Of a DNA stretch of 63,201 nucleotides, positions 1-63,201 are shown one piece after another. Numbering within the stretch: position 1 is the stretch's first letter; each line of letters starts with the position of its first letter. Under the pieces are notes generated by a model. The model saw nothing but the letters and a program-made list of their open reading frames with translations. It ran no database searches and had not been told where the DNA came from. The position numbers and the translations under genes were made by a program. This DNA comes from Sinomicrobium oceani (lineage in GTDB: Bacteria > Bacteroidota > Bacteroidia > Flavobacteriales > Flavobacteriaceae). The stretch is taken from NCBI RefSeq assembly GCF_900119185.1, contig NZ_FPJE01000027.1, positions 1 through 63,201 of the forward strand, in the 5' to 3' direction.

Positions 1-283
1 GCCATATAAAATGGATGTTTTCATGTAGAGCCTGCTCTATTTTACGCGAAGAATACAGGTTGCGCAAATAGGCATACACTAAAATTTTTAGCAATACTTT
101 GGGATGATAGCTCGATGTACCGCCTCCACGATAGGTCTTTTCCAGGCTGCTCAAGTCTACCGAGTCCAAAATCGTGTTGACAATACGTACAGGATGGTTC
201 TGAGGAACTAGGTCATCATAACTGGGCGGAAGCAGGCTCAACTGCCCTTGGTCGTAGATCTTCCAGGTGACTTTTCGGCTCAT
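1..283 (-). CDS. IS1182-family transposase, N-terminal part (runs off the window)
   Basis: Reading leftward from an ATG at 281-283 gives an open frame beginning MSRKVTWKIYD, followed by a proline-rich LLPPSYDDL segment, HPVRIVN, a KTYRGGGTSSYHP block and LRNLYSSRKIEQ. These are the conserved N-terminal blocks of IS1182-type (DUF772) DDE transposases. About 94 codons are visible and the frame is still open at base 1, so the catalytic domain lies outside the window. The gene marks the left edge as mobile or accessory DNA. I cannot tell whether the element is intact. The family call rests on remembered motifs rather than a search. Confidence 0.82.
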   Translation of the reverse strand, partial: MSRKVTWKIYDQGQLSLLPPSYDDLVPQNHPVRIVNTILDSVDLSSLEKTYRGGGTSSYHPKVLLKILVYAYLRNLYSSRKIEQALHENIHFIW

Positions 284-318
284 GCTTAAATTTACAAACA
301 CAAAACCTTATAACAAAA

Positions 319-350
319 AAAAGAGGCTGCCTTTTTAGACAACCTCTTTT
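319..350. terminator. Hairpin with flanking A and T tracts upstream of the transposase
   Basis: An AAAAGAGG arm with TGCC is followed by a short T-rich loop and a GACAACCTCTTTT arm. The stem has two mismatches and is flanked by A and T runs, so it could end transcription on either strand. It lies 36 bases before the transposase start, so it may also be the terminal inverted-repeat region of the IS element. The same core (TGCCTTTTTAGACA-like) recurs in hairpins at 757-797, 1170-1204 and 53463-53488. Confidence 0.5.
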
Positions 351-481
351 TTTATCCCCGTTAACGATCGGCATTAGGAAATATCATTGATTTTCTTTAT
401 ATTAACTGAAATAACCATACAGACATAAACCTGAAATGTCTTAAAATGTTCGGGAATATTAACTAAAAACCCTTAATCACC

Positions 482-661
482 ATGTTAAAGAGTATATCAA
501 ACTTACAAGATGTGAAAAAGTTATCACGAAAAGAACAAGAGTTAATCCGAGGAGGTATTGCCTGCAAACTGGAGTCCAACGGATCTTATTCGTGCCCCGG
601 GGATACAATCTGCGATTGGGACACCATGATGTGCAAAAAACCCTCGGACATCTACGGATAA
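482..661 (+). CDS. Double-glycine leader peptide precursor with cysteine-containing core (candidate RiPP/bacteriocin-like)
   Basis: This short gene of 59 codons begins at the ATG at 482. The first half is a leader with the segment VKKLSRKEQELIRGG, which matches the double-glycine leaders of Bacteroidota secreted peptides (a KxLSxxEqxxIxGG-type pattern) cleaved by C39-peptidase ABC exporters. GG is at residues 24-25. The 34-residue core then starts IACKLES and has four cysteines (residues 28, 38, 44, 51), several acidic residues and a C-terminal DIYG. A hairpin terminator follows at 757-797. No exporter, peptidase or modification enzyme is visible beside it, so the precursor appears orphaned here. 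I saw no convincing promoter or ribosome-binding site. The leader motif is seen directly; secretion and activity are inferred. It could also be a relic left by IS insertion. Confidence 0.72.
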   Translation: MLKSISNLQDVKKLSRKEQELIRGGIACKLESNGSYSCPGDTICDWDTMMCKKPSDIYG

Positions 662-756
662 TCGAAAAAGGTCAACCTTCGTATGTATACGGGGATGTCC
701 AAAAATTATTTTTTACCTTCTGAGATTTGCGCATTTAATTCTTTTCTCGGGATACA

Positions 757-797
757 AAAGAGGCTGCCTTGACAAAATTCAGGACGGCCTCTTTTTT
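757..797 (+). terminator. Terminator after the double-glycine peptide gene
   Basis: AAAGAGGCTGCC and GGCCTCTTTTTT arms enclose a loop of about 12 bases and end in a run of T. Six perfect base pairs form the outer stem, with a looser inner part. It lies about 95 bases after the peptide stop codon. Confidence 0.65.
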
Positions 798-908
798 ATT
801 CCCTGACGCATCAACACCAGCTCCATCAAAAAACTTCCATTTTCTTTATACACATCAACACGTAATCGTCCTCAAAAAAACGAAGATCACGAACACACCG
901 TGTAGTTT

Positions 909-935
909 ATCGATAAAAACATACATTTTATCGAT
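909..935. repeat. Perfect inverted repeat, 10-bp arms and 7-base spacer
   Basis: ATCGATAAAA at 909-918 is matched by TTTTATCGAT at 926-935 around the spacer ACATACA. There is no T tract beyond normal local composition, so an operator-like site is as likely as a hairpin. No start codon of a credible gene lies close downstream. Confidence 0.7.
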
Positions 936-1169
936 TTTCATGAAATCAGGTTTTCGCCAAAAACATCAAGACATCAACTTATCGGATATTTGAAACGTCA
1001 TTCAGAAACATACGCTGGATAGTCACTAAAAAAACAGCATACACTTTATTCGATTAAAGTTTCTGGATTAGTTAGTTGTTTTAAGATTCATGGTTGGTTT
1101 AGACTTTTACTGTAGTTTATTTTTGGGGTAGTTTAACATGCAAATGTTAATTAATAAACTCAGTAATTC

Positions 1170-1204
1170 AAGAAGCTGTCTTTTAGGCAGCTTCTTCTTT
1201 TTTA
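1170..1204 (+). terminator. Strong hairpin with T tract upstream of the M3 oligopeptidase
   Basis: AAGAAGCTGTC (1170-1180) pairs with GGCAGCTTCTT (1186-1196) around a 5-base loop and is followed by CTTTTTT. This is a good rho-independent terminator, yet no gene ends just before it. Confidence 0.7.
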
Positions 1205-1271
1205 TAGCATCTCCGCTTTGCTTTTTCTTTTCCCGCATAAATCCTATATTCGTAATCAGAAAAACTATATC

Positions 1272-3311
1272 ATGCCAGACATCAGAAAACTATTTGACAC
1301 TATATACGAATCTGCTCCTTTCCAAAAAATTCAGGCTGCAGACTACCTGCCACTTATTGAGAATGAAATACAAGAGGCCAAAAGAGAAATAGACCTTATC
1401 ACATCCAATACGGAGTCACCTAACTTTAAGAACACTATAGAAGCCCTGGAATTTTCAGGAAAATACCTGGACAGGATGACCAGCATGTTTTTCAACCTGA
1501 ACAGTGCCGAAACAAATGATGAGATCCAGAAGCTGGCACAGAAAATTTCTCCGATGCTTTCGGAATTCGGCAATGACATCCGGCTGAACCAGAAACTCTT
1601 TCAACGTGTTGAAGCTGTCTATCTGCAGCAGAAAGAACTCGACCTCAACGCCGAACAGACAACCCTTTTAGAGAACCGCTATAAGAGCTTTGCCCGGAAC
1701 GGAGCCGCACTATCCGAGGACAAAAAAAACAAACTCCGCGAAATCGACAAGAAACTTTCATCGCTTAGTCTGAAGTTCGGAGAAAACGTACTCGCCGAGA
1801 CCAACGCTTTCGAGCTCCATCTCACCGATGAAAAGGATATTTCGGGGATTCCGGAAGGTGCCCTGGAAGCCGCAAAAAACCTTGCCGAAAGCAAAGACAA
1901 AGAAGGATGGGTATTCGACCTGAATTACCCCAGCCTGGTCCCCTTCCTCACCTATGCCGACAACAGGGAGTTAAGAAAAAAAATGCTGCTCGCTTCAGGT
2001 AGTAAGGGATTTCACAATGATGAACTCGACAACCGTGAAACCGTATTAAGTATAGCACGTCTCCGCTTTGAGCGCGCGAATCTTCTGGGATATAAAACCC
2101 ATGCCCATTATGTTCTCGAAGAACGGATGGCAAAGACCCCCGGAAAGGTTAACGACTTTTTAAAAGAATTACTCGAAAAAGCAAAACCCGCTGCACAAAA
2201 GGAGTTCATACAATTACAGGATTTCGCCCGGGAACGGGATGGCATCAAACAATTGGAAAAATGGGACGGAGCCTATTACACCGAAAAACTAAAACAAAAA
2301 CTTTTTGATCTCGACGACGAAAAACTAAAACCCTACTTCAAACTGGAAAATGTGGTTCGCGGGGTTTTCACCATAGCTCATCAATTATATGATCTGAACT
2401 TTGAAGAGGTACACGATGTGGACACCTATCACGAAGATGTAAAAACTTATAAGGTAACAGATAACTCCGGAAATTTCACAGCCCTTTTTTATGCCGATTT
2501 TTTCCCTCGCCCGGGCAAGCGCAACGGCGCATGGATGACTTCATACAAACCTCAATGTATAAAAGACGGTATTAATGACCGTCCGCACATATCTATCGTC
2601 TGTAACTTTACCAAACCGACAAAGACCAAGCCTTCATTACTTACTTTCAATGAAGTCACCACCTTATTTCACGAATTCGGACATGCCCTTCACGGTATGC
2701 TTGCTAACACCACCTATCCTTCTCTAAGCGGAACCAGTGTGTACTGGGACTTTGTAGAACTTCCGAGCCAGGTTCTGGAAAACTGGTGTTACGAAAAAGA
2801 GGCGTTAAAACTTTTTGCCAGGCACTACGAAACCGGAGAAGATCTCCCCATGGAATATGTAGAGAAGATCAGGAAATCTTCGAGCTTTATGGAAGGAATT
2901 CAAACATTGAGACAACTCAGTTTCGGGCTTTTGGATATGAGCTGGCACGGTATCGATCCGACCACAATAAAAGACGTAAAGGCACATGAAAACAAGGCCT
3001 TCAGCGCTACAAACCTCTATCCTGAAACACCGGAAACCTGCATGAGCACAGCTTTTTCACACATCTTTCAGGGCGGGTACTCATCGGGCTATTACAGTTA
3101 CAAATGGGCAGAAGTACTCGATGCCGATGCCTTCGAACTCTTCAGGGAAAAAGGAATTTTCAATAAAGAAGTAGCTGTGAGTTTTAAGGAGAATATACTA
3201 TCCAGGGGTGGTACCGAAGACCCTATGATACTCTACAAACGCTTCCGGGGGCAGGAGCCCAAACCGGACGCACTCCTTCGCAGAGCCGGCCTACTGGAGA
3301 AAGTATCCTGA
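1272..3311 (+). CDS. M3-family zinc oligopeptidase (oligopeptidase A/Dcp type)
   Basis: This 679-residue cytosolic-looking protein carries the thermolysin-type zinc motif HEFGH at residues 467-471 inside FHEFGHALHG, and the downstream FVELPSQVLENW block that supplies the third zinc ligand in family M3. Length matches oligopeptidase A and peptidyl-dipeptidase Dcp (about 680). The GTSVYWDFVELPSQ context resembles oligopeptidase A somewhat more than Dcp. The frame is open upstream to 1218, but the ATG at 1272 (MPDIRKLFD) is preferred because the upstream residues are hydrophobic filler read from a T-rich leader. There is no signal peptide. The expected role is degradation of short peptides in the cytoplasm. 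A bidirectional terminator follows at 3327-3370. Confidence 0.9.
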   Translation: MPDIRKLFDTIYESAPFQKIQAADYLPLIENEIQEAKREIDLITSNTESPNFKNTIEALEFSGKYLDRMTSMFFNLNSAETNDEIQKLAQKISPMLSEFGNDIRLNQKLFQRVEAVYLQQKELDLNAEQTTLLENRYKSFARNGAALSEDKKNKLREIDKKLSSLSLKFGENVLAETNAFELHLTDEKDISGIPEGALEAAKNLAESKDKEGWVFDLNYPSLVPFLTYADNRELRKKMLLASGSKGFHNDELDNRETVLSIARLRFERANLLGYKTHAHYVLEERMAKTPGKVNDFLKELLEKAKPAAQKEFIQLQDFARERDGIKQLEKWDGAYYTEKLKQKLFDLDDEKLKPYFKLENVVRGVFTIAHQLYDLNFEEVHDVDTYHEDVKTYKVTDNSGNFTALFYADFFPRPGKRNGAWMTSYKPQCIKDGINDRPHISIVCNFTKPTKTKPSLLTFNEVTTLFHEFGHALHGMLANTTYPSLSGTSVYWDFVELPSQVLENWCYEKEALKLFARHYETGEDLPMEYVEKIRKSSSFMEGIQTLRQLSFGLLDMSWHGIDPTTIKDVKAHENKAFSATNLYPETPETCMSTAFSHIFQGGYSSGYYSYKWAEVLDADAFELFREKGIFNKEVAVSFKENILSRGGTEDPMILYKRFRGQEPKPDALLRRAGLLEKVS

Positions 3312-3326
3312 CCCTTCTAAAACAAG

Positions 3327-3370
3327 AAAAGCATAAGAACCTTAAAAATCAGTTCTTGTGCTTTTCCTTT
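3327..3370. terminator. Bidirectional terminator between convergent genes
   Basis: AAAAGCATAAGAAC (3327-3340) pairs with GTTCTTGTGCTTTT (3352-3365) with one mismatch. It is T-rich to the right and A-rich to the left, and it overlaps the last codons of the rhodanese gene, so it can serve both convergent genes. Confidence 0.7.
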
Positions 3371-3726
3371 TTAGCCTGCTCCTTTTCCCAGGCCTGATAC
3401 CCACCCTGAAGGTTATACACCTCCTTAAACCCCAGTGAGTCCAGAGATTTGGTAACCCTGGCACTTCGCTTACCTGTGCGGCAATACACATACACCGGCG
3501 TGCTTTTATCAATGCCCTTCCATTGCGAAAGAAAGTCAGGCTCCGAGCTATCCAGATTCAGGGCTCCTGCAAAATGCCCCTCTCCGTATTCATCCGGTGT
3601 ACGCACATCGACCAGGAATTTTCCAGCCAGGTCTTTTTCACTAAGCTTGGTAATATCTACATCCGCTACCTGCGCCTGAACAGATAACCCGACAAAACCA
3701 CATAAAACCAATAATAAGTATTTCAT
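3349..3726 (-). CDS. Exported rhodanese-like domain protein
   Basis: This is a single rhodanese domain of about 100 residues behind a signal peptide (MKYLLLVLCGFVGLSVQAQ). The Asp-Val-Arg-Thr-Pro-Asp-Glu-Tyr segment and the active-site loop CRTGKR (Cys82) are intact, so sulfur-transfer or sulfide-binding activity is possible. The start at 3726 is preferred over the upstream TTG at 3750 because it places the signal peptide at the N terminus. It probably acts in the periplasm. Substrate and partner cannot be told from the neighbourhood. It is a single gene between a terminator and a leftward membrane-protein gene. Confidence 0.85.
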   Translation of the reverse strand: MKYLLLVLCGFVGLSVQAQVADVDITKLSEKDLAGKFLVDVRTPDEYGEGHFAGALNLDSSEPDFLSQWKGIDKSTPVYVYCRTGKRSARVTKSLDSLGFKEVYNLQGGYQAWEKEQAKKEKHKN

Positions 3727-3761
3727 GATTACACGTATTTTGATCTTCAAAAATAACTATT

Positions 3762-4604
3762 TTATTTCCAGTTCTTAAACAATACCAGTAATACTGCCCA
3801 AACTACCGGGATGCCTTCCACCCAAAAACTACAGTAGTAACGATGTTGTTTTACCCTTGAGTAAATCAGGGCAAGTACTAACAGTACGATCACGACAAGC
3901 AATGTCATCGCATCCGTTCCCAACCGGTTCTGTTTTAATAATTCCAGGGCAAATACGACAACCAGTACATATATCCCGAGTTTTCTGGCATTTTTTATGC
4001 CTATTTTTTGCGGTATGGTTCCCAAAGAAAGGTTATCTACCGCCATGTCCCTGATCTCAAAAGGAATAGTCAACACCATAACAAAGAGAAAACGTTGTAA
4101 CCATTCGAGGACCACATCCTGTACCGAGGCTTCTCCGAAAGCCATAATATCCGCATTATTTACTACCGGAAGCACCACCGTTGCACCGCTCCACACCAAA
4201 GCAACAATAAAGATCTTAATACCGGGAGAATTCCGGATGTTGCGGAAAGAAGAAGATAACGGAACCGCATAAAAAAAGGAAAGGATCATCAATACGGCCA
4301 GCACGATAAAAGCAGCTGCATTTAAATGCAAAAGGTAATATCCACAAAGCAGAAAGCAGATAAAACTAAAGTATTGTATACTTTTTACATACCGGGTTTT
4401 TACCACGTAAAATCGCCTGGCTTCACTTCCGTATTTTATAAAATTATACCCGACAATGGTTCCGTAAAAAACGACATAACAAACATTTTCATCATACGGT
4501 ATCCCGAAGTTCAGCAGTGTTATAACCGTTAGCGAATATACAGACAGGGCCACATGTATACTTGCCTCGATATAGAAGTTGAATACCTTTGTTAAAAAGC
4601 TCAT
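3762..4604 (-). CDS. Polytopic membrane protein, UbiA prenyltransferase-like
   Basis: The 280-residue protein has about eight hydrophobic segments. A segment IPFEIRDMAVD near residues 180-190 resembles the second Asp-rich motif of UbiA-type prenyltransferases, but the first motif (usually NDxxD) is not clearly kept: the corresponding region reads YNFIKYGSE. It could be a divergent prenyltransferase or a relative that lost catalysis. It starts 174 bases from gcvP on the opposite strand, so the two promoters share one intergenic region. It ends 35 bases before the rhodanese start on the same strand. Confidence 0.55.
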   Translation of the reverse strand: MSFLTKVFNFYIEASIHVALSVYSLTVITLLNFGIPYDENVCYVVFYGTIVGYNFIKYGSEARRFYVVKTRYVKSIQYFSFICFLLCGYYLLHLNAAAFIVLAVLMILSFFYAVPLSSSFRNIRNSPGIKIFIVALVWSGATVVLPVVNNADIMAFGEASVQDVVLEWLQRFLFVMVLTIPFEIRDMAVDNLSLGTIPQKIGIKNARKLGIYVLVVVFALELLKQNRLGTDAMTLLVVIVLLVLALIYSRVKQHRYYCSFWVEGIPVVWAVLLVLFKNWK

Positions 4605-4726
4605 CGGACAAAAATAGAAAATAGACTTTATTCACGCATAATCTGCCCTGAACATTCCGGTTTACGACCGTTAAAAACTTTGTGTACAAGTAGATACAAA
4701 AGGTTATTTTTAACAAATATAATACG

Positions 4727-4734
4727 TATTTTTG
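4727..4734 (+). promoter_or_regulatory. -7 box of the gcvP promoter
   Basis: TATTTTTG matches the Bacteroidota -7 consensus TAnnTTTG exactly and lies 43 bases before the gcvP ATG. The -33 element is weak (a T-rich stretch near 4704-4712 without a clear TTG). Confidence 0.5.
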
Positions 4735-4777
4735 CGCCGCAAACACAACGATTTACACATACATTTAATTTTAGAGA

Positions 4778-7630
4778 ATGAGAACAGACTCCTTTGCAGT
4801 ACGTCATATTGGGCCGCAAGAAGACGACCTGGATAAAATGCTGAATGTCATTGGCGCAGAAAGCCTGGATCAATTGATTTTTGAGACTATTCCGGATGAC
4901 ATTTTACTAAAAGAAAAACTCGATCTTCCGAGAGCCCTCAGTGAAAACGAATTCCTTTACCATATTCAAAAACTCGCTGCAAGGAATAAGATGTTCAAAT
5001 CATATATCGGACTGGGTTATCACGAAACTTTCACCCCTTCCGTGATCAAGAGAAATGTCCTCGAAAGTCCGGGATGGTACACTGCGTATACACCTTACCA
5101 GGCTGAAATAGCCCAGGGAAGGCTCGAAGCCCTGCTCAATTACCAGACGATGATCTGCGACCTTACCGGTATGCCACTGGCCAATGCATCATTGCTCGAC
5201 GAAGGGACAGCCGCTGCTGAAGCTATGACTATGCTCTTCGAACTTCGTTCCAGAGATCAGAAAAAAAATAACACCTGTAAGTTTTTCGTATCTGAAGAAA
5301 TTTTACCGCAAACCCTTTCCATCCTTAAGACCAGGGCCATTCCACTCGACATAGAACTCGTTATCGGAGATCATGCGAACTTTGAATTTTCTGCGGATTT
5401 CTTTGGAGCTATTCTTCAATACCCCGGTAAGTACGGCCAGGTTTACGACTATAAAGAATTTGTGGCAAAAGCTAATGACAATAATATCAAAGTTGCCGTA
5501 GCGGCTGACATCCTAAGCCTTGTCATGCTCACACCTCCAGGAGAATTCGGTGTGGATGTCGTGGTAGGAACCACGCAACGATTCGGTATCCCGATGGGAT
5601 ACGGCGGACCTCATGCCGCATATTTTGCTACCAGGGAAGAATACAAACGAAATGTTCCGGGACGAATTATAGGCGTCACCAAAGATGTTAACGGAAACCG
5701 CGCACTTCGTATGGCCCTGCAAACCCGTGAACAGCACATTAAGAGAGATAAAGCGACCTCCAACATCTGTACAGCACAGGTTCTCCTCGCCGTTATGGCG
5801 GGCATGTATGCGGTTTATCACGGTCCGGAAGGGCTGAAATACATCAGTTCCAAAGTTCATCGTTCCGCAATTACCCTGGCAAAAGCCCTGGGGCAACTGG
5901 ACTATGAGCAGACAAACCCGTCTTATTTTGACACCCTTGTCATCCGAACCAATGCTGTCGCCATACGCAAAACAGCAGAAAATCACGAAATCAATTTCCT
6001 TTATATAGATGACAACACAGTATCTATAGCCATTAATGAGGCTACATCGGTCGATGACCTCAATGATATCATCGCTGTCTTCGCTGAAGTCGCAGGTAAA
6101 GAAACTATCGTTCTCCATACCCTGGAAGAGGCTACCGTCATCCCGGAAAACCTGCAAAGAACATCAGATTTCCTGAAAAACGAAGTTTTTCATGCCTACC
6201 ATTCCGAGACTGCCCTGATGCGGTATCTCAGAAGACTGGAGCGGAAAGACCTCTCCCTTAATCACTCCATGATTTCGCTGGGCTCATGTACCATGAAACT
6301 CAACGCCGCTTCGGAGATGTTACCGGTGAGTATGGCACAATGGGCCAACATTCACCCTTTCGTTCCCGTAGACCAGGTGGGAGGTTACCAGGAAGTCCTC
6401 AGCGAACTGGAACAACAACTCAATGTCATTACCGGCTTTGCAGGCACATCGTTGCAACCCAATTCCGGCGCACAGGGTGAATTTGCAGGACTTATGGTAA
6501 TACGTGCCTATCACGAAGCCAACGGAGATACCAATCGCAACATCTGTCTCATCCCGGCATCGGCACATGGTACCAACCCCGCTTCCGCAGTGATGGCAGG
6601 AATGAAGGTCGTAGTAACCAAAACCGATGAAAAAGGAAATATAGATATTGACGACCTCAGGGAAAAAGCAGAAAAGCATCACGAAAACCTCGCAGCCCTT
6701 ATGGTTACCTATCCGTCCACACACGGTGTATTCGAATCGTCCATTAAGGAGATTACGAGAATCATCCACGATAACGGCGGTCAGGTGTATATGGACGGTG
6801 CCAATATGAATGCTCAGGTCGGCCTCACGAATCCGGCGACCATAGGCGCAGACGTATGTCACCTCAACCTCCACAAAACCTTTGCCATCCCTCATGGTGG
6901 CGGTGGCCCGGGAGTAGGCCCGATCTGCCTGGCAAAACACCTCGTGCAGTTCCTTCCGTCGAATCCCGTAGTAAAAACAGGCGGAGAAAACGGTATCACT
7001 GCAATTTCAGCCGCACCATGGGGAAGTGCCCTGGTCTGCCTGATCTCCTACGGATACATAAAAATGCTCGGGGTCAACGGTCTCACCAATGCTACCAGGC
7101 ATGCCATCCTCAATGCAAATTATATTAAAAACAGGTTGAGCGGGCATTTTGATGTGCTCTACACCGGAGAAAGAGGCAGGGCTGCACACGAAATGATCGT
7201 GGACTGCAGGCCATTCAAGAAAAACGGTATTGAGGTGACCGATATCGCCAAACGCCTTATGGACTATGGCTTTCACTCCCCTACCGTATCATTCCCGGTA
7301 GCAGGAACACTGATGATAGAACCGACAGAAAGTGAAAATCTCGATGAACTCGATCGCTTCTGTGATGCCATGATCTCTATACGCAAGGAAATAGACCACG
7401 CTACTGCAGAAGATACAAATAACGTATTGAAAAATGCACCACATACACTCGAGATGCTTACTGCAGATCAATGGGATCTTCCCTACTCGAGGAAAGAGGC
7501 AGCGTATCCGCTGGATTATGTTGCAGAAAATAAATTCTGGCCTTCGGTAAGACGTGTAGATGATGCCTATGGCGATCGTAATCTCATGTGTACCTGTGCC
7601 CCGATAGAAGCGTATATCGAAGCCGAATAG
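4778..7630 (+). CDS. gcvP: Glycine dehydrogenase (decarboxylating), P-protein of the glycine cleavage system
   Basis: The 950-residue protein is a full-length single-chain P-protein. The N terminus [14 protein letters not shown] is typical, and both halves of the duplicated PLP fold are present. The Schiff-base lysine sits in [18 protein letters not shown] at residue 700, followed by the glycine-rich loop. It decarboxylates glycine and passes the aminomethyl group to the lipoylated H-protein. The genes for the H, T and L proteins are not in the window, which is common in Flavobacteriia. It is monocistronic, with its own promoter and a strong terminator at 7654-7690. Confidence 0.97.
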
Positions 7631-7653
7631 CTTATAAAACAAGCCTCATTTAC

Positions 7654-7690
7654 AAGCCTTTCCGCGATTTTTTCCGGAAAGGCTTTTTTT
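7654..7690 (+). terminator. Terminator of gcvP
   Basis: AAGCCTTTCCG (7654-7664) pairs perfectly with CGGAAAGGCTT (7675-7685), followed by a run of T. Confidence 0.85.
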
Positions 7691-7748
7691 ATTCCCCTTG
7701 ACATCTGACAGTTTTCTCTGAATTAAAAAAGATGTTGAACATCGTATT

Positions 7749-7772
7749 TTTTACTATGCGCGCATAGTAAAA
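7749..7772. promoter_or_regulatory. 24-bp perfect palindrome, candidate operator of the KAS III operon
   Basis: TTTTACTATGCG is followed directly by its reverse complement CGCATAGTAAAA with no spacer. It lies 42 bases before the KAS III start and just upstream of a -7-like box TACCTTTA near 7788-7795, so a dimeric repressor bound here would cover the -33 region. The regulator is not encoded next to it. MarR- or TetR-type repressors often use such sites; this is inference. Confidence 0.7.
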
Positions 7773-7813
7773 TAAAAATCAATTCCATACCTTTAAAGAA
7801 AATAATTCACCAG

Positions 7814-8872
7814 ATGAATATTAAAATTACCGGTACGGGGTGCTACATCCCTTCCGAAATAGAGATGAATTCAGGTTTTGATCAACATGAATTTTTAGAC
7901 GCTAACGGTGTCAGGCTTGATCCTCCCAACCAGGTTATCATTGACAAATTCAAAGCGATAACGGGTATTGCCGAAAGACGATATGCCAAAGAACATCTCA
8001 ACACTTCCGACCTGGCTTTTTATGCTGCCGAGAAAGCCATTCAGGATGCTGGTATCGATTCCGAAACGCTCGACTATATCATCGTGGCCCATAACTTCGG
8101 AGATGTCAGGTACGGCTCTATTCAGGGCGACACCATTCCTTGTCTTGCAGCAAGGGTAAAACATGCTTTAAAGATTAAAAATCCGAAATGTGTAGCTTAT
8201 GATCTTCTTTTCGGATGCCCGGGTTGGGTGGAGGGACTCATCCAGGCCCAGGCTTTTATAAAAGCCGGTATGGCAAAGAAATGCCTTGTTGTAGGAGCAG
8301 AAACACTATCCCGGGTTATCGATAAACACGACAGGGATTCCATGATTTTTTCCGATGGCGCCGGTGCCACAATAGTCGAAACCTCCGCAAAAAACGAGGG
8401 CATACTCGCTTGTGAATCGGCAAGCTATACCCAGGATGAAGTATATTACCTCTATTATGGCAACTCCTATAATAAAGACCTGTGCAGAAATACCCGTTAC
8501 ATTAAAATGAACGGAAGAAAAATATACGAATTTGCCTGTATCCACGTCCCCCAGGCTATGAAAGACTGTCTGGATAAAAGTGGTGTTGCTATAGAAAATG
8601 TAAAGAAAATTTTTATCCATCAGGCCAATGAGAAAATGGACGAAGCCATTATCAAACGCTTTTTCCGGCTCTACAAAACCCCGGTCCCCGAAGACATTAT
8701 GCCTATGAACATTCAAAAAATGGGAAACAGCTCCGTAGCGACCATACCCACACTACTCGACATGGTTAAAAAAGGCGAAATCGAACGGCAGTCCATAAAT
8801 AAGGGAGATGTTATTATATTTGCAAGTGTTGGCGCCGGCATGAATATCAATGCCGTCGTTTATAAATGCTAA
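7814..8872 (+). CDS. 3-oxoacyl-ACP synthase III family protein (FabH-like ketosynthase)
   Basis: The 352-residue thiolase-fold enzyme has the full FabH-type triad: Cys135 in FGCPGWVEG, His269 in IHQAN and Asn305 in GNSSVA. The N terminus MNIKITGTGCYIPS is typical. It differs from housekeeping FabH in its insertion around DPPNQVIIDKFKAITGI and in its neighbours: a SAM methyltransferase overlapping its stop and a family 2 glycosyltransferase. That context points to a specialised lipid, polyketide or pigment precursor pathway rather than general fatty acid initiation. The product is unknown. Transcription may be controlled through the palindrome at 7749-7772. Confidence 0.85.
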   Translation: MNIKITGTGCYIPSEIEMNSGFDQHEFLDANGVRLDPPNQVIIDKFKAITGIAERRYAKEHLNTSDLAFYAAEKAIQDAGIDSETLDYIIVAHNFGDVRYGSIQGDTIPCLAARVKHALKIKNPKCVAYDLLFGCPGWVEGLIQAQAFIKAGMAKKCLVVGAETLSRVIDKHDRDSMIFSDGAGATIVETSAKNEGILACESASYTQDEVYYLYYGNSYNKDLCRNTRYIKMNGRKIYEFACIHVPQAMKDCLDKSGVAIENVKKIFIHQANEKMDEAIIKRFFRLYKTPVPEDIMPMNIQKMGNSSVATIPTLLDMVKKGEIERQSINKGDVIIFASVGAGMNINAVVYKC

Positions 8873-9414
8873 CTATGTACGAAAATAACTTTCCCAAGAA
8901 ACGGTACGGAATTACCTTAGACTTTCTTAAAAAACATATTCCGGGAAATGCCAGGATACTCGATCTGGGAACACCAAACCCCTTTTCCGAAATTATGGAA
9001 AAAGAAGGTTTCCGGGTTACCAACACCACAGGTGAGGATCTGGACATTAAGGTTGATGTAGTGACCGAAGACAAGTTTGAAGTGGTTACCGCTTTTGAAA
9101 TTTTCGAACATCTCGTGGCTCCTTTTAATGTATTAAACGCCATTAAAGCAGATAAACTGGTAGCCTCTATCCCGCTCCGGTTGTGGTTTTCGCCTGCCTA
9201 CCGAAGCAAAACCGATATGTGGGACAGGCATTATCACGAATTCGAAGACTGGCAGTTCGACTGGCTGCTCGAAAAAGCCGGATGGGAAATCAAAGCCCGT
9301 AAAAAGTGGACAAATCCTGTTAAAAAAATCGGACTCCGGCCCTTGTTGCGGTATTTTACGCCGCGGTATTATATGGTGTATGCCGAACGCAAGAAGACAA
9401 CTTCTGCAGTTTAG
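8866..9414 (+). CDS. Class I SAM-dependent methyltransferase
   Basis: This is a small Rossmann methyltransferase of 182 residues. Motif I reads RILDLGTPNPF, an acidic end of strand 2 follows (GEDLDIKV), and FEVVTAFEIFEHL is the motif around strand 4. The usual GxGxG loop is altered to LGTPNP, so SAM binding is likely but not certain. The ATG at 8866 overlaps the KAS III stop at 8872, implying translational coupling; the next ATG at 8875 is an alternative start. It belongs to the KAS III-methyltransferase-glycosyltransferase operon. Substrate unknown. Confidence 0.75.
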   Translation: MLTMYENNFPKKRYGITLDFLKKHIPGNARILDLGTPNPFSEIMEKEGFRVTNTTGEDLDIKVDVVTEDKFEVVTAFEIFEHLVAPFNVLNAIKADKLVASIPLRLWFSPAYRSKTDMWDRHYHEFEDWQFDWLLEKAGWEIKARKKWTNPVKKIGLRPLLRYFTPRYYMVYAERKKTTSAV

Positions 9415-9444
9415 CCGGGAGACTCCCGAAATACATCGTACTCC

Positions 9445-10299
9445 ATGAAGTATTATATTATCATACCTGCCCATAACGAAGCAAAATTTTTGCCTCTCGC
9501 ACTCCGGTCTGTTGCGGAACAAACACTCCTGCCCGAAAAGCTTATCGTGGTTGACGATAACTCTACGGACAACACTACAGAAGTACTCTTACCCTTCTCG
9601 GCACAATACCCCTGGATCGATGTGGTATCCGCTACCGATTCGTCCACGGAACACCTTCCAGGCGGCAAAGTAATACAGGCTTTCTACCAGGGGCTCAACA
9701 CTCTGGATTCCCACTATGATTTCGTTGTGAAAATGGATGCCGACATTGTACTGCCTCCGGACTATTTTGCTACCATTGCACAGATATTCGGAGCAGACCC
9801 TTCGATCGGGATAGCCGGCGGACTCGTTTATATTGAGCAGAAAGACAAGTGGGTTTATGAAGCTATAGCAGATAAAAATCATGTCCGTGGCCCGGTAAAA
9901 TCATACTCCAAAGCATGTTTTGAAAAAATCGGCGGATTGAAGCCGGCCATAGGCTGGGATACCGTAGACACCTTACTTGCCCGTTACCACGGTTTTTCCA
10001 TCGCTACCACAGATACGCTTATTATAAAACACTTACGTCCTACGGGCAACGCTTACACCAAAAAAGCCCGGCTGCTCCGGGGGCATGCCATGTACACCAT
10101 GAGGTATGGTTTGCTGATAACCTTTATCGCATCGGTAAAAACAGCATGGAAACAGAGAGATCCGATCGTTTTATCAGACAACCTGAAAGGTTATTTTCAG
10201 GCGGGGGCAACCCAGGTCCCTTTTCTCGTAACGGAAGACGAAGGCCGTTTTATACGCAGGTATCGCTGGCGGGGGATTCGTAAAAAGCTCGGGATATAA
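9445..10299 (+). CDS. Family 2 glycosyltransferase
   Basis: GT-A fold signature: the N-terminal IIPAHNEAKFLPLAL and IVVDDNSTDNT, then the metal-binding D-A-D at residues 98-100 (KMDADIVLPPDY). There is no C-terminal membrane segment. It transfers a sugar from a nucleotide donor. It follows the methyltransferase by 30 bases and probably belongs to the same operon, which suggests glycosylation of a lipid-like product made with the KAS III enzyme. The 284-residue length is usual for soluble members. Confidence 0.85.
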   Translation: MKYYIIIPAHNEAKFLPLALRSVAEQTLLPEKLIVVDDNSTDNTTEVLLPFSAQYPWIDVVSATDSSTEHLPGGKVIQAFYQGLNTLDSHYDFVVKMDADIVLPPDYFATIAQIFGADPSIGIAGGLVYIEQKDKWVYEAIADKNHVRGPVKSYSKACFEKIGGLKPAIGWDTVDTLLARYHGFSIATTDTLIIKHLRPTGNAYTKKARLLRGHAMYTMRYGLLITFIASVKTAWKQRDPIVLSDNLKGYFQAGATQVPFLVTEDEGRFIRRYRWRGIRKKLGI

Positions 10300-10333
10300 T
10301 CCACTGCCGACATCCATTGAACTACCTGTATTG

Positions 10334-10957
10334 TTACAAAGGCAGGTGTACTACTTTTTTGGTTTCGAAAAAATCTTCGGAAAAAAAATCGGAAAGCAGG
10401 TATTCTTTAGCTTTCGGAAAGTCCTTCAATTCTTCCGAGAGGTCTCCCCCTTTAAGATATAATATACCGTTTTTGAGATCGTGACGATGCTCCCGGGTAG
10501 TTTTATTGCGGACCCATTGCACAAAATCGGGCATATTGGTTACGGCCCTGCTGACGACAAAATCAAACTGTTCCCGGATTTTTTCCGCCCGGATATGGGC
10601 AGCCCTGACATTGCGGAGCTCCAGGGCCTGTGCGACTTCCCGCACCACCTTGATCTTCTTGCCGATGGCGTCAACCATCAAAAATTCGGTTTCCGGAAAA
10701 AGTATGGCCAACGGAATCCCCGGAAAACCGCCTCCCGTACCTACATCAAGTATTTTGCTTCCGGGGGCAAACGGCTGTACTTTGGCAATCCCCAGGGAAT
10801 GCAGTACATGGCGGATATACAATTCTCCTATGTCTTTTCTCGAAATTACATTGATCTTTGCATTCCACTCGGTGTACAAAGGCTCAAGGGCCTCTAAACG
10901 GCTGACCTGCACATCGGAAAGTCGGGAAAAGTATTGCTGAATGACCTCAAAAGACAT
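10334..10957 (-). CDS. rsmG: 16S rRNA (guanine527-N7)-methyltransferase RsmG
   Basis: The 207-residue protein starts at the ATG at 10957; an upstream in-frame extension is rejected because a perfect -7 box, TACTTTTG (10974-10981, minus strand), lies within it. SAM motif LDVGTGGGFPGIPLA and the following EFLMVDAIGKKIKVV are typical of RsmG, as is SRAVTNMPDF. It methylates G527 of 16S rRNA; loss in other bacteria gives low-level streptomycin resistance. It is convergent with the glycosyltransferase and ends 34 bases from it. Confidence 0.95.
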   Translation of the reverse strand: MSFEVIQQYFSRLSDVQVSRLEALEPLYTEWNAKINVISRKDIGELYIRHVLHSLGIAKVQPFAPGSKILDVGTGGGFPGIPLAILFPETEFLMVDAIGKKIKVVREVAQALELRNVRAAHIRAEKIREQFDFVVSRAVTNMPDFVQWVRNKTTREHRHDLKNGILYLKGGDLSEELKDFPKAKEYLLSDFFSEDFFETKKVVHLPL

Positions 10958-11130
10958 GGGCTCGATTTTTGCACAAAAGTAAACAAATCTAAATTTTATA
11001 TCCACGATATCCCGGATATCTCGCAAATTGGTTATTTTTGACTGGTTTTAACCGGTTGTTTTACTACAATACATATCGGAAAACAACTATTTACGAGACC
11101 TCAGGATACTTGCCATGGATCGCCAAAAAA

Positions 11131-11182
11131 CCGGAGAACGGGATCAGGCTTACGAATCATAACTATCCTGTAGCTTCTCCGG
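11131..11182 (+). promoter_or_regulatory. Long stem in the leader of the desaturase gene
   Basis: CCGGAGAA at 11131-11138 and TTCTCCGG at 11175-11182 are perfectly complementary, with a short inner CAGG/CCTG pairing. A -7 box TATTTTTG at 11033-11040 implies a leader of about 160 bases that contains this structure and ends at the desaturase ATG. It has no T tract, so it is not a terminator. Function unknown. Confidence 0.4.
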
Positions 11183-11205
11183 AATAATTAATCATCTATT
11201 ATTTC

Positions 11206-12309
11206 ATGGAAAACGACATACTCAGATTTTCGAGAAAAGATACCCGGAATTTTTTCAAAACGCTAAACAAAAGGGTCAATGCCTACTTTAAGGAACACAA
11301 TATAAAAAGAACAGGGAACTGGAGGTTATACCTCAAGACTATCATTATGTTCTCCCTGTTCCTTACCCCTTACTTTCTTATCCTCACGCTCGACATCAAC
11401 CAGTGGATTCAGTTATTGCTCACCATGGTCATAGGCATCGGCATGGCGGGGGTAGGCATGAATGTCATGCACGACGGTAATCACGGATCCTATTCTTCCA
11501 AAGGATGGGTAAACAATCTTATGGGGGCCAGTATATACATCCTGGCCGGGAATGTGTACAACTGGCGGGTACAACACAACGTATTGCACCATACCTACAC
11601 CAATATTCACGGACATGATGAAGATCTGAATGCAGGAAAGATCATTCGGTTTTCCGAACATGCCAGCTGGCACAGGTTTCACCGTTTCCAGCATTATTAT
11701 TCGGTCTTCCTCTACGGACTTCTCACCTTAAACTGGGCTATTACCACAGATATCCGCCAGTTACGCAGGTACCTGAAACGAAAGCTTTCCTACGGAAAAC
11801 TGCATAGTCCCGCAAAACAATGGAGTGTGCTTATCATCAGTAAACTTATTTATATAACGCTCTGGATCGTACTTCCCATGGTAGTCCTGGATGTCGCCTG
11901 GTGGAAAATCCTTATCGGATTCTTTACCATGCACTACACCGCCGGACTTATTCTGAGTATTGTATTCCAGCTGGCTCATATCGTCGAAGACACCGAAACC
12001 CTGATGCCCGACGAAACAGGCACCATGAAAAACACCTGGGCCATACATCAGCTATTTACCACTGCCAATTTCTCTACCAAAAACAAGGTAGTAAACTGGT
12101 TTACAGGAGGGCTTAACCACCAGGTTGAACATCATATTTTTCCGAATATCAGCCATATACATTACACAAATATTGCTAAAATTGTTAAACAAACAGCCAG
12201 TGAGTTTAATTTGCCCTATTATGAGTATAAATCTACCAGAAAAGCTATAATTTCGCATTTTAAACATCTGAAAGCACTGGGTAAAAAACCCGTATATATC
12301 TATAATTAA
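11206..12309 (+). CDS. Membrane fatty acid desaturase (acyl-lipid/acyl-CoA type)
   Basis: The 367-residue protein has the three histidine boxes that bind the di-iron centre: HDGNH (residues 89-93), HNVLHH (124-129) and QVEHH (306-310). Hydrophobic pairs lie before box 1 and between boxes 2 and 3. Glutamine in place of the first His of box 3 is the mark of the front-end (delta-5/delta-6 type) group, but there is no fused cytochrome b5 domain, so an external electron donor is needed. It introduces a double bond into a membrane acyl chain. The regiospecificity cannot be read from sequence. The long structured leader is noted at 11131-11182. Confidence 0.9.
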   Translation: MENDILRFSRKDTRNFFKTLNKRVNAYFKEHNIKRTGNWRLYLKTIIMFSLFLTPYFLILTLDINQWIQLLLTMVIGIGMAGVGMNVMHDGNHGSYSSKGWVNNLMGASIYILAGNVYNWRVQHNVLHHTYTNIHGHDEDLNAGKIIRFSEHASWHRFHRFQHYYSVFLYGLLTLNWAITTDIRQLRRYLKRKLSYGKLHSPAKQWSVLIISKLIYITLWIVLPMVVLDVAWWKILIGFFTMHYTAGLILSIVFQLAHIVEDTETLMPDETGTMKNTWAIHQLFTTANFSTKNKVVNWFTGGLNHQVEHHIFPNISHIHYTNIAKIVKQTASEFNLPYYEYKSTRKAIISHFKHLKALGKKPVYIYN

Positions 12310-12325
12310 GAACGTAAAACAACAG

Positions 12326-13528
12326 ATGGAACAACAACTCATGGAACAAAAGCTATCTGAAAGAATCCTGAACATGGCCACTTCGGCCACACTTGCTATG
12401 GCAGCAAAAGCCAGGGAACTGCGAGCAGAAGGAAAAGACATCATAGGGCTGAGCCTCGGAGAACCGGACTTCAATACTCCCGATTTTATAAAAGATGCGG
12501 CCATACAGGCTATCAATGATAACTATAACAGCTATTCACCTGTAGACGGTTATGCCGATCTCAAAGACGCTATTATAACCAAGTTTAAGCGCGATAACAA
12601 ATTAACGTACAAACCCGATCAGATCGTCGTTTCTACCGGAGCAAAACAATCGCTTGCGAATATAGCCCTGGTGATGATCAATCCGGGGGATGAAGTGATA
12701 CTTCCCGCTCCCTACTGGGTCAGTTATTCCGATATCGTGAAGATTGCCGAAGGTGTTCCCGTTGAAGTCCCTACTTCGATAGAAAATGACTTCAAAATGA
12801 CACCCGAGCAACTGGAAGCTGCCATAACTCCCAAAACCAAAATGTTGTGGTACAGTTCTCCTTGTAACCCGAGCGGATCGGTATACAGCGAGGAAGAACT
12901 CGAAGCGCTCGCGGCAGTGTTGAGAAAACACCCGCAGATCTATGTGGTCTCCGACGAAATATACGAACACATCAACTTCGCAGGAGGTCATGTAAGTATG
13001 GCTGCCATAGAAGGTATGTATGACAGAACCGTTACGGTAAACGGTGTATCCAAGGCTTTTGCCATGACCGGATGGCGTATCGGTTATATCGGCGCTCCTT
13101 CATGGATAGCCCGTGCATGCAACAAAATGCAGGGACAGATTACCAGCGGAGCTAACTGTATAGCACAACGAGCCACCATTACTGCTCTCGAAGCACCGGT
13201 GAGCAAGATACAGTATATGATCGATGAATTCCACAAAAGAAGAGATCTCGTACTTGATCTGCTTCGTGAAATCGACGGATTTCAGGTCAACGTACCCGAA
13301 GGTGCTTTCTATGTCTTCCCGAACATCGCTTCGTTCTTCGGAAAAACTTTAAGAGGCAAAAAGATCGAAAATGCTTCCGACTTCTCGCTTTACCTGCTCG
13401 AAGAAGCGAATGTAGCTACGGTGACCGGAGAAGCCTTCGGAAACCCGAACTGTATACGTATCTCTTACGCAGCCTCCGAAAAAGATCTCAGAGAAGCCTT
13501 GCGAAGGATCAAAGAAGTACTGGCCTAA
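12326..13528 (+). CDS. Class I pyridoxal-phosphate aminotransferase (aspartate aminotransferase-like)
   Basis: Fold-type I aminotransferase of about 395-400 residues. The PLP lysine is Lys243 in GVSKAFAMTGWRIG; the SPCNPSG and SDEIYEH motifs and the C-terminal CIRISYAAS arginine that binds the substrate carboxylate are present. It most resembles the 1-beta/gamma aspartate aminotransferases (AspAT/prephenate aminotransferase group). A second in-frame ATG six codons later (MEQKLSERI) could be the true start. It follows the desaturase by 16 bases and may be co-transcribed with it, although no functional link is evident. It ends at a terminator. Confidence 0.9.
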   Translation: MEQQLMEQKLSERILNMATSATLAMAAKARELRAEGKDIIGLSLGEPDFNTPDFIKDAAIQAINDNYNSYSPVDGYADLKDAIITKFKRDNKLTYKPDQIVVSTGAKQSLANIALVMINPGDEVILPAPYWVSYSDIVKIAEGVPVEVPTSIENDFKMTPEQLEAAITPKTKMLWYSSPCNPSGSVYSEEELEALAAVLRKHPQIYVVSDEIYEHINFAGGHVSMAAIEGMYDRTVTVNGVSKAFAMTGWRIGYIGAPSWIARACNKMQGQITSGANCIAQRATITALEAPVSKIQYMIDEFHKRRDLVLDLLREIDGFQVNVPEGAFYVFPNIASFFGKTLRGKKIENASDFSLYLLEEANVATVTGEAFGNPNCIRISYAASEKDLREALRRIKEVLA

Positions 13529-13555
13529 ACAACCATACAAGCCACGGAATAAAAA

Positions 13556-13592
13556 GGTTAAAGAGCGGAAACGCATTCTTTAACCTTTTTTT
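13556..13592 (+). terminator. Terminator of the aminotransferase gene
   Basis: GGTTAAAGA (13556-13564) pairs with TCTTTAACC (13577-13585) and is followed by seven T. Confidence 0.8.
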
Positions 13593-13654
13593 ACATCCTT
13601 GACTCCTGCACTATTGCTTCAAATAATCCCTATCTTTGTCAAAAATTTTTTTTG

Positions 13655-14383
13655 ATGTCTGAAAATGTCACTCCCTATAAAGACTCCGGATTGGGAAAAA
13701 AGGAGCAGGTTACCAAAATGTTCGATACGATTTCCGGAAAATATGACGGCCTCAACAGGGTTATTTCTTTCGGAATAGATATAAAATGGCGAAAAAAAGT
13801 AGTACAGATCGTCAAAGATACAAATCCGGAAACGATACTGGACATCGCTACAGGAACCGGTGACCTGGCCATTAATCTGGCACAGACAGGGGCCGGAAAA
13901 ATTATCGGCCTTGATATTTCCTCCGGCATGCTCGAAGTGGGAAAAAAGAAAATAGCCGAAAAGAAACTGGAAGACACTATCGAGATGGTATTGGGCGACA
14001 GTGAAAACCTCCCCTTCGAAGACAACACATTCGATGCCATTACCGTAGCCTTCGGCGTAAGAAATTTTGAAAATCTCGAGAAAGGACTTTCGGAAATTTT
14101 ACGTGTCCTCCGCCCCGGTGGATGCTTTGTGATCCTGGAGACCTCCGTACCTACCAAACCTCCCTACAAACAAGGGTACAACCTGTACACCCGTCACGTT
14201 CTGCCCGTGATCGGGAAGGTCTTTTCCAAAGATCGTTCGGCATACAAATACCTCTCCGAATCGGCATCTGTTTTTCCACACGGAGAAAAACTGAACAATA
14301 TTTTATCGAAAATCGGGTTTATAAAGGTGCAGAACCATCCCCAGACCCTTGGGGTAGCTACCATATATGTAGCTTCCAAATAA
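13655..14383 (+). CDS. ubiE: Demethylmenaquinone methyltransferase
   Basis: The 242-243-residue methyltransferase has the UbiE/MenG signatures KYDGLNRVISFGID near the N terminus, the SAM loop LDIATGTGDLAI and FGVRNFEN. It carries out the last step of menaquinone synthesis. The start is taken at the ATG at 13655 rather than the adjacent TTG. A -7 box TATCTTTG at 13631-13638 predicts a leader of only about ten bases. The next gene, porT, follows by 41 bases; this pairing is common in Flavobacteriia. Confidence 0.94.
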   Translation: MSENVTPYKDSGLGKKEQVTKMFDTISGKYDGLNRVISFGIDIKWRKKVVQIVKDTNPETILDIATGTGDLAINLAQTGAGKIIGLDISSGMLEVGKKKIAEKKLEDTIEMVLGDSENLPFEDNTFDAITVAFGVRNFENLEKGLSEILRVLRPGGCFVILETSVPTKPPYKQGYNLYTRHVLPVIGKVFSKDRSAYKYLSESASVFPHGEKLNNILSKIGFIKVQNHPQTLGVATIYVASK

Positions 14384-14424
14384 AAAGTCATGACATACCC
14401 AAGTAAAACGGAAACTTTAAGCGT

Positions 14425-15153
14425 ATGAACAAAACACTACTTTGTGCCTTTGTGCTTACTTTATTGAGCTATAACGCCTCGGCGCAGTTTAATGAAAACC
14501 CGTTGATAAACCTTGAAAACTTTGATAAACAACCCCTGCACTGGGGTTATTTTCTCGGGATCAATCAATACGATTTCAAATTCGATTACCGGGCGTATGA
14601 CAACCAGGAAAGCCTGAGAGACGTACAGGTAAACAAAAGCATCGGCTTTAATGTGGGGCTCATCGGAGACCTTCGCCTCAATGATTATATGAACCTCCGC
14701 CTCGAACCCGGGCTGTACTATACCCAGAGAGACCTTTACTTCCCCGGATTCTATAACCCGGATGGTTCTTTTGATGATGTCAAAGGGCTTCGCCAGGTAA
14801 AATCGACTTATATTCACGTACCGTTACTGTTAAAGGTAGGTACGAAACGTATGGGCAATATCAAACCCTATATCGTCGGCGGACTCTCCACATCCATGAA
14901 CCTGGGCAGTAATGAAAGCAGCCGCGAAGACAACCGGGAGGGAAAATTCCGGATGAAAAAACAGGCCTATTATTACGAGATCGGGTTCGGGATAGATTTC
15001 TATTTGTACTATTTCAAATTCTCCCCTTCTATCCGCGGGGTTTTCGCCCTGACTGATGAGTTAAAACCCGATGACAATCCTGCAACCCGATGGACAGGGA
15101 ACATCGAAAACATGTACAGCCGGGCTATTTTTATCAACCTTACATTTGAGTAG
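14425..15153 (+). CDS. porT: PorT-family outer membrane beta-barrel protein (type IX secretion/gliding component)
   Basis: The 242-residue protein has a signal peptide (MNKTLLCAFVLTLLSYNASAQ) and then alternating beta-strands typical of an eight-strand PorT/OMP_b-brl_2 barrel, with a final aromatic residue near the C terminus (FINLTFE). PorT is needed for type IX secretion in this phylum, and ubiE-porT adjacency is known in Flavobacterium. That context raises the call above a generic barrel. Its last 14 bases overlap the end of the convergent thpR gene. Confidence 0.82.
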   Translation: MNKTLLCAFVLTLLSYNASAQFNENPLINLENFDKQPLHWGYFLGINQYDFKFDYRAYDNQESLRDVQVNKSIGFNVGLIGDLRLNDYMNLRLEPGLYYTQRDLYFPGFYNPDGSFDDVKGLRQVKSTYIHVPLLLKVGTKRMGNIKPYIVGGLSTSMNLGSNESSREDNREGKFRMKKQAYYYEIGFGIDFYLYYFKFSPSIRGVFALTDELKPDDNPATRWTGNIENMYSRAIFINLTFE

Positions 15154-15688
15154 GGCCGAACTCGCGAAAAATTTCCCAGTATTTTCCGTTATGCTTTAAA
15201 AGTGTAATACCACGGGCGACAAAAGAAGCCTGAAAAGTCCGTTTCCCGAAGATTTCCCACAGCTCATTATAGGATGCTTCCGGTATATCCCGGGTAGCTA
15301 CCGTCATATGAGGGTGAAATTTATGTTTCATTTCCGTATCCGAAAAACCGCATGGTCCGGATAATATTTTTTGTAATTCCTGCCGTAGTGCTATCAACCG
15401 GGAATGTCCCTTTAACGCAATGTAAATAACTCCGGGCGGAAAACTGCCAAAACCATCCAATACTATCGGAACGGGGCGCATGTTCTCGGCAAAATGCCGC
15501 AACGCACCGATCAGGATCGTTTCTTCTCCAGCACTGCGCCGGAAAGGCATTTGAAGTGTAATATGTGCAGGCGATTTCAATGCGTGCTTTATACCATAAT
15601 TTTCACAGAGCTCCTTTTTGATCAAACAAACCTCATCGCGGATATGCGGTGGGGGTACTATGGCTATAAAATACAAATGCTGCTCCAT
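15140..15688 (-). CDS. thpR: RNA 2',3'-cyclic phosphodiesterase / 2'-5' RNA ligase family (ThpR)
   Basis: The 182-residue two-histidine phosphoesterase carries both HxTx-type motifs: HITL in AHITLQMPF near residue 43 and HMTV in HPHMTVATRD near residue 128. The family hydrolyses 2',3'-cyclic phosphates on RNA and can join 2'-5' ends in vitro. The cellular substrate in Bacteroidota is unknown. The gene overlaps porT tail to tail by 14 bases. Confidence 0.85.
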   Translation of the reverse strand: MEQHLYFIAIVPPPHIRDEVCLIKKELCENYGIKHALKSPAHITLQMPFRRSAGEETILIGALRHFAENMRPVPIVLDGFGSFPPGVIYIALKGHSRLIALRQELQKILSGPCGFSDTEMKHKFHPHMTVATRDIPEASYNELWEIFGKRTFQASFVARGITLLKHNGKYWEIFREFGPTQM

Positions 15689-15758
15689 GCCCTAAAAATA
15701 GAAAAGCCGGGCCAAAACAGCAACAGGAGCTTATTGCAAAAACCGCTATATTTACCGT

Positions 15759-16667
15759 GTGAACTGGAAACAAGCATTAAAAGATTACGGACATTACCTG
15801 AAAATAGAGCGGGGGCTATCTGCCAATTCGCTGGAAAACTACACTCTTGATGTCAGGAAACTTATACTATTTCTGGATACTCATCATATCGACCAATCTC
15901 CTGTGACGATCACTGCCGAGACGGTTCAGCAGTTCGTTTATGAAATAGCCAAAGAGGTCAATACCCGTTCGCAGGCACGTATACTCTCCGGATTACGCAG
16001 CTTCTTCAGTTATCTTGTCTTTGAAGACTACCGGAAGGACAACCCCATGGAACTCATAGAATCACCTCGTATAGGGCGAAAATTGCCAGATACGCTTTCA
16101 CAGGAAGATATAGACCTTCTTATCGCAGCCATAGATCTCAGTACGCCCGAAGGAGAACGCAACAGAGCGATGCTCGAAACCCTGTATAGTTGTGGCCTCC
16201 GGGTATCCGAACTGACGGCACTCCGTATTTCTGACCTTTTTTTTGAAGAAGGTTTTATCAAGGTTACAGGTAAAGGCGATAAACAACGATTTGTCCCCAT
16301 AGCTCCTGTAACGCAAAGGCTCATCGAACTTTACAGAAGCGAAATCCGGGTACACATTCCCGCACAGAAAGGGCATGAAGACATCCTCTTTCTCAACCGT
16401 CGGGGTAAACAACTCACCCGGGCTATGATCTTTACGATAATAAAACGTCTTGCTGAAAAAACGGATTTGAAGAAAAACATCAGCCCGCACACCTTCCGGC
16501 ATTCTTTTGCCACACATCTGCTACAGAACGGTGCCGATCTGCGGGCCATACAGCAAATGCTCGGACACGAGAGCATAACCACTACCGAAGTGTATATGCA
16601 TGTCGACCGTTCGCAACTGGCGGAAGTCATGCAAAAATTCCATCCCAGAAGTCCGGAAAAAGAATAG
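15759..16667 (+). CDS. xerD: Site-specific tyrosine recombinase XerD-type
   Basis: The 302-residue recombinase has an N-terminal SAM-like core-binding domain (about 1-95) and a catalytic domain with all active-site residues: Arg148, Lys172, His244, Arg247, His270 and the nucleophile Tyr279. It resolves chromosome dimers at dif with a XerC partner. It starts with GTG at 15759. The gene is not next to an integron, phage or transposon, and the length and motifs match the housekeeping protein rather than a mobile integrase. XerC and XerD cannot be separated with full certainty by eye. Confidence 0.9.
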   Translation: MNWKQALKDYGHYLKIERGLSANSLENYTLDVRKLILFLDTHHIDQSPVTITAETVQQFVYEIAKEVNTRSQARILSGLRSFFSYLVFEDYRKDNPMELIESPRIGRKLPDTLSQEDIDLLIAAIDLSTPEGERNRAMLETLYSCGLRVSELTALRISDLFFEEGFIKVTGKGDKQRFVPIAPVTQRLIELYRSEIRVHIPAQKGHEDILFLNRRGKQLTRAMIFTIIKRLAEKTDLKKNISPHTFRHSFATHLLQNGADLRAIQQMLGHESITTTEVYMHVDRSQLAEVMQKFHPRSPEKE

Positions 16668-16684
16668 TATTACCATACCACAGT

Positions 16685-17983
16685 CTACTCCTGTATAGCG
16701 GCTTCCCTACCCTTCTTTTTATAGGGACGTATAATAAGTCTGGCCTCCCGGTCAAAACGTATATAATTGTACAGCCAGTTGACAAATACGACCATCTTAT
16801 TCTTAAACCCTATCAGGGCGAAAAGGTGTACGAATATCCATACAAACCAGGCAAAAACTCCTTGAAACTTCCAGCGCGGAAGATCGACCACAGCTTTATT
16901 TCGTCCCACGGTAGCCATGGATCCCTTATCAAAATAACGGAAAGGCTTCATGGGCCTGCCCTGAAGGAACTTTGCCAGATTACTTCCCAGCAATTTCCCC
17001 TGCTGTATTGCAGGTTGTGCCATCATGGGATGCCCGTTCGGATATTTTTCCGTAGGCATATAAGCCACATCACCGATGGCAAAGATATCTTTAAACCCTT
17101 CGACCTGGCTGAATTCATTGACTTTAACCCGGTTGCCCCGTGCCAGGAGTTCTTTGGCATCTACCCCTTTGAGTGTCGCCCCTTCTACTCCTGCTGTCCA
17201 TATCAGGGTTTCCGTCTCAAACGCCAGTCCTGTATTGGTCGTCACTGTGTACCCGTCATAATTGGTTACAAACGCGCTTTTCCAGATATTCACACCCAGC
17301 TTTTCGAGAAACTCTTCGGCTTTCTTCGACGCTTTAGGGCTCATGGCATCCAAGACCCTGTCGGTTCCCTGGATAAGATTGATCTGCATCTGGCGAATGT
17401 CCAGATCCGGATAATCTTTAGGCAATATACCTTTTTTGATCTCTGCCAGTGCCCCGGCCAGTTCCACCCCAGTAGGGCCGGCTCCTACAATAACAAAGTT
17501 CATCAGGGCATTTCGTTTATCCAGGTTATTGGTAAGCAACGCCTGTTCGAAATTCTCCAGGATAAGACTTCTGAGGTTCAGGGATTGCGGAATGGTTTTC
17601 ATAGCCATCCCGTTTTGCTTTACATTCTCGTTACCGAAATAATTGGTTCTCGATCCGGTGGCAATCACAAGATAATCGTATGTGATGTCCCCTATATCAG
17701 TCTTGATATTCTTATTTTCCGGTTCGATACTTTCCACATTCGCCAGACGAAAATAAGAATTCGGATAATTTTTCAACACCTTGCGGATGGGATAAGCGAT
17801 AGAATCGGGCTCCAGTCCTCCTGTAGTTACCTGGTAAAGCAGCGGTTGAAAAGTATGGTAATTATGTTTGTCCAGCATCACCACCTGAACATCCTGTTTT
17901 CCTAAGCGTTTTGCCAATTCCAGGCCGGCAAAACCACCGCCTATGATTACTACCCTCGGAATACTGGTCTTTGGAATATTCAT
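16685..17983 (-). CDS. ndh: Type II NADH dehydrogenase (NDH-2)
   Basis: The 432-residue flavoprotein has two dinucleotide-binding loops, GGGFAGLE near residue 15 (FAD) and VGAGPTGVELAG near 168 (NADH), and the quinone-site segment with AQPAIQQGKLL. Near the C terminus a hydrophobic stretch (FAWFVWIFVHLFALIGF) probably anchors it to the cytoplasmic membrane. It oxidises NADH and reduces menaquinone without pumping protons. A perfect -7 box TACCTTTG (18006-18013, minus strand) lies 22 bases before the start. It is convergent with xerD. Confidence 0.92.
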   Translation of the reverse strand: MNIPKTSIPRVVIIGGGFAGLELAKRLGKQDVQVVMLDKHNYHTFQPLLYQVTTGGLEPDSIAYPIRKVLKNYPNSYFRLANVESIEPENKNIKTDIGDITYDYLVIATGSRTNYFGNENVKQNGMAMKTIPQSLNLRSLILENFEQALLTNNLDKRNALMNFVIVGAGPTGVELAGALAEIKKGILPKDYPDLDIRQMQINLIQGTDRVLDAMSPKASKKAEEFLEKLGVNIWKSAFVTNYDGYTVTTNTGLAFETETLIWTAGVEGATLKGVDAKELLARGNRVKVNEFSQVEGFKDIFAIGDVAYMPTEKYPNGHPMMAQPAIQQGKLLGSNLAKFLQGRPMKPFRYFDKGSMATVGRNKAVVDLPRWKFQGVFAWFVWIFVHLFALIGFKNKMVVFVNWLYNYIRFDREARLIIRPYKKKGREAAIQE

Positions 17984-18156
17984 AAGAAGAATGAAATTTA
18001 CGATGCAAAGGTAAGTGTTAGTTATCTTTTAATAGTTGTAAAGCCCTAATTTATTATCCCCAAATATTGATAAAACGAACATAATCTAAAAAATACGTTA
18101 TACTTCAACTCCCTTTCCTTCATTTTACATTAAATTTATTGCAAAATTTTTTGACT

Positions 18157-19584
18157 ATGAAGTTGTTCCACACCACACTATTAACACTTTTCTTTTCTAT
18201 TTCTCTTGGTTACGCTCAAAAACACACAAACAAGGCCCTTTCGGAAATCGACAGCAAGCAGCATTTTTACGGCGATATTGCGCAATCGATCTGGGAATAT
18301 GCTGAAATGGGTTACCTTGAGGAAAAAAGTTCGGCCTTGCTACAAAAAACACTTAAAGACGAAGGTTTCACAATAAAGACAGGGATTGCCGGTATTCCTA
18401 CTGCATTTATTGCCGAATATAATAACGGGGGGCCTGTTATCGGAATACTGGGAGAATACGATGCCCTTCCCGGGCTTTCACAGGAAGCTGTTCCGGAGAA
18501 AAAATCAAGGGGAGAAAAAGCGGGACATGCCTGCGGGCATCACCTTTTCGGCACGGCATCGGCAGCAACAGCCATCGCGGTCAGGAACTGGCTGAAAGAA
18601 AATAAGGTTAAGGGTACCATACGTTTTTACGGGTGTCCTGCCGAAGAAGGCGGATCGGGAAAAGTTTATATGGTCCGTGAAGGCGCTTTCGATGATGTAG
18701 ACGCCGTTATACACTGGCATCCTTCTTCGGTAAATGCCGCAAATGCCGGGGCAGCTCTGGCTAATAAGTCTGCAAAGTTCCGTTTTTACGGGGTTTCGGC
18801 ACATGCCGCTGCAGCACCGGAAAAAGGAAGATCGGCCCTCGATGCCGTCGAAGCCATGAATTATATGGTAAACATGATGCGCGAGCACGTGCCTTCCGAC
18901 TCCAGGATACACTATGTCATTACCAGCGGAGGAAAAGCTCCGAACGTAGTACCGGATTTCGCCGAGGTCTATTATTATGCGCGACATGCAAAACGGGATG
19001 TGGTTATCGATATCTTCGACCGCATGGTCAAAGCTGCCGAAGGTGCTGCCCTTGGTACGGGTACTACGATGGAGTATGAAATGATAGGTGGCACACACGA
19101 GCTCTTGCCCAATCTTACCCTGCAAAAACTCATGTATGACAACCTGGTATCGGTAGGAGGTTATACCTATACTCCGGAAGAAAAAGCTTTTGCGGAAAAA
19201 ATAGGAAAAACCCTGGGAATAGAAAACGTGGATTATGATGCGCCCCATAGCATTATGCCCTATCAGGAAACCGGAACTCCAGGAGGTTCCACGGATGTAG
19301 GCGATGTCAGTTTTGCCGTACCTACCGTAGGTATGGGAGCCGCAACCTGGGTGCCCGGAACACCTGCACATAGCTGGCAGGCTGTGGCTGCAGGGGGTAT
19401 GAGCATAGGGAAAAAAGGTATGATGGTTGCCGCTAAAACCATGACCCTAACGGCCATAGACCTGTTTTCATCCCCGGAAACCCTCAAAAAAGCCAAAAAA
19501 GAATTCCTGGAAAAAAGAGGTCCTGATTTCAAATACATCCCCATGCTTGGCGAGCGCGATCCTGCACTGGATTATAGAAAATAA
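18157..19584 (+). CDS. Exported M20D-family amidohydrolase (AbgB-like)
   Basis: About 475 residues with a signal peptide (MKLFHTTLLTLFFSISLGYAQ). Metal-binding and catalytic blocks of M20D are present: GEYDALPG, AGHACGHHLFG, and CPAEEGGSGK with paired glutamates. The central GVSAHAAAAPEKGRSALDA dimerisation region matches p-aminobenzoyl-glutamate hydrolase subunit B and related aminoacylases. The start at 18157 is chosen over the upstream ATG at 18139 because it begins the signal peptide. It likely hydrolyses an N-acyl or aminobenzoyl amino acid in the periplasm. Substrate unknown. Confidence 0.88.
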   Translation: MKLFHTTLLTLFFSISLGYAQKHTNKALSEIDSKQHFYGDIAQSIWEYAEMGYLEEKSSALLQKTLKDEGFTIKTGIAGIPTAFIAEYNNGGPVIGILGEYDALPGLSQEAVPEKKSRGEKAGHACGHHLFGTASAATAIAVRNWLKENKVKGTIRFYGCPAEEGGSGKVYMVREGAFDDVDAVIHWHPSSVNAANAGAALANKSAKFRFYGVSAHAAAAPEKGRSALDAVEAMNYMVNMMREHVPSDSRIHYVITSGGKAPNVVPDFAEVYYYARHAKRDVVIDIFDRMVKAAEGAALGTGTTMEYEMIGGTHELLPNLTLQKLMYDNLVSVGGYTYTPEEKAFAEKIGKTLGIENVDYDAPHSIMPYQETGTPGGSTDVGDVSFAVPTVGMGAATWVPGTPAHSWQAVAAGGMSIGKKGMMVAAKTMTLTAIDLFSSPETLKKAKKEFLEKRGPDFKYIPMLGERDPALDYRK

Positions 19585-19630
19585 TAGCAGTTTTTCGATC
19601 CGGCAAAACAACAGAAGCATACGAACATTC

Positions 19631-19677
19631 CCTGAAATACAAGGATAGTCTCCGGCGTTTTTACCTTGTATTTCTGG
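19631..19677. terminator. Hairpin after the M20 amidohydrolase gene
   Basis: GAAATACAAGG (19634-19644) pairs perfectly with CCTTGTATTTC (19664-19674), extended by CC/GG after one mismatch. The following T tract is poor, so it may be a weak terminator or an RNA-stability element. Confidence 0.5.
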
Positions 19678-19797
19678 TTATTTTCACCCCACAGACCCTT
19701 TGATCCTCTACCGGAAAAACCTGCTGTGCTATTATTCCGTATATTTTTGTAACAAACCCCGGAATCCTGCTACTAATATCAAAATATCTTATCATTA

Positions 19798-20292
19798 GTG
19801 GACAAAGAACTGGAACATAGTTTTGTAAGCGAACTGGAAAGGAATCAGAATATCGTACATAAAGTATGCAGGTTGTACACCTCCTCTCCGGACGAGCACA
19901 ATGACCTGTTCCAGGAAATTACCATACAACTCTGGAAGGCCTATCCTAAATTCAGGGGAGAAGCCAAGTTCAGTACGTGGATGTACCGGGTAGCCCTGAA
20001 TACGGCTATCACCCTGTACAGAAAATCGAAAACGACCATACGGACTCAAGGCTACGAGAATGTTCTGAGCAATCTCAAGGCCAGTGAATATAACGATGAA
20101 GAAGAACAACAGTTAAAATTAATGTATGATGCCATAAAGCAACTGAGCGATGTAGAAAAAGCCTTGATCTTCCTGTATCTGGAAGATAAGAATTACAAGG
20201 AAATATCCGATACCCTGGGAATTAGCGAAGTCAATGCCAGGGTAAAAATGAACCGGATAAAATTGAAGTTACGAACCATTTTGAACCCGTAG
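19798..20292 (+). CDS. ECF-type RNA polymerase sigma factor
   Basis: The 164-residue sigma-70 family protein has region 2 (DEHNDLFQEITIQLWKAYP, then FSTWMYRVALNTA) and region 4 (LSDVEKALIFLYLEDKNYKEISDTLGIS with a helix-turn-helix), and nothing else. It starts with GTG at 19798. A good -7 box, TATTTTTG (19742-19749), lies upstream. The gene two bases downstream encodes a membrane protein that is probably its partner, so the pair likely senses an envelope or membrane signal. The target promoters cannot be seen. Confidence 0.9.
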   Translation: MDKELEHSFVSELERNQNIVHKVCRLYTSSPDEHNDLFQEITIQLWKAYPKFRGEAKFSTWMYRVALNTAITLYRKSKTTIRTQGYENVLSNLKASEYNDEEEQQLKLMYDAIKQLSDVEKALIFLYLEDKNYKEISDTLGISEVNARVKMNRIKLKLRTILNP

Positions 20293-20294
20293 TT

Positions 20295-20906
20295 ATGGAT
20301 GAGTTAGAGCTGTTAAAAAAGGATTGGAAGAAAAGAGAGGCTTCGTTACCGAAATTGTCATACCAGGATATTTATAAAATGATCTGGAAAAAGTCCTCTT
20401 CAAGTGTAAAGTGGATATTTATCATAAGCGCCATAGAATTATCACTGGGTCTGGTTTTTCTCTTTTATACGCCTTCCTACATGAAAGAAATGAACTATCT
20501 GTTTACCGATATTTTACTGTATAGCACATATCCCGTTATTATTTATTTCGTGTACAGGTTTTACCTCAACTACAAAAAGATATCGGCAACGTCATCAGTA
20601 AAAGGCCTTATGGATTCTATTTTGCGAGCCCGGAAAACAGTAAAACATTACATTCTGTTCAACCTGGCTATTATCGCATTAACATCGATCAGCACGGCCA
20701 TTATCACCTATGTAAAAGGGCATGGTGGCTGGGAGGTTTACAAACAGAATGCTCACCTGAGCGATCATCTCATCCTGTTGTTTTTTGTAGTGTTGCTCAC
20801 TGCAATGATCATCGGAGTCTGCCTCGGAATTTACCTCCTGCTTTATGGATTTTTGCTGCGTCGTCTTAATAGAAACTATAAAGAATTGAAACGCCTGGAA
20901 GTTTAG
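20295..20906 (+). CDS. Four-helix membrane protein, probable partner (anti-sigma-like) of the ECF factor
   Basis: The 203-residue protein has a charged N-terminal cytoplasmic segment of about 40 residues (MDELELLKKDWKKREASLPK) followed by four hydrophobic helices at about 42-60, 70-90, 120-140 and 155-185. It has no zinc-binding anti-sigma motif that I can see. Its start is two bases after the sigma factor stop, so the two are translationally coupled. By position it is likely to hold or regulate the sigma factor, but this is inference; homologues in Flavobacteriia are usually unnamed. Confidence 0.7.
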   Translation: MDELELLKKDWKKREASLPKLSYQDIYKMIWKKSSSSVKWIFIISAIELSLGLVFLFYTPSYMKEMNYLFTDILLYSTYPVIIYFVYRFYLNYKKISATSSVKGLMDSILRARKTVKHYILFNLAIIALTSISTAIITYVKGHGGWEVYKQNAHLSDHLILLFFVVLLTAMIIGVCLGIYLLLYGFLLRRLNRNYKELKRLEV

Positions 20907-20925
20907 CAGAGCAGGCATCAAAAAT

Positions 20926-20966
20926 AACCGGGGTTACAGGAAATTTCATCTCCTGCAACCCCGGTT
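20926..20966. terminator. Bidirectional terminator between the sigma operon and the S9 peptidase
   Basis: AACCGGGGTTACAGGA (20926-20941) pairs with TCCTGCAACCCCGGTT (20951-20966) with one mismatch. The T-rich tail is on the minus strand, so it best serves the leftward S9 peptidase gene. Confidence 0.75.
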
Positions 20967-20986
20967 TGTATAGATTGATAGGTTAT

Positions 20987-23755
20987 TTAGTAGGCCTTAT
21001 TGTATTCCTTTTGTATAGCAGGGCGACCCTTTTCCATCCACTCCGGCATTTTCGCTCCTTTCAGATAGTGATCGAAGAACTGCATCATTCGCGTAGATAA
21101 GTCCTTTCTGTTACCCCAGCTGCTTCCTTTAAGATTGTGAGGTTCTCCGTTGTAGGAGAGCATCCACACCGGTTTATCGAGCCTGCGCAAGGCCACGAAG
21201 TATTCTATCCCCTGGTACCAAGGTACTGCACCGTCATTATCATTGTGCATCATCAGCAATGGTGTATTTACCTTATTGGCATAAAACAAGGGCGAATTTT
21301 CGAGATACAAATCCAGTTTATCCCAAAGCGTTCCCCCTATCCGGCTTTGCGTATGTTCGTACTGGAACATACGGCTCATTCCTGTTTGCCAGCGGATCCC
21401 TCCGTAGGCACTGGTCATATTACTTACAGGTGCACCTGCCATAGCCGCTGCAAACATATCTGTCCTCGTAATGAGATAAGCCGTCTGGTATCCGCCCCAG
21501 CTTTGTCCCTGCAATGCAATGCGGGAGTCATCTACATAGTCGTAATCCGATATAAGCTTTTCTACTCCGCTTACGATACAGTCATACGCACTTTGTCCCG
21601 GATAGCCTTCTTTGTAAACGATATCCGGAACAAAAACAAGATAATCATTACTGGTGTAGAAAGGCTTATTTACCGTAGAGCGGCTTGGCGCGGGTACAAA
21701 ATGTCTGTGATACGTATCCGAGTTTAATTCGTAGTAATATACCACCATCGGATATTTCTTTCCCGGCTCCATATTTTCGGGCTTATACAACAACCCCTGT
21801 AACGGAACATCGTTATAATTCTCCCATTCTACCAGCGAAACACTTCCCCATTTAAAATCCTTTTGCTGTGGGTTGGCCGCCGTGAGCTTTTTCGGACCTT
21901 TCCACTTTATGGAAGTAATCCAGATATCAGGATACTCTGTAAAACTCTCTCGTGTAAAGAAAACTTTGTCCGCATGCTTTGCTTTACGGGGACTTCCGAA
22001 AGTATAATCTCCCGTAACGATTTTTTCCGGGATTCCGGAACGATTGAGGTCTGCAAAGGCATATCCGTCTTTTTTGGTCTTTTCTTCAAAAGCGAACAAC
22101 CACACTTTTTTACCGGTCTCAATAAAATCTTCTTCGCGGTCCAGTTGTATGTACCGATAGACGGTACTTGTTTCCCGCCCGTTAGCTGTTATCCGCAACG
22201 GTTTCTTTTTTCCGGAAGGGTCAAGTCGCCAGATATCGTACCGGTCGTAGACGAAAACCGCTTTGTCATCTTTGGCCCATCCCGCAACGCCGTATGGCCT
22301 GGGTTCACTCGGAGTATCATGTCTTTCATTATAGAAAGGAACTTTCAGATTATCGGTGAGGGCACGTTGGGTATTATTTTTGAGATCTACAGCATAATAC
22401 ACACTGTCCTTACGATTATAAAAGACCCCGTAATGCTGTGAAGGGCCCACCCACATCCTATTCTGTTCTTTTACGAGAAGCTTTCTTGCTCCCGTTTCCA
22501 GGTTAACCGTGTAGATATCACCTATCCAAAGCCCGGTCCACGAAGAAGCTCTCTGATAGGCATCCCCGTCTTCAGCCAGTACATATTTACCCCTTCCGTG
22601 GTCCAGTACCGTTACTTCGGGCAAGGTACTGTCTGCCAACTGTATGGCAGTACCTGCTTCAAAATTATATACGGCGAGATAGGTTTTCTTTTTATCCTTA
22701 CCCAGATTTACCTTTTGCTGCGGCTGTAACTGCTTATCGGTCCAGGCCCAGATATCTACGGAAACTCTTTCGTTATTGAGCAACGTATCTTTCGGATGGT
22801 CTTTTTCCGGAAAAGCCGTTCCGAAGAACATTCGCTTCCCGTCCTTGGAGAAAAATACATTTCCGTTTTCCGATGCTCCCCAATCCTGAGGAAGATTTTT
22901 TATAGCATCGTCCGTTATAGATTTTACATCCTTCGTAGTGCCTGCATAGAGCGCATATTTCTTTATTTTGGTCGTGTCTTCAGAAAACAAAAATCCCACT
23001 TTCTCACCCGAAGGTCCGAACGATATTTTCGCTACCGATCCCTCCCTTTTAAAAAGCGTATCCGTCTTTCCGGAATCGGCATCAAAATAAAGTACGGCCG
23101 AAGTGGTCACCGTGCTGTCTTTTTCTTCTGCCCCCAATAAAAGCCGGTTCTTTTTGACTGCCCAGCTAAAGGACTTGGTATGATTAAACAGTATACTATC
23201 TCCCCGGAGAGGGTTCCGTACAACGACGAGCGTATCTTTTTTACTTTTCTTTTCCGAAGCTTTTGCCGTATCTTTTACTTTTTTTGCTTCTCCATCCATC
23301 ACGGTTTTATAAGCCAGCCAGTCACCACCTTCTGAGGGTAGACTAAAACTGCTTACATTCGGATATTTTTTGAGGTCTCCCGTTTTCAAGATATAGATCC
23401 CCAAAGAGTCTTTCGGCTGTTTGTCCTTTTTCCATTTGGCTGTTTCGGACTTTCTGCGAAGTGCTATCGGAGGTTTTATACCAAAAGCGACAAAAGCACT
23501 GTTTCCGCTGATAGTGGCATCAGCTCCCCTGGCGATAGTGTCGGATACACCAGTAGTGGTGTTGGTGATCACAAGGGCCCCGTCCCCGTCACCAGTATTA
23601 TATTCGTACACAAGATAATTTCCGTCATCCGACAACTGGGGTTTTTGAATGTATCTCCAGTTATCAAAATCGTCTACCGTAATAGATTTCTTCTGTGCGA
23701 ATAGCGTTCCTGCCGTGAGCAACAGAAATGCCGATACGCGTAATTTTCGGTTCAT
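20987..23755 (-). CDS. Exported S9-family serine peptidase (prolyl oligopeptidase/DPP-like)
   Basis: The 922-residue protein has a signal peptide (MNRKLRVSAFLLLTAGTLFAQ), a long N-terminal beta-propeller region (about 25-630) and a C-terminal alpha/beta-hydrolase domain. The catalytic triad is visible: Ser752 in GQSWGGY, Asp841 in HNDNDGAVPW and His873 in GEPHNLKG. The region around residues 155-175 is unusually rich in lysine and aspartate. It probably cleaves short peptides in the periplasm. The long propeller is at the upper end for S9. It is a single gene ending at the terminator at 20926-20966. Confidence 0.9.
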   Translation of the reverse strand: MNRKLRVSAFLLLTAGTLFAQKKSITVDDFDNWRYIQKPQLSDDGNYLVYEYNTGDGDGALVITNTTTGVSDTIARGADATISGNSAFVAFGIKPPIALRRKSETAKWKKDKQPKDSLGIYILKTGDLKKYPNVSSFSLPSEGGDWLAYKTVMDGEAKKVKDTAKASEKKSKKDTLVVVRNPLRGDSILFNHTKSFSWAVKKNRLLLGAEEKDSTVTTSAVLYFDADSGKTDTLFKREGSVAKISFGPSGEKVGFLFSEDTTKIKKYALYAGTTKDVKSITDDAIKNLPQDWGASENGNVFFSKDGKRMFFGTAFPEKDHPKDTLLNNERVSVDIWAWTDKQLQPQQKVNLGKDKKKTYLAVYNFEAGTAIQLADSTLPEVTVLDHGRGKYVLAEDGDAYQRASSWTGLWIGDIYTVNLETGARKLLVKEQNRMWVGPSQHYGVFYNRKDSVYYAVDLKNNTQRALTDNLKVPFYNERHDTPSEPRPYGVAGWAKDDKAVFVYDRYDIWRLDPSGKKKPLRITANGRETSTVYRYIQLDREEDFIETGKKVWLFAFEEKTKKDGYAFADLNRSGIPEKIVTGDYTFGSPRKAKHADKVFFTRESFTEYPDIWITSIKWKGPKKLTAANPQQKDFKWGSVSLVEWENYNDVPLQGLLYKPENMEPGKKYPMVVYYYELNSDTYHRHFVPAPSRSTVNKPFYTSNDYLVFVPDIVYKEGYPGQSAYDCIVSGVEKLISDYDYVDDSRIALQGQSWGGYQTAYLITRTDMFAAAMAGAPVSNMTSAYGGIRWQTGMSRMFQYEHTQSRIGGTLWDKLDLYLENSPLFYANKVNTPLLMMHNDNDGAVPWYQGIEYFVALRRLDKPVWMLSYNGEPHNLKGSSWGNRKDLSTRMMQFFDHYLKGAKMPEWMEKGRPAIQKEYNKAY

Positions 23756-23837
23756 TTTGAGTTCGTTTTAGTTTTAAAAATTGCGTTAGCCTGCCGGATC
23801 TCCGGCTTATTTTCCTTTTTCAGTTTTTACTTTTTTA

Positions 23838-24653
23838 TCAATCCTCTTCCTTATAACTCCAGCGACGCTTCTGATTGAGCTCTTCTTCAATCTGCAAAGC
23901 TTCTTCAGGAATTACTTTAAGGAAAGAAGGATGTTGCTCTATGGCGTATTCCAGTTGCTCTACAATTTGCTCCACACTGTCATTTTCATAATCGATGTCC
24001 AATGGCTTTTTAATTACCATAGATTGCAGGATACCTTTCTTTTTGACCCATAACCCTTTTTTATCAAAAGATCTTCTGAAACCATCTATGACTACCGGGA
24101 TAACCAAAGGCCTATACTGTTTGATAATATGGGCCGTCCCTTTACGTATGGGTTTCCAAGGTTTTGTCGTTCCCTGCGGGAAGGTAATCACCCAACCGTC
24201 CTCCAATGCGATTCCTATATTTTCCGTATCCTTAGGATTCACGCCGCGCTGTATTTCTTTCCCTTTCTCCCGCCACGTGCGCTCTACGGTAATGGCCCCG
24301 GCGTAAGACATAATCCTGGCCAAAAGACCGGCACGCATGGTTTCTCTGGCTGCGACATAATAAATATTGAGTTTTGGCTGCCATATATAACCGACATTTT
24401 TTATGGAGTCGACCCTATGGGTCAGACTGGCATTAAAAACGTGGAACATAGCGACTACATCTGCAAAATAAGTTTGATGATTGGATACGAATAACACTCC
24501 CGTTTCTGGTAATTCCTTGATGATCTCGGACCCTTCGATCTGCAGTTCGTTGAAGCCGCGGTAGCGTCTGTGTGTGAGTACTCCGAATATCCTGATCAAC
24601 CATTTTTTCAGGAACAAGATGTGTCCGAAAGGATTCTTCTTGAATAATCCCAT
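23838..24653 (-). CDS. 1-acyl-glycerol-3-phosphate acyltransferase-like protein (PlsC family), divergent motifs
   Basis: The 271-residue protein has the PlsC/LPLAT fold signs: the block SNHQTYFADVV around residue 59 and FPQGTTKPW near residue 155. Both depart from the canonical pattern: the His and Asp are separated by five residues instead of four, and FPEGTR reads FPQGTT. The call as an acyltransferase is therefore good, but substrate and activity are less sure than for housekeeping PlsC. The C terminus is a charged tail (EEELNQKRRWSYKEED). Its start is 90 bases after the end of the Nudix gene, which runs in the same direction. Confidence 0.75.
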   Translation of the reverse strand: MGLFKKNPFGHILFLKKWLIRIFGVLTHRRYRGFNELQIEGSEIIKELPETGVLFVSNHQTYFADVVAMFHVFNASLTHRVDSIKNVGYIWQPKLNIYYVAARETMRAGLLARIMSYAGAITVERTWREKGKEIQRGVNPKDTENIGIALEDGWVITFPQGTTKPWKPIRKGTAHIIKQYRPLVIPVVIDGFRRSFDKKGLWVKKKGILQSMVIKKPLDIDYENDSVEQIVEQLEYAIEQHPSFLKVIPEEALQIEEELNQKRRWSYKEED

Positions 24654-24742
24654 GTATATACTATTAAATTTTAAGGCTGTGATGCCGGTGTAGACCAGGC
24701 CTTACAAAAATATATATTTAAATTATTATTCCTGCTGATTCG

Positions 24743-25384
24743 TCAGTCCATAGCCATCGCCAGCAGGTCTTTTACTTCACTGAGCATAGCTGCGGTGGCA
24801 CCCCAGACCGTATATCCGTGAAAATCAAAATAAGGTACGTCCACATTGGTGGCATAAGAAGTGACAATAGTTTTGCGGGCAACCAGCTTGTCATCGAGGA
24901 TATTCTCCAGGGGAACCTCAATGAGTTTGGCCACTTCTTTTTCCTGTGGAATAAACAGGGGCGTCTCTTCCGATATTCCAAAAAAAGGATGTACCAGAAA
25001 GTTGCTCGGGGGCACATAAAGCGTGGTAAGAGCCCGTACCACATTGATTTTTTCCGGGGAAACCCCTACCTCTTCCTGAGTTTCCCGCAATGCTGTAATA
25101 CGAATATCCGCATCTTCCTTTTCCATTTTTCCACCGGGAAAACCGACCTGATTGGAGTGAATACCCTCATATTTTCTGCGGAGCAAAAGAATAATACTGG
25201 TCCGGCGAGCGTTATCCGGATAGAACAAGGCCATAACTCCGGCTTTCCTGGGATTCTTTAGGGAAAGATCTACCTCGCGTAACTCTTTTGCCCGGATAGA
25301 AGCCATTTTGTACTGTGATTCCTGCCCCGGTAAAGGCAGATTTTTTATTTTTGGAACTAACTCTAAAAATTCGTCAAAATTCAT
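24743..25384 (-). CDS. Nudix hydrolase, CoA pyrophosphatase type
   Basis: The 213-residue protein carries a Nudix box in the CoA-pyrophosphatase form: FPGGKMEKEDAD, then ALRETQEEVGV. LLRRK and HSNQVGFPGG upstream of it are typical of the NudL/YeaB group. It hydrolyses CoA and related dinucleotides. The start at 25384 is chosen because MNFDEFLELVPKIK matches the family N terminus; an upstream extension would run through the neighbouring gene. Its ATG shares two bases with the ATG of the divergent cyclophilin gene. Confidence 0.85.
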   Translation of the reverse strand: MNFDEFLELVPKIKNLPLPGQESQYKMASIRAKELREVDLSLKNPRKAGVMALFYPDNARRTSIILLLRRKYEGIHSNQVGFPGGKMEKEDADIRITALRETQEEVGVSPEKINVVRALTTLYVPPSNFLVHPFFGISEETPLFIPQEKEVAKLIEVPLENILDDKLVARKTIVTSYATNVDVPYFDFHGYTVWGATAAMLSEVKDLLAMAMD

Positions 25385-26135
25385 GTTACGCAATACACTG
25401 AGTCTTTTTACAATAATACTACTTATATTTTTAACCGGTTGCCAAGAAAACGCTAAAAAAAGCTCCTCCGGGAGCACTCCATCGGCGAAAGAAACACTTC
25501 GGGGAACAAAATCAGCTCACGATGAGCAAAAGGATAGTGTTGCCCAAGACAGTATTCCGAAAAACATAAAGGTCGAGGACACCATTGTTCTCAACGATGA
25601 CAATGCCATTCCTTTCTTTTTCGAATACAACAAAGAGCACAAGGAACACAAGGTTAAGATTGCTACAAAATACGGGGATATCATTATTGAACTTTACAGG
25701 GAAACACCTTATCACCGTTCCAATTTCATATACCTGACCAAAAAAAAATATTTTGACGGCACTTATTTTCACCGGGTCGTAAAGAACTTCATTATTCAGG
25801 GTGGAAACTCCGACAGCCGTATCACAGCGGAAAAGCGGACAAAAATAGGCAGGTACCTTCTTCCTCCCGACACGAGAAAGGGATTCAAACACCACCGTGG
25901 GGTAATATCCATGCCGAGTAGCGATGATGTGGACAATCCGCATAAACTGGCTTCGCCTTTCGAGTTTTTTATCGTGGTCCAGGATCCGGGAGCTTATCAC
26001 CTTGACGGAAATTATACTGCTTTCGGGCGTGTCGTTCAGGGGATGGATGTTGTCGACAAAATCAGTGAACTCCCTACAGACGACAGAGAGTGGCCTTATG
26101 AAGGGGTACGGATGAAGGTAGAAATTATAGAGTAA
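25383..26135 (+). CDS. Cyclophilin-type peptidyl-prolyl isomerase, lipoprotein
   Basis: About 250 residues with a lipoprotein signal ending in LTGC (Cys20), a low-complexity linker, and a cyclophilin domain from about residue 90: YFDGTYFHRVVKNFIIQGG is the core signature. It accelerates proline isomerisation in the periplasm or at the outer membrane. The start is at 25383, because the upstream in-frame extension lies inside the divergent Nudix gene and would bury the signal peptide. A -7 box TATTTTTG at 25346-25353 lies within the Nudix coding region and predicts a leader of about 23 bases. Confidence 0.88.
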   Translation: MLRNTLSLFTIILLIFLTGCQENAKKSSSGSTPSAKETLRGTKSAHDEQKDSVAQDSIPKNIKVEDTIVLNDDNAIPFFFEYNKEHKEHKVKIATKYGDIIIELYRETPYHRSNFIYLTKKKYFDGTYFHRVVKNFIIQGGNSDSRITAEKRTKIGRYLLPPDTRKGFKHHRGVISMPSSDDVDNPHKLASPFEFFIVVQDPGAYHLDGNYTAFGRVVQGMDVVDKISELPTDDREWPYEGVRMKVEIIE

Positions 26136-26155
26136 TTAAACCCATATAGAAAAGA

Positions 26156-26192
26156 CGCGTGATTTCCGAAATGAAAATCACGCGCTTTTTTT
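26156..26192. terminator. Bidirectional terminator between cyclophilin and sugar symporter genes
   Basis: CGCGTGATTT (26156-26165) pairs perfectly with AAATCACGCG (26175-26184), followed by a long T run on the plus strand and a T-rich stretch on the minus strand. Confidence 0.8.
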
Positions 26193-26221
26193 TATAACGA
26201 TCACGGGAGCCTTCGACCGGA

Positions 26222-27844
26222 TCAACCGGTAAAGTACAACATAATGGAAGTTATAATAACTATAATAAGTACGGAAGTTGCGATATCCACCCAACTGTAA
26301 CTGTTCTTCACTTCGGCTTTTTGCTCGGGCGTCAATGTCCCCATGGCCAATCCTTCTACCTGTTCGGGCAAAGGTTTGGGTGTAGACAAACTCACCCCTA
26401 CGAGGATACAGAGTGAAATAACAAAAATAACAATAGCAAAGTGAGAGAACGGTATGGCGATGATATCGCCTAATATACCCGTAAACTCATGACCCGGACT
26501 AAACGTTACGATCGTATCCAGCACAAGCCGGAAGAGCCCTATACCAAAGCCTGTGTATAATGTCACCATCGCTCCGGTGGCATTGATACGTTTAGACAGG
26601 ATCCCAAGCAGGAAAACCGCCGTAATGGGAGGTGCAATATAGGACTGTACCGATTGCAGGTAATCATAGAGTGTACCCGGGGCATTTTTCATAACCGGTA
26701 TCCAGGCAAAACCTAAAATCACAATTACCCCTGTAGCTATTTTACCGATACGAAGCAACTTACGCTCGCTGTCATGAGGCCTTAGTTTTTTGTATATATC
26801 TATGGTAAACAGGGTAGAACAGGAGTTAAATACCGAAGCCAACGAACTCATAAGTGCTGCGAGCAATCCGGCAGCCACCAATCCCCGAATCCCGGCAGGA
26901 AGCAGGGTTTTCACCATAGTCGGCAATACCTCATTGGCATCGTCGTACTGAAGCACTCCTTGCTTACTGAGTGCAAAAGCCACCATTCCCGGTACGAGGA
27001 AAAGGAATACGGGCAGTATTTTCAGGAATCCGCCCCAGATAGCTCCTCTCCGGCCTTCTTTAACATTTTTGGCGGTCAGGACACGTTGTACGATATACTG
27101 GTCGGTACACCAGTACCATATTCCCACAATTGCTCCACCAAACACCATCCCCGTCCACGGATATCTCGGATCATCGGCGGGGCGCCACATATTAAAATGT
27201 TCACTCCCCACAATTTCTTTGAGCCCGGACCATCCTCCTATAGCTTCATGGTTCAGCCCGATAAATGTTACCGCGAGTGCCCCCCCGATGAGTATAAACG
27301 TCTGAAGGGTTTCTGTATATACCACCGCGCTCATTCCGCCGACTACCGTATAAACGCCGGTAATCACAAGCGTAAGAATCGCTCCGGTCCAGAAATCTAT
27401 TCCCAGAAGAGACTGAAAGACGATCCCTCCGGCATAAATCGATACGGATACCTTGGTCAGAATATATCCTACGAGGGATAATATGGATAAAAACCATCTT
27501 GCTTTGGGGCTGTATCTCCTTTCCAGAAATTCGGGCATGGTGAATACCCCGCTGCGTGCGTAGAAAGGAAGAAACACCCATCCGAGTAACAGTACGATCC
27601 ATGCATGGAGTTCGTAATGTGCCATGGGCATTCCGCTATCCGCACCCGCTCCGGCAAGCCCTACGAGGTGTTCCGATCCGATATTCGACGCAAAAATAGA
27701 GGCTCCTACCACAAACCATCCTACATTCCGTCCCGCGAGAAAGTAATCTTGTGTATCTTTTTGTTTTTTGCTCATCACCCAGGCAGCAATACCGAGGAGA
27801 AGTACAAAGTACATTGCTATGACAATCCAGTCCAGTTGTTCCAT
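26222..27844 (-). CDS. Sodium:sugar symporter, SSS/SGLT family (probable xylose importer)
   Basis: The 540-residue protein has about 14 hydrophobic helices. N-terminal DYFLAGRNVGWFVVGASIFASNIGSEHLVGL is the conserved SGLT first-helix region, and the YTVVGGMSAVVYTETLQ block follows. It is the last gene of a leftward xylB-xylA-symporter operon, so D-xylose is the most likely substrate. It uses the sodium gradient across the inner membrane. Spacing to xylA is 67 bases, and it ends at a terminator. Confidence 0.87.
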   Translation of the reverse strand: MEQLDWIVIAMYFVLLLGIAAWVMSKKQKDTQDYFLAGRNVGWFVVGASIFASNIGSEHLVGLAGAGADSGMPMAHYELHAWIVLLLGWVFLPFYARSGVFTMPEFLERRYSPKARWFLSILSLVGYILTKVSVSIYAGGIVFQSLLGIDFWTGAILTLVITGVYTVVGGMSAVVYTETLQTFILIGGALAVTFIGLNHEAIGGWSGLKEIVGSEHFNMWRPADDPRYPWTGMVFGGAIVGIWYWCTDQYIVQRVLTAKNVKEGRRGAIWGGFLKILPVFLFLVPGMVAFALSKQGVLQYDDANEVLPTMVKTLLPAGIRGLVAAGLLAALMSSLASVFNSCSTLFTIDIYKKLRPHDSERKLLRIGKIATGVIVILGFAWIPVMKNAPGTLYDYLQSVQSYIAPPITAVFLLGILSKRINATGAMVTLYTGFGIGLFRLVLDTIVTFSPGHEFTGILGDIIAIPFSHFAIVIFVISLCILVGVSLSTPKPLPEQVEGLAMGTLTPEQKAEVKNSYSWVDIATSVLIIVIITSIMLYFTG

Positions 27845-27911
27845 AATTCCGGTTTTTGGTCAGCTATTCCGAATACGGGAGGCCAGGATCTCCCGCATCG
27901 GAAACAGTAAC

Positions 27912-29237
27912 TTAAATATATTGATTAATCAGGTTTTCGAAGTGTTCCTGTTTCCCGCTTCGCTGTTTGATCTCCTGATGTCCTTCTGCATAACGGTAAA
28001 GTTCTTCCAGGGAAGTCATACCATCGGCAAACACTTTTCCGTCTCCAGAGTCAAAAGAACTGTAACGTTCTTTACGTAAGGCGAGGTATTCGGAATCGTC
28101 GAGGATACGCTGTGCAGCGATCAGGGCACGTGCAAAAGCATCCATTCCCCCGATATGTGCGTAGAAAATATCTTCGAGATCCGTAGAATTTCTGCGGGTT
28201 TTAGCATCGAAATTGACACCTCCGCCCTGGAATCCTCCTGCCTGAAGGATAACAAGCATGGCCTGGGTAAGTTCGTAAACATCTACAGGAAACTGATCCG
28301 TATCCCATCCGTTCTGATAATCACCCCGGTTGGCATCTATACTTCCCAACAGGTTATTGTCTGCCGCCACCTGGAGTTCGTGTTCAAAAGTGTGTTGAGC
28401 GAGCGTGGCATGGTTTACTTCGATGTTCAGCTTAAAATCGTCCAAAAGGTCGTATTTGGTAAGAAAGCCGAGCACCGTAGCCGAATCAAAATCATATTGA
28501 TGTTTGGTGGGCTCCATAGGCTTGGGCTCTATAAAAAATTTACCTTTGAATCCCTGTTTACGGGCATAGTCCCTGGCCATGTGCAGGAAGGTGGCAAAGT
28601 GTTCCTGTTCGCGCTTCATATCGGTATTCAGAAGAGACATATAGCCTTCTCTACCACCCCAGAACACATAATTCTCTCCTCCGAGTTTAATGGTAATGTC
28701 CAGTGCGTTTTTCACCTGTGCCCCGGCTTGTGCCAATACGTCAAAATCGGGATTGGTAATGGCTCCGTTCATATAACGGGGATGACTGAAACAATTTGCT
28801 GTACCCCACAACAGTTTTACACCGGATGACTTTTGTTTCTCCAGAGCATAGTCCGATATAAACTGTAACCTCTTCTCGGATTCGGCCAGGTTCTTTCCTT
28901 CATCGATCAGATCGAAATCGTGAAAACAGTAGTAAGGAACCCCCAGTTTGGTAATGAATTCGAAAGCGGCATCCATCTTGTCTTTAGCCTGCTGTTTTGC
29001 ATCGCTTGCTTCGAGCCATGGAAATTTTTTGGTAGGTACTCCGAACGGATCTCCTCCCGTACCGGTAAATGTATGCCAGTAGGCCACAGCAAACCGGAAA
29101 TGTTCTTTCATGGTTTTGCCTCCTATGACTTTGTTCTCATCGTAATACTTAAATGCGAGAGGATTTTTGGAAGAAGCGCCTTCAAACGCAATTTTCCCTA
29201 TCCCTTTGAAATACTCTTTCTCTCCTAATGTTATCAT
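27912..29237 (-). CDS. xylA: Xylose isomerase
   Basis: The 441-residue class II xylose isomerase has the catalytic His106 and Asp109 in [12 protein letters not shown], the WGGREGY metal-site block and [17 protein letters not shown]. It converts D-xylose to D-xylulose in the cytoplasm with divalent metal. It sits between xylB and the symporter in one operon, 71 bases after xylB. The N terminus [16 protein letters not shown] is the usual one, so the start is secure. Confidence 0.97.
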
Positions 29238-29308
29238 TTTTGCTTACATTAATTTATTGTTATACTTCGGTGTCAGGTATTTATATATGCTTTATGATGT
29301 TGTTTTTT

Positions 29309-30793
29309 TTAATATTGGGTAGTGGCAAGCGCCTCTTTCCAGGCAAGGTAAGCCCCCCGGTATGCACCGGCTTCCTTCAGCGGGCTATAGGTCGCTATGT
29401 ATTCGTCACCGGAAAACGCATCTCCGAACGTATCGAAATCGCCATAACTGTAACCTGCTGCACGTGCGGCTCCGACAGCACCTGTAGTGTCCACTATCCG
29501 GATCTCACGGTCTACCAATGTAGCTATGGTCCTTGAAAACAACTCCGAGCGGAACAGGTTATCTCCTCCCGCTTTTATGGTGGTCAATTGTACCCCGTCG
29601 TTTTCAAGTATCCCGATACCGTACACAAAAGAAAACGCTATACCTTCGAGTGCGGCTCTGAAAAGATGTCCCTGTCCATGGATATTGAAATTCAGATCCT
29701 TTACGGCTGCCCCGATATTGGCATTGTAAAGCATCCGTTCCGAACCGTTGCCGAAAGGAAGTATCCGCAGACCTTCCGATCCGACAGGAACGACTGCAGC
29801 CATCCGGTTCATATCGTTGTAACTTAGTGTACCACCCGAGATCTGATCTTTCATCCAGCGATACAGTATCCCCGCTCCATTGATATTCAACAGTTTTCCG
29901 ATCCGCGGATTTTCCGGTTTGTGGTTGACGTGAGCAAAATTATTGATCCGGGTGCCTTCACTGGTTCTGCTAACATCGCTAACCGCATACACCACTCCGG
30001 ATGTACCTCCTGTAGCCGCAATTTCTCCCGGATTAAAAACATTCAGGGACAGCGCATTGTTTGGCTGGTCTCCTGCCCTGTAGAGCAGCGGAATACCTGC
30101 CTTGAGCCCCAATACTTTTGAAGCCTGCCCGGTCAGTTTGCCCTGCTCCGAAAAAGTGGCCACCACCTCCGGAAGAAGCTCCGTATCGATGCCGGCTTGT
30201 TCGAGCAGCCACAACGCAGGTTTGTCGTCCTTAAAGTCCCAGGTAATACCTTCCGATAATCCCGAAGGGGTTGTAGTACACCGCCCGGTAAGCTTTAAGG
30301 CTATGTAATCGCCGGGCAGCAGAAACTTATGGATTTTTTCAAATATCCCCGGCTCATTATCTTTTACCCATTTTAATTTGGACAATGTAAAATTCCCCGG
30401 AGCATTAAGGAGCCGTTCCAGGCACTTCGTCTCTCCCGCCTTCGCACAAAGCTCATTTCCTACGGCTACCGCCCGGCTGTCGCACCATATAATGGAATCC
30501 CGAAGCACGTTAAGTTCTTTATCGACAATGACAAGACCGTGCATCTGGTAGGATACTCCCATTCCGGCTACTTGATACGGATCTACCCCGGTTTCCCGGA
30601 TAAGTTTTCCCGTTGCCTTAATGAGGTTCTCCCACCACATTTCAGGGTTTTGTTCTCCCCATCCGGGCTCTATGGAGGTAATAGGCATTTCGTTATCGGG
30701 TTGTTGTGTAATGCCGATCACTTTTCCACTCCCCGCTTCGACAAGAGAAGCTTTTACCGAAGAGCTTCCCACGTCATATCCTATCCAATACAT
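29309..30793 (-). CDS. xylB: Xylulokinase
   Basis: The 494-residue FGGY-family kinase begins with the ATPase-fold phosphate loop YDVGSSSVKASLV and has the QMHGLV block, CDSRA and the C-terminal GGDNLFRSELF segment. It phosphorylates D-xylulose for entry into the pentose phosphate pathway. It is first in the xylB-xylA-symporter operon, whose promoter and two inverted repeats lie at 30861-30919, giving a leader of about 90 bases. Confidence 0.94.
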   Translation of the reverse strand: MYWIGYDVGSSSVKASLVEAGSGKVIGITQQPDNEMPITSIEPGWGEQNPEMWWENLIKATGKLIRETGVDPYQVAGMGVSYQMHGLVIVDKELNVLRDSIIWCDSRAVAVGNELCAKAGETKCLERLLNAPGNFTLSKLKWVKDNEPGIFEKIHKFLLPGDYIALKLTGRCTTTPSGLSEGITWDFKDDKPALWLLEQAGIDTELLPEVVATFSEQGKLTGQASKVLGLKAGIPLLYRAGDQPNNALSLNVFNPGEIAATGGTSGVVYAVSDVSRTSEGTRINNFAHVNHKPENPRIGKLLNINGAGILYRWMKDQISGGTLSYNDMNRMAAVVPVGSEGLRILPFGNGSERMLYNANIGAAVKDLNFNIHGQGHLFRAALEGIAFSFVYGIGILENDGVQLTTIKAGGDNLFRSELFSRTIATLVDREIRIVDTTGAVGAARAAGYSYGDFDTFGDAFSGDEYIATYSPLKEAGAYRGAYLAWKEALATTQY

Positions 30794-30860
30794 ATATTAA
30801 GATGTCTTTACTATTTTATTGCACACTTGTTTGCTGTAATCCGGGACTTCAAAAAAACAC

Positions 30861-30883
30861 CTTATAGTTATTTTCACTATAAG
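30861..30883. promoter_or_regulatory. Inverted repeat 1 in the xylB leader (candidate operator)
   Basis: CTTATAGT and ACTATAAG are separated by seven bases (TATTTTC). It lies just downstream of the predicted transcription start of xylB. The half-site CTTATAGT recurs in the GH35 and SusC leaders, and a TTTATAGT-N7-ACTATAAA copy lies at 51701-51723. Confidence 0.7.
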
Positions 30884-30906
30884 ATATGGTAAAATTAACC
30901 ATATCT
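30882..30906. promoter_or_regulatory. Inverted repeat 2 over the xylB -7 box (candidate operator)
   Basis: AGATATGGT and ACCATATCT enclose the seven-base spacer AAAATTA. The spacer is most of the -7 box itself, so any protein bound here would block the promoter. It shares two bases with repeat 1, so the two sites abut. Confidence 0.7.
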
Positions 30907-30919
30907 TTCGATCTGACAA
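30890..30919 (-). promoter_or_regulatory. Promoter of the xylB-xylA-symporter operon
   Basis: On the minus strand TTG (30917-30919), 19 bases, then TAATTTTA (30890-30897). Both elements and the spacing fit the Bacteroidota sigma-A consensus. Confidence 0.65.
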
Positions 30920-31195
30920 ATTTTTTACCATAAAATCGAACTGATCACGGACCCGGAGCCAAATATACATTTTTATCGCTAAAAAATTAAACATATATTA
31001 ATGGCTACCTCAGCGCCCTTCCCCGGAGAACAGGGAGTCCGTCTCCCGGTAAGTTCTTGCAAAAGGACAAGCCCGATGCCGGTTACAGGCAATTGTGTAT
31101 ATTTGATGACTTCAATACTATGCTTTTGAGGTGATCCGGGCAAGCTTCGGGCAAAACCGCCAAAATGATGCCGCAAAACAGACTAAACAGCAGAC

Positions 31196-32227
31196 ATGAA
31201 AGCAAACAAGGAAATCACCATCTACGATATAGCGGAAAAATTAAAATACGCTCCGTCCACGATCTCCCGGGCACTCAATGATCATCCAAGCATCAGTAAA
31301 AACACCACACTACTGATCAAGAAGGTAGCGAAGGAAATGGGGTACCGCCCCAATTCGCTTGCGGCAAGCCTGAGAAACAACAGGAGCAAGACCATAGGTA
31401 TCATGATATCCCGCATCAATCGTCCTTTTGTCTCTTCCCTGATTAGTGGTGTCGAAGAAACCGCCCGAAAATCGGGGTATAATGTTATTATCAGTCAATC
31501 CAATGACAAGTACGAAAATGAGGTCATCAATGCCCAGACCTTATACAACAGCCGGATCAGCGGACTTATTGTTTCGCTCTCCATGGAAACCCGAAAACTC
31601 GATCATCTACGTCCTTTTATAAACCAGGGAATTCCTATCGTCTTTGTAGACAGGGTTCCGGATATGGCCGATGCCCATAAAGTTATCATAGACAATTATA
31701 CCGCGGGTTACCGGGCTGCAGAACATCTTATTGAGCAGGGATGTACGCGGATTGCCCACTTTGCCGGAGCACAACACCGCAATGTTTACAGCGAACGTAA
31801 AAAGGGGTATATGGATGCTCTTAAAGATCACAACCTCAAGGCAGATAAGGACTTCATCATTACCTTTGAGAGCTTGAGTTTTGAAGAAGGCGAAAAAGCT
31901 ACTAAAAAATTACTCGATCTTCCGATACCTCCCGACGGTATTTTTGCTGCCAATGACACCACAGCCGTAAGTGCAATTATGTATGCCAAGAAAAGAGGTA
32001 TAAAGATCCCGGATGAACTCGCTGTCATCGGCTTTAATGACGACCCCATAGCCTCTATCGTAGAACCCGCTCTCTCCACCGTCATACACCCCGCCATAAA
32101 AATGGGGCAACTCTCTGCAAAGCGCATATTGCAACACGCCGTTGAAAAAGACGAAGAGGTCCTTTTCGAAACCTCCATCCTTCCGACGGAGCTTTGCATC
32201 CGTAATTCGTCCCTGAAAAACAAATAA
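31196..32227 (+). CDS. LacI/GalR-family transcriptional regulator
   Basis: The 343-residue protein has an N-terminal helix-turn-helix (TIYDIAEKLKYAPSTISRAL, residues 8-27) and hinge helix (PNSLAASLRN), then a periplasmic-binding-protein-like ligand domain (KTIGIMIS onward). It lies between the divergent xyl operon and the SDR-uxuA genes. LacI proteins bind palindromes with a central CG; three such sites overlap the -33 elements of the SDR-uxuA, GH35 and SusC promoters in this island, making it the best candidate to control them. The effector could be a pentose, a uronate or an oligosaccharide. Confidence 0.92.
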   Translation: MKANKEITIYDIAEKLKYAPSTISRALNDHPSISKNTTLLIKKVAKEMGYRPNSLAASLRNNRSKTIGIMISRINRPFVSSLISGVEETARKSGYNVIISQSNDKYENEVINAQTLYNSRISGLIVSLSMETRKLDHLRPFINQGIPIVFVDRVPDMADAHKVIIDNYTAGYRAAEHLIEQGCTRIAHFAGAQHRNVYSERKKGYMDALKDHNLKADKDFIITFESLSFEEGEKATKKLLDLPIPPDGIFAANDTTAVSAIMYAKKRGIKIPDELAVIGFNDDPIASIVEPALSTVIHPAIKMGQLSAKRILQHAVEKDEEVLFETSILPTELCIRNSSLKNK

Positions 32228-32316
32228 TATAATCCGTATTCCGGGACAAACTTCGTGTTGTACCTCTCCCTATTTTCACCGCATTTGTTATTATCACTAT
32301 AGTTAAGTATAAAAAC

Positions 32317-32355
32317 GCAACCGATTGCATCAAATATTTTGAAAAGGTACTTTTT
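32317..32355 (+). promoter_or_regulatory. Promoter of SDR-uxuA with overlapping LacI-type operator
   Basis: The operator GCAACCGATTGC is at 32317-32328. Its TTG (32325-32327) is also the -33 element, followed by 20 bases and the -7 box TACTTTTT (32348-32355). The reverse complement of the same 12-mer lies in front of the GH35 gene. A palindromic ACTATAGT lies just upstream at 32296-32303. Confidence 0.65.
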
Positions 32356-32468
32356 TTCATTTATTTTACATTCAGAACACCCCCTTCAGACTTATATATG
32401 GTCTTTACGGGAGTTTTTCCGACCTTATTTCCGTTAGGAGAAACAGCTGAAAACTAAAAACATACATT

Positions 32469-33203
32469 ATGACTAAAACAGCAATTGTAACCGGGGGAAA
32501 CTCCGGCCTTGGCTATGCTACGGCCAAAAAATTATGTGACAACGGTATCAAAACATATATCATAGGCAGAACCCCCGAAAAAACCGAAGTTGCCTGTAAA
32601 GAGATCGGGGAACTGGCGTTTCCCGTTATCTTTGACCTCAACAACCTGGAGGGCATTCCGGGCATGATCAAGGATATCGCTAAAAACGGCCCTATAGATA
32701 TCCTCGTCAACAATGCGGGGATCAATATGAAAAAGGAATTTATCGATGTTACCGATGCGGATTTTGAGTCTATTATCCACACTAACGTATTCAGCGTATT
32801 TTCCGTAAGCCGTGAAGTGGTAAAAATAATGAAGGAAAACGGAGACGGAAGTATCGTCAATATCAGTTCCATGACTTCCCAATACGGCATTCCGAAAGTA
32901 ATTGCATATTCTGCCAGTAAATCGGCTATCGAGGGGATGACAAGGGCTATGGCGGTAGAACTCGCCCAGTATGGCATCCGCGTTAACTGCGTAGCTCCGG
33001 GCTTTATCAAAACCAAAATGTCTTCAAAAGCACTCGACAATGATCCGGAACGTAAAAACAAAGTACTCTCCAGAACACCGATGGGAAAACTGGGTGACCC
33101 TTCGGATATCGGTGATGCGGTATTTTATTACGCCACTTCCGAATCCAAGTTTACAACGGGCACCATACTTCCGGTAGACGGAGGAAACAGCATAGGTTTT
33201 TAA
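32469..33203 (+). CDS. Short-chain dehydrogenase, probable D-mannonate/fructuronate oxidoreductase
   Basis: The 244-residue classical SDR has TGGNSGLGYATAK (cofactor loop), NNAGIN and the catalytic set Ser (NISSMTSQ), Tyr and Lys (YSASKSA). The C-terminal LPVDGGNSIGF is typical. It lies 105 bases before uxuA behind one promoter, so an NAD(P)-dependent step of hexuronate breakdown (fructuronate to mannonate, the UxuB role) is the most likely job. KduD- or gluconate-dehydrogenase-type activity is the alternative, since SDR substrate cannot be read directly. Confidence 0.78.
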   Translation: MTKTAIVTGGNSGLGYATAKKLCDNGIKTYIIGRTPEKTEVACKEIGELAFPVIFDLNNLEGIPGMIKDIAKNGPIDILVNNAGINMKKEFIDVTDADFESIIHTNVFSVFSVSREVVKIMKENGDGSIVNISSMTSQYGIPKVIAYSASKSAIEGMTRAMAVELAQYGIRVNCVAPGFIKTKMSSKALDNDPERKNKVLSRTPMGKLGDPSDIGDAVFYYATSESKFTTGTILPVDGGNSIGF

Positions 33204-33308
33204 ACAAAAACGATAACTAACCGGAAACTTTTCAAAAGGATCAATTGCTGTGCATGAAATAACGGCAGAAAAAAGAAAGGTTCCGGCAGATACCAAATAT
33301 ATTACAAC

Positions 33309-34487
33309 ATGATACGAATGCAGCAAACCATGCGATGGTACGGACCGCATGATGGCGTAAGCCTGAAGGAAATAAGACAGTCGGGGGCAAGCGGTGTGGT
33401 CACAGCCCTGCATGAAATTCCGGTAGGAGAGGTATGGACCACGGCGGAAATCGGTAAAAGACTGGCTGAGATACGGGAAGCAGGACTCGACTGGACCGTT
33501 ATCGAAAGTCTTCCCGTCCATGAAGACATCAAACGCCGCAACGGCAACTACGAACTGTATATAAAAAATTATAAGGAAAGCCTGAAAAATATCGCCTCCT
33601 GCGGACTCCGGGTTATCACTTATAACTTTATGCCTGTTCTGGACTGGGTAAGAACAAACACCATGTTTGTCAATGAAGACGGCACCAAAACACTACGCTT
33701 TGAAAAAGACGCATTTGTGTTCTTTGACCTGTCTCTTTTGAAAAGACCCGGGGCAGAAAATGATTATACCGGGGAGGAAATGGCAAGTGCCCTCGCTTAT
33801 GGCGACAAACTCTCGGAAGAAGATAAACAATTGTTATTCAATACGGTACTGCTGGGTCTTCCCGGAAGTAAGGAAAATTTCACTCCGGAGAAAGTCCTGA
33901 GCCTCTTAAAAGAGTATGAGGGTATAGACGACACCAGGCTACGGGAAAACCTGCAACTCTTTTTGAGTGAAGTAGCTCCCGTTGCGGAAGAGTTGGGCCT
34001 GAAACTGGCCATTCATCCGGATGATCCGCCTTTTTCCGTATTGGGATTACCCCGTATCGTGTGCTCTGAACAGGACATCGATAGGATATTCGAAGCGGTT
34101 CCGGTGAATGCCAACGGACTTTGTTTCTGCACGGGGTCTCTCGGGGCCAATCCGGATAACAACCTTGTCCGTATCCTGGAAAAACATGGCGACCGTATTC
34201 ACTTCCTTCACCTGAGGAGTGTGGAGAAAGAACGCAAAGGTGTGTTCAAGGAAGCAGAACACCTTGGCGGTGATGCTCCTATGGCTACCATAGTCCACAA
34301 GATACTGCAGTTGATGAACAGCAGAAATACGGCGCTCCCTATGAGGCCGGACCACGGTGCTCTTTTCACGCTGGAAGAGGGAAGAGAACACTATTCCGGT
34401 TATTCCCTGATCGGACGACTCAAAGGACTTGCTGAGATCCGGGGGCTGGAACAAGGCATCGTGTATGCCCTGGAACAGCACGTATAA
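33309..34487 (+). CDS. uxuA: Mannonate dehydratase
   Basis: The 392-residue UxuA-family enzyme has the N-terminal RWYGPHDGVSLKEIRQSGA signature and AIHPDDPP with the metal-binding His, plus RPDHG near the C terminus. It dehydrates D-mannonate to 2-keto-3-deoxygluconate. With the SDR it handles glucuronate that the GH115 enzyme across the terminator would release. Uronate isomerase (UxaC), KDG kinase and KDPG aldolase are not in the window. Confidence 0.95.
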   Translation: MIRMQQTMRWYGPHDGVSLKEIRQSGASGVVTALHEIPVGEVWTTAEIGKRLAEIREAGLDWTVIESLPVHEDIKRRNGNYELYIKNYKESLKNIASCGLRVITYNFMPVLDWVRTNTMFVNEDGTKTLRFEKDAFVFFDLSLLKRPGAENDYTGEEMASALAYGDKLSEEDKQLLFNTVLLGLPGSKENFTPEKVLSLLKEYEGIDDTRLRENLQLFLSEVAPVAEELGLKLAIHPDDPPFSVLGLPRIVCSEQDIDRIFEAVPVNANGLCFCTGSLGANPDNNLVRILEKHGDRIHFLHLRSVEKERKGVFKEAEHLGGDAPMATIVHKILQLMNSRNTALPMRPDHGALFTLEEGREHYSGYSLIGRLKGLAEIRGLEQGIVYALEQHV

Positions 34488-34506
34488 TTTTTATAACATC
34501 AAATAC

Positions 34507-34548
34507 AAAGCCCCGGTACCATGTTCAAAAAACGGTACCGGGGCTTTT
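34507..34548. terminator. Bidirectional terminator between uxuA and GH43
   Basis: AAAGCCCCGGTACC (34507-34520) pairs perfectly with GGTACCGGGGCTTT (34534-34547), with A and T tracts outside. It serves two convergent operons. Confidence 0.88.
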
Positions 34549-34574
34549 TAATACCCGAAAAATCCTGATCCCGG

Positions 34575-35696
34575 TTATTCTGTCACCGTACTGATCGTTT
34601 CGATAGTTCCGTCTTCGCGATGTTTCAGGGGACTCACTTTGATATTCCTCAGGTGTGTTTTACCGGATAATTCGGTATCGTGGTAAAAGATGTACCACTG
34701 CCCGTTAAACTCCGCAATAGAGTGGTGATTGGTCCATCCCTCAACCGGGTTCAGAATATTCCCCTGGTAAGTAAAAGGTCCGTAAGGGCTATCTCCTGTG
34801 GCATACGCTATGTAATGTGTATCTCCCGTAGAATATGAAAAATAATACTTCCCTTTATATTTATGTACCCAGGCCGCTTCAAAAAAGCGCCGGTCATGAT
34901 CTCCCGCGAGGATAGGGTTTCCCTCCTTATCCAGTATACGGATCTCTTTGAGCTTTTCATCGAACTGCAACATATCATCGCTCATACGAGCCACCCTTGG
35001 CCCGATAGCAGGTTCGTCATCCGCAGGTTCGTTGTCATACGGGGTTTTGGTATGGTGATCGTATTCACCTGTCCTCCAGTTTTGCAATTGCCCTCCCCAT
35101 ATTCCGCCGAGATACATATAATACGCTCCGTCGTCATCCTTAAACACTGCCGGGTCGATACTCAGGCTACCTTTGATAGGCAATTTCTCTGCTTTAAAAG
35201 GTCCTTCCGGCCTTGAGGCAACAGCCACCCCGATATGGAACACTCCATCTTTATCCTTGGCAGGGAAATACAAGTAATACGAGTCACCTTTTTTCGCCGC
35301 ATCCGGCGCCCATAACTGCCTGGCCGCCCACGGCACGTCATCTACACTTAAAGCTACTCCATGGTCCGTTACTTTTCCACCGACGGAATCCATGGAGAAT
35401 ACGTGATAATCCCTCATATCGAAATGCCCTCCGAAATCATCTTCTTTCACCCCGGCGTCAACATCATGGGAAGGATAGACATATAACCTGTTCTCAAAAA
35501 CATGAGCCGAAGGGTCTGCTGTGTATATGTCGGTAACCAGAGGTTTATTCCGGAATTCAGACTCCTTTTTCTGTTGCGTTTCTTCTACCTGCTTATCTTC
35601 CGTTTTCTGCTTTTTTTGCGGTGCCTCTCCGCACGACACGACGAGCATCCCGGCAAATAAGACTGATGTCGCCTTTATAACATGCTTTTTTTTCAT
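34575..35696 (-). CDS. Glycoside hydrolase family 43 lipoprotein (beta-xylosidase/arabinofuranosidase type)
   Basis: The 373-residue protein has a lipoprotein signal ending VVSC (Cys22) and a charged linker, then a five-bladed propeller. The three GH43 carboxylates are visible: Asp61 (ADPSAHVF), Asp181 (SIDPAVF) and Glu273 (FFEAAWVHK). It cleaves xylosyl or arabinosyl residues from xylan oligosaccharides at the cell surface or in the periplasm. The subfamily and exact sugar cannot be set by eye. It is the last gene of the GH35-GH115-GH43 set, 30 bases after GH115. Confidence 0.88.
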   Translation of the reverse strand: MKKKHVIKATSVLFAGMLVVSCGEAPQKKQKTEDKQVEETQQKKESEFRNKPLVTDIYTADPSAHVFENRLYVYPSHDVDAGVKEDDFGGHFDMRDYHVFSMDSVGGKVTDHGVALSVDDVPWAARQLWAPDAAKKGDSYYLYFPAKDKDGVFHIGVAVASRPEGPFKAEKLPIKGSLSIDPAVFKDDDGAYYMYLGGIWGGQLQNWRTGEYDHHTKTPYDNEPADDEPAIGPRVARMSDDMLQFDEKLKEIRILDKEGNPILAGDHDRRFFEAAWVHKYKGKYYFSYSTGDTHYIAYATGDSPYGPFTYQGNILNPVEGWTNHHSIAEFNGQWYIFYHDTELSGKTHLRNIKVSPLKHREDGTIETISTVTE

Positions 35697-35726
35697 ACTG
35701 GTTTTATTTATGAATATGGTTTTATA

Positions 35727-38612
35727 CTATTTTACATGTATGCCCTCCTGCTCTTCGATGACAAACCTGCTTTCTTCCGGACCGAGATAACTGGGTTTTA
35801 GTCCACCGGTATCAATGATAATCTTCTGCAATACGATTCCCGTATCGAGCATACGAACACGCAGTATATGCTCCCCGGGCGTTTTTATCTGGTGTTCGCT
35901 GACCAGTGTATTGATATTATCCGCAACCCATTTTCCCCATTGCCTGCCATCATTTTCGGAATGCATAGAAACAATCTCGGGAGGGTCATCATCCAGAGAA
36001 ACCGCCAGACGTTTTCCGGCTTCGGAATTCTGATAATTGAGTGTAGGAGAAACCAGAGTATGAATTTTAATGGTACCCGGCGTATTTACGTAAATCCTGT
36101 ATTCAAGCCCATGCCCTTCGTTGTTCAGTACTTCTCTATCGAGAATCACCGGGTAAAGTGTCACGGCAGAACCGGTACGCCCCAGATCGGGTATAATACC
36201 GTATTGAATCCCGGTCAGTTCTTTTTTGGCTGTGAAATGCGCAGCCTCCATAGCAATATACCCGTTTTGTTCTATGAATCCCTTTACGTTTTGCCCGAAA
36301 TAGGTACGAACCGGTACAGCGACCTCAACCTTTTCCTTTCCGGAACGGATGACAACGGAAGTTCCGGTGGCATCAGCAGGGATCTTATCCCAGTCTACGG
36401 TCAGCCATATTCTTTCTTCACCTTCAGTTTCTCCTTCAGTGGAGGAAAGCGTTAACCATGCGGCATTGCTTGTAATGCTGTATTTCAGTTTCTTTTGTCC
36501 GCGATTGAATATATCCAGATAGCGCCTTCCTGTCTGGTATGGTGTTATCTCCGGCGATACCGCTTTTTTCCGGGCTTCCGGCCACCAGGAAGAGGAACCT
36601 TCGACAGCGACACCGAGTCCGGATTTCCGGGACAGTTTTATTTCTTCGACCTTCGGCATGGACTGCTTTTCGGGTTGCTGCCAATAGGTATATCCTATAT
36701 GGGTCTGGCTCATCATATGGTTCCACTTACCATCTCCCATGGTATGGTACGCCTCGGTAAGCTCCTCATCTTTGCGATATAATACTTTCGCGCGCTTCGC
36801 CATCGCATTGGTCGTCGCGCGGCCCTGTTTTGCATACCACCTGTTTTTTGCGACCGTTACATATAGTTCGTTGAGATTGGCACAGGCTTTCACCGGAAAT
36901 GCGACCAACTGATAAAACGCATCTTTATATGATTCGGGCAGTGCTTCATGAATACGGTCTGCCTTTTCGGCCAGCCTGTTGTAATCTTCCACAACCCTTT
37001 CGGCCTCCCGGTAATCAACCAGACTGTATGTATCTGCGTCCAGTAGTTCGGGTTTTCTCCTGCTGTTATATTTGGTATACAGAGAGAGCAATTCCGATAT
37101 TTCCGCAGCGTATTCGGGGCCAAACTGCCTTTCGCTCCAGGATTCCACATATTCTCCAATGCGTTCGGCCGGCCATTTATCGGGCGACCAGGCATAGTCG
37201 AGAAAAAATGACACAGGAAGTTCCATCGGTTTGATGTCCCCTACGTTGACCACCCATATCCTGTCGACACCATGCCGATAGGTCAGGTTCATCTGTTCCC
37301 ATATTCTCGGGATCGGATTGGTGTTGAGCCATTTGTAATTCCGGGGGCCACCTACATAATCAAAATGATAGTACATTCCGTATCCGCCCTTGCGCGGGGC
37401 TGCATAAGGATCGGGCAGTTTCCTGACATTCCCCCAGTTATCATCGCATAAAAACAGGGTGACATCATCCGGCACACGCATACCTTTGTCATAATACTCC
37501 TGAACTTCCTTGTATAAGGTCCATACCTGCAGGGTTTCCTCCGCAGGTTTTCCGGTAACATCACTGATGATCTTTCGCTGATCGTCTATGATTTTCTCCA
37601 GGAGTGCTATATTATTTTCTTCGCTCATGGGCTCATCGCCATCTCCACGCATCCCGAGGGTTACAATGCTTTCGTTAGCACCCATCCTTGCGATACCTTC
37701 TTTCCAGAAGTCCTGTAGCGCAGCCTTGTTGGTCTCGTAATTCCAGGCTCCTTTCCCGTATCGGCTCCATTCTGCATGAGCACGCATGAGAGGCTCATGA
37801 TGAGAAGTACTCACCACGATACCATATTCATCGGCCAGGGTCGCATTCAGGGGATCGTCATCATAAAACGCTCTTCCCCACATGGCAGGCCACAGGAAAT
37901 TTCCCTTGAGCCTTAGGATAAGCTCAAAGACTTTTTCATAAAACTTATGGTTAAACCCTCCGAATTTCTCATGGGCCCAACCGGATAGCGCGGGAGCTTC
38001 ATCATTAATAAATATACCCCGATACTTTACTGCAGGAGTTCCATGGCTGTACCGTTCCTTCCCTAAATAAATATGCTGTTTTTTACGAACAGGTACATCG
38101 GCCCACCAATACCAGGGCGAAACACCGATCTGCTCCGAGAGGTCGTACAACCCGAAGATCGTACCTCTCTTATCGCTCCCTGTGATAACCAGGGCCTGGT
38201 CGACTCCCTCGAAAGGGTGGTCTACAACCCGAATTAAAAAGGTTTCCCATTGTCCCGCAATATCATTGACCCGGAGTTTACCTTCCGCTACGAGTCGATC
38301 GATCCAGGCATTATTTCCTAAAGTTCCCGCAAGAACAACACGTGATGGCAATTTGTCTGTTATCTCGGAGATCTCAGGTGATTTTCCGGTAACACGAAAT
38401 ACATCTTCTCCGAAGTTTTTCAAGGCCCTGACCACTCCAGGATCTTCATCGGCACCGATATAAACAGGCAGGGCTTTCTCTCCGACCAGGGGAAATTTAT
38501 CTCCGTTGTCTTCTGCAGACACCAGAGACTGCCCATGTAATATCCCTGTAAAAAAACACAGGACTATTACGGGAAGCATATATACGTATATTCTAAAGTT
38601 GATCTCAGACAT
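35727..38612 (-). CDS. Glycoside hydrolase family 115 alpha-glucuronidase
   Basis: The 961-residue exported protein has a signal peptide of about 27 residues. The family GH115 core is recognisable from YRGIFINDEAPALSGWAHEKFGG, GNFLWPAMWGRAFYDDD, SHHEPLMRAHAEW and LFLCDDNWGN. A C-terminal beta-sandwich extension (about 660-960) may bind carbohydrate. GH115 removes glucuronic acid or 4-O-methylglucuronic acid from xylan, internally as well as at ends. Its presence is the main reason to read this island as a glucuronoxylan locus. It starts 42 bases after the GH35 gene. Confidence 0.92.
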   Translation of the reverse strand: MSEINFRIYVYMLPVIVLCFFTGILHGQSLVSAEDNGDKFPLVGEKALPVYIGADEDPGVVRALKNFGEDVFRVTGKSPEISEITDKLPSRVVLAGTLGNNAWIDRLVAEGKLRVNDIAGQWETFLIRVVDHPFEGVDQALVITGSDKRGTIFGLYDLSEQIGVSPWYWWADVPVRKKQHIYLGKERYSHGTPAVKYRGIFINDEAPALSGWAHEKFGGFNHKFYEKVFELILRLKGNFLWPAMWGRAFYDDDPLNATLADEYGIVVSTSHHEPLMRAHAEWSRYGKGAWNYETNKAALQDFWKEGIARMGANESIVTLGMRGDGDEPMSEENNIALLEKIIDDQRKIISDVTGKPAEETLQVWTLYKEVQEYYDKGMRVPDDVTLFLCDDNWGNVRKLPDPYAAPRKGGYGMYYHFDYVGGPRNYKWLNTNPIPRIWEQMNLTYRHGVDRIWVVNVGDIKPMELPVSFFLDYAWSPDKWPAERIGEYVESWSERQFGPEYAAEISELLSLYTKYNSRRKPELLDADTYSLVDYREAERVVEDYNRLAEKADRIHEALPESYKDAFYQLVAFPVKACANLNELYVTVAKNRWYAKQGRATTNAMAKRAKVLYRKDEELTEAYHTMGDGKWNHMMSQTHIGYTYWQQPEKQSMPKVEEIKLSRKSGLGVAVEGSSSWWPEARKKAVSPEITPYQTGRRYLDIFNRGQKKLKYSITSNAAWLTLSSTEGETEGEERIWLTVDWDKIPADATGTSVVIRSGKEKVEVAVPVRTYFGQNVKGFIEQNGYIAMEAAHFTAKKELTGIQYGIIPDLGRTGSAVTLYPVILDREVLNNEGHGLEYRIYVNTPGTIKIHTLVSPTLNYQNSEAGKRLAVSLDDDPPEIVSMHSENDGRQWGKWVADNINTLVSEHQIKTPGEHILRVRMLDTGIVLQKIIIDTGGLKPSYLGPEESRFVIEEQEGIHVK

Positions 38613-38653
38613 GGTGTTAGGGTTTGGTTATTTTGAGATACGTTATAATCTGA

Positions 38654-40276
38654 TTATTTATAGCTGTACAGTTCCACTTGCTGTATATCGTAACGGCCGG
38701 CAGGTATACGCAAATGTCTGCCCTGGTGGCTTTGATCTCCATTCATTCTTCTGCCTGGCTTCCAACTTCCATTTTCGTACTTTCCTTCATCTATTCTGGA
38801 TATTCCGGCCTGAGGGGCATTTTTACTCCGGGAGAGAAAAGTAACAACAACTCCTGTTCCGGCGATAATGAATTTACCAGGACCTTTACGGATAATCAAA
38901 GCCCCGCTCTCGGGCCATTCTTCTGCTTTGGCTTCTGGTGACCAACCCAGAATATGATCGTGTTTTGCCACCAGGGTATAATCGCCAAAATGCAGGGTAT
39001 CGACAGCCTCACTTTTGCTCAACCAGACTCCTCTCATGTCACGGCTTCCCACATTTTGTTGAATTTCCGGAGACAACTGGCGGAGCAGCTCATAAACTTT
39101 CCCTATGTTCTCTTCTTCGGGATGCTCGGTTGATTCTATGGAAAAGGGCGAAAATCCCATAGCATGATAATGCCCTATGGCATAAAAAGCTTTGGCCCCT
39201 ACCGATGGTTCAAATCGTATTTCGGGTATAAAAAGGGGATTGTCTTCACGGGTATAAAGATCATTCCAGTACCGAAACCTGGGATTGTAAAAATCCGGGG
39301 AAAGAAAATCGATTTGCGGTGCCGCTGCTTTCCATATATCTATAAGATGAGGTAAAGGCCCACCACTGGGATAATCTCCTGGTCTTACTCCCGGGCGGTT
39401 CAGGGCTGCATTGACAAACATCGGAAGCGGGTATGCTTCCTTCCCGGCTTTAGCTACTTCATCTGCATATCTGGCGAAATACCACGCCATAAAAATTTCG
39501 TCTGTATCCAGTCCCTTTCCGAAAATCTCTTCCCAGCTACCTCTCCATGACGAACCGTTAGATTCCCAACGTGTCCTGAGGAAAGGAGCCAATTCATCCC
39601 GGTTGTTTTTCATATAGGTAATGAGCTCGTCCGGAACTGCCTGTTTAAAAAACCGGTTTGCTTCGGCACTGTGATCCCGGGCATCGGGCAACATTCCTAT
39701 TTCATTTTCTACCTGAACCATAATCACCGTTTGTTCCCCTCCATCCGTTTTCCGCAAGTGGTTCATCAATGCCACAAATGCTTTTTTATCGGCCTCCAGG
39801 TTCTCTCGGGCAAAAGGACTGAGTATTTCCTGTCCTTCTCCCTCCTTACTGGCAGCCCTCGGAAATCGCCTTGCATTTTTCTTGACCCAGACCGGAGCAT
39901 AGCAAGACATGCTGTTCTTCCAGCTACCAAACCAAAGTAAGACCAGCTTGACATCATGTTTCCTTGCGTCACGGATCAGGTTATCTATGAGTTCAAAATT
40001 GAACTTGCCTTCTTGAGGTTCTGTTAATTCCCAATACACCGGGGTTAAAAGTGTATTCAGATTCATTTTTTTGATTTTGGGCCAGATGTTTTCCATATAG
40101 CACATATCGGAGGCACTGGAGTTTCCCAATTCGCCCCCCAAAATCAGAAAAGGCTGGTCTTTGACTACCAGTATTTTTCGTTCTCCCCGTGCGGTCAATT
40201 CCGGAAATTCCTGGGCAAAAACAGGAATATTTACAAAGAACAGCAGCGCGATAAAATATGGATATAATGTATTCAT
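38654..40276 (-). CDS. GH35-like glycoside hydrolase with DUF5597 C-terminal domain
   Basis: The 540-residue exported protein (signal ends near NIPVFAQ) has a TIM-barrel with the GH35-type acid/base Glu192 in QVENEIG and a candidate nucleophile Glu352 in FIPEIRF. The N terminus FLILGGELGNSSAS and the C-terminal half fit the DUF5597-containing group often called beta-galactosidase. In a xylan locus a galactosidase on decorated xylan, or another exo-activity such as xylosidase, is plausible. It is the first gene behind its own promoter at 40320-40357. Confidence 0.8.
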   Translation of the reverse strand: MNTLYPYFIALLFFVNIPVFAQEFPELTARGERKILVVKDQPFLILGGELGNSSASDMCYMENIWPKIKKMNLNTLLTPVYWELTEPQEGKFNFELIDNLIRDARKHDVKLVLLWFGSWKNSMSCYAPVWVKKNARRFPRAASKEGEGQEILSPFARENLEADKKAFVALMNHLRKTDGGEQTVIMVQVENEIGMLPDARDHSAEANRFFKQAVPDELITYMKNNRDELAPFLRTRWESNGSSWRGSWEEIFGKGLDTDEIFMAWYFARYADEVAKAGKEAYPLPMFVNAALNRPGVRPGDYPSGGPLPHLIDIWKAAAPQIDFLSPDFYNPRFRYWNDLYTREDNPLFIPEIRFEPSVGAKAFYAIGHYHAMGFSPFSIESTEHPEEENIGKVYELLRQLSPEIQQNVGSRDMRGVWLSKSEAVDTLHFGDYTLVAKHDHILGWSPEAKAEEWPESGALIIRKGPGKFIIAGTGVVVTFLSRSKNAPQAGISRIDEGKYENGSWKPGRRMNGDQSHQGRHLRIPAGRYDIQQVELYSYK

Positions 40277-40293
40277 AGCTTCTTGGCTTTAAT

Positions 40294-40357
40294 CTTATAG
40301 TCAAAAAGAATATATGATGTAAATATACACAAATATTCCATGCTTGCAATCGGTTGC
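40294..40357 (-). promoter_or_regulatory. Promoter, LacI-type operator and conserved leader of the GH35-GH115-GH43 operon
   Basis: On the minus strand TTG (40347-40349), 19 bases, TATATTTA (40320-40327). The 12-mer operator at 40346-40357 overlaps the TTG. Downstream, 40294-40342 is nearly identical to 45170-45218 in front of SusC (43 of 49 bases by hand alignment) and includes a CTTATAGT half-site at 40294-40301. Confidence 0.68.
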
Positions 40358-40480
40358 GTTTTCTTTTCTGTTAAAAAACCTATCGAACCTATAATTTTTA
40401 AGGGTATATTTTTTCATCTTCAAAATTCCCTGTAGTTTTTAAGACAATACCGCAACATCCGGAAGTAAGATTCAAAAAAA

Positions 40481-40516
40481 ATACCCCGAAAACAGCCTGC
40501 GCTAATTTCGGGGTAT
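40481..40516 (-). terminator. Terminator of the susC-susD operon
   Basis: ATACCCCGAAA (40481-40491) pairs perfectly with TTTCGGGGTAT (40506-40516), and the minus strand continues into seven T. It separates susD from the GH35 operon. Confidence 0.88.
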
Positions 40517-40541
40517 TGCGTACCGTATGAGATCTGCGGGA

Positions 40542-42053
40542 TTAGTACCCGTTGTTCTGATCGGACTGGGAAATGTTATTATTAGCCGCTATTTCTGCCA
40601 GCGGAATAGGATATACTTCACTCTTTCCGACCACAAAATTGGGAATGGTATTTCCCATACCCCATCGTACCAGGTCAGGAAAACGCACCTGCTCCCCGGC
40701 AAGTTCTACTTTCCGTTCGTGTACGATAGCTGCAAATACTTCTTCCGGGGTGGAAACCGGGTATATACTATCCATAGCCGGAGTACCGTAGTTGGGCATG
40801 TTCACCCGGTCACGCACCTCATTGAGGTAGTCGATCGCCACATCCGAATTGCCCAGTGCATTTTCGGCCTCGGCCATCATCAGCAAGACATCGGCATAGC
40901 GTATCACTCGGAAATTGATACTGGAGTTGATATTCTCATTAGCCCTCTTGTAATAATTCTGATACTTTCTCCAGGCGGCTCTTCGCTCCAGGGGAATATT
41001 CACTTCTCCTTCTCCGTTATTAAAAGAATCTCCGTTGAAGTAAAAACTTGCGGTATAGCGCGGATCTCCATCTTCGAACTCATCCAGAAGATCATCGGAA
41101 GGATACACGTTAAACCAGTCGTTCCATCCGTATTCCTGTCCGCGGAGCGTTGCTTCATTCTGCCCTGCTCCGGTGACATCGGAATCCCAAAGGTTCCCTG
41201 CCCCAAGGCTTTCATCATATTCGATCTCAAAGATCGATTCGTCGTTGTGCTCGGTCTCTTCGAGGAAGTTATCTCCGAAATTTGCTGCCAGCGTAAAGTC
41301 GCCGATGATTTCATTAAACGCATCCCGTGCCGGACCGTAATCTTCCCTGTACAGATGTACTTTTCCCAGGAGGGCATAAGCCGCTTCATAAGTTGCCCTT
41401 CCCCATTCGTGTCTTTCACTGAAATTGCTGTAAAGATTTTCTGCGGCAAATTCCAGATCCGGAATGATGACTTCTTCATAAATCTGTTCGGAAGACGTTC
41501 TCGGGAAACCTTCCTGGTCCTCTACAATAACATCGGTTATCATGGGGACATCACCGAATCTCGTTACCAAAAGAAAGTAATACAGTCCACGCAGGAACCT
41601 GGCTTCCCCTATAAACTTGTTTTTGGCTTCGTCGGACATCCCAAAGATATCCCGTATTTTCTGCTCATTGGAGATGATATAATTTGCCTTGTTTATCCCA
41701 CGGAAACAGCTTTCCCAATAGGCCCGGATACCCCCGTGACTCGCATCAAAACTAAAGGCGAGATACTGTTGCTTATCGGCCTCCAATTGTGGATTTCCGC
41801 TATTTTCATGAGAGAGATTATCCATCATAAAAAACATATGCCTTCCCCATAGTCCCTGGGTTTGCAAATTGGCATAAATAGCATTTACTGCCGATATCAC
41901 CTGGGTTTCACTTTCCAGAAAGGTCTGCGAATTGGCCCCGTTGGGATCGGTGAGTTCAAGATCGTCCGTATTACACCCTCCCATAGCCACAGCGATGAGC
42001 AAGGCACAGAAAAGGACTGTCGTAGTGTTTTTATATTTTCTTATAATTTCCAT
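40542..42053 (-). CDS. SusD/RagB-family surface glycan-binding lipoprotein
   Basis: The 503-residue lipoprotein has a signal ending MGGC (Cys27). It carries the SusD N-terminal region (SQTFLESETQVISAVNAIYA) and TPR-like helical body, and the C-terminal block RYADVLLMMAEAEN with ERKVELAGE and RFPDLVRWG. It sits on the outer membrane and caps the SusC channel to capture oligosaccharides, here presumably glucuronoxylan pieces. It starts 19 bases after SusC and ends at a terminator. Confidence 0.95.
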   Translation of the reverse strand: MEIIRKYKNTTTVLFCALLIAVAMGGCNTDDLELTDPNGANSQTFLESETQVISAVNAIYANLQTQGLWGRHMFFMMDNLSHENSGNPQLEADKQQYLAFSFDASHGGIRAYWESCFRGINKANYIISNEQKIRDIFGMSDEAKNKFIGEARFLRGLYYFLLVTRFGDVPMITDVIVEDQEGFPRTSSEQIYEEVIIPDLEFAAENLYSNFSERHEWGRATYEAAYALLGKVHLYREDYGPARDAFNEIIGDFTLAANFGDNFLEETEHNDESIFEIEYDESLGAGNLWDSDVTGAGQNEATLRGQEYGWNDWFNVYPSDDLLDEFEDGDPRYTASFYFNGDSFNNGEGEVNIPLERRAAWRKYQNYYKRANENINSSINFRVIRYADVLLMMAEAENALGNSDVAIDYLNEVRDRVNMPNYGTPAMDSIYPVSTPEEVFAAIVHERKVELAGEQVRFPDLVRWGMGNTIPNFVVGKSEVYPIPLAEIAANNNISQSDQNNGY

Positions 42054-42071
42054 GATATTGTTCTTTTGGCA

Positions 42072-45000
42072 TTAAAAAGATACTTGCAATCCAAGGAACA
42101 GAGACTTGGGTTGCGGATAGTTTCCACGGTCTATCCCTACTTCAAAATTTGAAGTTGCATCATTTACCGTATAGGCTCCTACTTCCGGATCGTAACCGGA
42201 ATAACCGGCCAATGTTATCAGGTTTTGTCCGCTCAGATAAACCCTGAACCTGGAGAACGTACCGTTAAACACTTCTTCGGGAAGGGTATAACCAATCGTA
42301 ATATTTCTTAGCCGGGCATAAGATCCGTCTTCGACAAACCTATCGGAAGCCCGGGTATTGAGTGTTGCTCCCTGTGCTCTCGGAATACTGTTCGATGTTC
42401 CCTCTCCGGTCCACCGGTCGAGTACGCGGGTACTGGCATTAAATAAACGCTGCATCCCTTCGGTGTCGAAAAGCAGGGTGTTAAATACATCATTCCCGGC
42501 GGTTCCGCTTACAAATACGTTAAAGTCGAAATTCTTGTATGCCGCATTGAGATTAAGACCAAAAGTGAGATCCGGGAACGGATTCCCGATTTTCACACGG
42601 TCTTCATCGTTAATAATCCCGTCTCCGTTTTGATCGACCATACGTATATCTCCGGGTTGCGCCCCGGCCTGTGTAGCATGGGCATCCACTTCTGCCTGAT
42701 TCTGAAAGATCCCATCGGTCTGAAAACCAAAAAAATGGAACAGGGATTCTCCGGGTGCTACACGGGTAAGGTTGTCATTTACTCCTGCCACAAAGCTGGC
42801 TCCCGTAATTTCTCCCACGGTTCCCAGGGAAAGTGCTTTGTTTGTGTTTGTCCCGAGGTTGAGATTGGCAGACCATGTAAAATCTCCTTCGTAATCATTA
42901 TACCCCAGGTTGAATTCAAAACCTTTGGTCTCTACAGAACCGACGTTTTCGGTAACAATCCCGGAGTGGGTTCCGAATGAAGGCGGTAAAGGCCGGTCCA
43001 TGAGGAGGTCATCACTTTTATTCTTGTAGTACTCTGCAGACAATGTCACTTTATTATCCCACAGCCCCAGGTCGATACCGATATTTGTCATAGTGGTTTC
43101 CTCCCATTTTACATCGGGGTTGCCTACCCCGGAAGGAGAAGCCCCTATACCGGCCGATCCGTTTATCGGATAAATAAAATTATCTATAATGGTGTAATTG
43201 TAGACATAATCGGCAATATTGTCATTTCCGGTGGTCCCCCAACTCCCCCGGAGTTTAAGGTTGTTAATAGCCGGGACGTTAAAGAAACTTTCTTCACTGA
43301 TCAGCCATCCCCCCGCAAGCGAGTAGAAATTACCCCATCGGTTATTCGGACCGAAACGGGAAGAACCATCGCGACGGATGGAAGCTGCAAGGATATATTT
43401 TTCGTCGTAATTGTAGTTAACACGTCCGAGATAACCGATCCGGGTATATTCCAGAGAATTAGATCTCAGGTTGGATTCGGTATTAGTCAGTTCATTCACA
43501 TCATTACTGATATAATTTCTGCTGTATGCATTGGTATTGGTAGATCTCATCTTTTGCTTTTCCGCCAGTACCAACACTTCCAGATTATGTTTATCTGCAA
43601 AGGTTGCCGTATAATTCAGACTGTTGGTATAAACCAGGGACTTAAACGTTCCTGAATTTTTTTCTATGGAGGCAAAGATCTGGGTATGTGTGGCTCCCAT
43701 ACTGTCATCGTTAAAGGAAGGCACAAATGTATTGTTATTAAAAGTCCGGTAATCCAATCCGGCTTGCGTTTTAAAGACCAGCCCATCGAGTATTTCGTAC
43801 TGGGCATACAAACCTCCGATAATATTAACGGAACGGTTTTCCCGTTGTGGTAACTCGAGTACTCTTACCGGGTTCTCCGCATCCTGCCCGTCTACAGAAG
43901 AATTGGGTCCTTGAAATCCTCCCGGATTATTCGGGTTGTAAATGGGCAGATAAGGAGCCATTCGTATGGCATGCCGGATCACAGAACGTCCGCCGCTATC
44001 ACTTTCGGGATTCTGATTATTGAAAACGATTTGGGCTGTTTCTCCTATTTTCAGCTTACCGAAAGTAAAATTGCTGTTCGCCCGAAAATTATGTCTTTTA
44101 AAGCCGGTATTCCTCAGAATCCCGTCCTGATCGATAAGTCCTGCCGAAATTCTGAAATCGCTGTTTTCATCTCCGCCGGAAATTGCAAAATTGTGTTTCT
44201 GCATTAATCCCGACTGGAAGATAGCATCCTGCCAATCGGTATTCCTGTTGAGCATATCGGCATATTGCGGATCGGTAAGACGCTGGGGAAGCCCGAATGC
44301 TTCTGCAAACTGAGTGTACTGATTGGTATTCATCAGGCCCAGTCTCTTGGTTACAAACTGGGTCCCCACGTAACTGTCTATGGAGAGCGATAATTTGCCC
44401 TGTCTTCCTTTTTTCGTCGTAACCATAACCACCCCGTTCGATCCTTTCGACCCGTAAATGGCCGTGGTCGATGCATCCTTAAGCACTTCGATAGACGCTA
44501 TATCCTGCGGATCGATGTCTGCAAGCCTACCTCCGATCACTCCATCGATGACATACAACGGGTCGTTGTTGTTCATGGTTCCCAATCCCCGTATCCGGAC
44601 AACAGGTGGCTGTCCCGGAGAACCGCTGTTAATCACAGACACCCCCGAAGCCCTTCCCTGCAGGGCCTGCTCCGATGTGGTAACAGGTATACTGGCCATG
44701 GCCTCCGAATCTATAGACTCAATAGCTCCGGTAACCACTCTTCTGGACTGTGTACCGTAACCCACGACGACCACTTCATCGAGTTGTGCCAGGTCTTCTT
44801 CGAGTGTAGCGTTGACCGTAGCACGGCCATCGACAGGCACCCTGACTTTCTTATATCCGATATAACTAATTTCCAGGACAGCATCCGAGGGAACATCGCC
44901 AAGCGAATACTTCCCGTCAAAATCTGTAGTAGTTCCGTTTGAGGTTCCCTGAACTATGATACTTGCTCCCGGCAAAGGACCATTAGCATCAGAAACCATT

Positions 45001-45110
45001 CCTGACACCGTGATATGCTGTCCGTATGAAAAACTCCCGAAAAGGAGTAATACAAGACCGAGCATCACCTGTCGCACTTTACGCTGATTTTCTGAATTTT
45101 GTAAGTACAT
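42072..45110 (-). CDS. SusC/RagA-family TonB-dependent outer membrane transporter
   Basis: The 1012-residue protein has a signal peptide to about residue 30, a carboxypeptidase-regulatory-like domain (about 33-105), the DEVVVVGYGTQ segment (111-121), a plug domain and a beta-barrel ending in the terminal phenylalanine of SLFLGLQVSF. There is no N-terminal secretin or anti-sigma-interacting extension, so it is not an ECF-sigma signalling type. It imports glycans with SusD using TonB energy. No SusE/F-like binding protein is present. Confidence 0.95.
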   Translation of the reverse strand: MYLQNSENQRKVRQVMLGLVLLLFGSFSYGQHITVSGMVSDANGPLPGASIIVQGTSNGTTTDFDGKYSLGDVPSDAVLEISYIGYKKVRVPVDGRATVNATLEEDLAQLDEVVVVGYGTQSRRVVTGAIESIDSEAMASIPVTTSEQALQGRASGVSVINSGSPGQPPVVRIRGLGTMNNNDPLYVIDGVIGGRLADIDPQDIASIEVLKDASTTAIYGSKGSNGVVMVTTKKGRQGKLSLSIDSYVGTQFVTKRLGLMNTNQYTQFAEAFGLPQRLTDPQYADMLNRNTDWQDAIFQSGLMQKHNFAISGGDENSDFRISAGLIDQDGILRNTGFKRHNFRANSNFTFGKLKIGETAQIVFNNQNPESDSGGRSVIRHAIRMAPYLPIYNPNNPGGFQGPNSSVDGQDAENPVRVLELPQRENRSVNIIGGLYAQYEILDGLVFKTQAGLDYRTFNNNTFVPSFNDDSMGATHTQIFASIEKNSGTFKSLVYTNSLNYTATFADKHNLEVLVLAEKQKMRSTNTNAYSRNYISNDVNELTNTESNLRSNSLEYTRIGYLGRVNYNYDEKYILAASIRRDGSSRFGPNNRWGNFYSLAGGWLISEESFFNVPAINNLKLRGSWGTTGNDNIADYVYNYTIIDNFIYPINGSAGIGASPSGVGNPDVKWEETTMTNIGIDLGLWDNKVTLSAEYYKNKSDDLLMDRPLPPSFGTHSGIVTENVGSVETKGFEFNLGYNDYEGDFTWSANLNLGTNTNKALSLGTVGEITGASFVAGVNDNLTRVAPGESLFHFFGFQTDGIFQNQAEVDAHATQAGAQPGDIRMVDQNGDGIINDEDRVKIGNPFPDLTFGLNLNAAYKNFDFNVFVSGTAGNDVFNTLLFDTEGMQRLFNASTRVLDRWTGEGTSNSIPRAQGATLNTRASDRFVEDGSYARLRNITIGYTLPEEVFNGTFSRFRVYLSGQNLITLAGYSGYDPEVGAYTVNDATSNFEVGIDRGNYPQPKSLFLGLQVSF

Positions 45111-45169
45111 AATAAATGATTGAGTTTAGAAAAAGCATATATCATGAAGACTCCTTTAACACACTTTTG

Positions 45170-45233
45170 CTTATAGTCAACATGAATATATGATGTAAAT
45201 ATACATAAATAATTCATCCACACAATCGATTTC
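45170..45233 (-). promoter_or_regulatory. Promoter, operator-like site and conserved leader of susC-susD
   Basis: On the minus strand TTG (45223-45225), 19 bases, TATATTTA (45196-45203). A CG-centred site with half GATTGT lies over the TTG at 45222-45233, in the same register as at 40346 and 32317 but less symmetric. The leader block 45170-45218 matches that of the GH35 operon and carries CTTATAGT at 45170-45177. Confidence 0.65.
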
Positions 45234-45262
45234 TACGCATTAATAGATAATAAAACAGCTAA

Positions 45263-45342
45263 ATATTTATCAAAATACTATATGTGCACGACAACTTTAA
45301 GAGAAAAATTATAATATCAGAAAACCAATATTTATCAAAATA
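45263..45342. repeat. 15-base direct repeat upstream of the susC promoter
   Basis: ATATTTATCAAAATA occurs at 45263-45277 and again at 45328-45342, 65 bases apart, upstream of the susC -33 element. A pair of identical direct repeats about six helical turns apart could bind an activator. It may also be chance in AT-rich DNA. Confidence 0.5.
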
Positions 45343-45400
45343 TATTAAAATAATTGGATACAATGTGCTTCGAAATAAAAAATGAAGGGAGTCAGGGTAT

Positions 45401-45433
45401 AAAAAAGCGATCCGTCCCGGGATCGCTTTTTTT
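45401..45433. terminator. Terminator of the nitronate monooxygenase-like gene
   Basis: AAAAAAGCGATCC (45401-45413) pairs with GGATCGCTTTTTT (45420 onward) around a short loop, with T tracts on both strands. The leftward gene at 45467 is the likely user. Confidence 0.8.
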
Positions 45434-45466
45434 ATTTTTTCAGCTGAGTAATACTTACAATAAACA

Positions 45467-46411
45467 TCAGATCATACGGGATACATACTTACTTACTTCA
45501 GAGTATTCACTTATAATGTTATCTACAATTTCCGATACGGGTCTGATATCGTGAATCAGTCCGGAGATCTGACCGATTTCCAGTTCCCCTTCATCCATAT
45601 TACCTTCGAACATCCCTTTTTTTGCTCTTCCCCTACCCAGCAGATTTCTGAGTGCTTCGGAAGACGGGGATTGCTTATAGAGTTCCTGTACCTGATCAAA
45701 GAATTTATTTTTCAACAGCCGCACGGGAGCCAGTTCCTTTAGTGTCAGTTGAGTATCTCCTTCCTGTGCTTCCACCACCTTTTGTTTGAAAAGCAGGTGT
45801 GAAGACGCTTCTTCACTTGCTACAAAACGACTGCCGATCTGTACGCCGTCTGCTCCCAGTACCATAGCCGCAAGCATTCCTCTTCCTGTCGCAATTCCTC
45901 CTGCTGCGATGAGAGGTATGGAAAGTTTTTCCCTGACCATAGGAATCAGGGTAAACGTTGTGGTTTCTTCACGCCCGTTGTGCCCACCGGCTTCAAATCC
46001 TTCCGCTACTACGGCATCTACCCCTGCTTCCTGCGCTTTGATGGCAAATTTCACACTACTTACCACGTGGACTACCGTAATTCCATGATTTTTGAGATAG
46101 GAAGTCCAGGTTTTCGGGTTTCCGGCCGAGGTAAAGACGATTTTCACACCTTCCTCAACAATAATCTTCATGACCTTATCGATATCCGGATACAACATAG
46201 GAACATTAACCCCGAAAGGCGCTTGCGTCGCCTGTTTGCATTTACGTATGTGCTCACGCAATACTTCCGGATACATGGAGCCTGCCCCCAGCAGTCCGAG
46301 GATTCCGGAGTTACTGGCAGCAGATGCCAGTCGCCAGCCGCTTGCCCATATCATTCCGGCCTGGATTATGGGGTATTTTATCCGGAACAAATCCGTAATC
46401 CTGTTTTCCAT
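45467..46411 (-). CDS. Nitronate monooxygenase-like FMN enzyme (2-nitropropane dioxygenase family)
   Basis: The 314-residue TIM-barrel flavoprotein has YPIIQAGMIWASG at the N terminus, GFEAGGHNGREETTTFTL with the His that acts as base in nitronate monooxygenases, and the FMN phosphate site IAAGGIATGRGMLAAMVLGADGVQIGSRF. The family also includes FabK enoyl-ACP reductases; the exact activity is not settled by sequence. It is preceded by mnmA on the same strand, 48 bases away. Confidence 0.85.
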   Translation of the reverse strand: MENRITDLFRIKYPIIQAGMIWASGWRLASAASNSGILGLLGAGSMYPEVLREHIRKCKQATQAPFGVNVPMLYPDIDKVMKIIVEEGVKIVFTSAGNPKTWTSYLKNHGITVVHVVSSVKFAIKAQEAGVDAVVAEGFEAGGHNGREETTTFTLIPMVREKLSIPLIAAGGIATGRGMLAAMVLGADGVQIGSRFVASEEASSHLLFKQKVVEAQEGDTQLTLKELAPVRLLKNKFFDQVQELYKQSPSSEALRNLLGRGRAKKGMFEGNMDEGELEIGQISGLIHDIRPVSEIVDNIISEYSEVSKYVSRMI

Positions 46412-46459
46412 ATCTTATAGGTTCGGGGCCGCGGTGGCCTTTATTCGTATACATAGATC

Positions 46460-47650
46460 TCAGGATATCACTCCTGAGCCCACCAGTTCGTCCTTGATAT
46501 ACCAGGCTACAAACTGGCCTTCGGTAATAGCACTCTGTGCTTCTGCGAAATCCACATACATTCCGCCTTCTACTTTATACAATCTCGCCTGTTGTAAAGG
46601 TTGACGGTAACGTATGCGTGCTTCCACTTTCATAACGCCGTCCGAAGGTAATGCCAGGTCTTCACGTACCCAATGTAATTCATCATCGGTGACGAACAGT
46701 GTTTTCCGGAAAAGTCCGGGGTGATTTTTACCCTGCCCGGTATAGATCACGTTTTCCGCTACATCCGTGTCGATAACAAATAACGGCTCCTCCGTTCCAC
46801 CTACATTCAATCCCTTTCGCTGGCCTTTGGTAAAATAATGGGCTCCCTGATGTTTCCCCACTACAGCACCATCTGTTTTGGTATATTGTATTTTCCTGGA
46901 TCGGTAAGCCAGTTCTTCCTCTATATTGCCGAACGCAGGCACTTCCCCTGCGTAATCGGCATGTGAAGCGGGAACTTCTATGATGACTCCTTCTTTGGGT
47001 TTTAGTTTTTGTTGCAAGAATTCGGGCAAACGTACTTTCCCTACAAAACACAGCCCCTGCGAATCCTTTTTCCCCGCGGTAACCAGTTCTTCCCCCGCCG
47101 CAATCTGCCGCACTTCGGGTTTGGTGAGTTCTCCGATAGGGAATAGTGTTCTGGAGAGTTGCTCCTGCGAAAGCTGACATAAAAAGTAAGACTGATCTTT
47201 ATTCTCATCTTTACCGGCCAGTAAGCGATAAATCGTCTCTCCGTTTTCTCCCGTAATCTCATCCTTACGGCAATAATGTCCGGTAGCCACATAATCCGCT
47301 CCCAATCCGAGTGCAATTTTCAGGAATACGTCAAACTTGATCTCGCGGTTGCAAAGCACATCCGGGTTGGGTGTCCGGCCCCGCTCGTATTCTCCGAACA
47401 TATAATCTACTATACGTGCTTTATATTCAGCACTCAAATCTACGGTTTGAAATGGGATCCCCAGCTTTTCCGCTACCATCATGGCATCATTACTGTCTTC
47501 TACCCACTCACACTCCCTGGATATGGTTACGGAATCGTCCAGCCAGTTTTTCATAAAAAGGCCTATGACTTCATATCCCTGTTCTTTCAGGAGATATGCT
47601 GCCACACTGGAATCCACTCCCCCGGAAAGCCCTACAACTACTCGTTTCAT
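46460..47650 (-). CDS. mnmA: tRNA-specific 2-thiouridylase
   Basis: The 396-residue protein has the PP-loop SGGVDSS (residues 9-15), the nucleophile Cys100 in [12 protein letters not shown] and the second catalytic Cys201 in [11 protein letters not shown]. It installs the 2-thio group on wobble uridine of Lys, Glu and Gln tRNAs. The N terminus [15 protein letters not shown] fixes the start. It runs leftward into the nitronate monooxygenase-like gene. Confidence 0.96.
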
Positions 47651-47714
47651 TTTTTACTCCTTTCGCTCCGTTCAAGAGCATTTGTTTATTACCCTGCAAA
47701 ATTACAAAAAACAA

Positions 47715-47740
47715 AGAGACGCAATGAAAATTGCGCCTCT
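47715..47740. terminator. Terminator of yidC
   Basis: AGAGACGCAAT and ATTGCGCCTCT pair with one mismatch. On the minus strand the stem is followed by TTTGTTTTTTG, suiting the leftward yidC gene. Confidence 0.75.
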
Positions 47741-47770
47741 CTACTTTATACTCCGGAAAACACCGTTCTG

Positions 47771-49639
47771 CTATTTCCCTTTTCCTTTTTGTTGTGCCTG
47801 CGCTTCTTCCATCATTTCCTGCATCTTTCGCTGGAAACGGTTCATCTTCTTCGGCTTTTTCTTCTGTTCCTGTATCTTGGCGTGTATCTTCTGCTCATCT
47901 ATAATAAAATGCTTAATGGCAAGCATAATAAATATGGTGATCAGGTTAGATACGAAATAATACAAACTCAGTCCACTGGCATAATTATTAAAGAATATCA
48001 GCATAAACAACGGCGACAGGTACATGATAAATTTCATGTTCGGCATACCGGGTTGCTGCTGCATTTGCATACTTTGCCCTGTGGTCATCGTCATATAGAT
48101 GAGTATTGCTATGGAAGCCAGTATAGGGAACAAGCTGACATGATCTCCGTAGAACGGTATCTTAAACGGCAATTCCGCTATAGTATCGTAAGAAGACAGA
48201 TCGTCTGCCCATAAAAAGCTTTTTTGTCGCAATGCGAAAGCTGTCGGGAAAAACATGAACAGCGCATAAAATATCGGCAACTGTAACAATGCCGGGATAC
48301 AGCCGCTCAGCGGACTCACTCCTGCCTTATTGTATATCTTCATGGTCTCCTGTTGCTTCTTCATCGCGTCGTCCTTGTACTTTTCATTGACCTCGGCAAT
48401 TTCCGGACGAAGCACCTTCATTTTCGCCTGGGAGAGGTAAGACTTATAGGTAACCGGCGACAGCAATAATCGCACAAGAATGGTCATCACTATAATAGCT
48501 ACTCCGTATGGCAGGAAAGAACTCAAAAAGTTGTATAAAGGGGTAAAGATATATTTGTTGATCCACCCGAATATACCCCATCCGAAAGGAATGGAATCGT
48601 CCAGGTTCAATCCTTCGTATTTGCTTAGTATTTTCACATCCGTAGGCCCAAAATACCAGGACATGTTCTCATTGATCTCTCCTCCGCTCAAAGGCATATC
48701 GGCTGCTACGGCGTACGCCTTGGTCCAGCGGGCTTCCTTACTCTCTTCTTCGACCAGGTTTTCCGAAGAAAGTTCTGCTTTGGCAAAAGGTTTATCGGCC
48801 ACCAGTATAGAACTGAAGAAATGCTGACGGAAAGATATCCAGGTTACATTCTCTTCGATGTCGTCATCATCGCTTCCCGGACTGAGTTTGGATATTTTGT
48901 CTCCGTTCCTGTACTGATAAGTAAGTCTGGTATACCTGTTCTCATAGGTGATGCTTTTGGAGTGCCGTATTCCACGGAGTTTCCAGTTCATACGTACCGG
49001 CTGTGAACTGTTGAGTAACATATTGAGCCCCTGGGAACGGACCGCGAAGTCAACCATGTAATCTCCGGGCTTCAGCGCATACCTGTATTCCAGAAATTGA
49101 TTTTCGGAAGCTTTTAACTTCATGGAAAGCACCTTTCCGTCCTGAGACAACGAAGGCTCGAAATACATATCCTGAGTATTCAGGCTACGGTTGTCCGAAG
49201 TGGAAAGTGCCAGGTTAAAGGCGGCATTTCCGTCTTTGATAAGATATACGGGAACAGAATCGTAGGTATTGAATTCTTTTAGCCTCGCTTCAACGATCTG
49301 CCCTCCTTTATTGCTGATCTCGAAATAAGCCACATCATTTTCCAGTACGGTCACTCCTTCTTTTGCGGAGGAGAGGGTTGCAGAGTATCCGAATGCTCCG
49401 AGCGTTTTAGCGTAATTCGCCATTGCGGTAGAATCTGCCGGGTTCTGTTTTCCGGTATTATAGTCGGCAAGTTTTTCCTCCTCTTCCTTTTCTTTTGCCT
49501 TCTGCACTTGTTCTTCCTGGGCTTTCCGGGCTTTCATCTCCTCTTCCGAGGGACGGTTATTATACATAACCCAGATCAAAATAGCTCCTATCAGAACAAA
49601 CCCGATAATGGAACTGGTATCCAACTTCTTCTCTTCCAT
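47771..49639 (-). CDS. yidC: Membrane protein insertase YidC
   Basis: The 622-residue protein has an N-terminal membrane anchor (IIGFVLIGAILIWVMY), a large periplasmic domain (about 60-350), and the conserved C-terminal five-helix insertase region (FLPYGVAIIVMTILVRLLLSP, then SGCIPALLQLPIFYALFMFF). The charged tail is rich in Lys and Gln. It inserts proteins into the inner membrane, alone or with SecYEG. The gene lies 104 bases downstream of pyrG on the same strand and is probably co-transcribed. Confidence 0.96.
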   Translation of the reverse strand: MEEKKLDTSSIIGFVLIGAILIWVMYNNRPSEEEMKARKAQEEQVQKAKEKEEEEKLADYNTGKQNPADSTAMANYAKTLGAFGYSATLSSAKEGVTVLENDVAYFEISNKGGQIVEARLKEFNTYDSVPVYLIKDGNAAFNLALSTSDNRSLNTQDMYFEPSLSQDGKVLSMKLKASENQFLEYRYALKPGDYMVDFAVRSQGLNMLLNSSQPVRMNWKLRGIRHSKSITYENRYTRLTYQYRNGDKISKLSPGSDDDDIEENVTWISFRQHFFSSILVADKPFAKAELSSENLVEEESKEARWTKAYAVAADMPLSGGEINENMSWYFGPTDVKILSKYEGLNLDDSIPFGWGIFGWINKYIFTPLYNFLSSFLPYGVAIIVMTILVRLLLSPVTYKSYLSQAKMKVLRPEIAEVNEKYKDDAMKKQQETMKIYNKAGVSPLSGCIPALLQLPIFYALFMFFPTAFALRQKSFLWADDLSSYDTIAELPFKIPFYGDHVSLFPILASIAILIYMTMTTGQSMQMQQQPGMPNMKFIMYLSPLFMLIFFNNYASGLSLYYFVSNLITIFIMLAIKHFIIDEQKIHAKIQEQKKKPKKMNRFQRKMQEMMEEAQAQQKGKGK

Positions 49640-49742
49640 GTAGTCTTTTATAAATTAATATTACGCAGCGTCATTAAAAAAACCGGGGCATGATGGCATC
49701 TCTGCGCAAATGCAGACGCAAAAATATCCCCAAAACGACTTA

Positions 49743-51488
<1,746 letters not shown>

Positions 51489-51700
51489 TTAAAACTTTCG
51501 GCAGGTTCGATCAGAAATCGTCTGTATCATGTCTTAATCTCCATTCTTTTAATGAGATATCACGGCCGGCACCCTATCCATTTAAACCTTCTTTTCCTAC
51601 AGCTATAAAAGGAAATACATGTTAAGCTGATACCAGAAGGAAAATATCACTTAAAACCTACCTGAACCGCTGATTTATTGTACTGTTTGAATCTTAGAAT

Positions 51701-51723
51701 TTTATAGTTCCGGAGACTATAAA
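51701..51723. repeat. Inverted repeat TTTATAGT-N7-ACTATAAA upstream of nhaA
   Basis: The arms are 8 bases and perfect, with spacer TCCGGAG. Arms and spacing are the same as repeat 1 in the xylB leader except for the outer base pair, which suggests a common binding protein. No T tract follows. Confidence 0.65.
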
Positions 51724-51757
51724 GCTTTGTCATTTTTACCGATTTTTTCAATATTTG

Positions 51758-51788
51758 TTGAATAAATAGGGCATAAATCCTATATTAG
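51758..51788 (+). promoter_or_regulatory. Promoter of nhaA
   Basis: TTG (51758-51760), 20 bases, TATATTAG (51781-51788). The predicted leader is about 55 bases. Confidence 0.55.
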
Positions 51789-51848
51789 CTTCCAATAACT
51801 ATATGTTATACAGACAAAGCGGGCACAAAATTTATTTTAAACTTTTAT

Positions 51849-53171
51849 ATGAAAAAAACTCCTATTGACAAGATACTAATTGACCCCATGAGCAGGTTTA
51901 TCAACAAGTCTACGACCGGTGGTGTCGTATTGTTCTTATCTGCTGTCGTTGCATTAATACTTGCCAACTCTCCTTTAAAAGAAGCTTACCATCATTTCTG
52001 GCAACACGAATTTGCCATAAAATTCGATTCTTTTGTCGTTAGTAACAACCTTCACCACTGGGTTAATGACGGGCTGATGGCTATTTTCTTCTTCGTGGTG
52101 GGACTGGAGTTGAAACGGGAAATGATTGCCGGAGAACTCTCCCGGCCCAAAAAAGCGATATTACCGCTAATGGCCGCGTTAGGCGGAATGATCTTTCCGG
52201 CCGCTATATACCTTATTTTCAACCATGATTCCAACGCTGTAGGAGGCTGGGGAATCCCGATGGCCACCGATATCGCTTTTGCACTGGGTATTCTATACCT
52301 CCTTGGCGACAAGGTTCCCGTATCTTTAAAAGTATTTCTCACGGCCCTGGCCATCGCAGATGATCTTGGAGCCGTACTGGTTATCGCCCTGTTTTACACA
52401 TCCGACATCGACACTAATAGTCTTATCGCAGGCGGAATTTTCCTGCTGATCCTTCTTGCTGCTAACCGGCTCGGCGTACGGGCACCCGTTTTTTACGGCA
52501 TCATAGGTATCGGAGGATTGTGGATGGCATTCCTGTTTTCGGGGGTACATGCCACCATCGCCGGCGTGCTGGCCGCGTTCACCATTCCGGCCAGAACTAA
52601 AGTTCGGGATAAAAAATACGTAGAAAAACTCAGAGGTTTTATAGATGAATACGACAACCTCGAAGTGCGGACCACAAGGCTGAAAACCCCGCAACAACAG
52701 CATGTACTGGAGCAGGTACGTATATACTCCAAAGCAGCACTTACCCCGCTGCAACGCCTCGAGCACTCTATGCATTCCCTGGTAAGCTTTTTCGTGATGC
52801 CCGTTTTTGCACTGGCCAATGCCGGAGTAACATTTTCGGGGGATTTCTGGAGTAATATTACAAGTAGTGTGAGTATCGGTATTATTTTAGGCCTCGTCGT
52901 CGGTAAGTTTATCGGTGTCGTTGCATTCACCAAACTCATGACCAAATTAAAGATAGCCTCGCTCCCATCGGACCTCACCTGGAAACATATCTACGGCGTA
53001 GCCCTGCTGGCCAGTATTGGTTTTACCATGTCGCTATTTATCACGGAACTGGCCTTTAAAACCAACGCCGAAGAGTATATCCTTGAAGCCAAAATGGGAA
53101 TCTTTGCAGCATCTATGATAGGCGGTACTCTGGGATACTTTATCCTGAAAGGCATTAAACAAAACACATAA
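51849..53171 (+). CDS. nhaA: Na+/H+ antiporter NhaA
   Basis: The 440-residue protein has about twelve membrane helices and the NhaA signatures: GLELKREMIAGELS, PMATDIAFALGIL and the two adjacent aspartates in LTALAIADDLGAVLVIALFY that bind sodium. It exchanges external protons for internal sodium across the inner membrane. It is monocistronic, with its own promoter and terminator. Sodium tolerance fits with the sodium-driven symporter elsewhere in the window and with a marine or saline habitat, though that is only suggestive. Confidence 0.95.
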   Translation: MKKTPIDKILIDPMSRFINKSTTGGVVLFLSAVVALILANSPLKEAYHHFWQHEFAIKFDSFVVSNNLHHWVNDGLMAIFFFVVGLELKREMIAGELSRPKKAILPLMAALGGMIFPAAIYLIFNHDSNAVGGWGIPMATDIAFALGILYLLGDKVPVSLKVFLTALAIADDLGAVLVIALFYTSDIDTNSLIAGGIFLLILLAANRLGVRAPVFYGIIGIGGLWMAFLFSGVHATIAGVLAAFTIPARTKVRDKKYVEKLRGFIDEYDNLEVRTTRLKTPQQQHVLEQVRIYSKAALTPLQRLEHSMHSLVSFFVMPVFALANAGVTFSGDFWSNITSSVSIGIILGLVVGKFIGVVAFTKLMTKLKIASLPSDLTWKHIYGVALLASIGFTMSLFITELAFKTNAEEYILEAKMGIFAASMIGGTLGYFILKGIKQNT

Positions 53172-53197
53172 CAGGCTATATCACATTCCAAAAACAT

Positions 53198-53234
53198 AAA
53201 AAAGACCGCTCAGAAAGTTTGAGTGGTCTTTTTT
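53198..53234 (+). terminator. Terminator of nhaA
   Basis: AAAAAGACCGCTCA and TGAGTGGTCTTTTTT pair with one mismatch around a 7-base loop, followed by T. Confidence 0.8.
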
Positions 53235-53462
53235 ATGAAATATACCTGTACGCTGCTTCGGAATCTGCAGCACTTAAGAATAACATAATGTGAATACTAT
53301 TTAAGATATTTATCAATAATCTCATTTCAACAATTTTATATATAAGGCAACCACAGCGTTCTGAACAGTGATAGTCAGCAAGCCAACACCACTTTACCAG
53401 GTTTTTGGCTATGCCCTTTTCGTTCTGTTGCATTTACAAAAGCTCATCACCTTACAAAAACA

Positions 53463-53488
53463 AGGGGACTGCCTAAAAGACGCCCCCT
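53463..53488 (-). terminator. Terminator of rocD
   Basis: AGGGG with a CTGCCT/AGACG inner part and CCCCT forms a stem. The minus strand continues into CTTGTTTTTG. The core belongs to the same family as the hairpins at 319, 757 and 1170. Confidence 0.6.
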
Positions 53489-53514
53489 CCCGTTTATCTT
53501 GTATGTCCGATCCG

Positions 53515-54756
53515 CTATTCGAATTCCTTCAGGGTTTCGGTAATGATCCGCACACAATCTCTTAATTGTTCTTCGTTTATAACCAACGGAGGAGCGAACC
53601 GGATAATATTCCCATGAGTAGGCTTGGCCAGCAATCCGTTCTCTTTGAGGGCCACACAGATATTCCAGGCCGTATCCCCGTCTTCGGAATCGTTGATCAC
53701 TATAGCATTGAGTAGTCCTTTTCCCCGAACGAGTTTTACCACTTCCGATTTTGTGATGTACGTATTCAGCTCTTTACGGAAGAGTTCTCCGAGTGCTGCC
53801 GCATTTTCCGCCAGTTTTTCATCTTTTACTACTTCCAGGCTTTCCATGGCCACGGCTGCCGCCACGGGATTACCACCGAAAGTGGAACCGTGTTGTCCCG
53901 GCCTGATCACTTCCATAACCGTATCATCAGCCAATACTGCAGACACCGGATAGGTTCCGCCGGAAATGGCTTTTCCCAGCACCAGCATATCCGGACGGAC
54001 CCCTTCGTGCTGAACAGCAAGTAATTTTCCCGTCCGCGCAATACCTGTCTGGATTTCATCCGCAATAAAAAGTACGTTATGGGCTTTACAAAGTGCTGCT
54101 GCCTTTTTGAGATATCCCTCGGAAGGCACATAGACTCCGGCTTCACCCTGTATAGGCTCCACCAGGAAACCTGCTATATTCTTTTCTGTTTTCAGCACCT
54201 CTTCCAGGGCTTCGGTGTCATCATAAGGTATCTTCAGGAAACCCGGAGTATAAGGCCCGAAATTTTTACGCGCCCCCTCATCATTGGAAAAGGATATAAT
54301 AGTTGTGGTTCTGCCGTGAAAATTGTTCTCACAAACAATGATTTTAGCTTCTTCTTCGGCTACTCCCTTTTTCTCATAAGCCCATTTACGACATATTTTT
54401 ATCGCGGTCTCTACGGCTTCCGCGCCGGTATTCATGGGTAAGACCTTATCGTAACCAAAGTATTCTGTCACATATTTTTCGAACCGTCCGAGCATATCAT
54501 TATAAAAAGCCCGCGAGGTAAGGGTTATTTTTCGCGATTGTGCTATAAGCGCATCTACTATTCTCGGGTGGCAATGTCCCTGGTTTACCGCAGAGTATGC
54601 AGACAAAAAGTCATAATACCGCTTTCCTTCCACATCCCATACATACACTCCTTCTCCTTTACTAAGAACAACCGGCAACGGGTGATAGTTATGTGCCCCG
54701 TAATCGTTCTCCAGTTGAATAGCATCCTGCGAAGTTAGCTGTTCTGTAATACTCAT
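53515..54756 (-). CDS. rocD: Ornithine--oxo-acid transaminase
   Basis: The 413-residue class III aminotransferase has the N-terminal [13 protein letters not shown] block typical of ornithine delta-aminotransferase, NFHGRT, the [12 protein letters not shown] segment and the PLP lysine Lys262 in [10 protein letters not shown]. It converts ornithine to glutamate-5-semialdehyde. It is a single gene with no arginase or proline genes alongside. Confidence 0.94.
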
Positions 54757-54917
54757 TATTAATTAATTTTATGAAATGAAACTTTACCATTCCTTCTTTA
54801 GAGGAGAGAAATCATCCAATGAAGATGCAAATTAGGAAAAGTTAGACGATTACACTAACATATCTCCCGCAAATTATAGATGTGTTACATGGTCTTCACC
54901 AATGATGGTATCCAGGC

Positions 54918-55067
54918 TTACCCCCATAACAGACTGAAGACGGAAAGTTCGGAAATACGGGATGCCAGATGGTTTGGCACGTACTTTTTGTCGGTTGCAT
55001 TTTTGAGAGCGGCATTCCCTGCAGGAGCCGTGGTCTGTGTTTCTTTGGTGTTGATTTGTGCTTTCAT
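54918..55067 (-). CDS. Small hypothetical protein downstream of the WYL regulator
   Basis: The frame of 49 codons begins MKAQINTKETQTTAPAGNA and ends SVFSLLWG. It is polar at the front and hydrophobic at the end, with no signal peptide or known motif. It is supported by a perfect -7 box TACCTTTG at 55093-55100 (minus strand) about 26 bases upstream of its ATG, with an inverted repeat next to it. It may be a peptide controlled by the WYL regulator, or the remnant of a longer gene. The plus-strand open frame across the same DNA has no promoter. Confidence 0.45.
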   Translation of the reverse strand: MKAQINTKETQTTAPAGNAALKNATDKKYVPNHLASRISELSVFSLLWG

Positions 55068-55092
55068 TTTATCTATGTTTAGAAGTCAGGCA

Positions 55093-55127
55093 CAAAGGTA
55101 AAATCGACCTGTGACAACCCTTTGTCA
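55093..55127 (-). promoter_or_regulatory. Promoter and operator-like inverted repeat of the small ORF
   Basis: The -7 box TACCTTTG is at 55093-55100 on the minus strand. TGACAA (55112-55117) and TTGTCA (55122-55127) form an inverted repeat with a four-base spacer placed where the spacer or -33 region would be. TGACA-spacer-TGTCA sites are, from memory, typical for HTH-WYL regulators such as the neighbour. Confidence 0.55.
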
Positions 55128-55153
55128 GCAGCTTATACATCACGATCAAAAAA

Positions 55154-56107
55154 TCATATCTTCCGGAGCATATCTTCCAGCAGTTTTTTTATATGATCTT
55201 TCAGGTATTCCGGCTCCACGATTTCCGCACAATCGGCAAACATAAGGTACCAACGGGCAAAACCTTGCTCGAGATGGGTGGTAAGGAAGGTCATCTCTAT
55301 CGCATCTTCTTTTTCCGCCTCGGAAATAAAACCAAAGTTTTTTTTTCGTTCCTGTAAATAAACAGCAGTTTTCTTATCCACACGGATCACCACCTTTTGC
55401 AACGAATCGCTTTTTTTATCCGCTTCCCAAAGCTCACGATACTCATTCAATGTGGGGCGGTCTTCCAGGCGGTCTTTTTCGGTTAGTTCGATGTGATAGA
55501 TACGGTCCGCACGAAAATTGCGGTAATCTTCTCTCAGATGGCAATATCCTATAGTGTACCAATGATCATTTTCGTAGTAGACCCCTATAGGCTCAATGAA
55601 GCGTTCGGTTTTTGTCTCCCGCCCAAGGGCCTTGTAGCTCATTTTTACCACCTTTTTGCCCGAAATCCCCCTGAAGAGCACCTCCAGCGTATTCCCCGAT
55701 ATACCCTCTGATAATGCCCGGGTATCTCTTACGTGGATATGGGACGAAAGCTCTTCGACAAAGTCCTTTTCCGACCCCCGAAGTACGGATTTCACCTTAT
55801 ACATCGCAGATTCGAAGTGCTGTTTTATCGCCTTGTCCGTAAGTCTTTCCATCAGTTTTTCAGCCGTTACAAAAGCCATGGCTTCTTCCTTACTGAACAT
55901 TACCGGAGGCAAACGGTATCCGTCTACTATAGAATACCCTATTCCGGCTTCTCCGTAAAGCGGCACTCCGGCTTCTTCCAGGGTACGGATATCCCTGTAG
56001 ACTGTTCTCAAACTCACTTCAAAACGCGCTGCAAGATCCTGGGCACGGACTACTCTTTTGGACTGAAGTTGGATAAGGATAGCGGTAATCCGGTCAAAAC
56101 GGTTCAT
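55154..56107 (-). CDS. HTH-WYL transcriptional regulator (YafY family)
   Basis: The 317-residue protein has an N-terminal winged HTH (RVVRAQDLAARFEVSLRTVYRDIRTLEEAG) and a WYL domain (about 145-220) with HWYTIGYCHLREDYRNFRADRI. The C-terminal extension (WCX-like) follows. WYL proteins bind nucleic acid or small ligands and often act on DNA-damage or metabolic genes. An inverted repeat 27 bases past its stop codon suggests it controls the small ORF, and perhaps distant genes. Confidence 0.9.
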   Translation of the reverse strand: MNRFDRITAILIQLQSKRVVRAQDLAARFEVSLRTVYRDIRTLEEAGVPLYGEAGIGYSIVDGYRLPPVMFSKEEAMAFVTAEKLMERLTDKAIKQHFESAMYKVKSVLRGSEKDFVEELSSHIHVRDTRALSEGISGNTLEVLFRGISGKKVVKMSYKALGRETKTERFIEPIGVYYENDHWYTIGYCHLREDYRNFRADRIYHIELTEKDRLEDRPTLNEYRELWEADKKSDSLQKVVIRVDKKTAVYLQERKKNFGFISEAEKEDAIEMTFLTTHLEQGFARWYLMFADCAEIVEPEYLKDHIKKLLEDMLRKI

Positions 56108-56230
56108 AACGGAAAGCGGTTATTTTTTCAAAAATACTCATTTATTCTCTTTTTCCGGTTTGATTCCCATCGCTCTTTCGGCTCCCGGCACCATTTTTAA
56201 AATGATTTGAAGTAAATATTTCACAGGGTA

Positions 56231-56259
56231 TTGGAAATCATCAATAAACCTTATTTTTG
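56231..56259 (+). promoter_or_regulatory. Promoter of rlmD, ending five bases before the ATG
   Basis: TTG (56231-56233), 18 bases, TATTTTTG (56252-56259). The usual start of transcription 5-8 bases after the -7 box would fall at or next to the ATG at 56264, giving a leaderless or almost leaderless mRNA. Confidence 0.6.
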
Positions 56260-56263
56260 CCCC

Positions 56264-57685
56264 ATGTCAAGAAATAACCGAAAACAGTTTTTTGAGCAGG
56301 TCGAAGTTACGGATGCCGGTGCCAGGGGTAAAGGTATAGCCAAGGCCCCGGACGGAAGGGTTATATTCCTTTCTAATGCTATTCCGGGTGATATTGTCGA
56401 TGTTCAAACCACCAAGAAGAGAAAGGCCTATTTTGAAGGCAAGGCCACTAAATTCCATACCTATTCCGATAAAAGACAGGAACCGGAATGTAGTCATTTC
56501 GGGGTATGCGGAGGATGTAAATGGCAGAACATGCGCTACGAAGATCAGCTTTTCTACAAACAAAGAGAGGTGGAGAACAACCTGAAACGCCTGGGAAAAG
56601 TAACGCTTCCGGAACCACATCCCATCCTCGGCTCGGAAAAACAGTTTTTTTACAGAAATAAAATGGAATTCTCTTTTTCGGACAGCAGATGGCTTACCCA
56701 GGAAGAAATTGACAGTGGAAGAGAGCTAAAAGACAAGGATGCCCTCGGGTTTCACATTCCGGGGATGTGGGACAAAATACTCGACATCGAAAAGTGCTAT
56801 CTTCAGGAAGATCCTTCGAACACGATCCGACTCGCCGTACGCGGGTTTTCAAGAAAACAGGGACTTCCTTTTTTCAATCCCAGACACCAGACGGGATTGT
56901 TGCGAACCCTGATGATCCGTATCGCATCTACCGGAGAGATTATGGTACTGGTGCAGTTTTTCGAAAATGACCAAAATGGCATATCGCTGCTGCTCGATTT
57001 TCTTAAAGCCGAATTCCCGGAAATCACTTCCCTGTTATATATAGTTAACAATAAACCTAACGATACCATCTATGACCAGGAAGTCATCTGCTATCATGGC
57101 AGGGATCACATTTTTGAAGAAATGGAGGGACTCCGGTTTAAGATCAATGCCAAATCCTTTTACCAGACCAATTCGGAGCAGGCCTACACCTTGTATAAGG
57201 TAACCCGAGATTTTGCCGGTCTCACCGGTAAAGAACTGGTATATGACCTTTATACGGGTACGGGTACCATCGCACAGTTTGTAGCAAAAAAGGCAAAAAA
57301 AGTCATCGGGGTAGAAGCTGTCCCCGAAGCTATTGAAGATGCCAAAACCAATGCACAATTAAATCATATAGATAACGTTGAATTCTTTACCGGAGATATG
57401 AAGAAGGTATTCAATGCCCAATTTATATCCGCACATGGTGTGCCGGATGTCATTATCACCGATCCTCCGAGAGATGGCATGCACAAGGACGTAGTACAGC
57501 AGATACTCGATATTGCCCCGTCAAAAGTAGTCTATGTGAGCTGCAACAGCGCCACACAGGCCAGAGATCTTGCCCTTATGGATGAGATGTACAAGGTAAG
57601 CCGCGTTCAGCCCGTGGATATGTTCCCGCAGACCCACCATGTGGAAAATGTCGTACTTTTGGAAAAACGGCAAAACAGAAATTAA
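56264..57685 (+). CDS. rlmD: 23S rRNA (uracil1939-C5)-methyltransferase RlmD
   Basis: About 473 residues: a TRAM domain (about 1-60), a 4Fe-4S cluster motif with Cys76, Cys82 and Cys85 and a fourth Cys near 184 (DIEKCYLQ), then a SAM domain with DLYTGTGTIAQFVA, TDPPRDG and the catalytic cysteine in VSCNSATQARDLA. It methylates U1939 of 23S rRNA. The ATG at 56264 is chosen because the longer frame starts within the promoter. It is followed at short spacing by the two DUF genes, an arrangement often seen in Flavobacteriia. Confidence 0.93.
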   Translation: MSRNNRKQFFEQVEVTDAGARGKGIAKAPDGRVIFLSNAIPGDIVDVQTTKKRKAYFEGKATKFHTYSDKRQEPECSHFGVCGGCKWQNMRYEDQLFYKQREVENNLKRLGKVTLPEPHPILGSEKQFFYRNKMEFSFSDSRWLTQEEIDSGRELKDKDALGFHIPGMWDKILDIEKCYLQEDPSNTIRLAVRGFSRKQGLPFFNPRHQTGLLRTLMIRIASTGEIMVLVQFFENDQNGISLLLDFLKAEFPEITSLLYIVNNKPNDTIYDQEVICYHGRDHIFEEMEGLRFKINAKSFYQTNSEQAYTLYKVTRDFAGLTGKELVYDLYTGTGTIAQFVAKKAKKVIGVEAVPEAIEDAKTNAQLNHIDNVEFFTGDMKKVFNAQFISAHGVPDVIITDPPRDGMHKDVVQQILDIAPSKVVYVSCNSATQARDLALMDEMYKVSRVQPVDMFPQTHHVENVVLLEKRQNRN

Positions 57686-57702
57686 CTCTAAAAACCATCG
57701 AG

Positions 57703-58227
57703 GTGAAAAGACTTGCCTTAGCTTTATTCGTAACCGGCCTTGCAGTGGTCTTTCTCCTGGGCTGTGAAAAAGATGATATATGCCCCGAAGATTCTGTAAC
57801 CACCCCGCTGCTGGTCATTACCTTCTATGACAGAAATGATGCCACCACCAAAGAGGAAGTCTCTCTTTTGAGTGTCGTAGGGCGGGATATGGAAGACACA
57901 CTTCCCTCGGTAGACAGTATTGCCACCGACTCTATCGCCATACCGTTGAAGGTCTTTGAGGAAGAGACCGTCTTTGCCTTTATACGCCATACGCAGGATA
58001 TTACAGCAGGAGGAGACACTATCCCTACTCATAATGCCGACACTATAACATTTCGTTATCAGACCGACCAGATCTTTATTTCCAGAGCCTGCGGGTTTAT
58101 TACCAATTTTTCCAACCTTACCGCTACCCGTGACACGGAAGACAGCGAACGATGGATATCGTCTATCGAGGTTGTCAATCCTACTGTAGAAAACCAAAGT
58201 GCCGCCCATGTCAAAATATATCATTAA
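57703..58227 (+). CDS. DUF6452-family lipoprotein
   Basis: The 174-residue protein begins at a GTG 17 bases after rlmD and has a lipoprotein signal ending LLGC. The rest is beta-rich, with ICPED shortly after the lipidated cysteine and ISRACGFITNFSNL near residue 135. These match the DUF6452 group of Bacteroidota, whose function is unknown. Its end overlaps the start of the DUF6048 gene by 20 bases, implying coupled translation and perhaps a common complex in the envelope. Confidence 0.75.
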   Translation: MKRLALALFVTGLAVVFLLGCEKDDICPEDSVTTPLLVITFYDRNDATTKEEVSLLSVVGRDMEDTLPSVDSIATDSIAIPLKVFEEETVFAFIRHTQDITAGGDTIPTHNADTITFRYQTDQIFISRACGFITNFSNLTATRDTEDSERWISSIEVVNPTVENQSAAHVKIYH

Positions 58228-58972
58228 TACTATTATACTCCTCCTGAGCTTTTTCTGTGGGATCGCTCAGGAAAACGGCAATACGGAAAAACCTAAGGAC
58301 AGTATTGTCTATAAGGAAAAATACGGACTCCGTATCGGGATCGATCTCGGCAGACCCGTACGTACTTTTTTCGGCGACAATTATACCGGGCTGGAGATTA
58401 CAGGGGATTTCAGGATATCTAAAAACATGTATATCGCAGCAGAACTGGGTACAGAAGAGAATACGAGCAAGGAAACGCTTTACACCTTTACCACTTCGGG
58501 GAGTTATCTCCGGGCAGGTATCGATTATAACCTGTATGAAAACTGGTATGGTATGGAAAATCTCATTTTTGCGGGAGCCCGACTGGGAGTGACTACATTT
58601 AGTCAGAATCTTGACGAATATTATATCTACACGACCGACCCATACTGGGGTGAAAATAAAATTCCGGGGACTAATGAGGATATTCTCGGGGAATACAGCG
58701 GGCTCTCTGCACAATGGCTGGAGGTGCTGTTTGGCATGAAGGTGGAATTGTTCAACAACCTTTATCTCGGAGCTACGGTTCGCCTGGGGTATCTAATCAA
58801 TGACACCCCTCCGGATTCTTTTTCGAATCTCTGGATTCCCGGGTTTCAAAAAGTTACCGATGGCAGCAAATTCGGACTTACCTATAACTATACCATATCG
58901 TATCTTATCCCGATATTCAAGAAAACCAAAAAAGGGGCCCTTTATAAAGAAGGAGCCGCCAAAAAAGAATAA
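58208..58972 (+). CDS. DUF6048-family outer membrane barrel-like protein
   Basis: The 254-residue protein has a signal peptide (MSKYIINTIILLLSFFCGIAQ) and repeated amphipathic beta-strands with aromatic girdles (YGLRIGIDLGRPVRTFFGDN onward). It is likely to be an outer membrane barrel. The start at 58208 is chosen because it opens the signal peptide; an upstream GTG three codons earlier is in frame. It follows the DUF6452 lipoprotein with an overlap. Confidence 0.72.
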   Translation: MSKYIINTIILLLSFFCGIAQENGNTEKPKDSIVYKEKYGLRIGIDLGRPVRTFFGDNYTGLEITGDFRISKNMYIAAELGTEENTSKETLYTFTTSGSYLRAGIDYNLYENWYGMENLIFAGARLGVTTFSQNLDEYYIYTTDPYWGENKIPGTNEDILGEYSGLSAQWLEVLFGMKVELFNNLYLGATVRLGYLINDTPPDSFSNLWIPGFQKVTDGSKFGLTYNYTISYLIPIFKKTKKGALYKEGAAKKE

Positions 58973-58986
58973 CCACCGAAGATCAT

Positions 58987-59211
58987 CTATTTAATCTCTT
59001 TAGGAGCGGTAAACAACCACTTGACAAAGAACTTTTCCCCGGATGGTCCCCGTACAACAATAAACTTGGGTGCCAGGACCATAGCCACGATCGCAGAAGC
59101 TATCGCTGTCCACAGATCATGGCCCGGAAAAAAATAATGCAGCGCCGTACGGGTTAGAATAAAGATTACGGCAAAACATAGAAAGTTGTATAGTACTGCT
59201 TTATATTTCAT
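58987..59211 (-). CDS. Small two-helix membrane protein
   Basis: The 74-residue protein has two hydrophobic segments (about 5-22 and 30-48) and a short basic tail ending FTAPKEIK. No family is recognised. The start at 59211 (MKYKAVLYNFLCF) places the first helix at the N terminus; an ATG-initiated extension to 59250 is open but unlikely. It lies 44 bases downstream of the RlmL-like gene on the same strand. Confidence 0.65.
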   Translation of the reverse strand: MKYKAVLYNFLCFAVIFILTRTALHYFFPGHDLWTAIASAIVAMVLAPKFIVVRGPSGEKFFVKWLFTAPKEIK

Positions 59212-59254
59212 GTTTATAAAATTTGACAAGGTTGTTTTCCAAAGGATCACGACA

Positions 59255-60412
59255 CTACATCCACTTTCCTTTTTTACTTCCTTCGTACATTTCGTATTTA
59301 ACCAATTTACTCTCCAGGCGCCCGTTGAACAGTTTTATTTTTCTCGACGGTCTCAAACCTACATATTTAAGCGCTTCCAGGTTGGAGGTTATCAACCAGG
59401 CATCCGTTCCAGGATATCCTTGCTTCAGCGTATCGCCTATACTACTGTAAAACCGCTCCATATCCGTATTGGAAAGGCGTTCTCCGTAAGGCGGATTAAA
59501 AACCATATGTAGTTTTCCCTCGGTATTTTTTTCGGTAGCAAAAAAATCTTCCTGTTCCAGGGTTATATACTCAGCCAGGTTGGCGTTGCGGATATTGTCT
59601 TTAGCTTTTCGTACCGCAGAAGGAGCTTTGTCATAGGCGTAAATCTTATGATAGAATTCCCTGGTTTTGTTGAGACTGCTATCTGTAACCTTTTCGAAAA
59701 GATCAGCATCAAAATCCGACCACTTCTCGAAAGCGAATTCCTTTCGGTTGATATTAGCCGGAATGTTACAGGCTATCATAGCAGCTTCTACCGGAATCGT
59801 ACCACTACCGCACATCGGATCGAGAAAATCACTTTGTCCGTTCCATCCGCTGAGTAGCAGCATTCCCGCAGCGAGAACTTCATTAATCGGAGCTATATTG
59901 GTAGCCGTACGATATCCCCTGTGATGCAGGGATGCACCCGAACTGTCCAGAGAAACGGTACAGGTGTCTTTCTGGATATGAACACTGATGCGAAGATCCG
60001 GATGTTTCAGGTCTACATCAGGTCTCTTCCCCCGGATATTCCGGAAACGGTCTACGATAGCATCTTTGGTCTTTAGTGCTACATAAAGGGAGTGATTGAA
60101 CGCATCGGAATGCACTACGGCATCTACCGCGAGGGTCTCATGAACACTCATCAGGTTTTCCCAGGGGATCGCATACATTTTGTCGTAAAGTTCCTTTTCA
60201 TTCCGCACTTTAAACGATTGTACAGGCTTAACGATCTTCAGTGCCGTTCGCAAACAGAGGTTCGCCTTGTACATAAATCCTTTATCGCCCCAGAAAGAAA
60301 CGCTACGTACGCCGTTCTCTATATCAATTGCCCCGAGATTACGCAATTCCTGTGCTAAAATATCCTCAAAACCAAAGAGGGTTTTAGCGACCATTCTATA
60401 ATTATTTCCCAT
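59255..60412 (-). CDS. THUMP-domain class I RNA methyltransferase (RlmL N-terminal/YpsC type)
   Basis: The 385-residue protein has an N-terminal ferredoxin-like/THUMP region (about 1-165) and a methyltransferase domain with DPMCGSGTIPVEAAM and the catalytic NPPYGERL of N2-guanine/N6-adenine enzymes. It corresponds to the first half of E. coli RlmL and to B. subtilis YpsC, so m2G formation on 23S rRNA is the likely reaction. An alternative start six codons later (MVAKTLFGFED) is possible. Confidence 0.88.
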   Translation of the reverse strand: MGNNYRMVAKTLFGFEDILAQELRNLGAIDIENGVRSVSFWGDKGFMYKANLCLRTALKIVKPVQSFKVRNEKELYDKMYAIPWENLMSVHETLAVDAVVHSDAFNHSLYVALKTKDAIVDRFRNIRGKRPDVDLKHPDLRISVHIQKDTCTVSLDSSGASLHHRGYRTATNIAPINEVLAAGMLLLSGWNGQSDFLDPMCGSGTIPVEAAMIACNIPANINRKEFAFEKWSDFDADLFEKVTDSSLNKTREFYHKIYAYDKAPSAVRKAKDNIRNANLAEYITLEQEDFFATEKNTEGKLHMVFNPPYGERLSNTDMERFYSSIGDTLKQGYPGTDAWLITSNLEALKYVGLRPSRKIKLFNGRLESKLVKYEMYEGSKKGKWM

Positions 60413-60521
60413 TGTTCTTCTCTAATAAAAGGCAAAAATACATTAATTTAGCCCTTGGATAAAAAAAGGACAGGCTTTTGTTCTTTTCATACTTCCGCAA
60501 GCAAACACCTGACAGAAATAA

Positions 60522-61196
60522 ATGATAGATTACCTGTTGCCCATAGCAGCCGTTCTTGCCGGATTCCTGTTTGTCATAATTGCAAAACCAAAGGAAGGAA
60601 AGCAACTGAAACTATTCCTGGCTTTCAGTGGTGCATTTTTGCTTTCCCTGACGGTTTTCAATCTTTTGCCGGACGTCTACGCTCATAGTGCCGGTAAAAA
60701 CACGGGGATATTCATCATGCTGGGAATCCTGCTGCAAATCTTCCTGGAATTCTTTTCGAAAGGTGCAGAACACGGACATGTACATCACACCGGAAATAAC
60801 GACACTTTTCCGTGGATGTTGTTTTTGAGCCTCAGCATTCATTCGGTGCTCGAAGGTTTTCCCATCCACAAGCACGAAACGCTGGTCTATGGTATCGTCG
60901 TACATAAAATCCCCGTAGCCATAGTACTTACTGCGTTTTTCCTTAAAAGTGGGATAAAGGCATCTTACATTGCTACCTTCATGGTACTTTTTGCCCTTAT
61001 GACACCACTGGGAACTTTTTTGAGCACCCGCATACAGGGTATAGCACATTATTACGCCCATATATCAGCGCTCATTATCGGGATATTTCTACATATTTCC
61101 ACCATTATACTTTTTGAAAGCTCCGACGGACACAAGTTCAATTTTACAAAACTGGTAGTTATCGTAGCAGGTATTGCCATAGCATATATCATGTAA
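60522..61196 (+). CDS. ZIP-family divalent metal transporter
   Basis: The 224-residue protein has about eight hydrophobic helices. The ZIP metal-path motifs are in HSVLEGFPI (helix 4) and VHKIPVAIVL (helix 5). A short histidine-rich loop (EHGHVHHTG) lies between helices 3 and 4. It imports zinc or another divalent metal. The DUF4268 gene starts two bases after its stop, so the two are translationally coupled. Confidence 0.87.
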   Translation: MIDYLLPIAAVLAGFLFVIIAKPKEGKQLKLFLAFSGAFLLSLTVFNLLPDVYAHSAGKNTGIFIMLGILLQIFLEFFSKGAEHGHVHHTGNNDTFPWMLFLSLSIHSVLEGFPIHKHETLVYGIVVHKIPVAIVLTAFFLKSGIKASYIATFMVLFALMTPLGTFLSTRIQGIAHYYAHISALIIGIFLHISTIILFESSDGHKFNFTKLVVIVAGIAIAYIM

Positions 61197-61198
61197 TT

Positions 61199-61627
61199 AT
61201 GTTCAGCAGAGAGGAATCGAGAAAATTACGGGAAGAATTCTGGACATCTTTCGGAAAGTCATTTCCGAGAAAGTGGATTCTTTACAACACGAAGATCAAA
61301 GATTTTTCTTTTAAATTCTATTTTGATACCAAGAAGGCAGGTGTCGTCCTGGATATCGAAAGCCAGGATCTCGAAAAGCGCATTCACTATTACGAAAAAG
61401 TAACATCCCTGAAAAGCATACTCAAAGAGGAATATCTCCCTGAAGTTATATTCGAAGATGTATTTTTTCTGGACAACGGAAAGGAAATATCCCGTATCTA
61501 TGTCGAGAAAACCGGGGTTTCCGTGCATAACAAAAAATCCTGGCAGGAGACCATGGAGTTCCTGAACACCACCATGATACAGTTCGAAGATTTTTATTCG
61601 GAGTACGAAGATTTCATCAAATCCTGA
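61199..61627 (+). CDS. DUF4268-domain protein
   Basis: The 142-residue soluble protein is rich in charged and aromatic residues, with REEFWTSFGKSF near the start. It matches the DUF4268 group (PD-(D/E)XK-related by some classifications), which occurs alone or fused to nuclease-like proteins. No catalytic set can be pointed out with confidence. Its start is coupled to the ZIP transporter stop. Confidence 0.75.
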   Translation: MFSREESRKLREEFWTSFGKSFPRKWILYNTKIKDFSFKFYFDTKKAGVVLDIESQDLEKRIHYYEKVTSLKSILKEEYLPEVIFEDVFFLDNGKEISRIYVEKTGVSVHNKKSWQETMEFLNTTMIQFEDFYSEYEDFIKS

Positions 61628-61693
61628 GTACGACAAAGGGGTGCCGTACACCCCCCTTATACGCAGATATCTAATCTGCTCTCCACTAACTAC

Positions 61694-62917
61694 TCAATCT
61701 TTGGTTATAATAAGCGATGATATCTCATCATTAAAATCAATCTGTGTGAGACACGCCATATCCGAACTCAGAACTTCAGAAGACCCACCGAAATTATCGT
61801 GTTCATAGATTGTTACCGTATAACCGGAGGGTATCTTTAACGAAGAAATATCATCATTCTCCGCTCCGGCATCGATCAATTGTGCAAGTGTGTATGTTCC
61901 TTCATCGAGGGATGCTACTTCCTCCGTGTAATTGCAATGCCTGTAAAGCCCGACTCTTTCCTCAGGAATGCTATTCATGGGCCAGGGATATAGTGTTCCG
62001 CTAAGTACCGTATCCTCTCCGTATAATATATCGGAAATACCACTCAGATACGAACTGTAATCGCTTTGCCTCATATCGTACATCAAGTAAAGTCCGTACC
62101 CGTCGTTCAACGTCCGGGAAGCAAAATTAAGAGCTGTAGAAGAAGGAGTCTGATTGCTATGTATGGCGGCAGCACTTTCTTTTGTGGGAGTAAGACCAGG
62201 CACATTAGGAGCCGAATAGGTTGAATACATGGCATTCCAGCTATAATCCAGGTATTCCCCGGCCTGATTGCCATTCCACTCCAGATACGCCGTTGCAGGG
62301 CCGTAATAATAGAATGATATGATTTTGTCCGGGATAAGGCTTCTGAGTTCCTGTAAAAGCATGATAAAGGAACTATTATTAGGTTGCCCCGTTCCATTCT
62401 CACCATACTTGGCATATTCATCGTCAAAATCGATACCATCCAGATCGTACGTCTCTACGACATCGGCTAATTGCTCTGCAAAATCCCTCGCCGCGGCCCG
62501 GTCCGGAAAATTACAGATTCCCGCTCCCTGGTGATTACCCAAGATGGAAAGTAAGACTTTTATTCCGCGATCCTGCAGCGGTTGCACAAAAGTATCCCTG
62601 CCGTCGAGCACGGCCTGTACATTTTCATTGGCGTGAAAAATTGCCCGTTGATTGCCCGTGTCGTAATTGATATTGGCTGCAAAAATAATAGCGATATCAA
62701 AAAACGGAGCTCCGCTATCCGCCAGGCTGTAAGCCCCCGGATTGAGAATATTGCTTCCGTTTACTTCTACGTACATCACGCTGAGCGGACCGCTTTTGGC
62801 TACTGTAGTAGCGCTTTCAGAGGTCAATTGCTGTTCGTGGAGATCCTGTTCCTGCTGACATCCGGAAAACAGGATCAACACGACTCCTATCCACAATAAG
62901 GTTATTTGTTTATACAT
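61694..62917 (-). CDS. GH18 endo-beta-N-acetylglucosaminidase-like lipoprotein with C-terminal beta-gamma crystallin domain
   Basis: The 407-residue lipoprotein has a signal ending FSGC (Cys20). The GH18 barrel carries DGIDFDDE with Asp160, Asp163, Asp165 and the acid Glu167, a sequence very close to that of Endo H/Endo F1, which cut the chitobiose core of N-glycans. From about residue 318 a beta-gamma crystallin domain follows (VTIYEHDNFGG) with two calcium-clamp motifs, NDDISS and NDEISS. The domain pairing is unusual in my experience. It is probably surface-exposed. Its promoter lies at 62946-62975. Confidence 0.85.
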   Translation of the reverse strand: MYKQITLLWIGVVLILFSGCQQEQDLHEQQLTSESATTVAKSGPLSVMYVEVNGSNILNPGAYSLADSGAPFFDIAIIFAANINYDTGNQRAIFHANENVQAVLDGRDTFVQPLQDRGIKVLLSILGNHQGAGICNFPDRAAARDFAEQLADVVETYDLDGIDFDDEYAKYGENGTGQPNNSSFIMLLQELRSLIPDKIISFYYYGPATAYLEWNGNQAGEYLDYSWNAMYSTYSAPNVPGLTPTKESAAAIHSNQTPSSTALNFASRTLNDGYGLYLMYDMRQSDYSSYLSGISDILYGEDTVLSGTLYPWPMNSIPEERVGLYRHCNYTEEVASLDEGTYTLAQLIDAGAENDDISSLKIPSGYTVTIYEHDNFGGSSEVLSSDMACLTQIDFNDEISSLIITKD

Positions 62918-62945
62918 AATGTAAGATTTGGGTTATACAGTTCTA

Positions 62946-62975
62946 TAAAACTACAATACGTTATTTTTTTAACAA
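62946..62975 (-). promoter_or_regulatory. Promoter of the GH18 lipoprotein gene
   Basis: On the minus strand TTG (62973-62975), 19 bases, TAGTTTTA (62946-62953). The spacing fits the Bacteroidota consensus. Confidence 0.55.
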
Positions 62976-63120
62976 AAAATAAACATACTTTTTAGCCGAA
63001 CTGTAAGAAGTGAACGGCAGACAACAGGAAACAACCTATAAAAGTAGGAAATATCTTAAAAAACTAATAAGGAAAGAGTAGATGAAGCATCCTATGTACA
63101 GAAAAATTACATCAAAAAAA

Positions 63121-63147
63121 AAACCCTTCACGTCTTGTGAAGGGTTT
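63121..63147 (-). terminator. Terminator of the rRNA operon
   Basis: AAACCCTTCAC (63121-63131) pairs perfectly with GTGAAGGGTTT (63137-63147) around a five-base loop. On the minus strand it ends in a long T run, directly after the 5S rRNA. Confidence 0.9.
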
Positions 63148-63151
63148 CGAA

Positions 63152-63201
63152 GAAGGCGGCGACATACTCTCCCGCTCTCGCAGTACCATCTGCGCTCATG
63201 G
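63152..63201 (-). rRNA. rrf: 5S ribosomal RNA, 3' end only
   Basis: Read on the minus strand the end of the window contains GATGGTACTGCGAGAGCGGG and then GAGAGTATGTCGCCGCCTT, the conserved 3' third of bacterial 5S rRNA. The gene continues past the window. The 3' end is set at about 63152 from the pairing end GCCGCCTT. An rRNA operon therefore lies to the right, transcribed leftward. Confidence 0.92.

Follow-up and report, generated by a model that had tools for sequence, protein, structure and literature searches.

Predicted joint control of glucuronoxylan genes by a UxuR-like LacI-family repressor and an NrtR-type XylR in Sinomicrobium oceani

What links the SusCD, debranching and uronate genes of a glucuronoxylan island, and how local is that link? 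The question is raised by a 63,201-nucleotide stretch of the Sinomicrobium oceani genome (contig NZ_FPJE01000027.1, positions 1–63,201; hereafter the window). Downstream of a LacI-family regulator gene (31196–32227, + strand) lie an SDR oxidoreductase gene (32469–33203, +; PF00106/PF13561), whose product is a probable fructuronate reductase because of its place before uxuA, and uxuA itself, encoding mannonate dehydratase (33309–34487, +; TIGR00695 above cut-off). A GH35-GH115-GH43 run follows on the minus strand, made up of GH43 (34575–35696; PF04616), GH115 of the xylan alpha-glucuronidase family (35727–38612; PF15979, PF17829) and the GH35-type first gene (38654–40276; NF051902 above cut-off), and beyond it are genes for a SusD-like protein (40542–42053, −; PF07980) and a SusC-like TonB-dependent receptor (42072–45110, −; PF07715, PF13715). 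On the other side of the regulator, also on the minus strand, are a xylB-like FGGY kinase gene (29309–30793; TIGR01312 is the best hit, below its cut-off), xylA for xylose isomerase (27912–29237; TIGR02630 above cut-off) and a sodium/solute symporter gene (26222–27844; PF00474, TIGR00813), whose product is a possible xylose carrier.

The call of a LacI-family gene beside these operons is borne out. Its 343-aa product combines an N-terminal helix-turn-helix with a periplasmic-binding-protein-like sugar domain and, since PF00356, PF00532 and PF13377 all score above cut-off in a profile search, belongs by its domains to the LacI family. Orthologues occur in relatives (85, 81, 80 and 72%), and the recognition helix PSTISR is common to all five Sinomicrobium orthologues. 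CG-centred even palindromes are given as the rule for this family (PMC4052901); the GCAAYCGRTTGC sites described below are even palindromes with a central CG near regulated promoters. Based on domains and operators, we regard the protein as a LacI-family transcription factor, for which DNA binding and release by a sugar are predicted.

The island has two exact copies of the putative operator. One is GCAACCGATTGC before SDR-uxuA (32317–32328, +); the other, its exact reverse complement, overlaps the −33 TTG at GH35 (40346–40357, −) and is also exact in G003. The third site (45222–45233) reads ACAATCGATTTC, or GAAATCGATTGT on the susC strand (−), and departs from GCAANCGNTTGC at two positions; G003 has GGAATCGATTGT in the same place. 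This susC copy is weak taken alone: when its intergenic region was shuffled 5,000 times, 259 of the shuffles contained an equal or better match (p about 0.05). Dinucleotide shuffling of the four intergenic regions of the island (1,264 bp) yielded at least one exact GCAANCGNTTGC in 16 of 20,000 trials and two in none. A scan of the 5.02-Mb genome found four exact 12-mers, as compared with about 0.46 expected from the base composition of the window: before SDR-uxuA, before GH35, upstream of the gene for a GH67 alpha-glucuronidase on another contig, and inside one susD-like ORF. The 12-mer is thus not common in unrelated promoters, as three of its four copies are intergenic, each before glucuronate or xylan genes; "intergenic" and distances to starts are approximate here because the gene calls are mechanical ORFs.

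Across the genome, the looser palindrome shows hardly any enrichment (6 places versus 2 for the reversed pattern; 94 versus 68 at up to one mismatch), and the 12-mer at up to two mismatches occurs 18 times in the window against 23.65 expected. No LacI site at up to two mismatches was found between xylB and the LacI gene (30794–31195). Contexts were computed for 18 palindrome places elsewhere, 16 with one mismatch and two exact, among the matches listed. One LacI-pattern place elsewhere precedes a GH43 gene on contig C20. Counting against a LacI regulon, an exact GCAAACGGTTGC stands before an unrelated Glucosamine_iso/PIG-L gene, also on C20.

An exact site precedes SDR-uxuA in all five Sinomicrobium genomes, including G005, where tblastn places the SDR start at L052:19435 with the LacI site upstream. 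In other genera we counted 11 exact sites in 12 loci (shuffle mean 0.2), nine before GH67 and two before GH3, the latter heading GH3-hexuronate operons; these loci are not independent because 8 of the 12, two unplaced MAGs among them, come from close relatives of the Allomuricauda/Flagellimonas type. The 12 were counted without L109, L115 and L126 (genomes G001, G005 and G003) and without L122, L123, L125 and L127–L131 (41% or less, or a short fragment). Two of the GH67 sites (L111, L116) are flagged as inside ORFs owing to over-long ORFs. Against the reading, the GH67 gene of G016 has no site upstream. Across 24 of the 40 genomes from the orthologue search, GCAAYCGRTTGC occurs 19 times in the five genomes with an orthologue (control 2) and seven times in the 19 genomes without one (control 2), four of these seven beside a 41–46% homologue. 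Thirteen of the 19 copies are at predicted targets; the others count against the reading, three of them being found before susC or GH43-susC genes in other clusters, two within susD-like ORFs and one between gltB- and gltD-like genes. That the palindromes are chance, or a promoter-derived motif with no regulator, could draw on the hardly enriched loose pattern and the weak susC copy, but the shuffles that never gave two exact sites and the conservation across genera make this explanation highly implausible. For the exact sites, we reject chance on the shuffles together with the cross-genome GCAAYCGRTTGC counts.

These data also bear on which protein owns the sites and how far its regulon extends. 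The initial annotation had joined the SusCD, debranching and uronate genes into a local regulon. The sites do track the adjacent regulator across species and do mark debranching and uronate promoters; the SusCD link is at best partly supported in this genome, where its site is degenerate; in two relatives, exact LacI sites stand before a different susCD pair. The word local has to be given up, as GH67 lies on another contig and the xylB promoter carries a LacI site in three relatives. We consider the protein encoded at 31196–32227 very probably the owner of the 12-mer sites. Another LacI protein encoded in this genome, a paralogue, might instead act at some of them, above all at susC: close variants seem to be used by paralogues (C30 has ACAATCGATTGT and C51 GTAATCGATTAC nearby), and the ACAATCGATT core is present in the susC site. 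This is improbable given that the recognition helices differ (PSTISR versus SSTVSR and AATVSR) and that exact sites follow the orthologue across genera. Our best reading of the adjacent regulator is that of a UxuR-like glucuronate repressor. In Gillisia, a regulator of the window type adjoins genes for UxaC and a TRAP transporter in a GH3-UxaC-TRAP run. Against a UxuR-like role, the uxaC-TRAP operon of our own genome lies with another LacI paralogue; no LacI site was found there before uxaC, which encodes the first step of glucuronate use.

The position of the operators relative to the promoters differs among the three transcription units. Bacteroidota promoters follow a −33/−7 consensus, and we assigned its boxes by eye. 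All three sites had been placed in one register over the −33 TTG, which holds for GH35 and susC: in both, TTG is followed after 18–19 nt by TATATTTA, a candidate −7 element 18 nt past the operator at GH35 (40320–40327, −) and 18 nt past the weak operator at susC (45196–45203, −). At SDR-uxuA, the −7 that fits this register is TACTTTTT (32348–32355); of four relatives G003 retains it, and it was not found in G005, G002 or G001. A better-conserved candidate pair lies just downstream of the site, with TTTG as −33 (32338–32341, +; aligned by eye, present in four of five genomes, with TTG in the fifth) and TATTTTAC as −7 (32362–32369, +; five of five), so that the register is shared by two of the three promoters. 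Because the SDR-uxuA and GH67 operators lie upstream of the likely −33, activation is also possible there.

The first reading of the locus missed that these hydrolase and SusCD promoters carry a further operator. The motif TATAGT-N7-ACTATA occurs before xylB (in tandem), GH35, susC, GH67 and the gene for an NrtR/AraR-family Nudix regulator. The xylB leader holds an exact copy, TATAGTGAAAATAACTATA (30863–30881, −; at up to one mismatch in five of five genomes), and, 3 bp beyond it, a repeat TATGGT-N7-ACCATA read from the sequence (30885–30903, −). The GH35 leader (40294–40316, −; core TATATTCTTTTTGACTATA) and the susC leader (45170–45192, −; core TATATTCATGTTGACTATA) each have one mismatch. At GH67 the motif is upstream in two genomes and downstream in G002. 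The resulting pattern is simple, with the LacI site only at SDR-uxuA, the second operator always at xylB, and both at 10 of 10 hydrolase and SusCD promoters examined, although this tally is partly circular because the second motif was first noticed in these promoters, which are related rather than independent, and its 13 control promoters were hand-picked. The counts argue against the motif: it is rarer than its reversed control (22 versus 72), and 10 of the 22 places lie inside ORFs. In the window, one exact copy is found between pyrG and nhaA, which also counts against it.

An alternative explanation would have the LacI protein alone repress all these promoters in response to a single ligand derived from xylan, such as an aldouronic acid or xylobiose. 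The second motif would then be part of the leader or promoter, passed on when promoters were duplicated. In its favour, the leaders of GH35 and susC resemble each other over about 40 bp, as duplication would predict. In other genera, moreover, the LacI site covers xylB, GH67 and uxuA at loci that, except in Salinimicrobium, have no second motif at up to one mismatch. We judge this explanation unlikely, since the motif also appears in leaders otherwise different in sequence and position (xylB, GH67, NrtR/GH31, transaldolase). The reading that we favour, a second operator with a regulator of its own, has a candidate owner in an NrtR protein encoded on C16. It has Nudix and NrtR/AraR winged-helix domains (PF00293, PF21906 and PF19368 above cut-off), matches BtAraR structures (E = 1e-52) and carries a degenerate Nudix box, GWIKKDESIDDAAYRLLRELTG, without a match to the full signature. 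Its gene adjoins an alpha-xylosidase-like GH31 gene, and the second motif lies upstream of it in four of five genomes at up to two mismatches; in Salinimicrobium, a 72% homologue sits beside xylose genes, with the motif between it and a transporter-xylB-xylA run. We think it quite probable that this protein owns the second motif. Two other candidates were set aside. The NUDIX gene at 24743–25477 is closest to CoA pyrophosphatase, with no winged helix reported. The NrtR gene on the arabinose side (C16:189059, beside araA/araD/araB-type genes) has no copy at its own locus, in 3.7 kb scanned with up to two mismatches or in 19 kb scanned with up to one.

From the sites, their conservation, their positions and their co-occurrence with the regulators, all read directly from the sequences, we infer binding, repression, effectors and joint logic. 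We propose, as the likely arrangement, that the UxuR-like LacI repressor and the NrtR-type XylR together gate the glucuronoxylan genes. The neighbouring LacI protein would cover or abut both the SDR-uxuA promoter for glucuronate catabolism and the promoters for glucuronoxylan debranching, GH35-GH115-GH43 here and GH67 on the other contig. The XylR candidate, encoded elsewhere in the genome, would bind TATAGT-N7-ACTATA. Each metabolic operon would thus be gated by the site for its own sugar, and full expression of the hydrolase and SusCD promoters, which carry both sites, would depend on xylose together with a signal derived from uronate, glucuronoxylan yielding these two products. For this joint gating step we put the odds at even or somewhat below.

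Polymer-specific induction in Bacteroidota is mostly ascribed to hybrid two-component or ECF sensors. More tentatively still, the pair could act as a coincidence detector, in which a LacI repressor that senses uronate and an NrtR repressor that senses xylose share one set of PUL and debranching promoters. The cell might then check for the two components of glucuronoxylan without a surface hybrid two-component sensor at the locus, while each monosaccharide pathway would perhaps be gated by its own repressor. If so, two cytoplasmic repressors that read released monomers would offer a simple alternative for recognizing a composite polysaccharide. The exact operator coordinates and the predicted regulon, GH67 included, make the proposal directly testable. 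At the level of titles and opening lines of abstracts, we found no description of LacI and NrtR regulators acting jointly on xylan genes.

Parts of this scheme have counterparts in published systems, as far as the excerpts of those reports show. For Bacteroides thetaiotaomicron, the predicted regulons of UxuR (BT1434), UxaR and KdgR (PMC3878776, PMC4052901) also assign LacI-family regulators to glucuronate and galacturonate use in Bacteroidota, whereas the sites described here mark debranching hydrolases as well, and relatives add SusCD, GH10 and xylB promoters. UxuR2 of Algoriphagus marincola HL-49 belongs to the LacI family and regulates uronate genes that include a TRAP transporter (PMC5507952). 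It resembles the Gillisia locus, where the regulator neighbours UxaC and TRAP genes, and differs from our own genome, in which another LacI paralogue accompanies the uxaC-TRAP operon. The NrtR-family AraR and XylR of Bacteroides (PMC4666351, PMC3878776) share with our candidate the Nudix and winged-helix architecture, the degenerate Nudix box, tandem sites at a pentose operon and the pentose assignment; unlike theirs, the proposed XylR sites here join LacI operators on glucuronoxylan hydrolase and SusCD promoters. In known xylan systems, too, a dedicated regulator controls xylan enzymes and uptake through TonB-dependent receptors; what differs is that two cytoplasmic repressors are proposed here.

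The LacI-type 12-mer occurs exactly at 32317-32328, before SDR-uxuA, and at 40346-40357, before GH35, and a LacI-family gene lies at 31196-32227, as the initial annotation had described. When the four intergenic regions of the island, 1,264 bp in total, were dinucleotide-shuffled 20,000 times, no shuffle gave two exact GCAANCGNTTGC matches and 16 gave one. The susC copy (45222-45233) carries two mismatches and was equalled in 259 of 5,000 shuffles of its own region; it therefore needs other support. Across the 5.02-Mb genome there are four exact copies (0.46 expected), so that the 12-mer is not common among unrelated promoters: two are in the window, one on contig C48 precedes a GH67 ORF, with 86 bp between the far end of the site and the ORF, and one on C22 falls within a susD-like ORF. 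The broader palindrome pattern is barely enriched genome-wide, either exactly (6 places versus 2 for the reversed pattern) or at up to one mismatch (94 versus 68); beyond the four 12-mers it matches exactly at two places, one on C20 in the intergenic stretch ahead of a Glucosamine_iso/PIG-L gene and one on C33 within an ORF.

Orthologues of the window regulator (85, 81, 80 and 72%) are found in four of five same-genus relatives, and each of the five genomes that encode the regulator has an exact site in front of SDR-uxuA. Further exact sites lie before GH35 and xylB in G003 and before a different susC (susC2) and xylB in G005, and G002 has an exact site before susC2 and, at one mismatch each, sites in front of a GH10 gene and of xylB. 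The LacI site thus seen before xylB in three relatives has degraded in the window, where the aligned stretch (30941-30960) gives no match. GH67 is present in 4 of the 15 genomes searched; the site lies upstream of all three Sinomicrobium copies, without mismatch in two and with one in G002, and the GH67 of G016 has no LacI site upstream. The SusCD pair at the locus differs in G005 and G002 (L052 5918-10938 and L054 4173-9195, versus window 40542-45110), with SusC only about 31-34% identical, and the replaced pairs have the same two operators in front as the window pair. This is apparently gene replacement with the regulatory scheme retained.

A count over 24 whole genomes gave 19 copies of GCAAYCGRTTGC in the five that have the orthologue (reversed control, 2). 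The 19 genomes that lack it gave 7 copies in all (control, 2), and 14 of them have none; 4 of those 7 copies have a 41-46% homologue no more than 200 bp away. Thirteen of the 19 copies are at SDR, GH35, GH67, xylB or susC2 promoters, and the remaining six are before susC or GH43-susC genes of other clusters (three), in susD-like ORFs (two) or between gltB- and gltD-like genes (one). A further target is possibly marked by the copies of GCAATCGATTGC that three relatives have in front of GH43-susC or susC genes (L175 4142, L174 4033, L173 4055) and by ACAATCGATTGC ahead of a GH43 gene in the same genome as the window (C20; L066 1501).

Outside the genus, 12 loci with a 65-69% regulator, eight of them close relatives, hold 11 exact sites in 242,586 bp (shuffle mean 0.2), nine before GH67 and two before a GH3 gene. 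UxaC, PfkB kinase and TRAP genes are among those behind GH3 in Gillisia; the Salinimicrobium locus, where the scan covered GH3 only, looks similar in layout. The twelfth locus, from Fulvivirga, carries its site, with one mismatch, ahead of the regulator gene. Allomuricauda-type GH67 leaders (L110-L117) also conserve a second, imperfect GCAATTGATTGA some 40 bases behind the GH67 operator. The LacI-type operator set is real and conserved, largely as first proposed; the regulon is wider than the local one envisaged, and a second operator had gone unnoticed.

The proposal of one -33 register for three promoters holds at GH35 and susC but not at SDR-uxuA. In the GH35, susC, susC2 and GH10 promoters, TATATTTA follows the site at a distance of 17-18 nt, which makes the right half-site serve as the -33 TTG as well. 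The SDR-uxuA and GH67 promoters have a different geometry: behind the SDR site, four genomes keep TTTG (32338-32341) and TATTTTAC (32362-32369) with 20 nt between them, the fifth having TTG and TATTTTAC, whereas a -7 fitting the proposed register is kept in only one of four relatives. Allomuricauda-type xylB or symporter promoters have TATATTTG 6 nt after the site. Every geometry observed touches or abuts the promoter, which fits repression; where the operator lies upstream, activation may be an alternative.

The second operator is represented by TTGACTATAAG, common to the GH35 and susC leaders and present in four copies in the genome. The xylB leader contains the full form, CTTATAGT-N7-ACTATAAG, followed 3 bp on (between cores) by TATGGT-N7-ACCATA; the genus keeps this tandem block, G001 less well than the others. 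With one mismatch allowed, TATAGT-N7-ACTATA occurs in 22 places genome-wide, rarer than its reversed control (72), 10 inside ORFs and 12 intergenic. Eight of the 12 precede genes fitting xylose or xylan use: xylB, GH35, susC, GH67, GH43-CBM6, transaldolase, an HTCS gene next to one of GH43 xylosidase type, and an NrtR-family gene that shares a divergent region with an alpha-xylosidase-like GH31 gene. The remaining four include places before a GFO/IDH/MocA gene and a 471-aa ORF with no Pfam match, and between pyrG and nhaA. The pyrG/nhaA palindrome (51703-51721) is exact amid gene content unrelated to xylose genes, and is either chance or has another role.

The NrtR-family protein, encoded on C16, has Nudix, NrtR and AraR winged-helix domains, BtAraR structure matches and a degenerate Nudix box, and is 87-95% conserved in the genus; with up to two mismatches allowed, the second motif lies upstream of its gene in four of five genomes. 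A 72% homologue from Salinimicrobium stands beside a sugar transporter and xylB- and xylA-like genes, with the second motif between. We take this protein to be the putative XylR.

Twenty promoters, related to one another, were compared with 13 controls picked by hand. SDR-uxuA has the LacI site in 5/5 and the second motif in 0/5, and xylB has the second motif in 5/5 and the LacI site in 3/5, the latter lost in the window. Hydrolase and SusCD promoters have both motifs in 10/10 at up to two mismatches, and each motif in 8/10 at up to one. Controls reach two mismatches for the LacI site in 1/13 and for the second motif in 2/13, these two being a single pyrG/nhaA palindrome scored once from each side. 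The comparison is partly circular because the second motif was found in these very promoters. Such a distribution suggests that hydrolase and uptake genes would require a uronate-derived signal together with xylose.

The window regulator and its four orthologues share the recognition helix PSTISR, with GCAA half-sites. The C30 paralogue has SSTVSR and ACAATCGATTGT sites in its own cluster, and the C51 paralogue has AATVSR and GTAATCGATTAC upstream (L063 10776). These differences support assigning the 12-mer sites to the window regulator; by the same comparison, a paralogue could also act at the degenerate susC site. Besides susCD and a heparinase II/III-like gene, the C30 cluster contains ACAATCGTTTGT and twice ACAATCGATTGT (L064 9356, 9524, 12073). 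The C51 paralogue adjoins uxaC, a KDG-kinase-like gene and TRAP genes, and is a candidate general hexuronate regulator. It speaks against a simple uronate regulon that in this genome uxaC has no site for the window regulator and is grouped with a different LacI paralogue.

LacI-family UxuR, UxaR and KdgR and NrtR-family XylR are predicted in B. thetaiotaomicron (PMC3878776), and Algoriphagus has a LacI-family UxuR2 (PMC5507952). CG-centred even palindromes are the rule for the LacI family (PMC4052901), and AraR is an NrtR-family regulator released by arabinose, with tandem sites (PMC4666351). The single parts are ordinary; the combination of operators is a testable variant.
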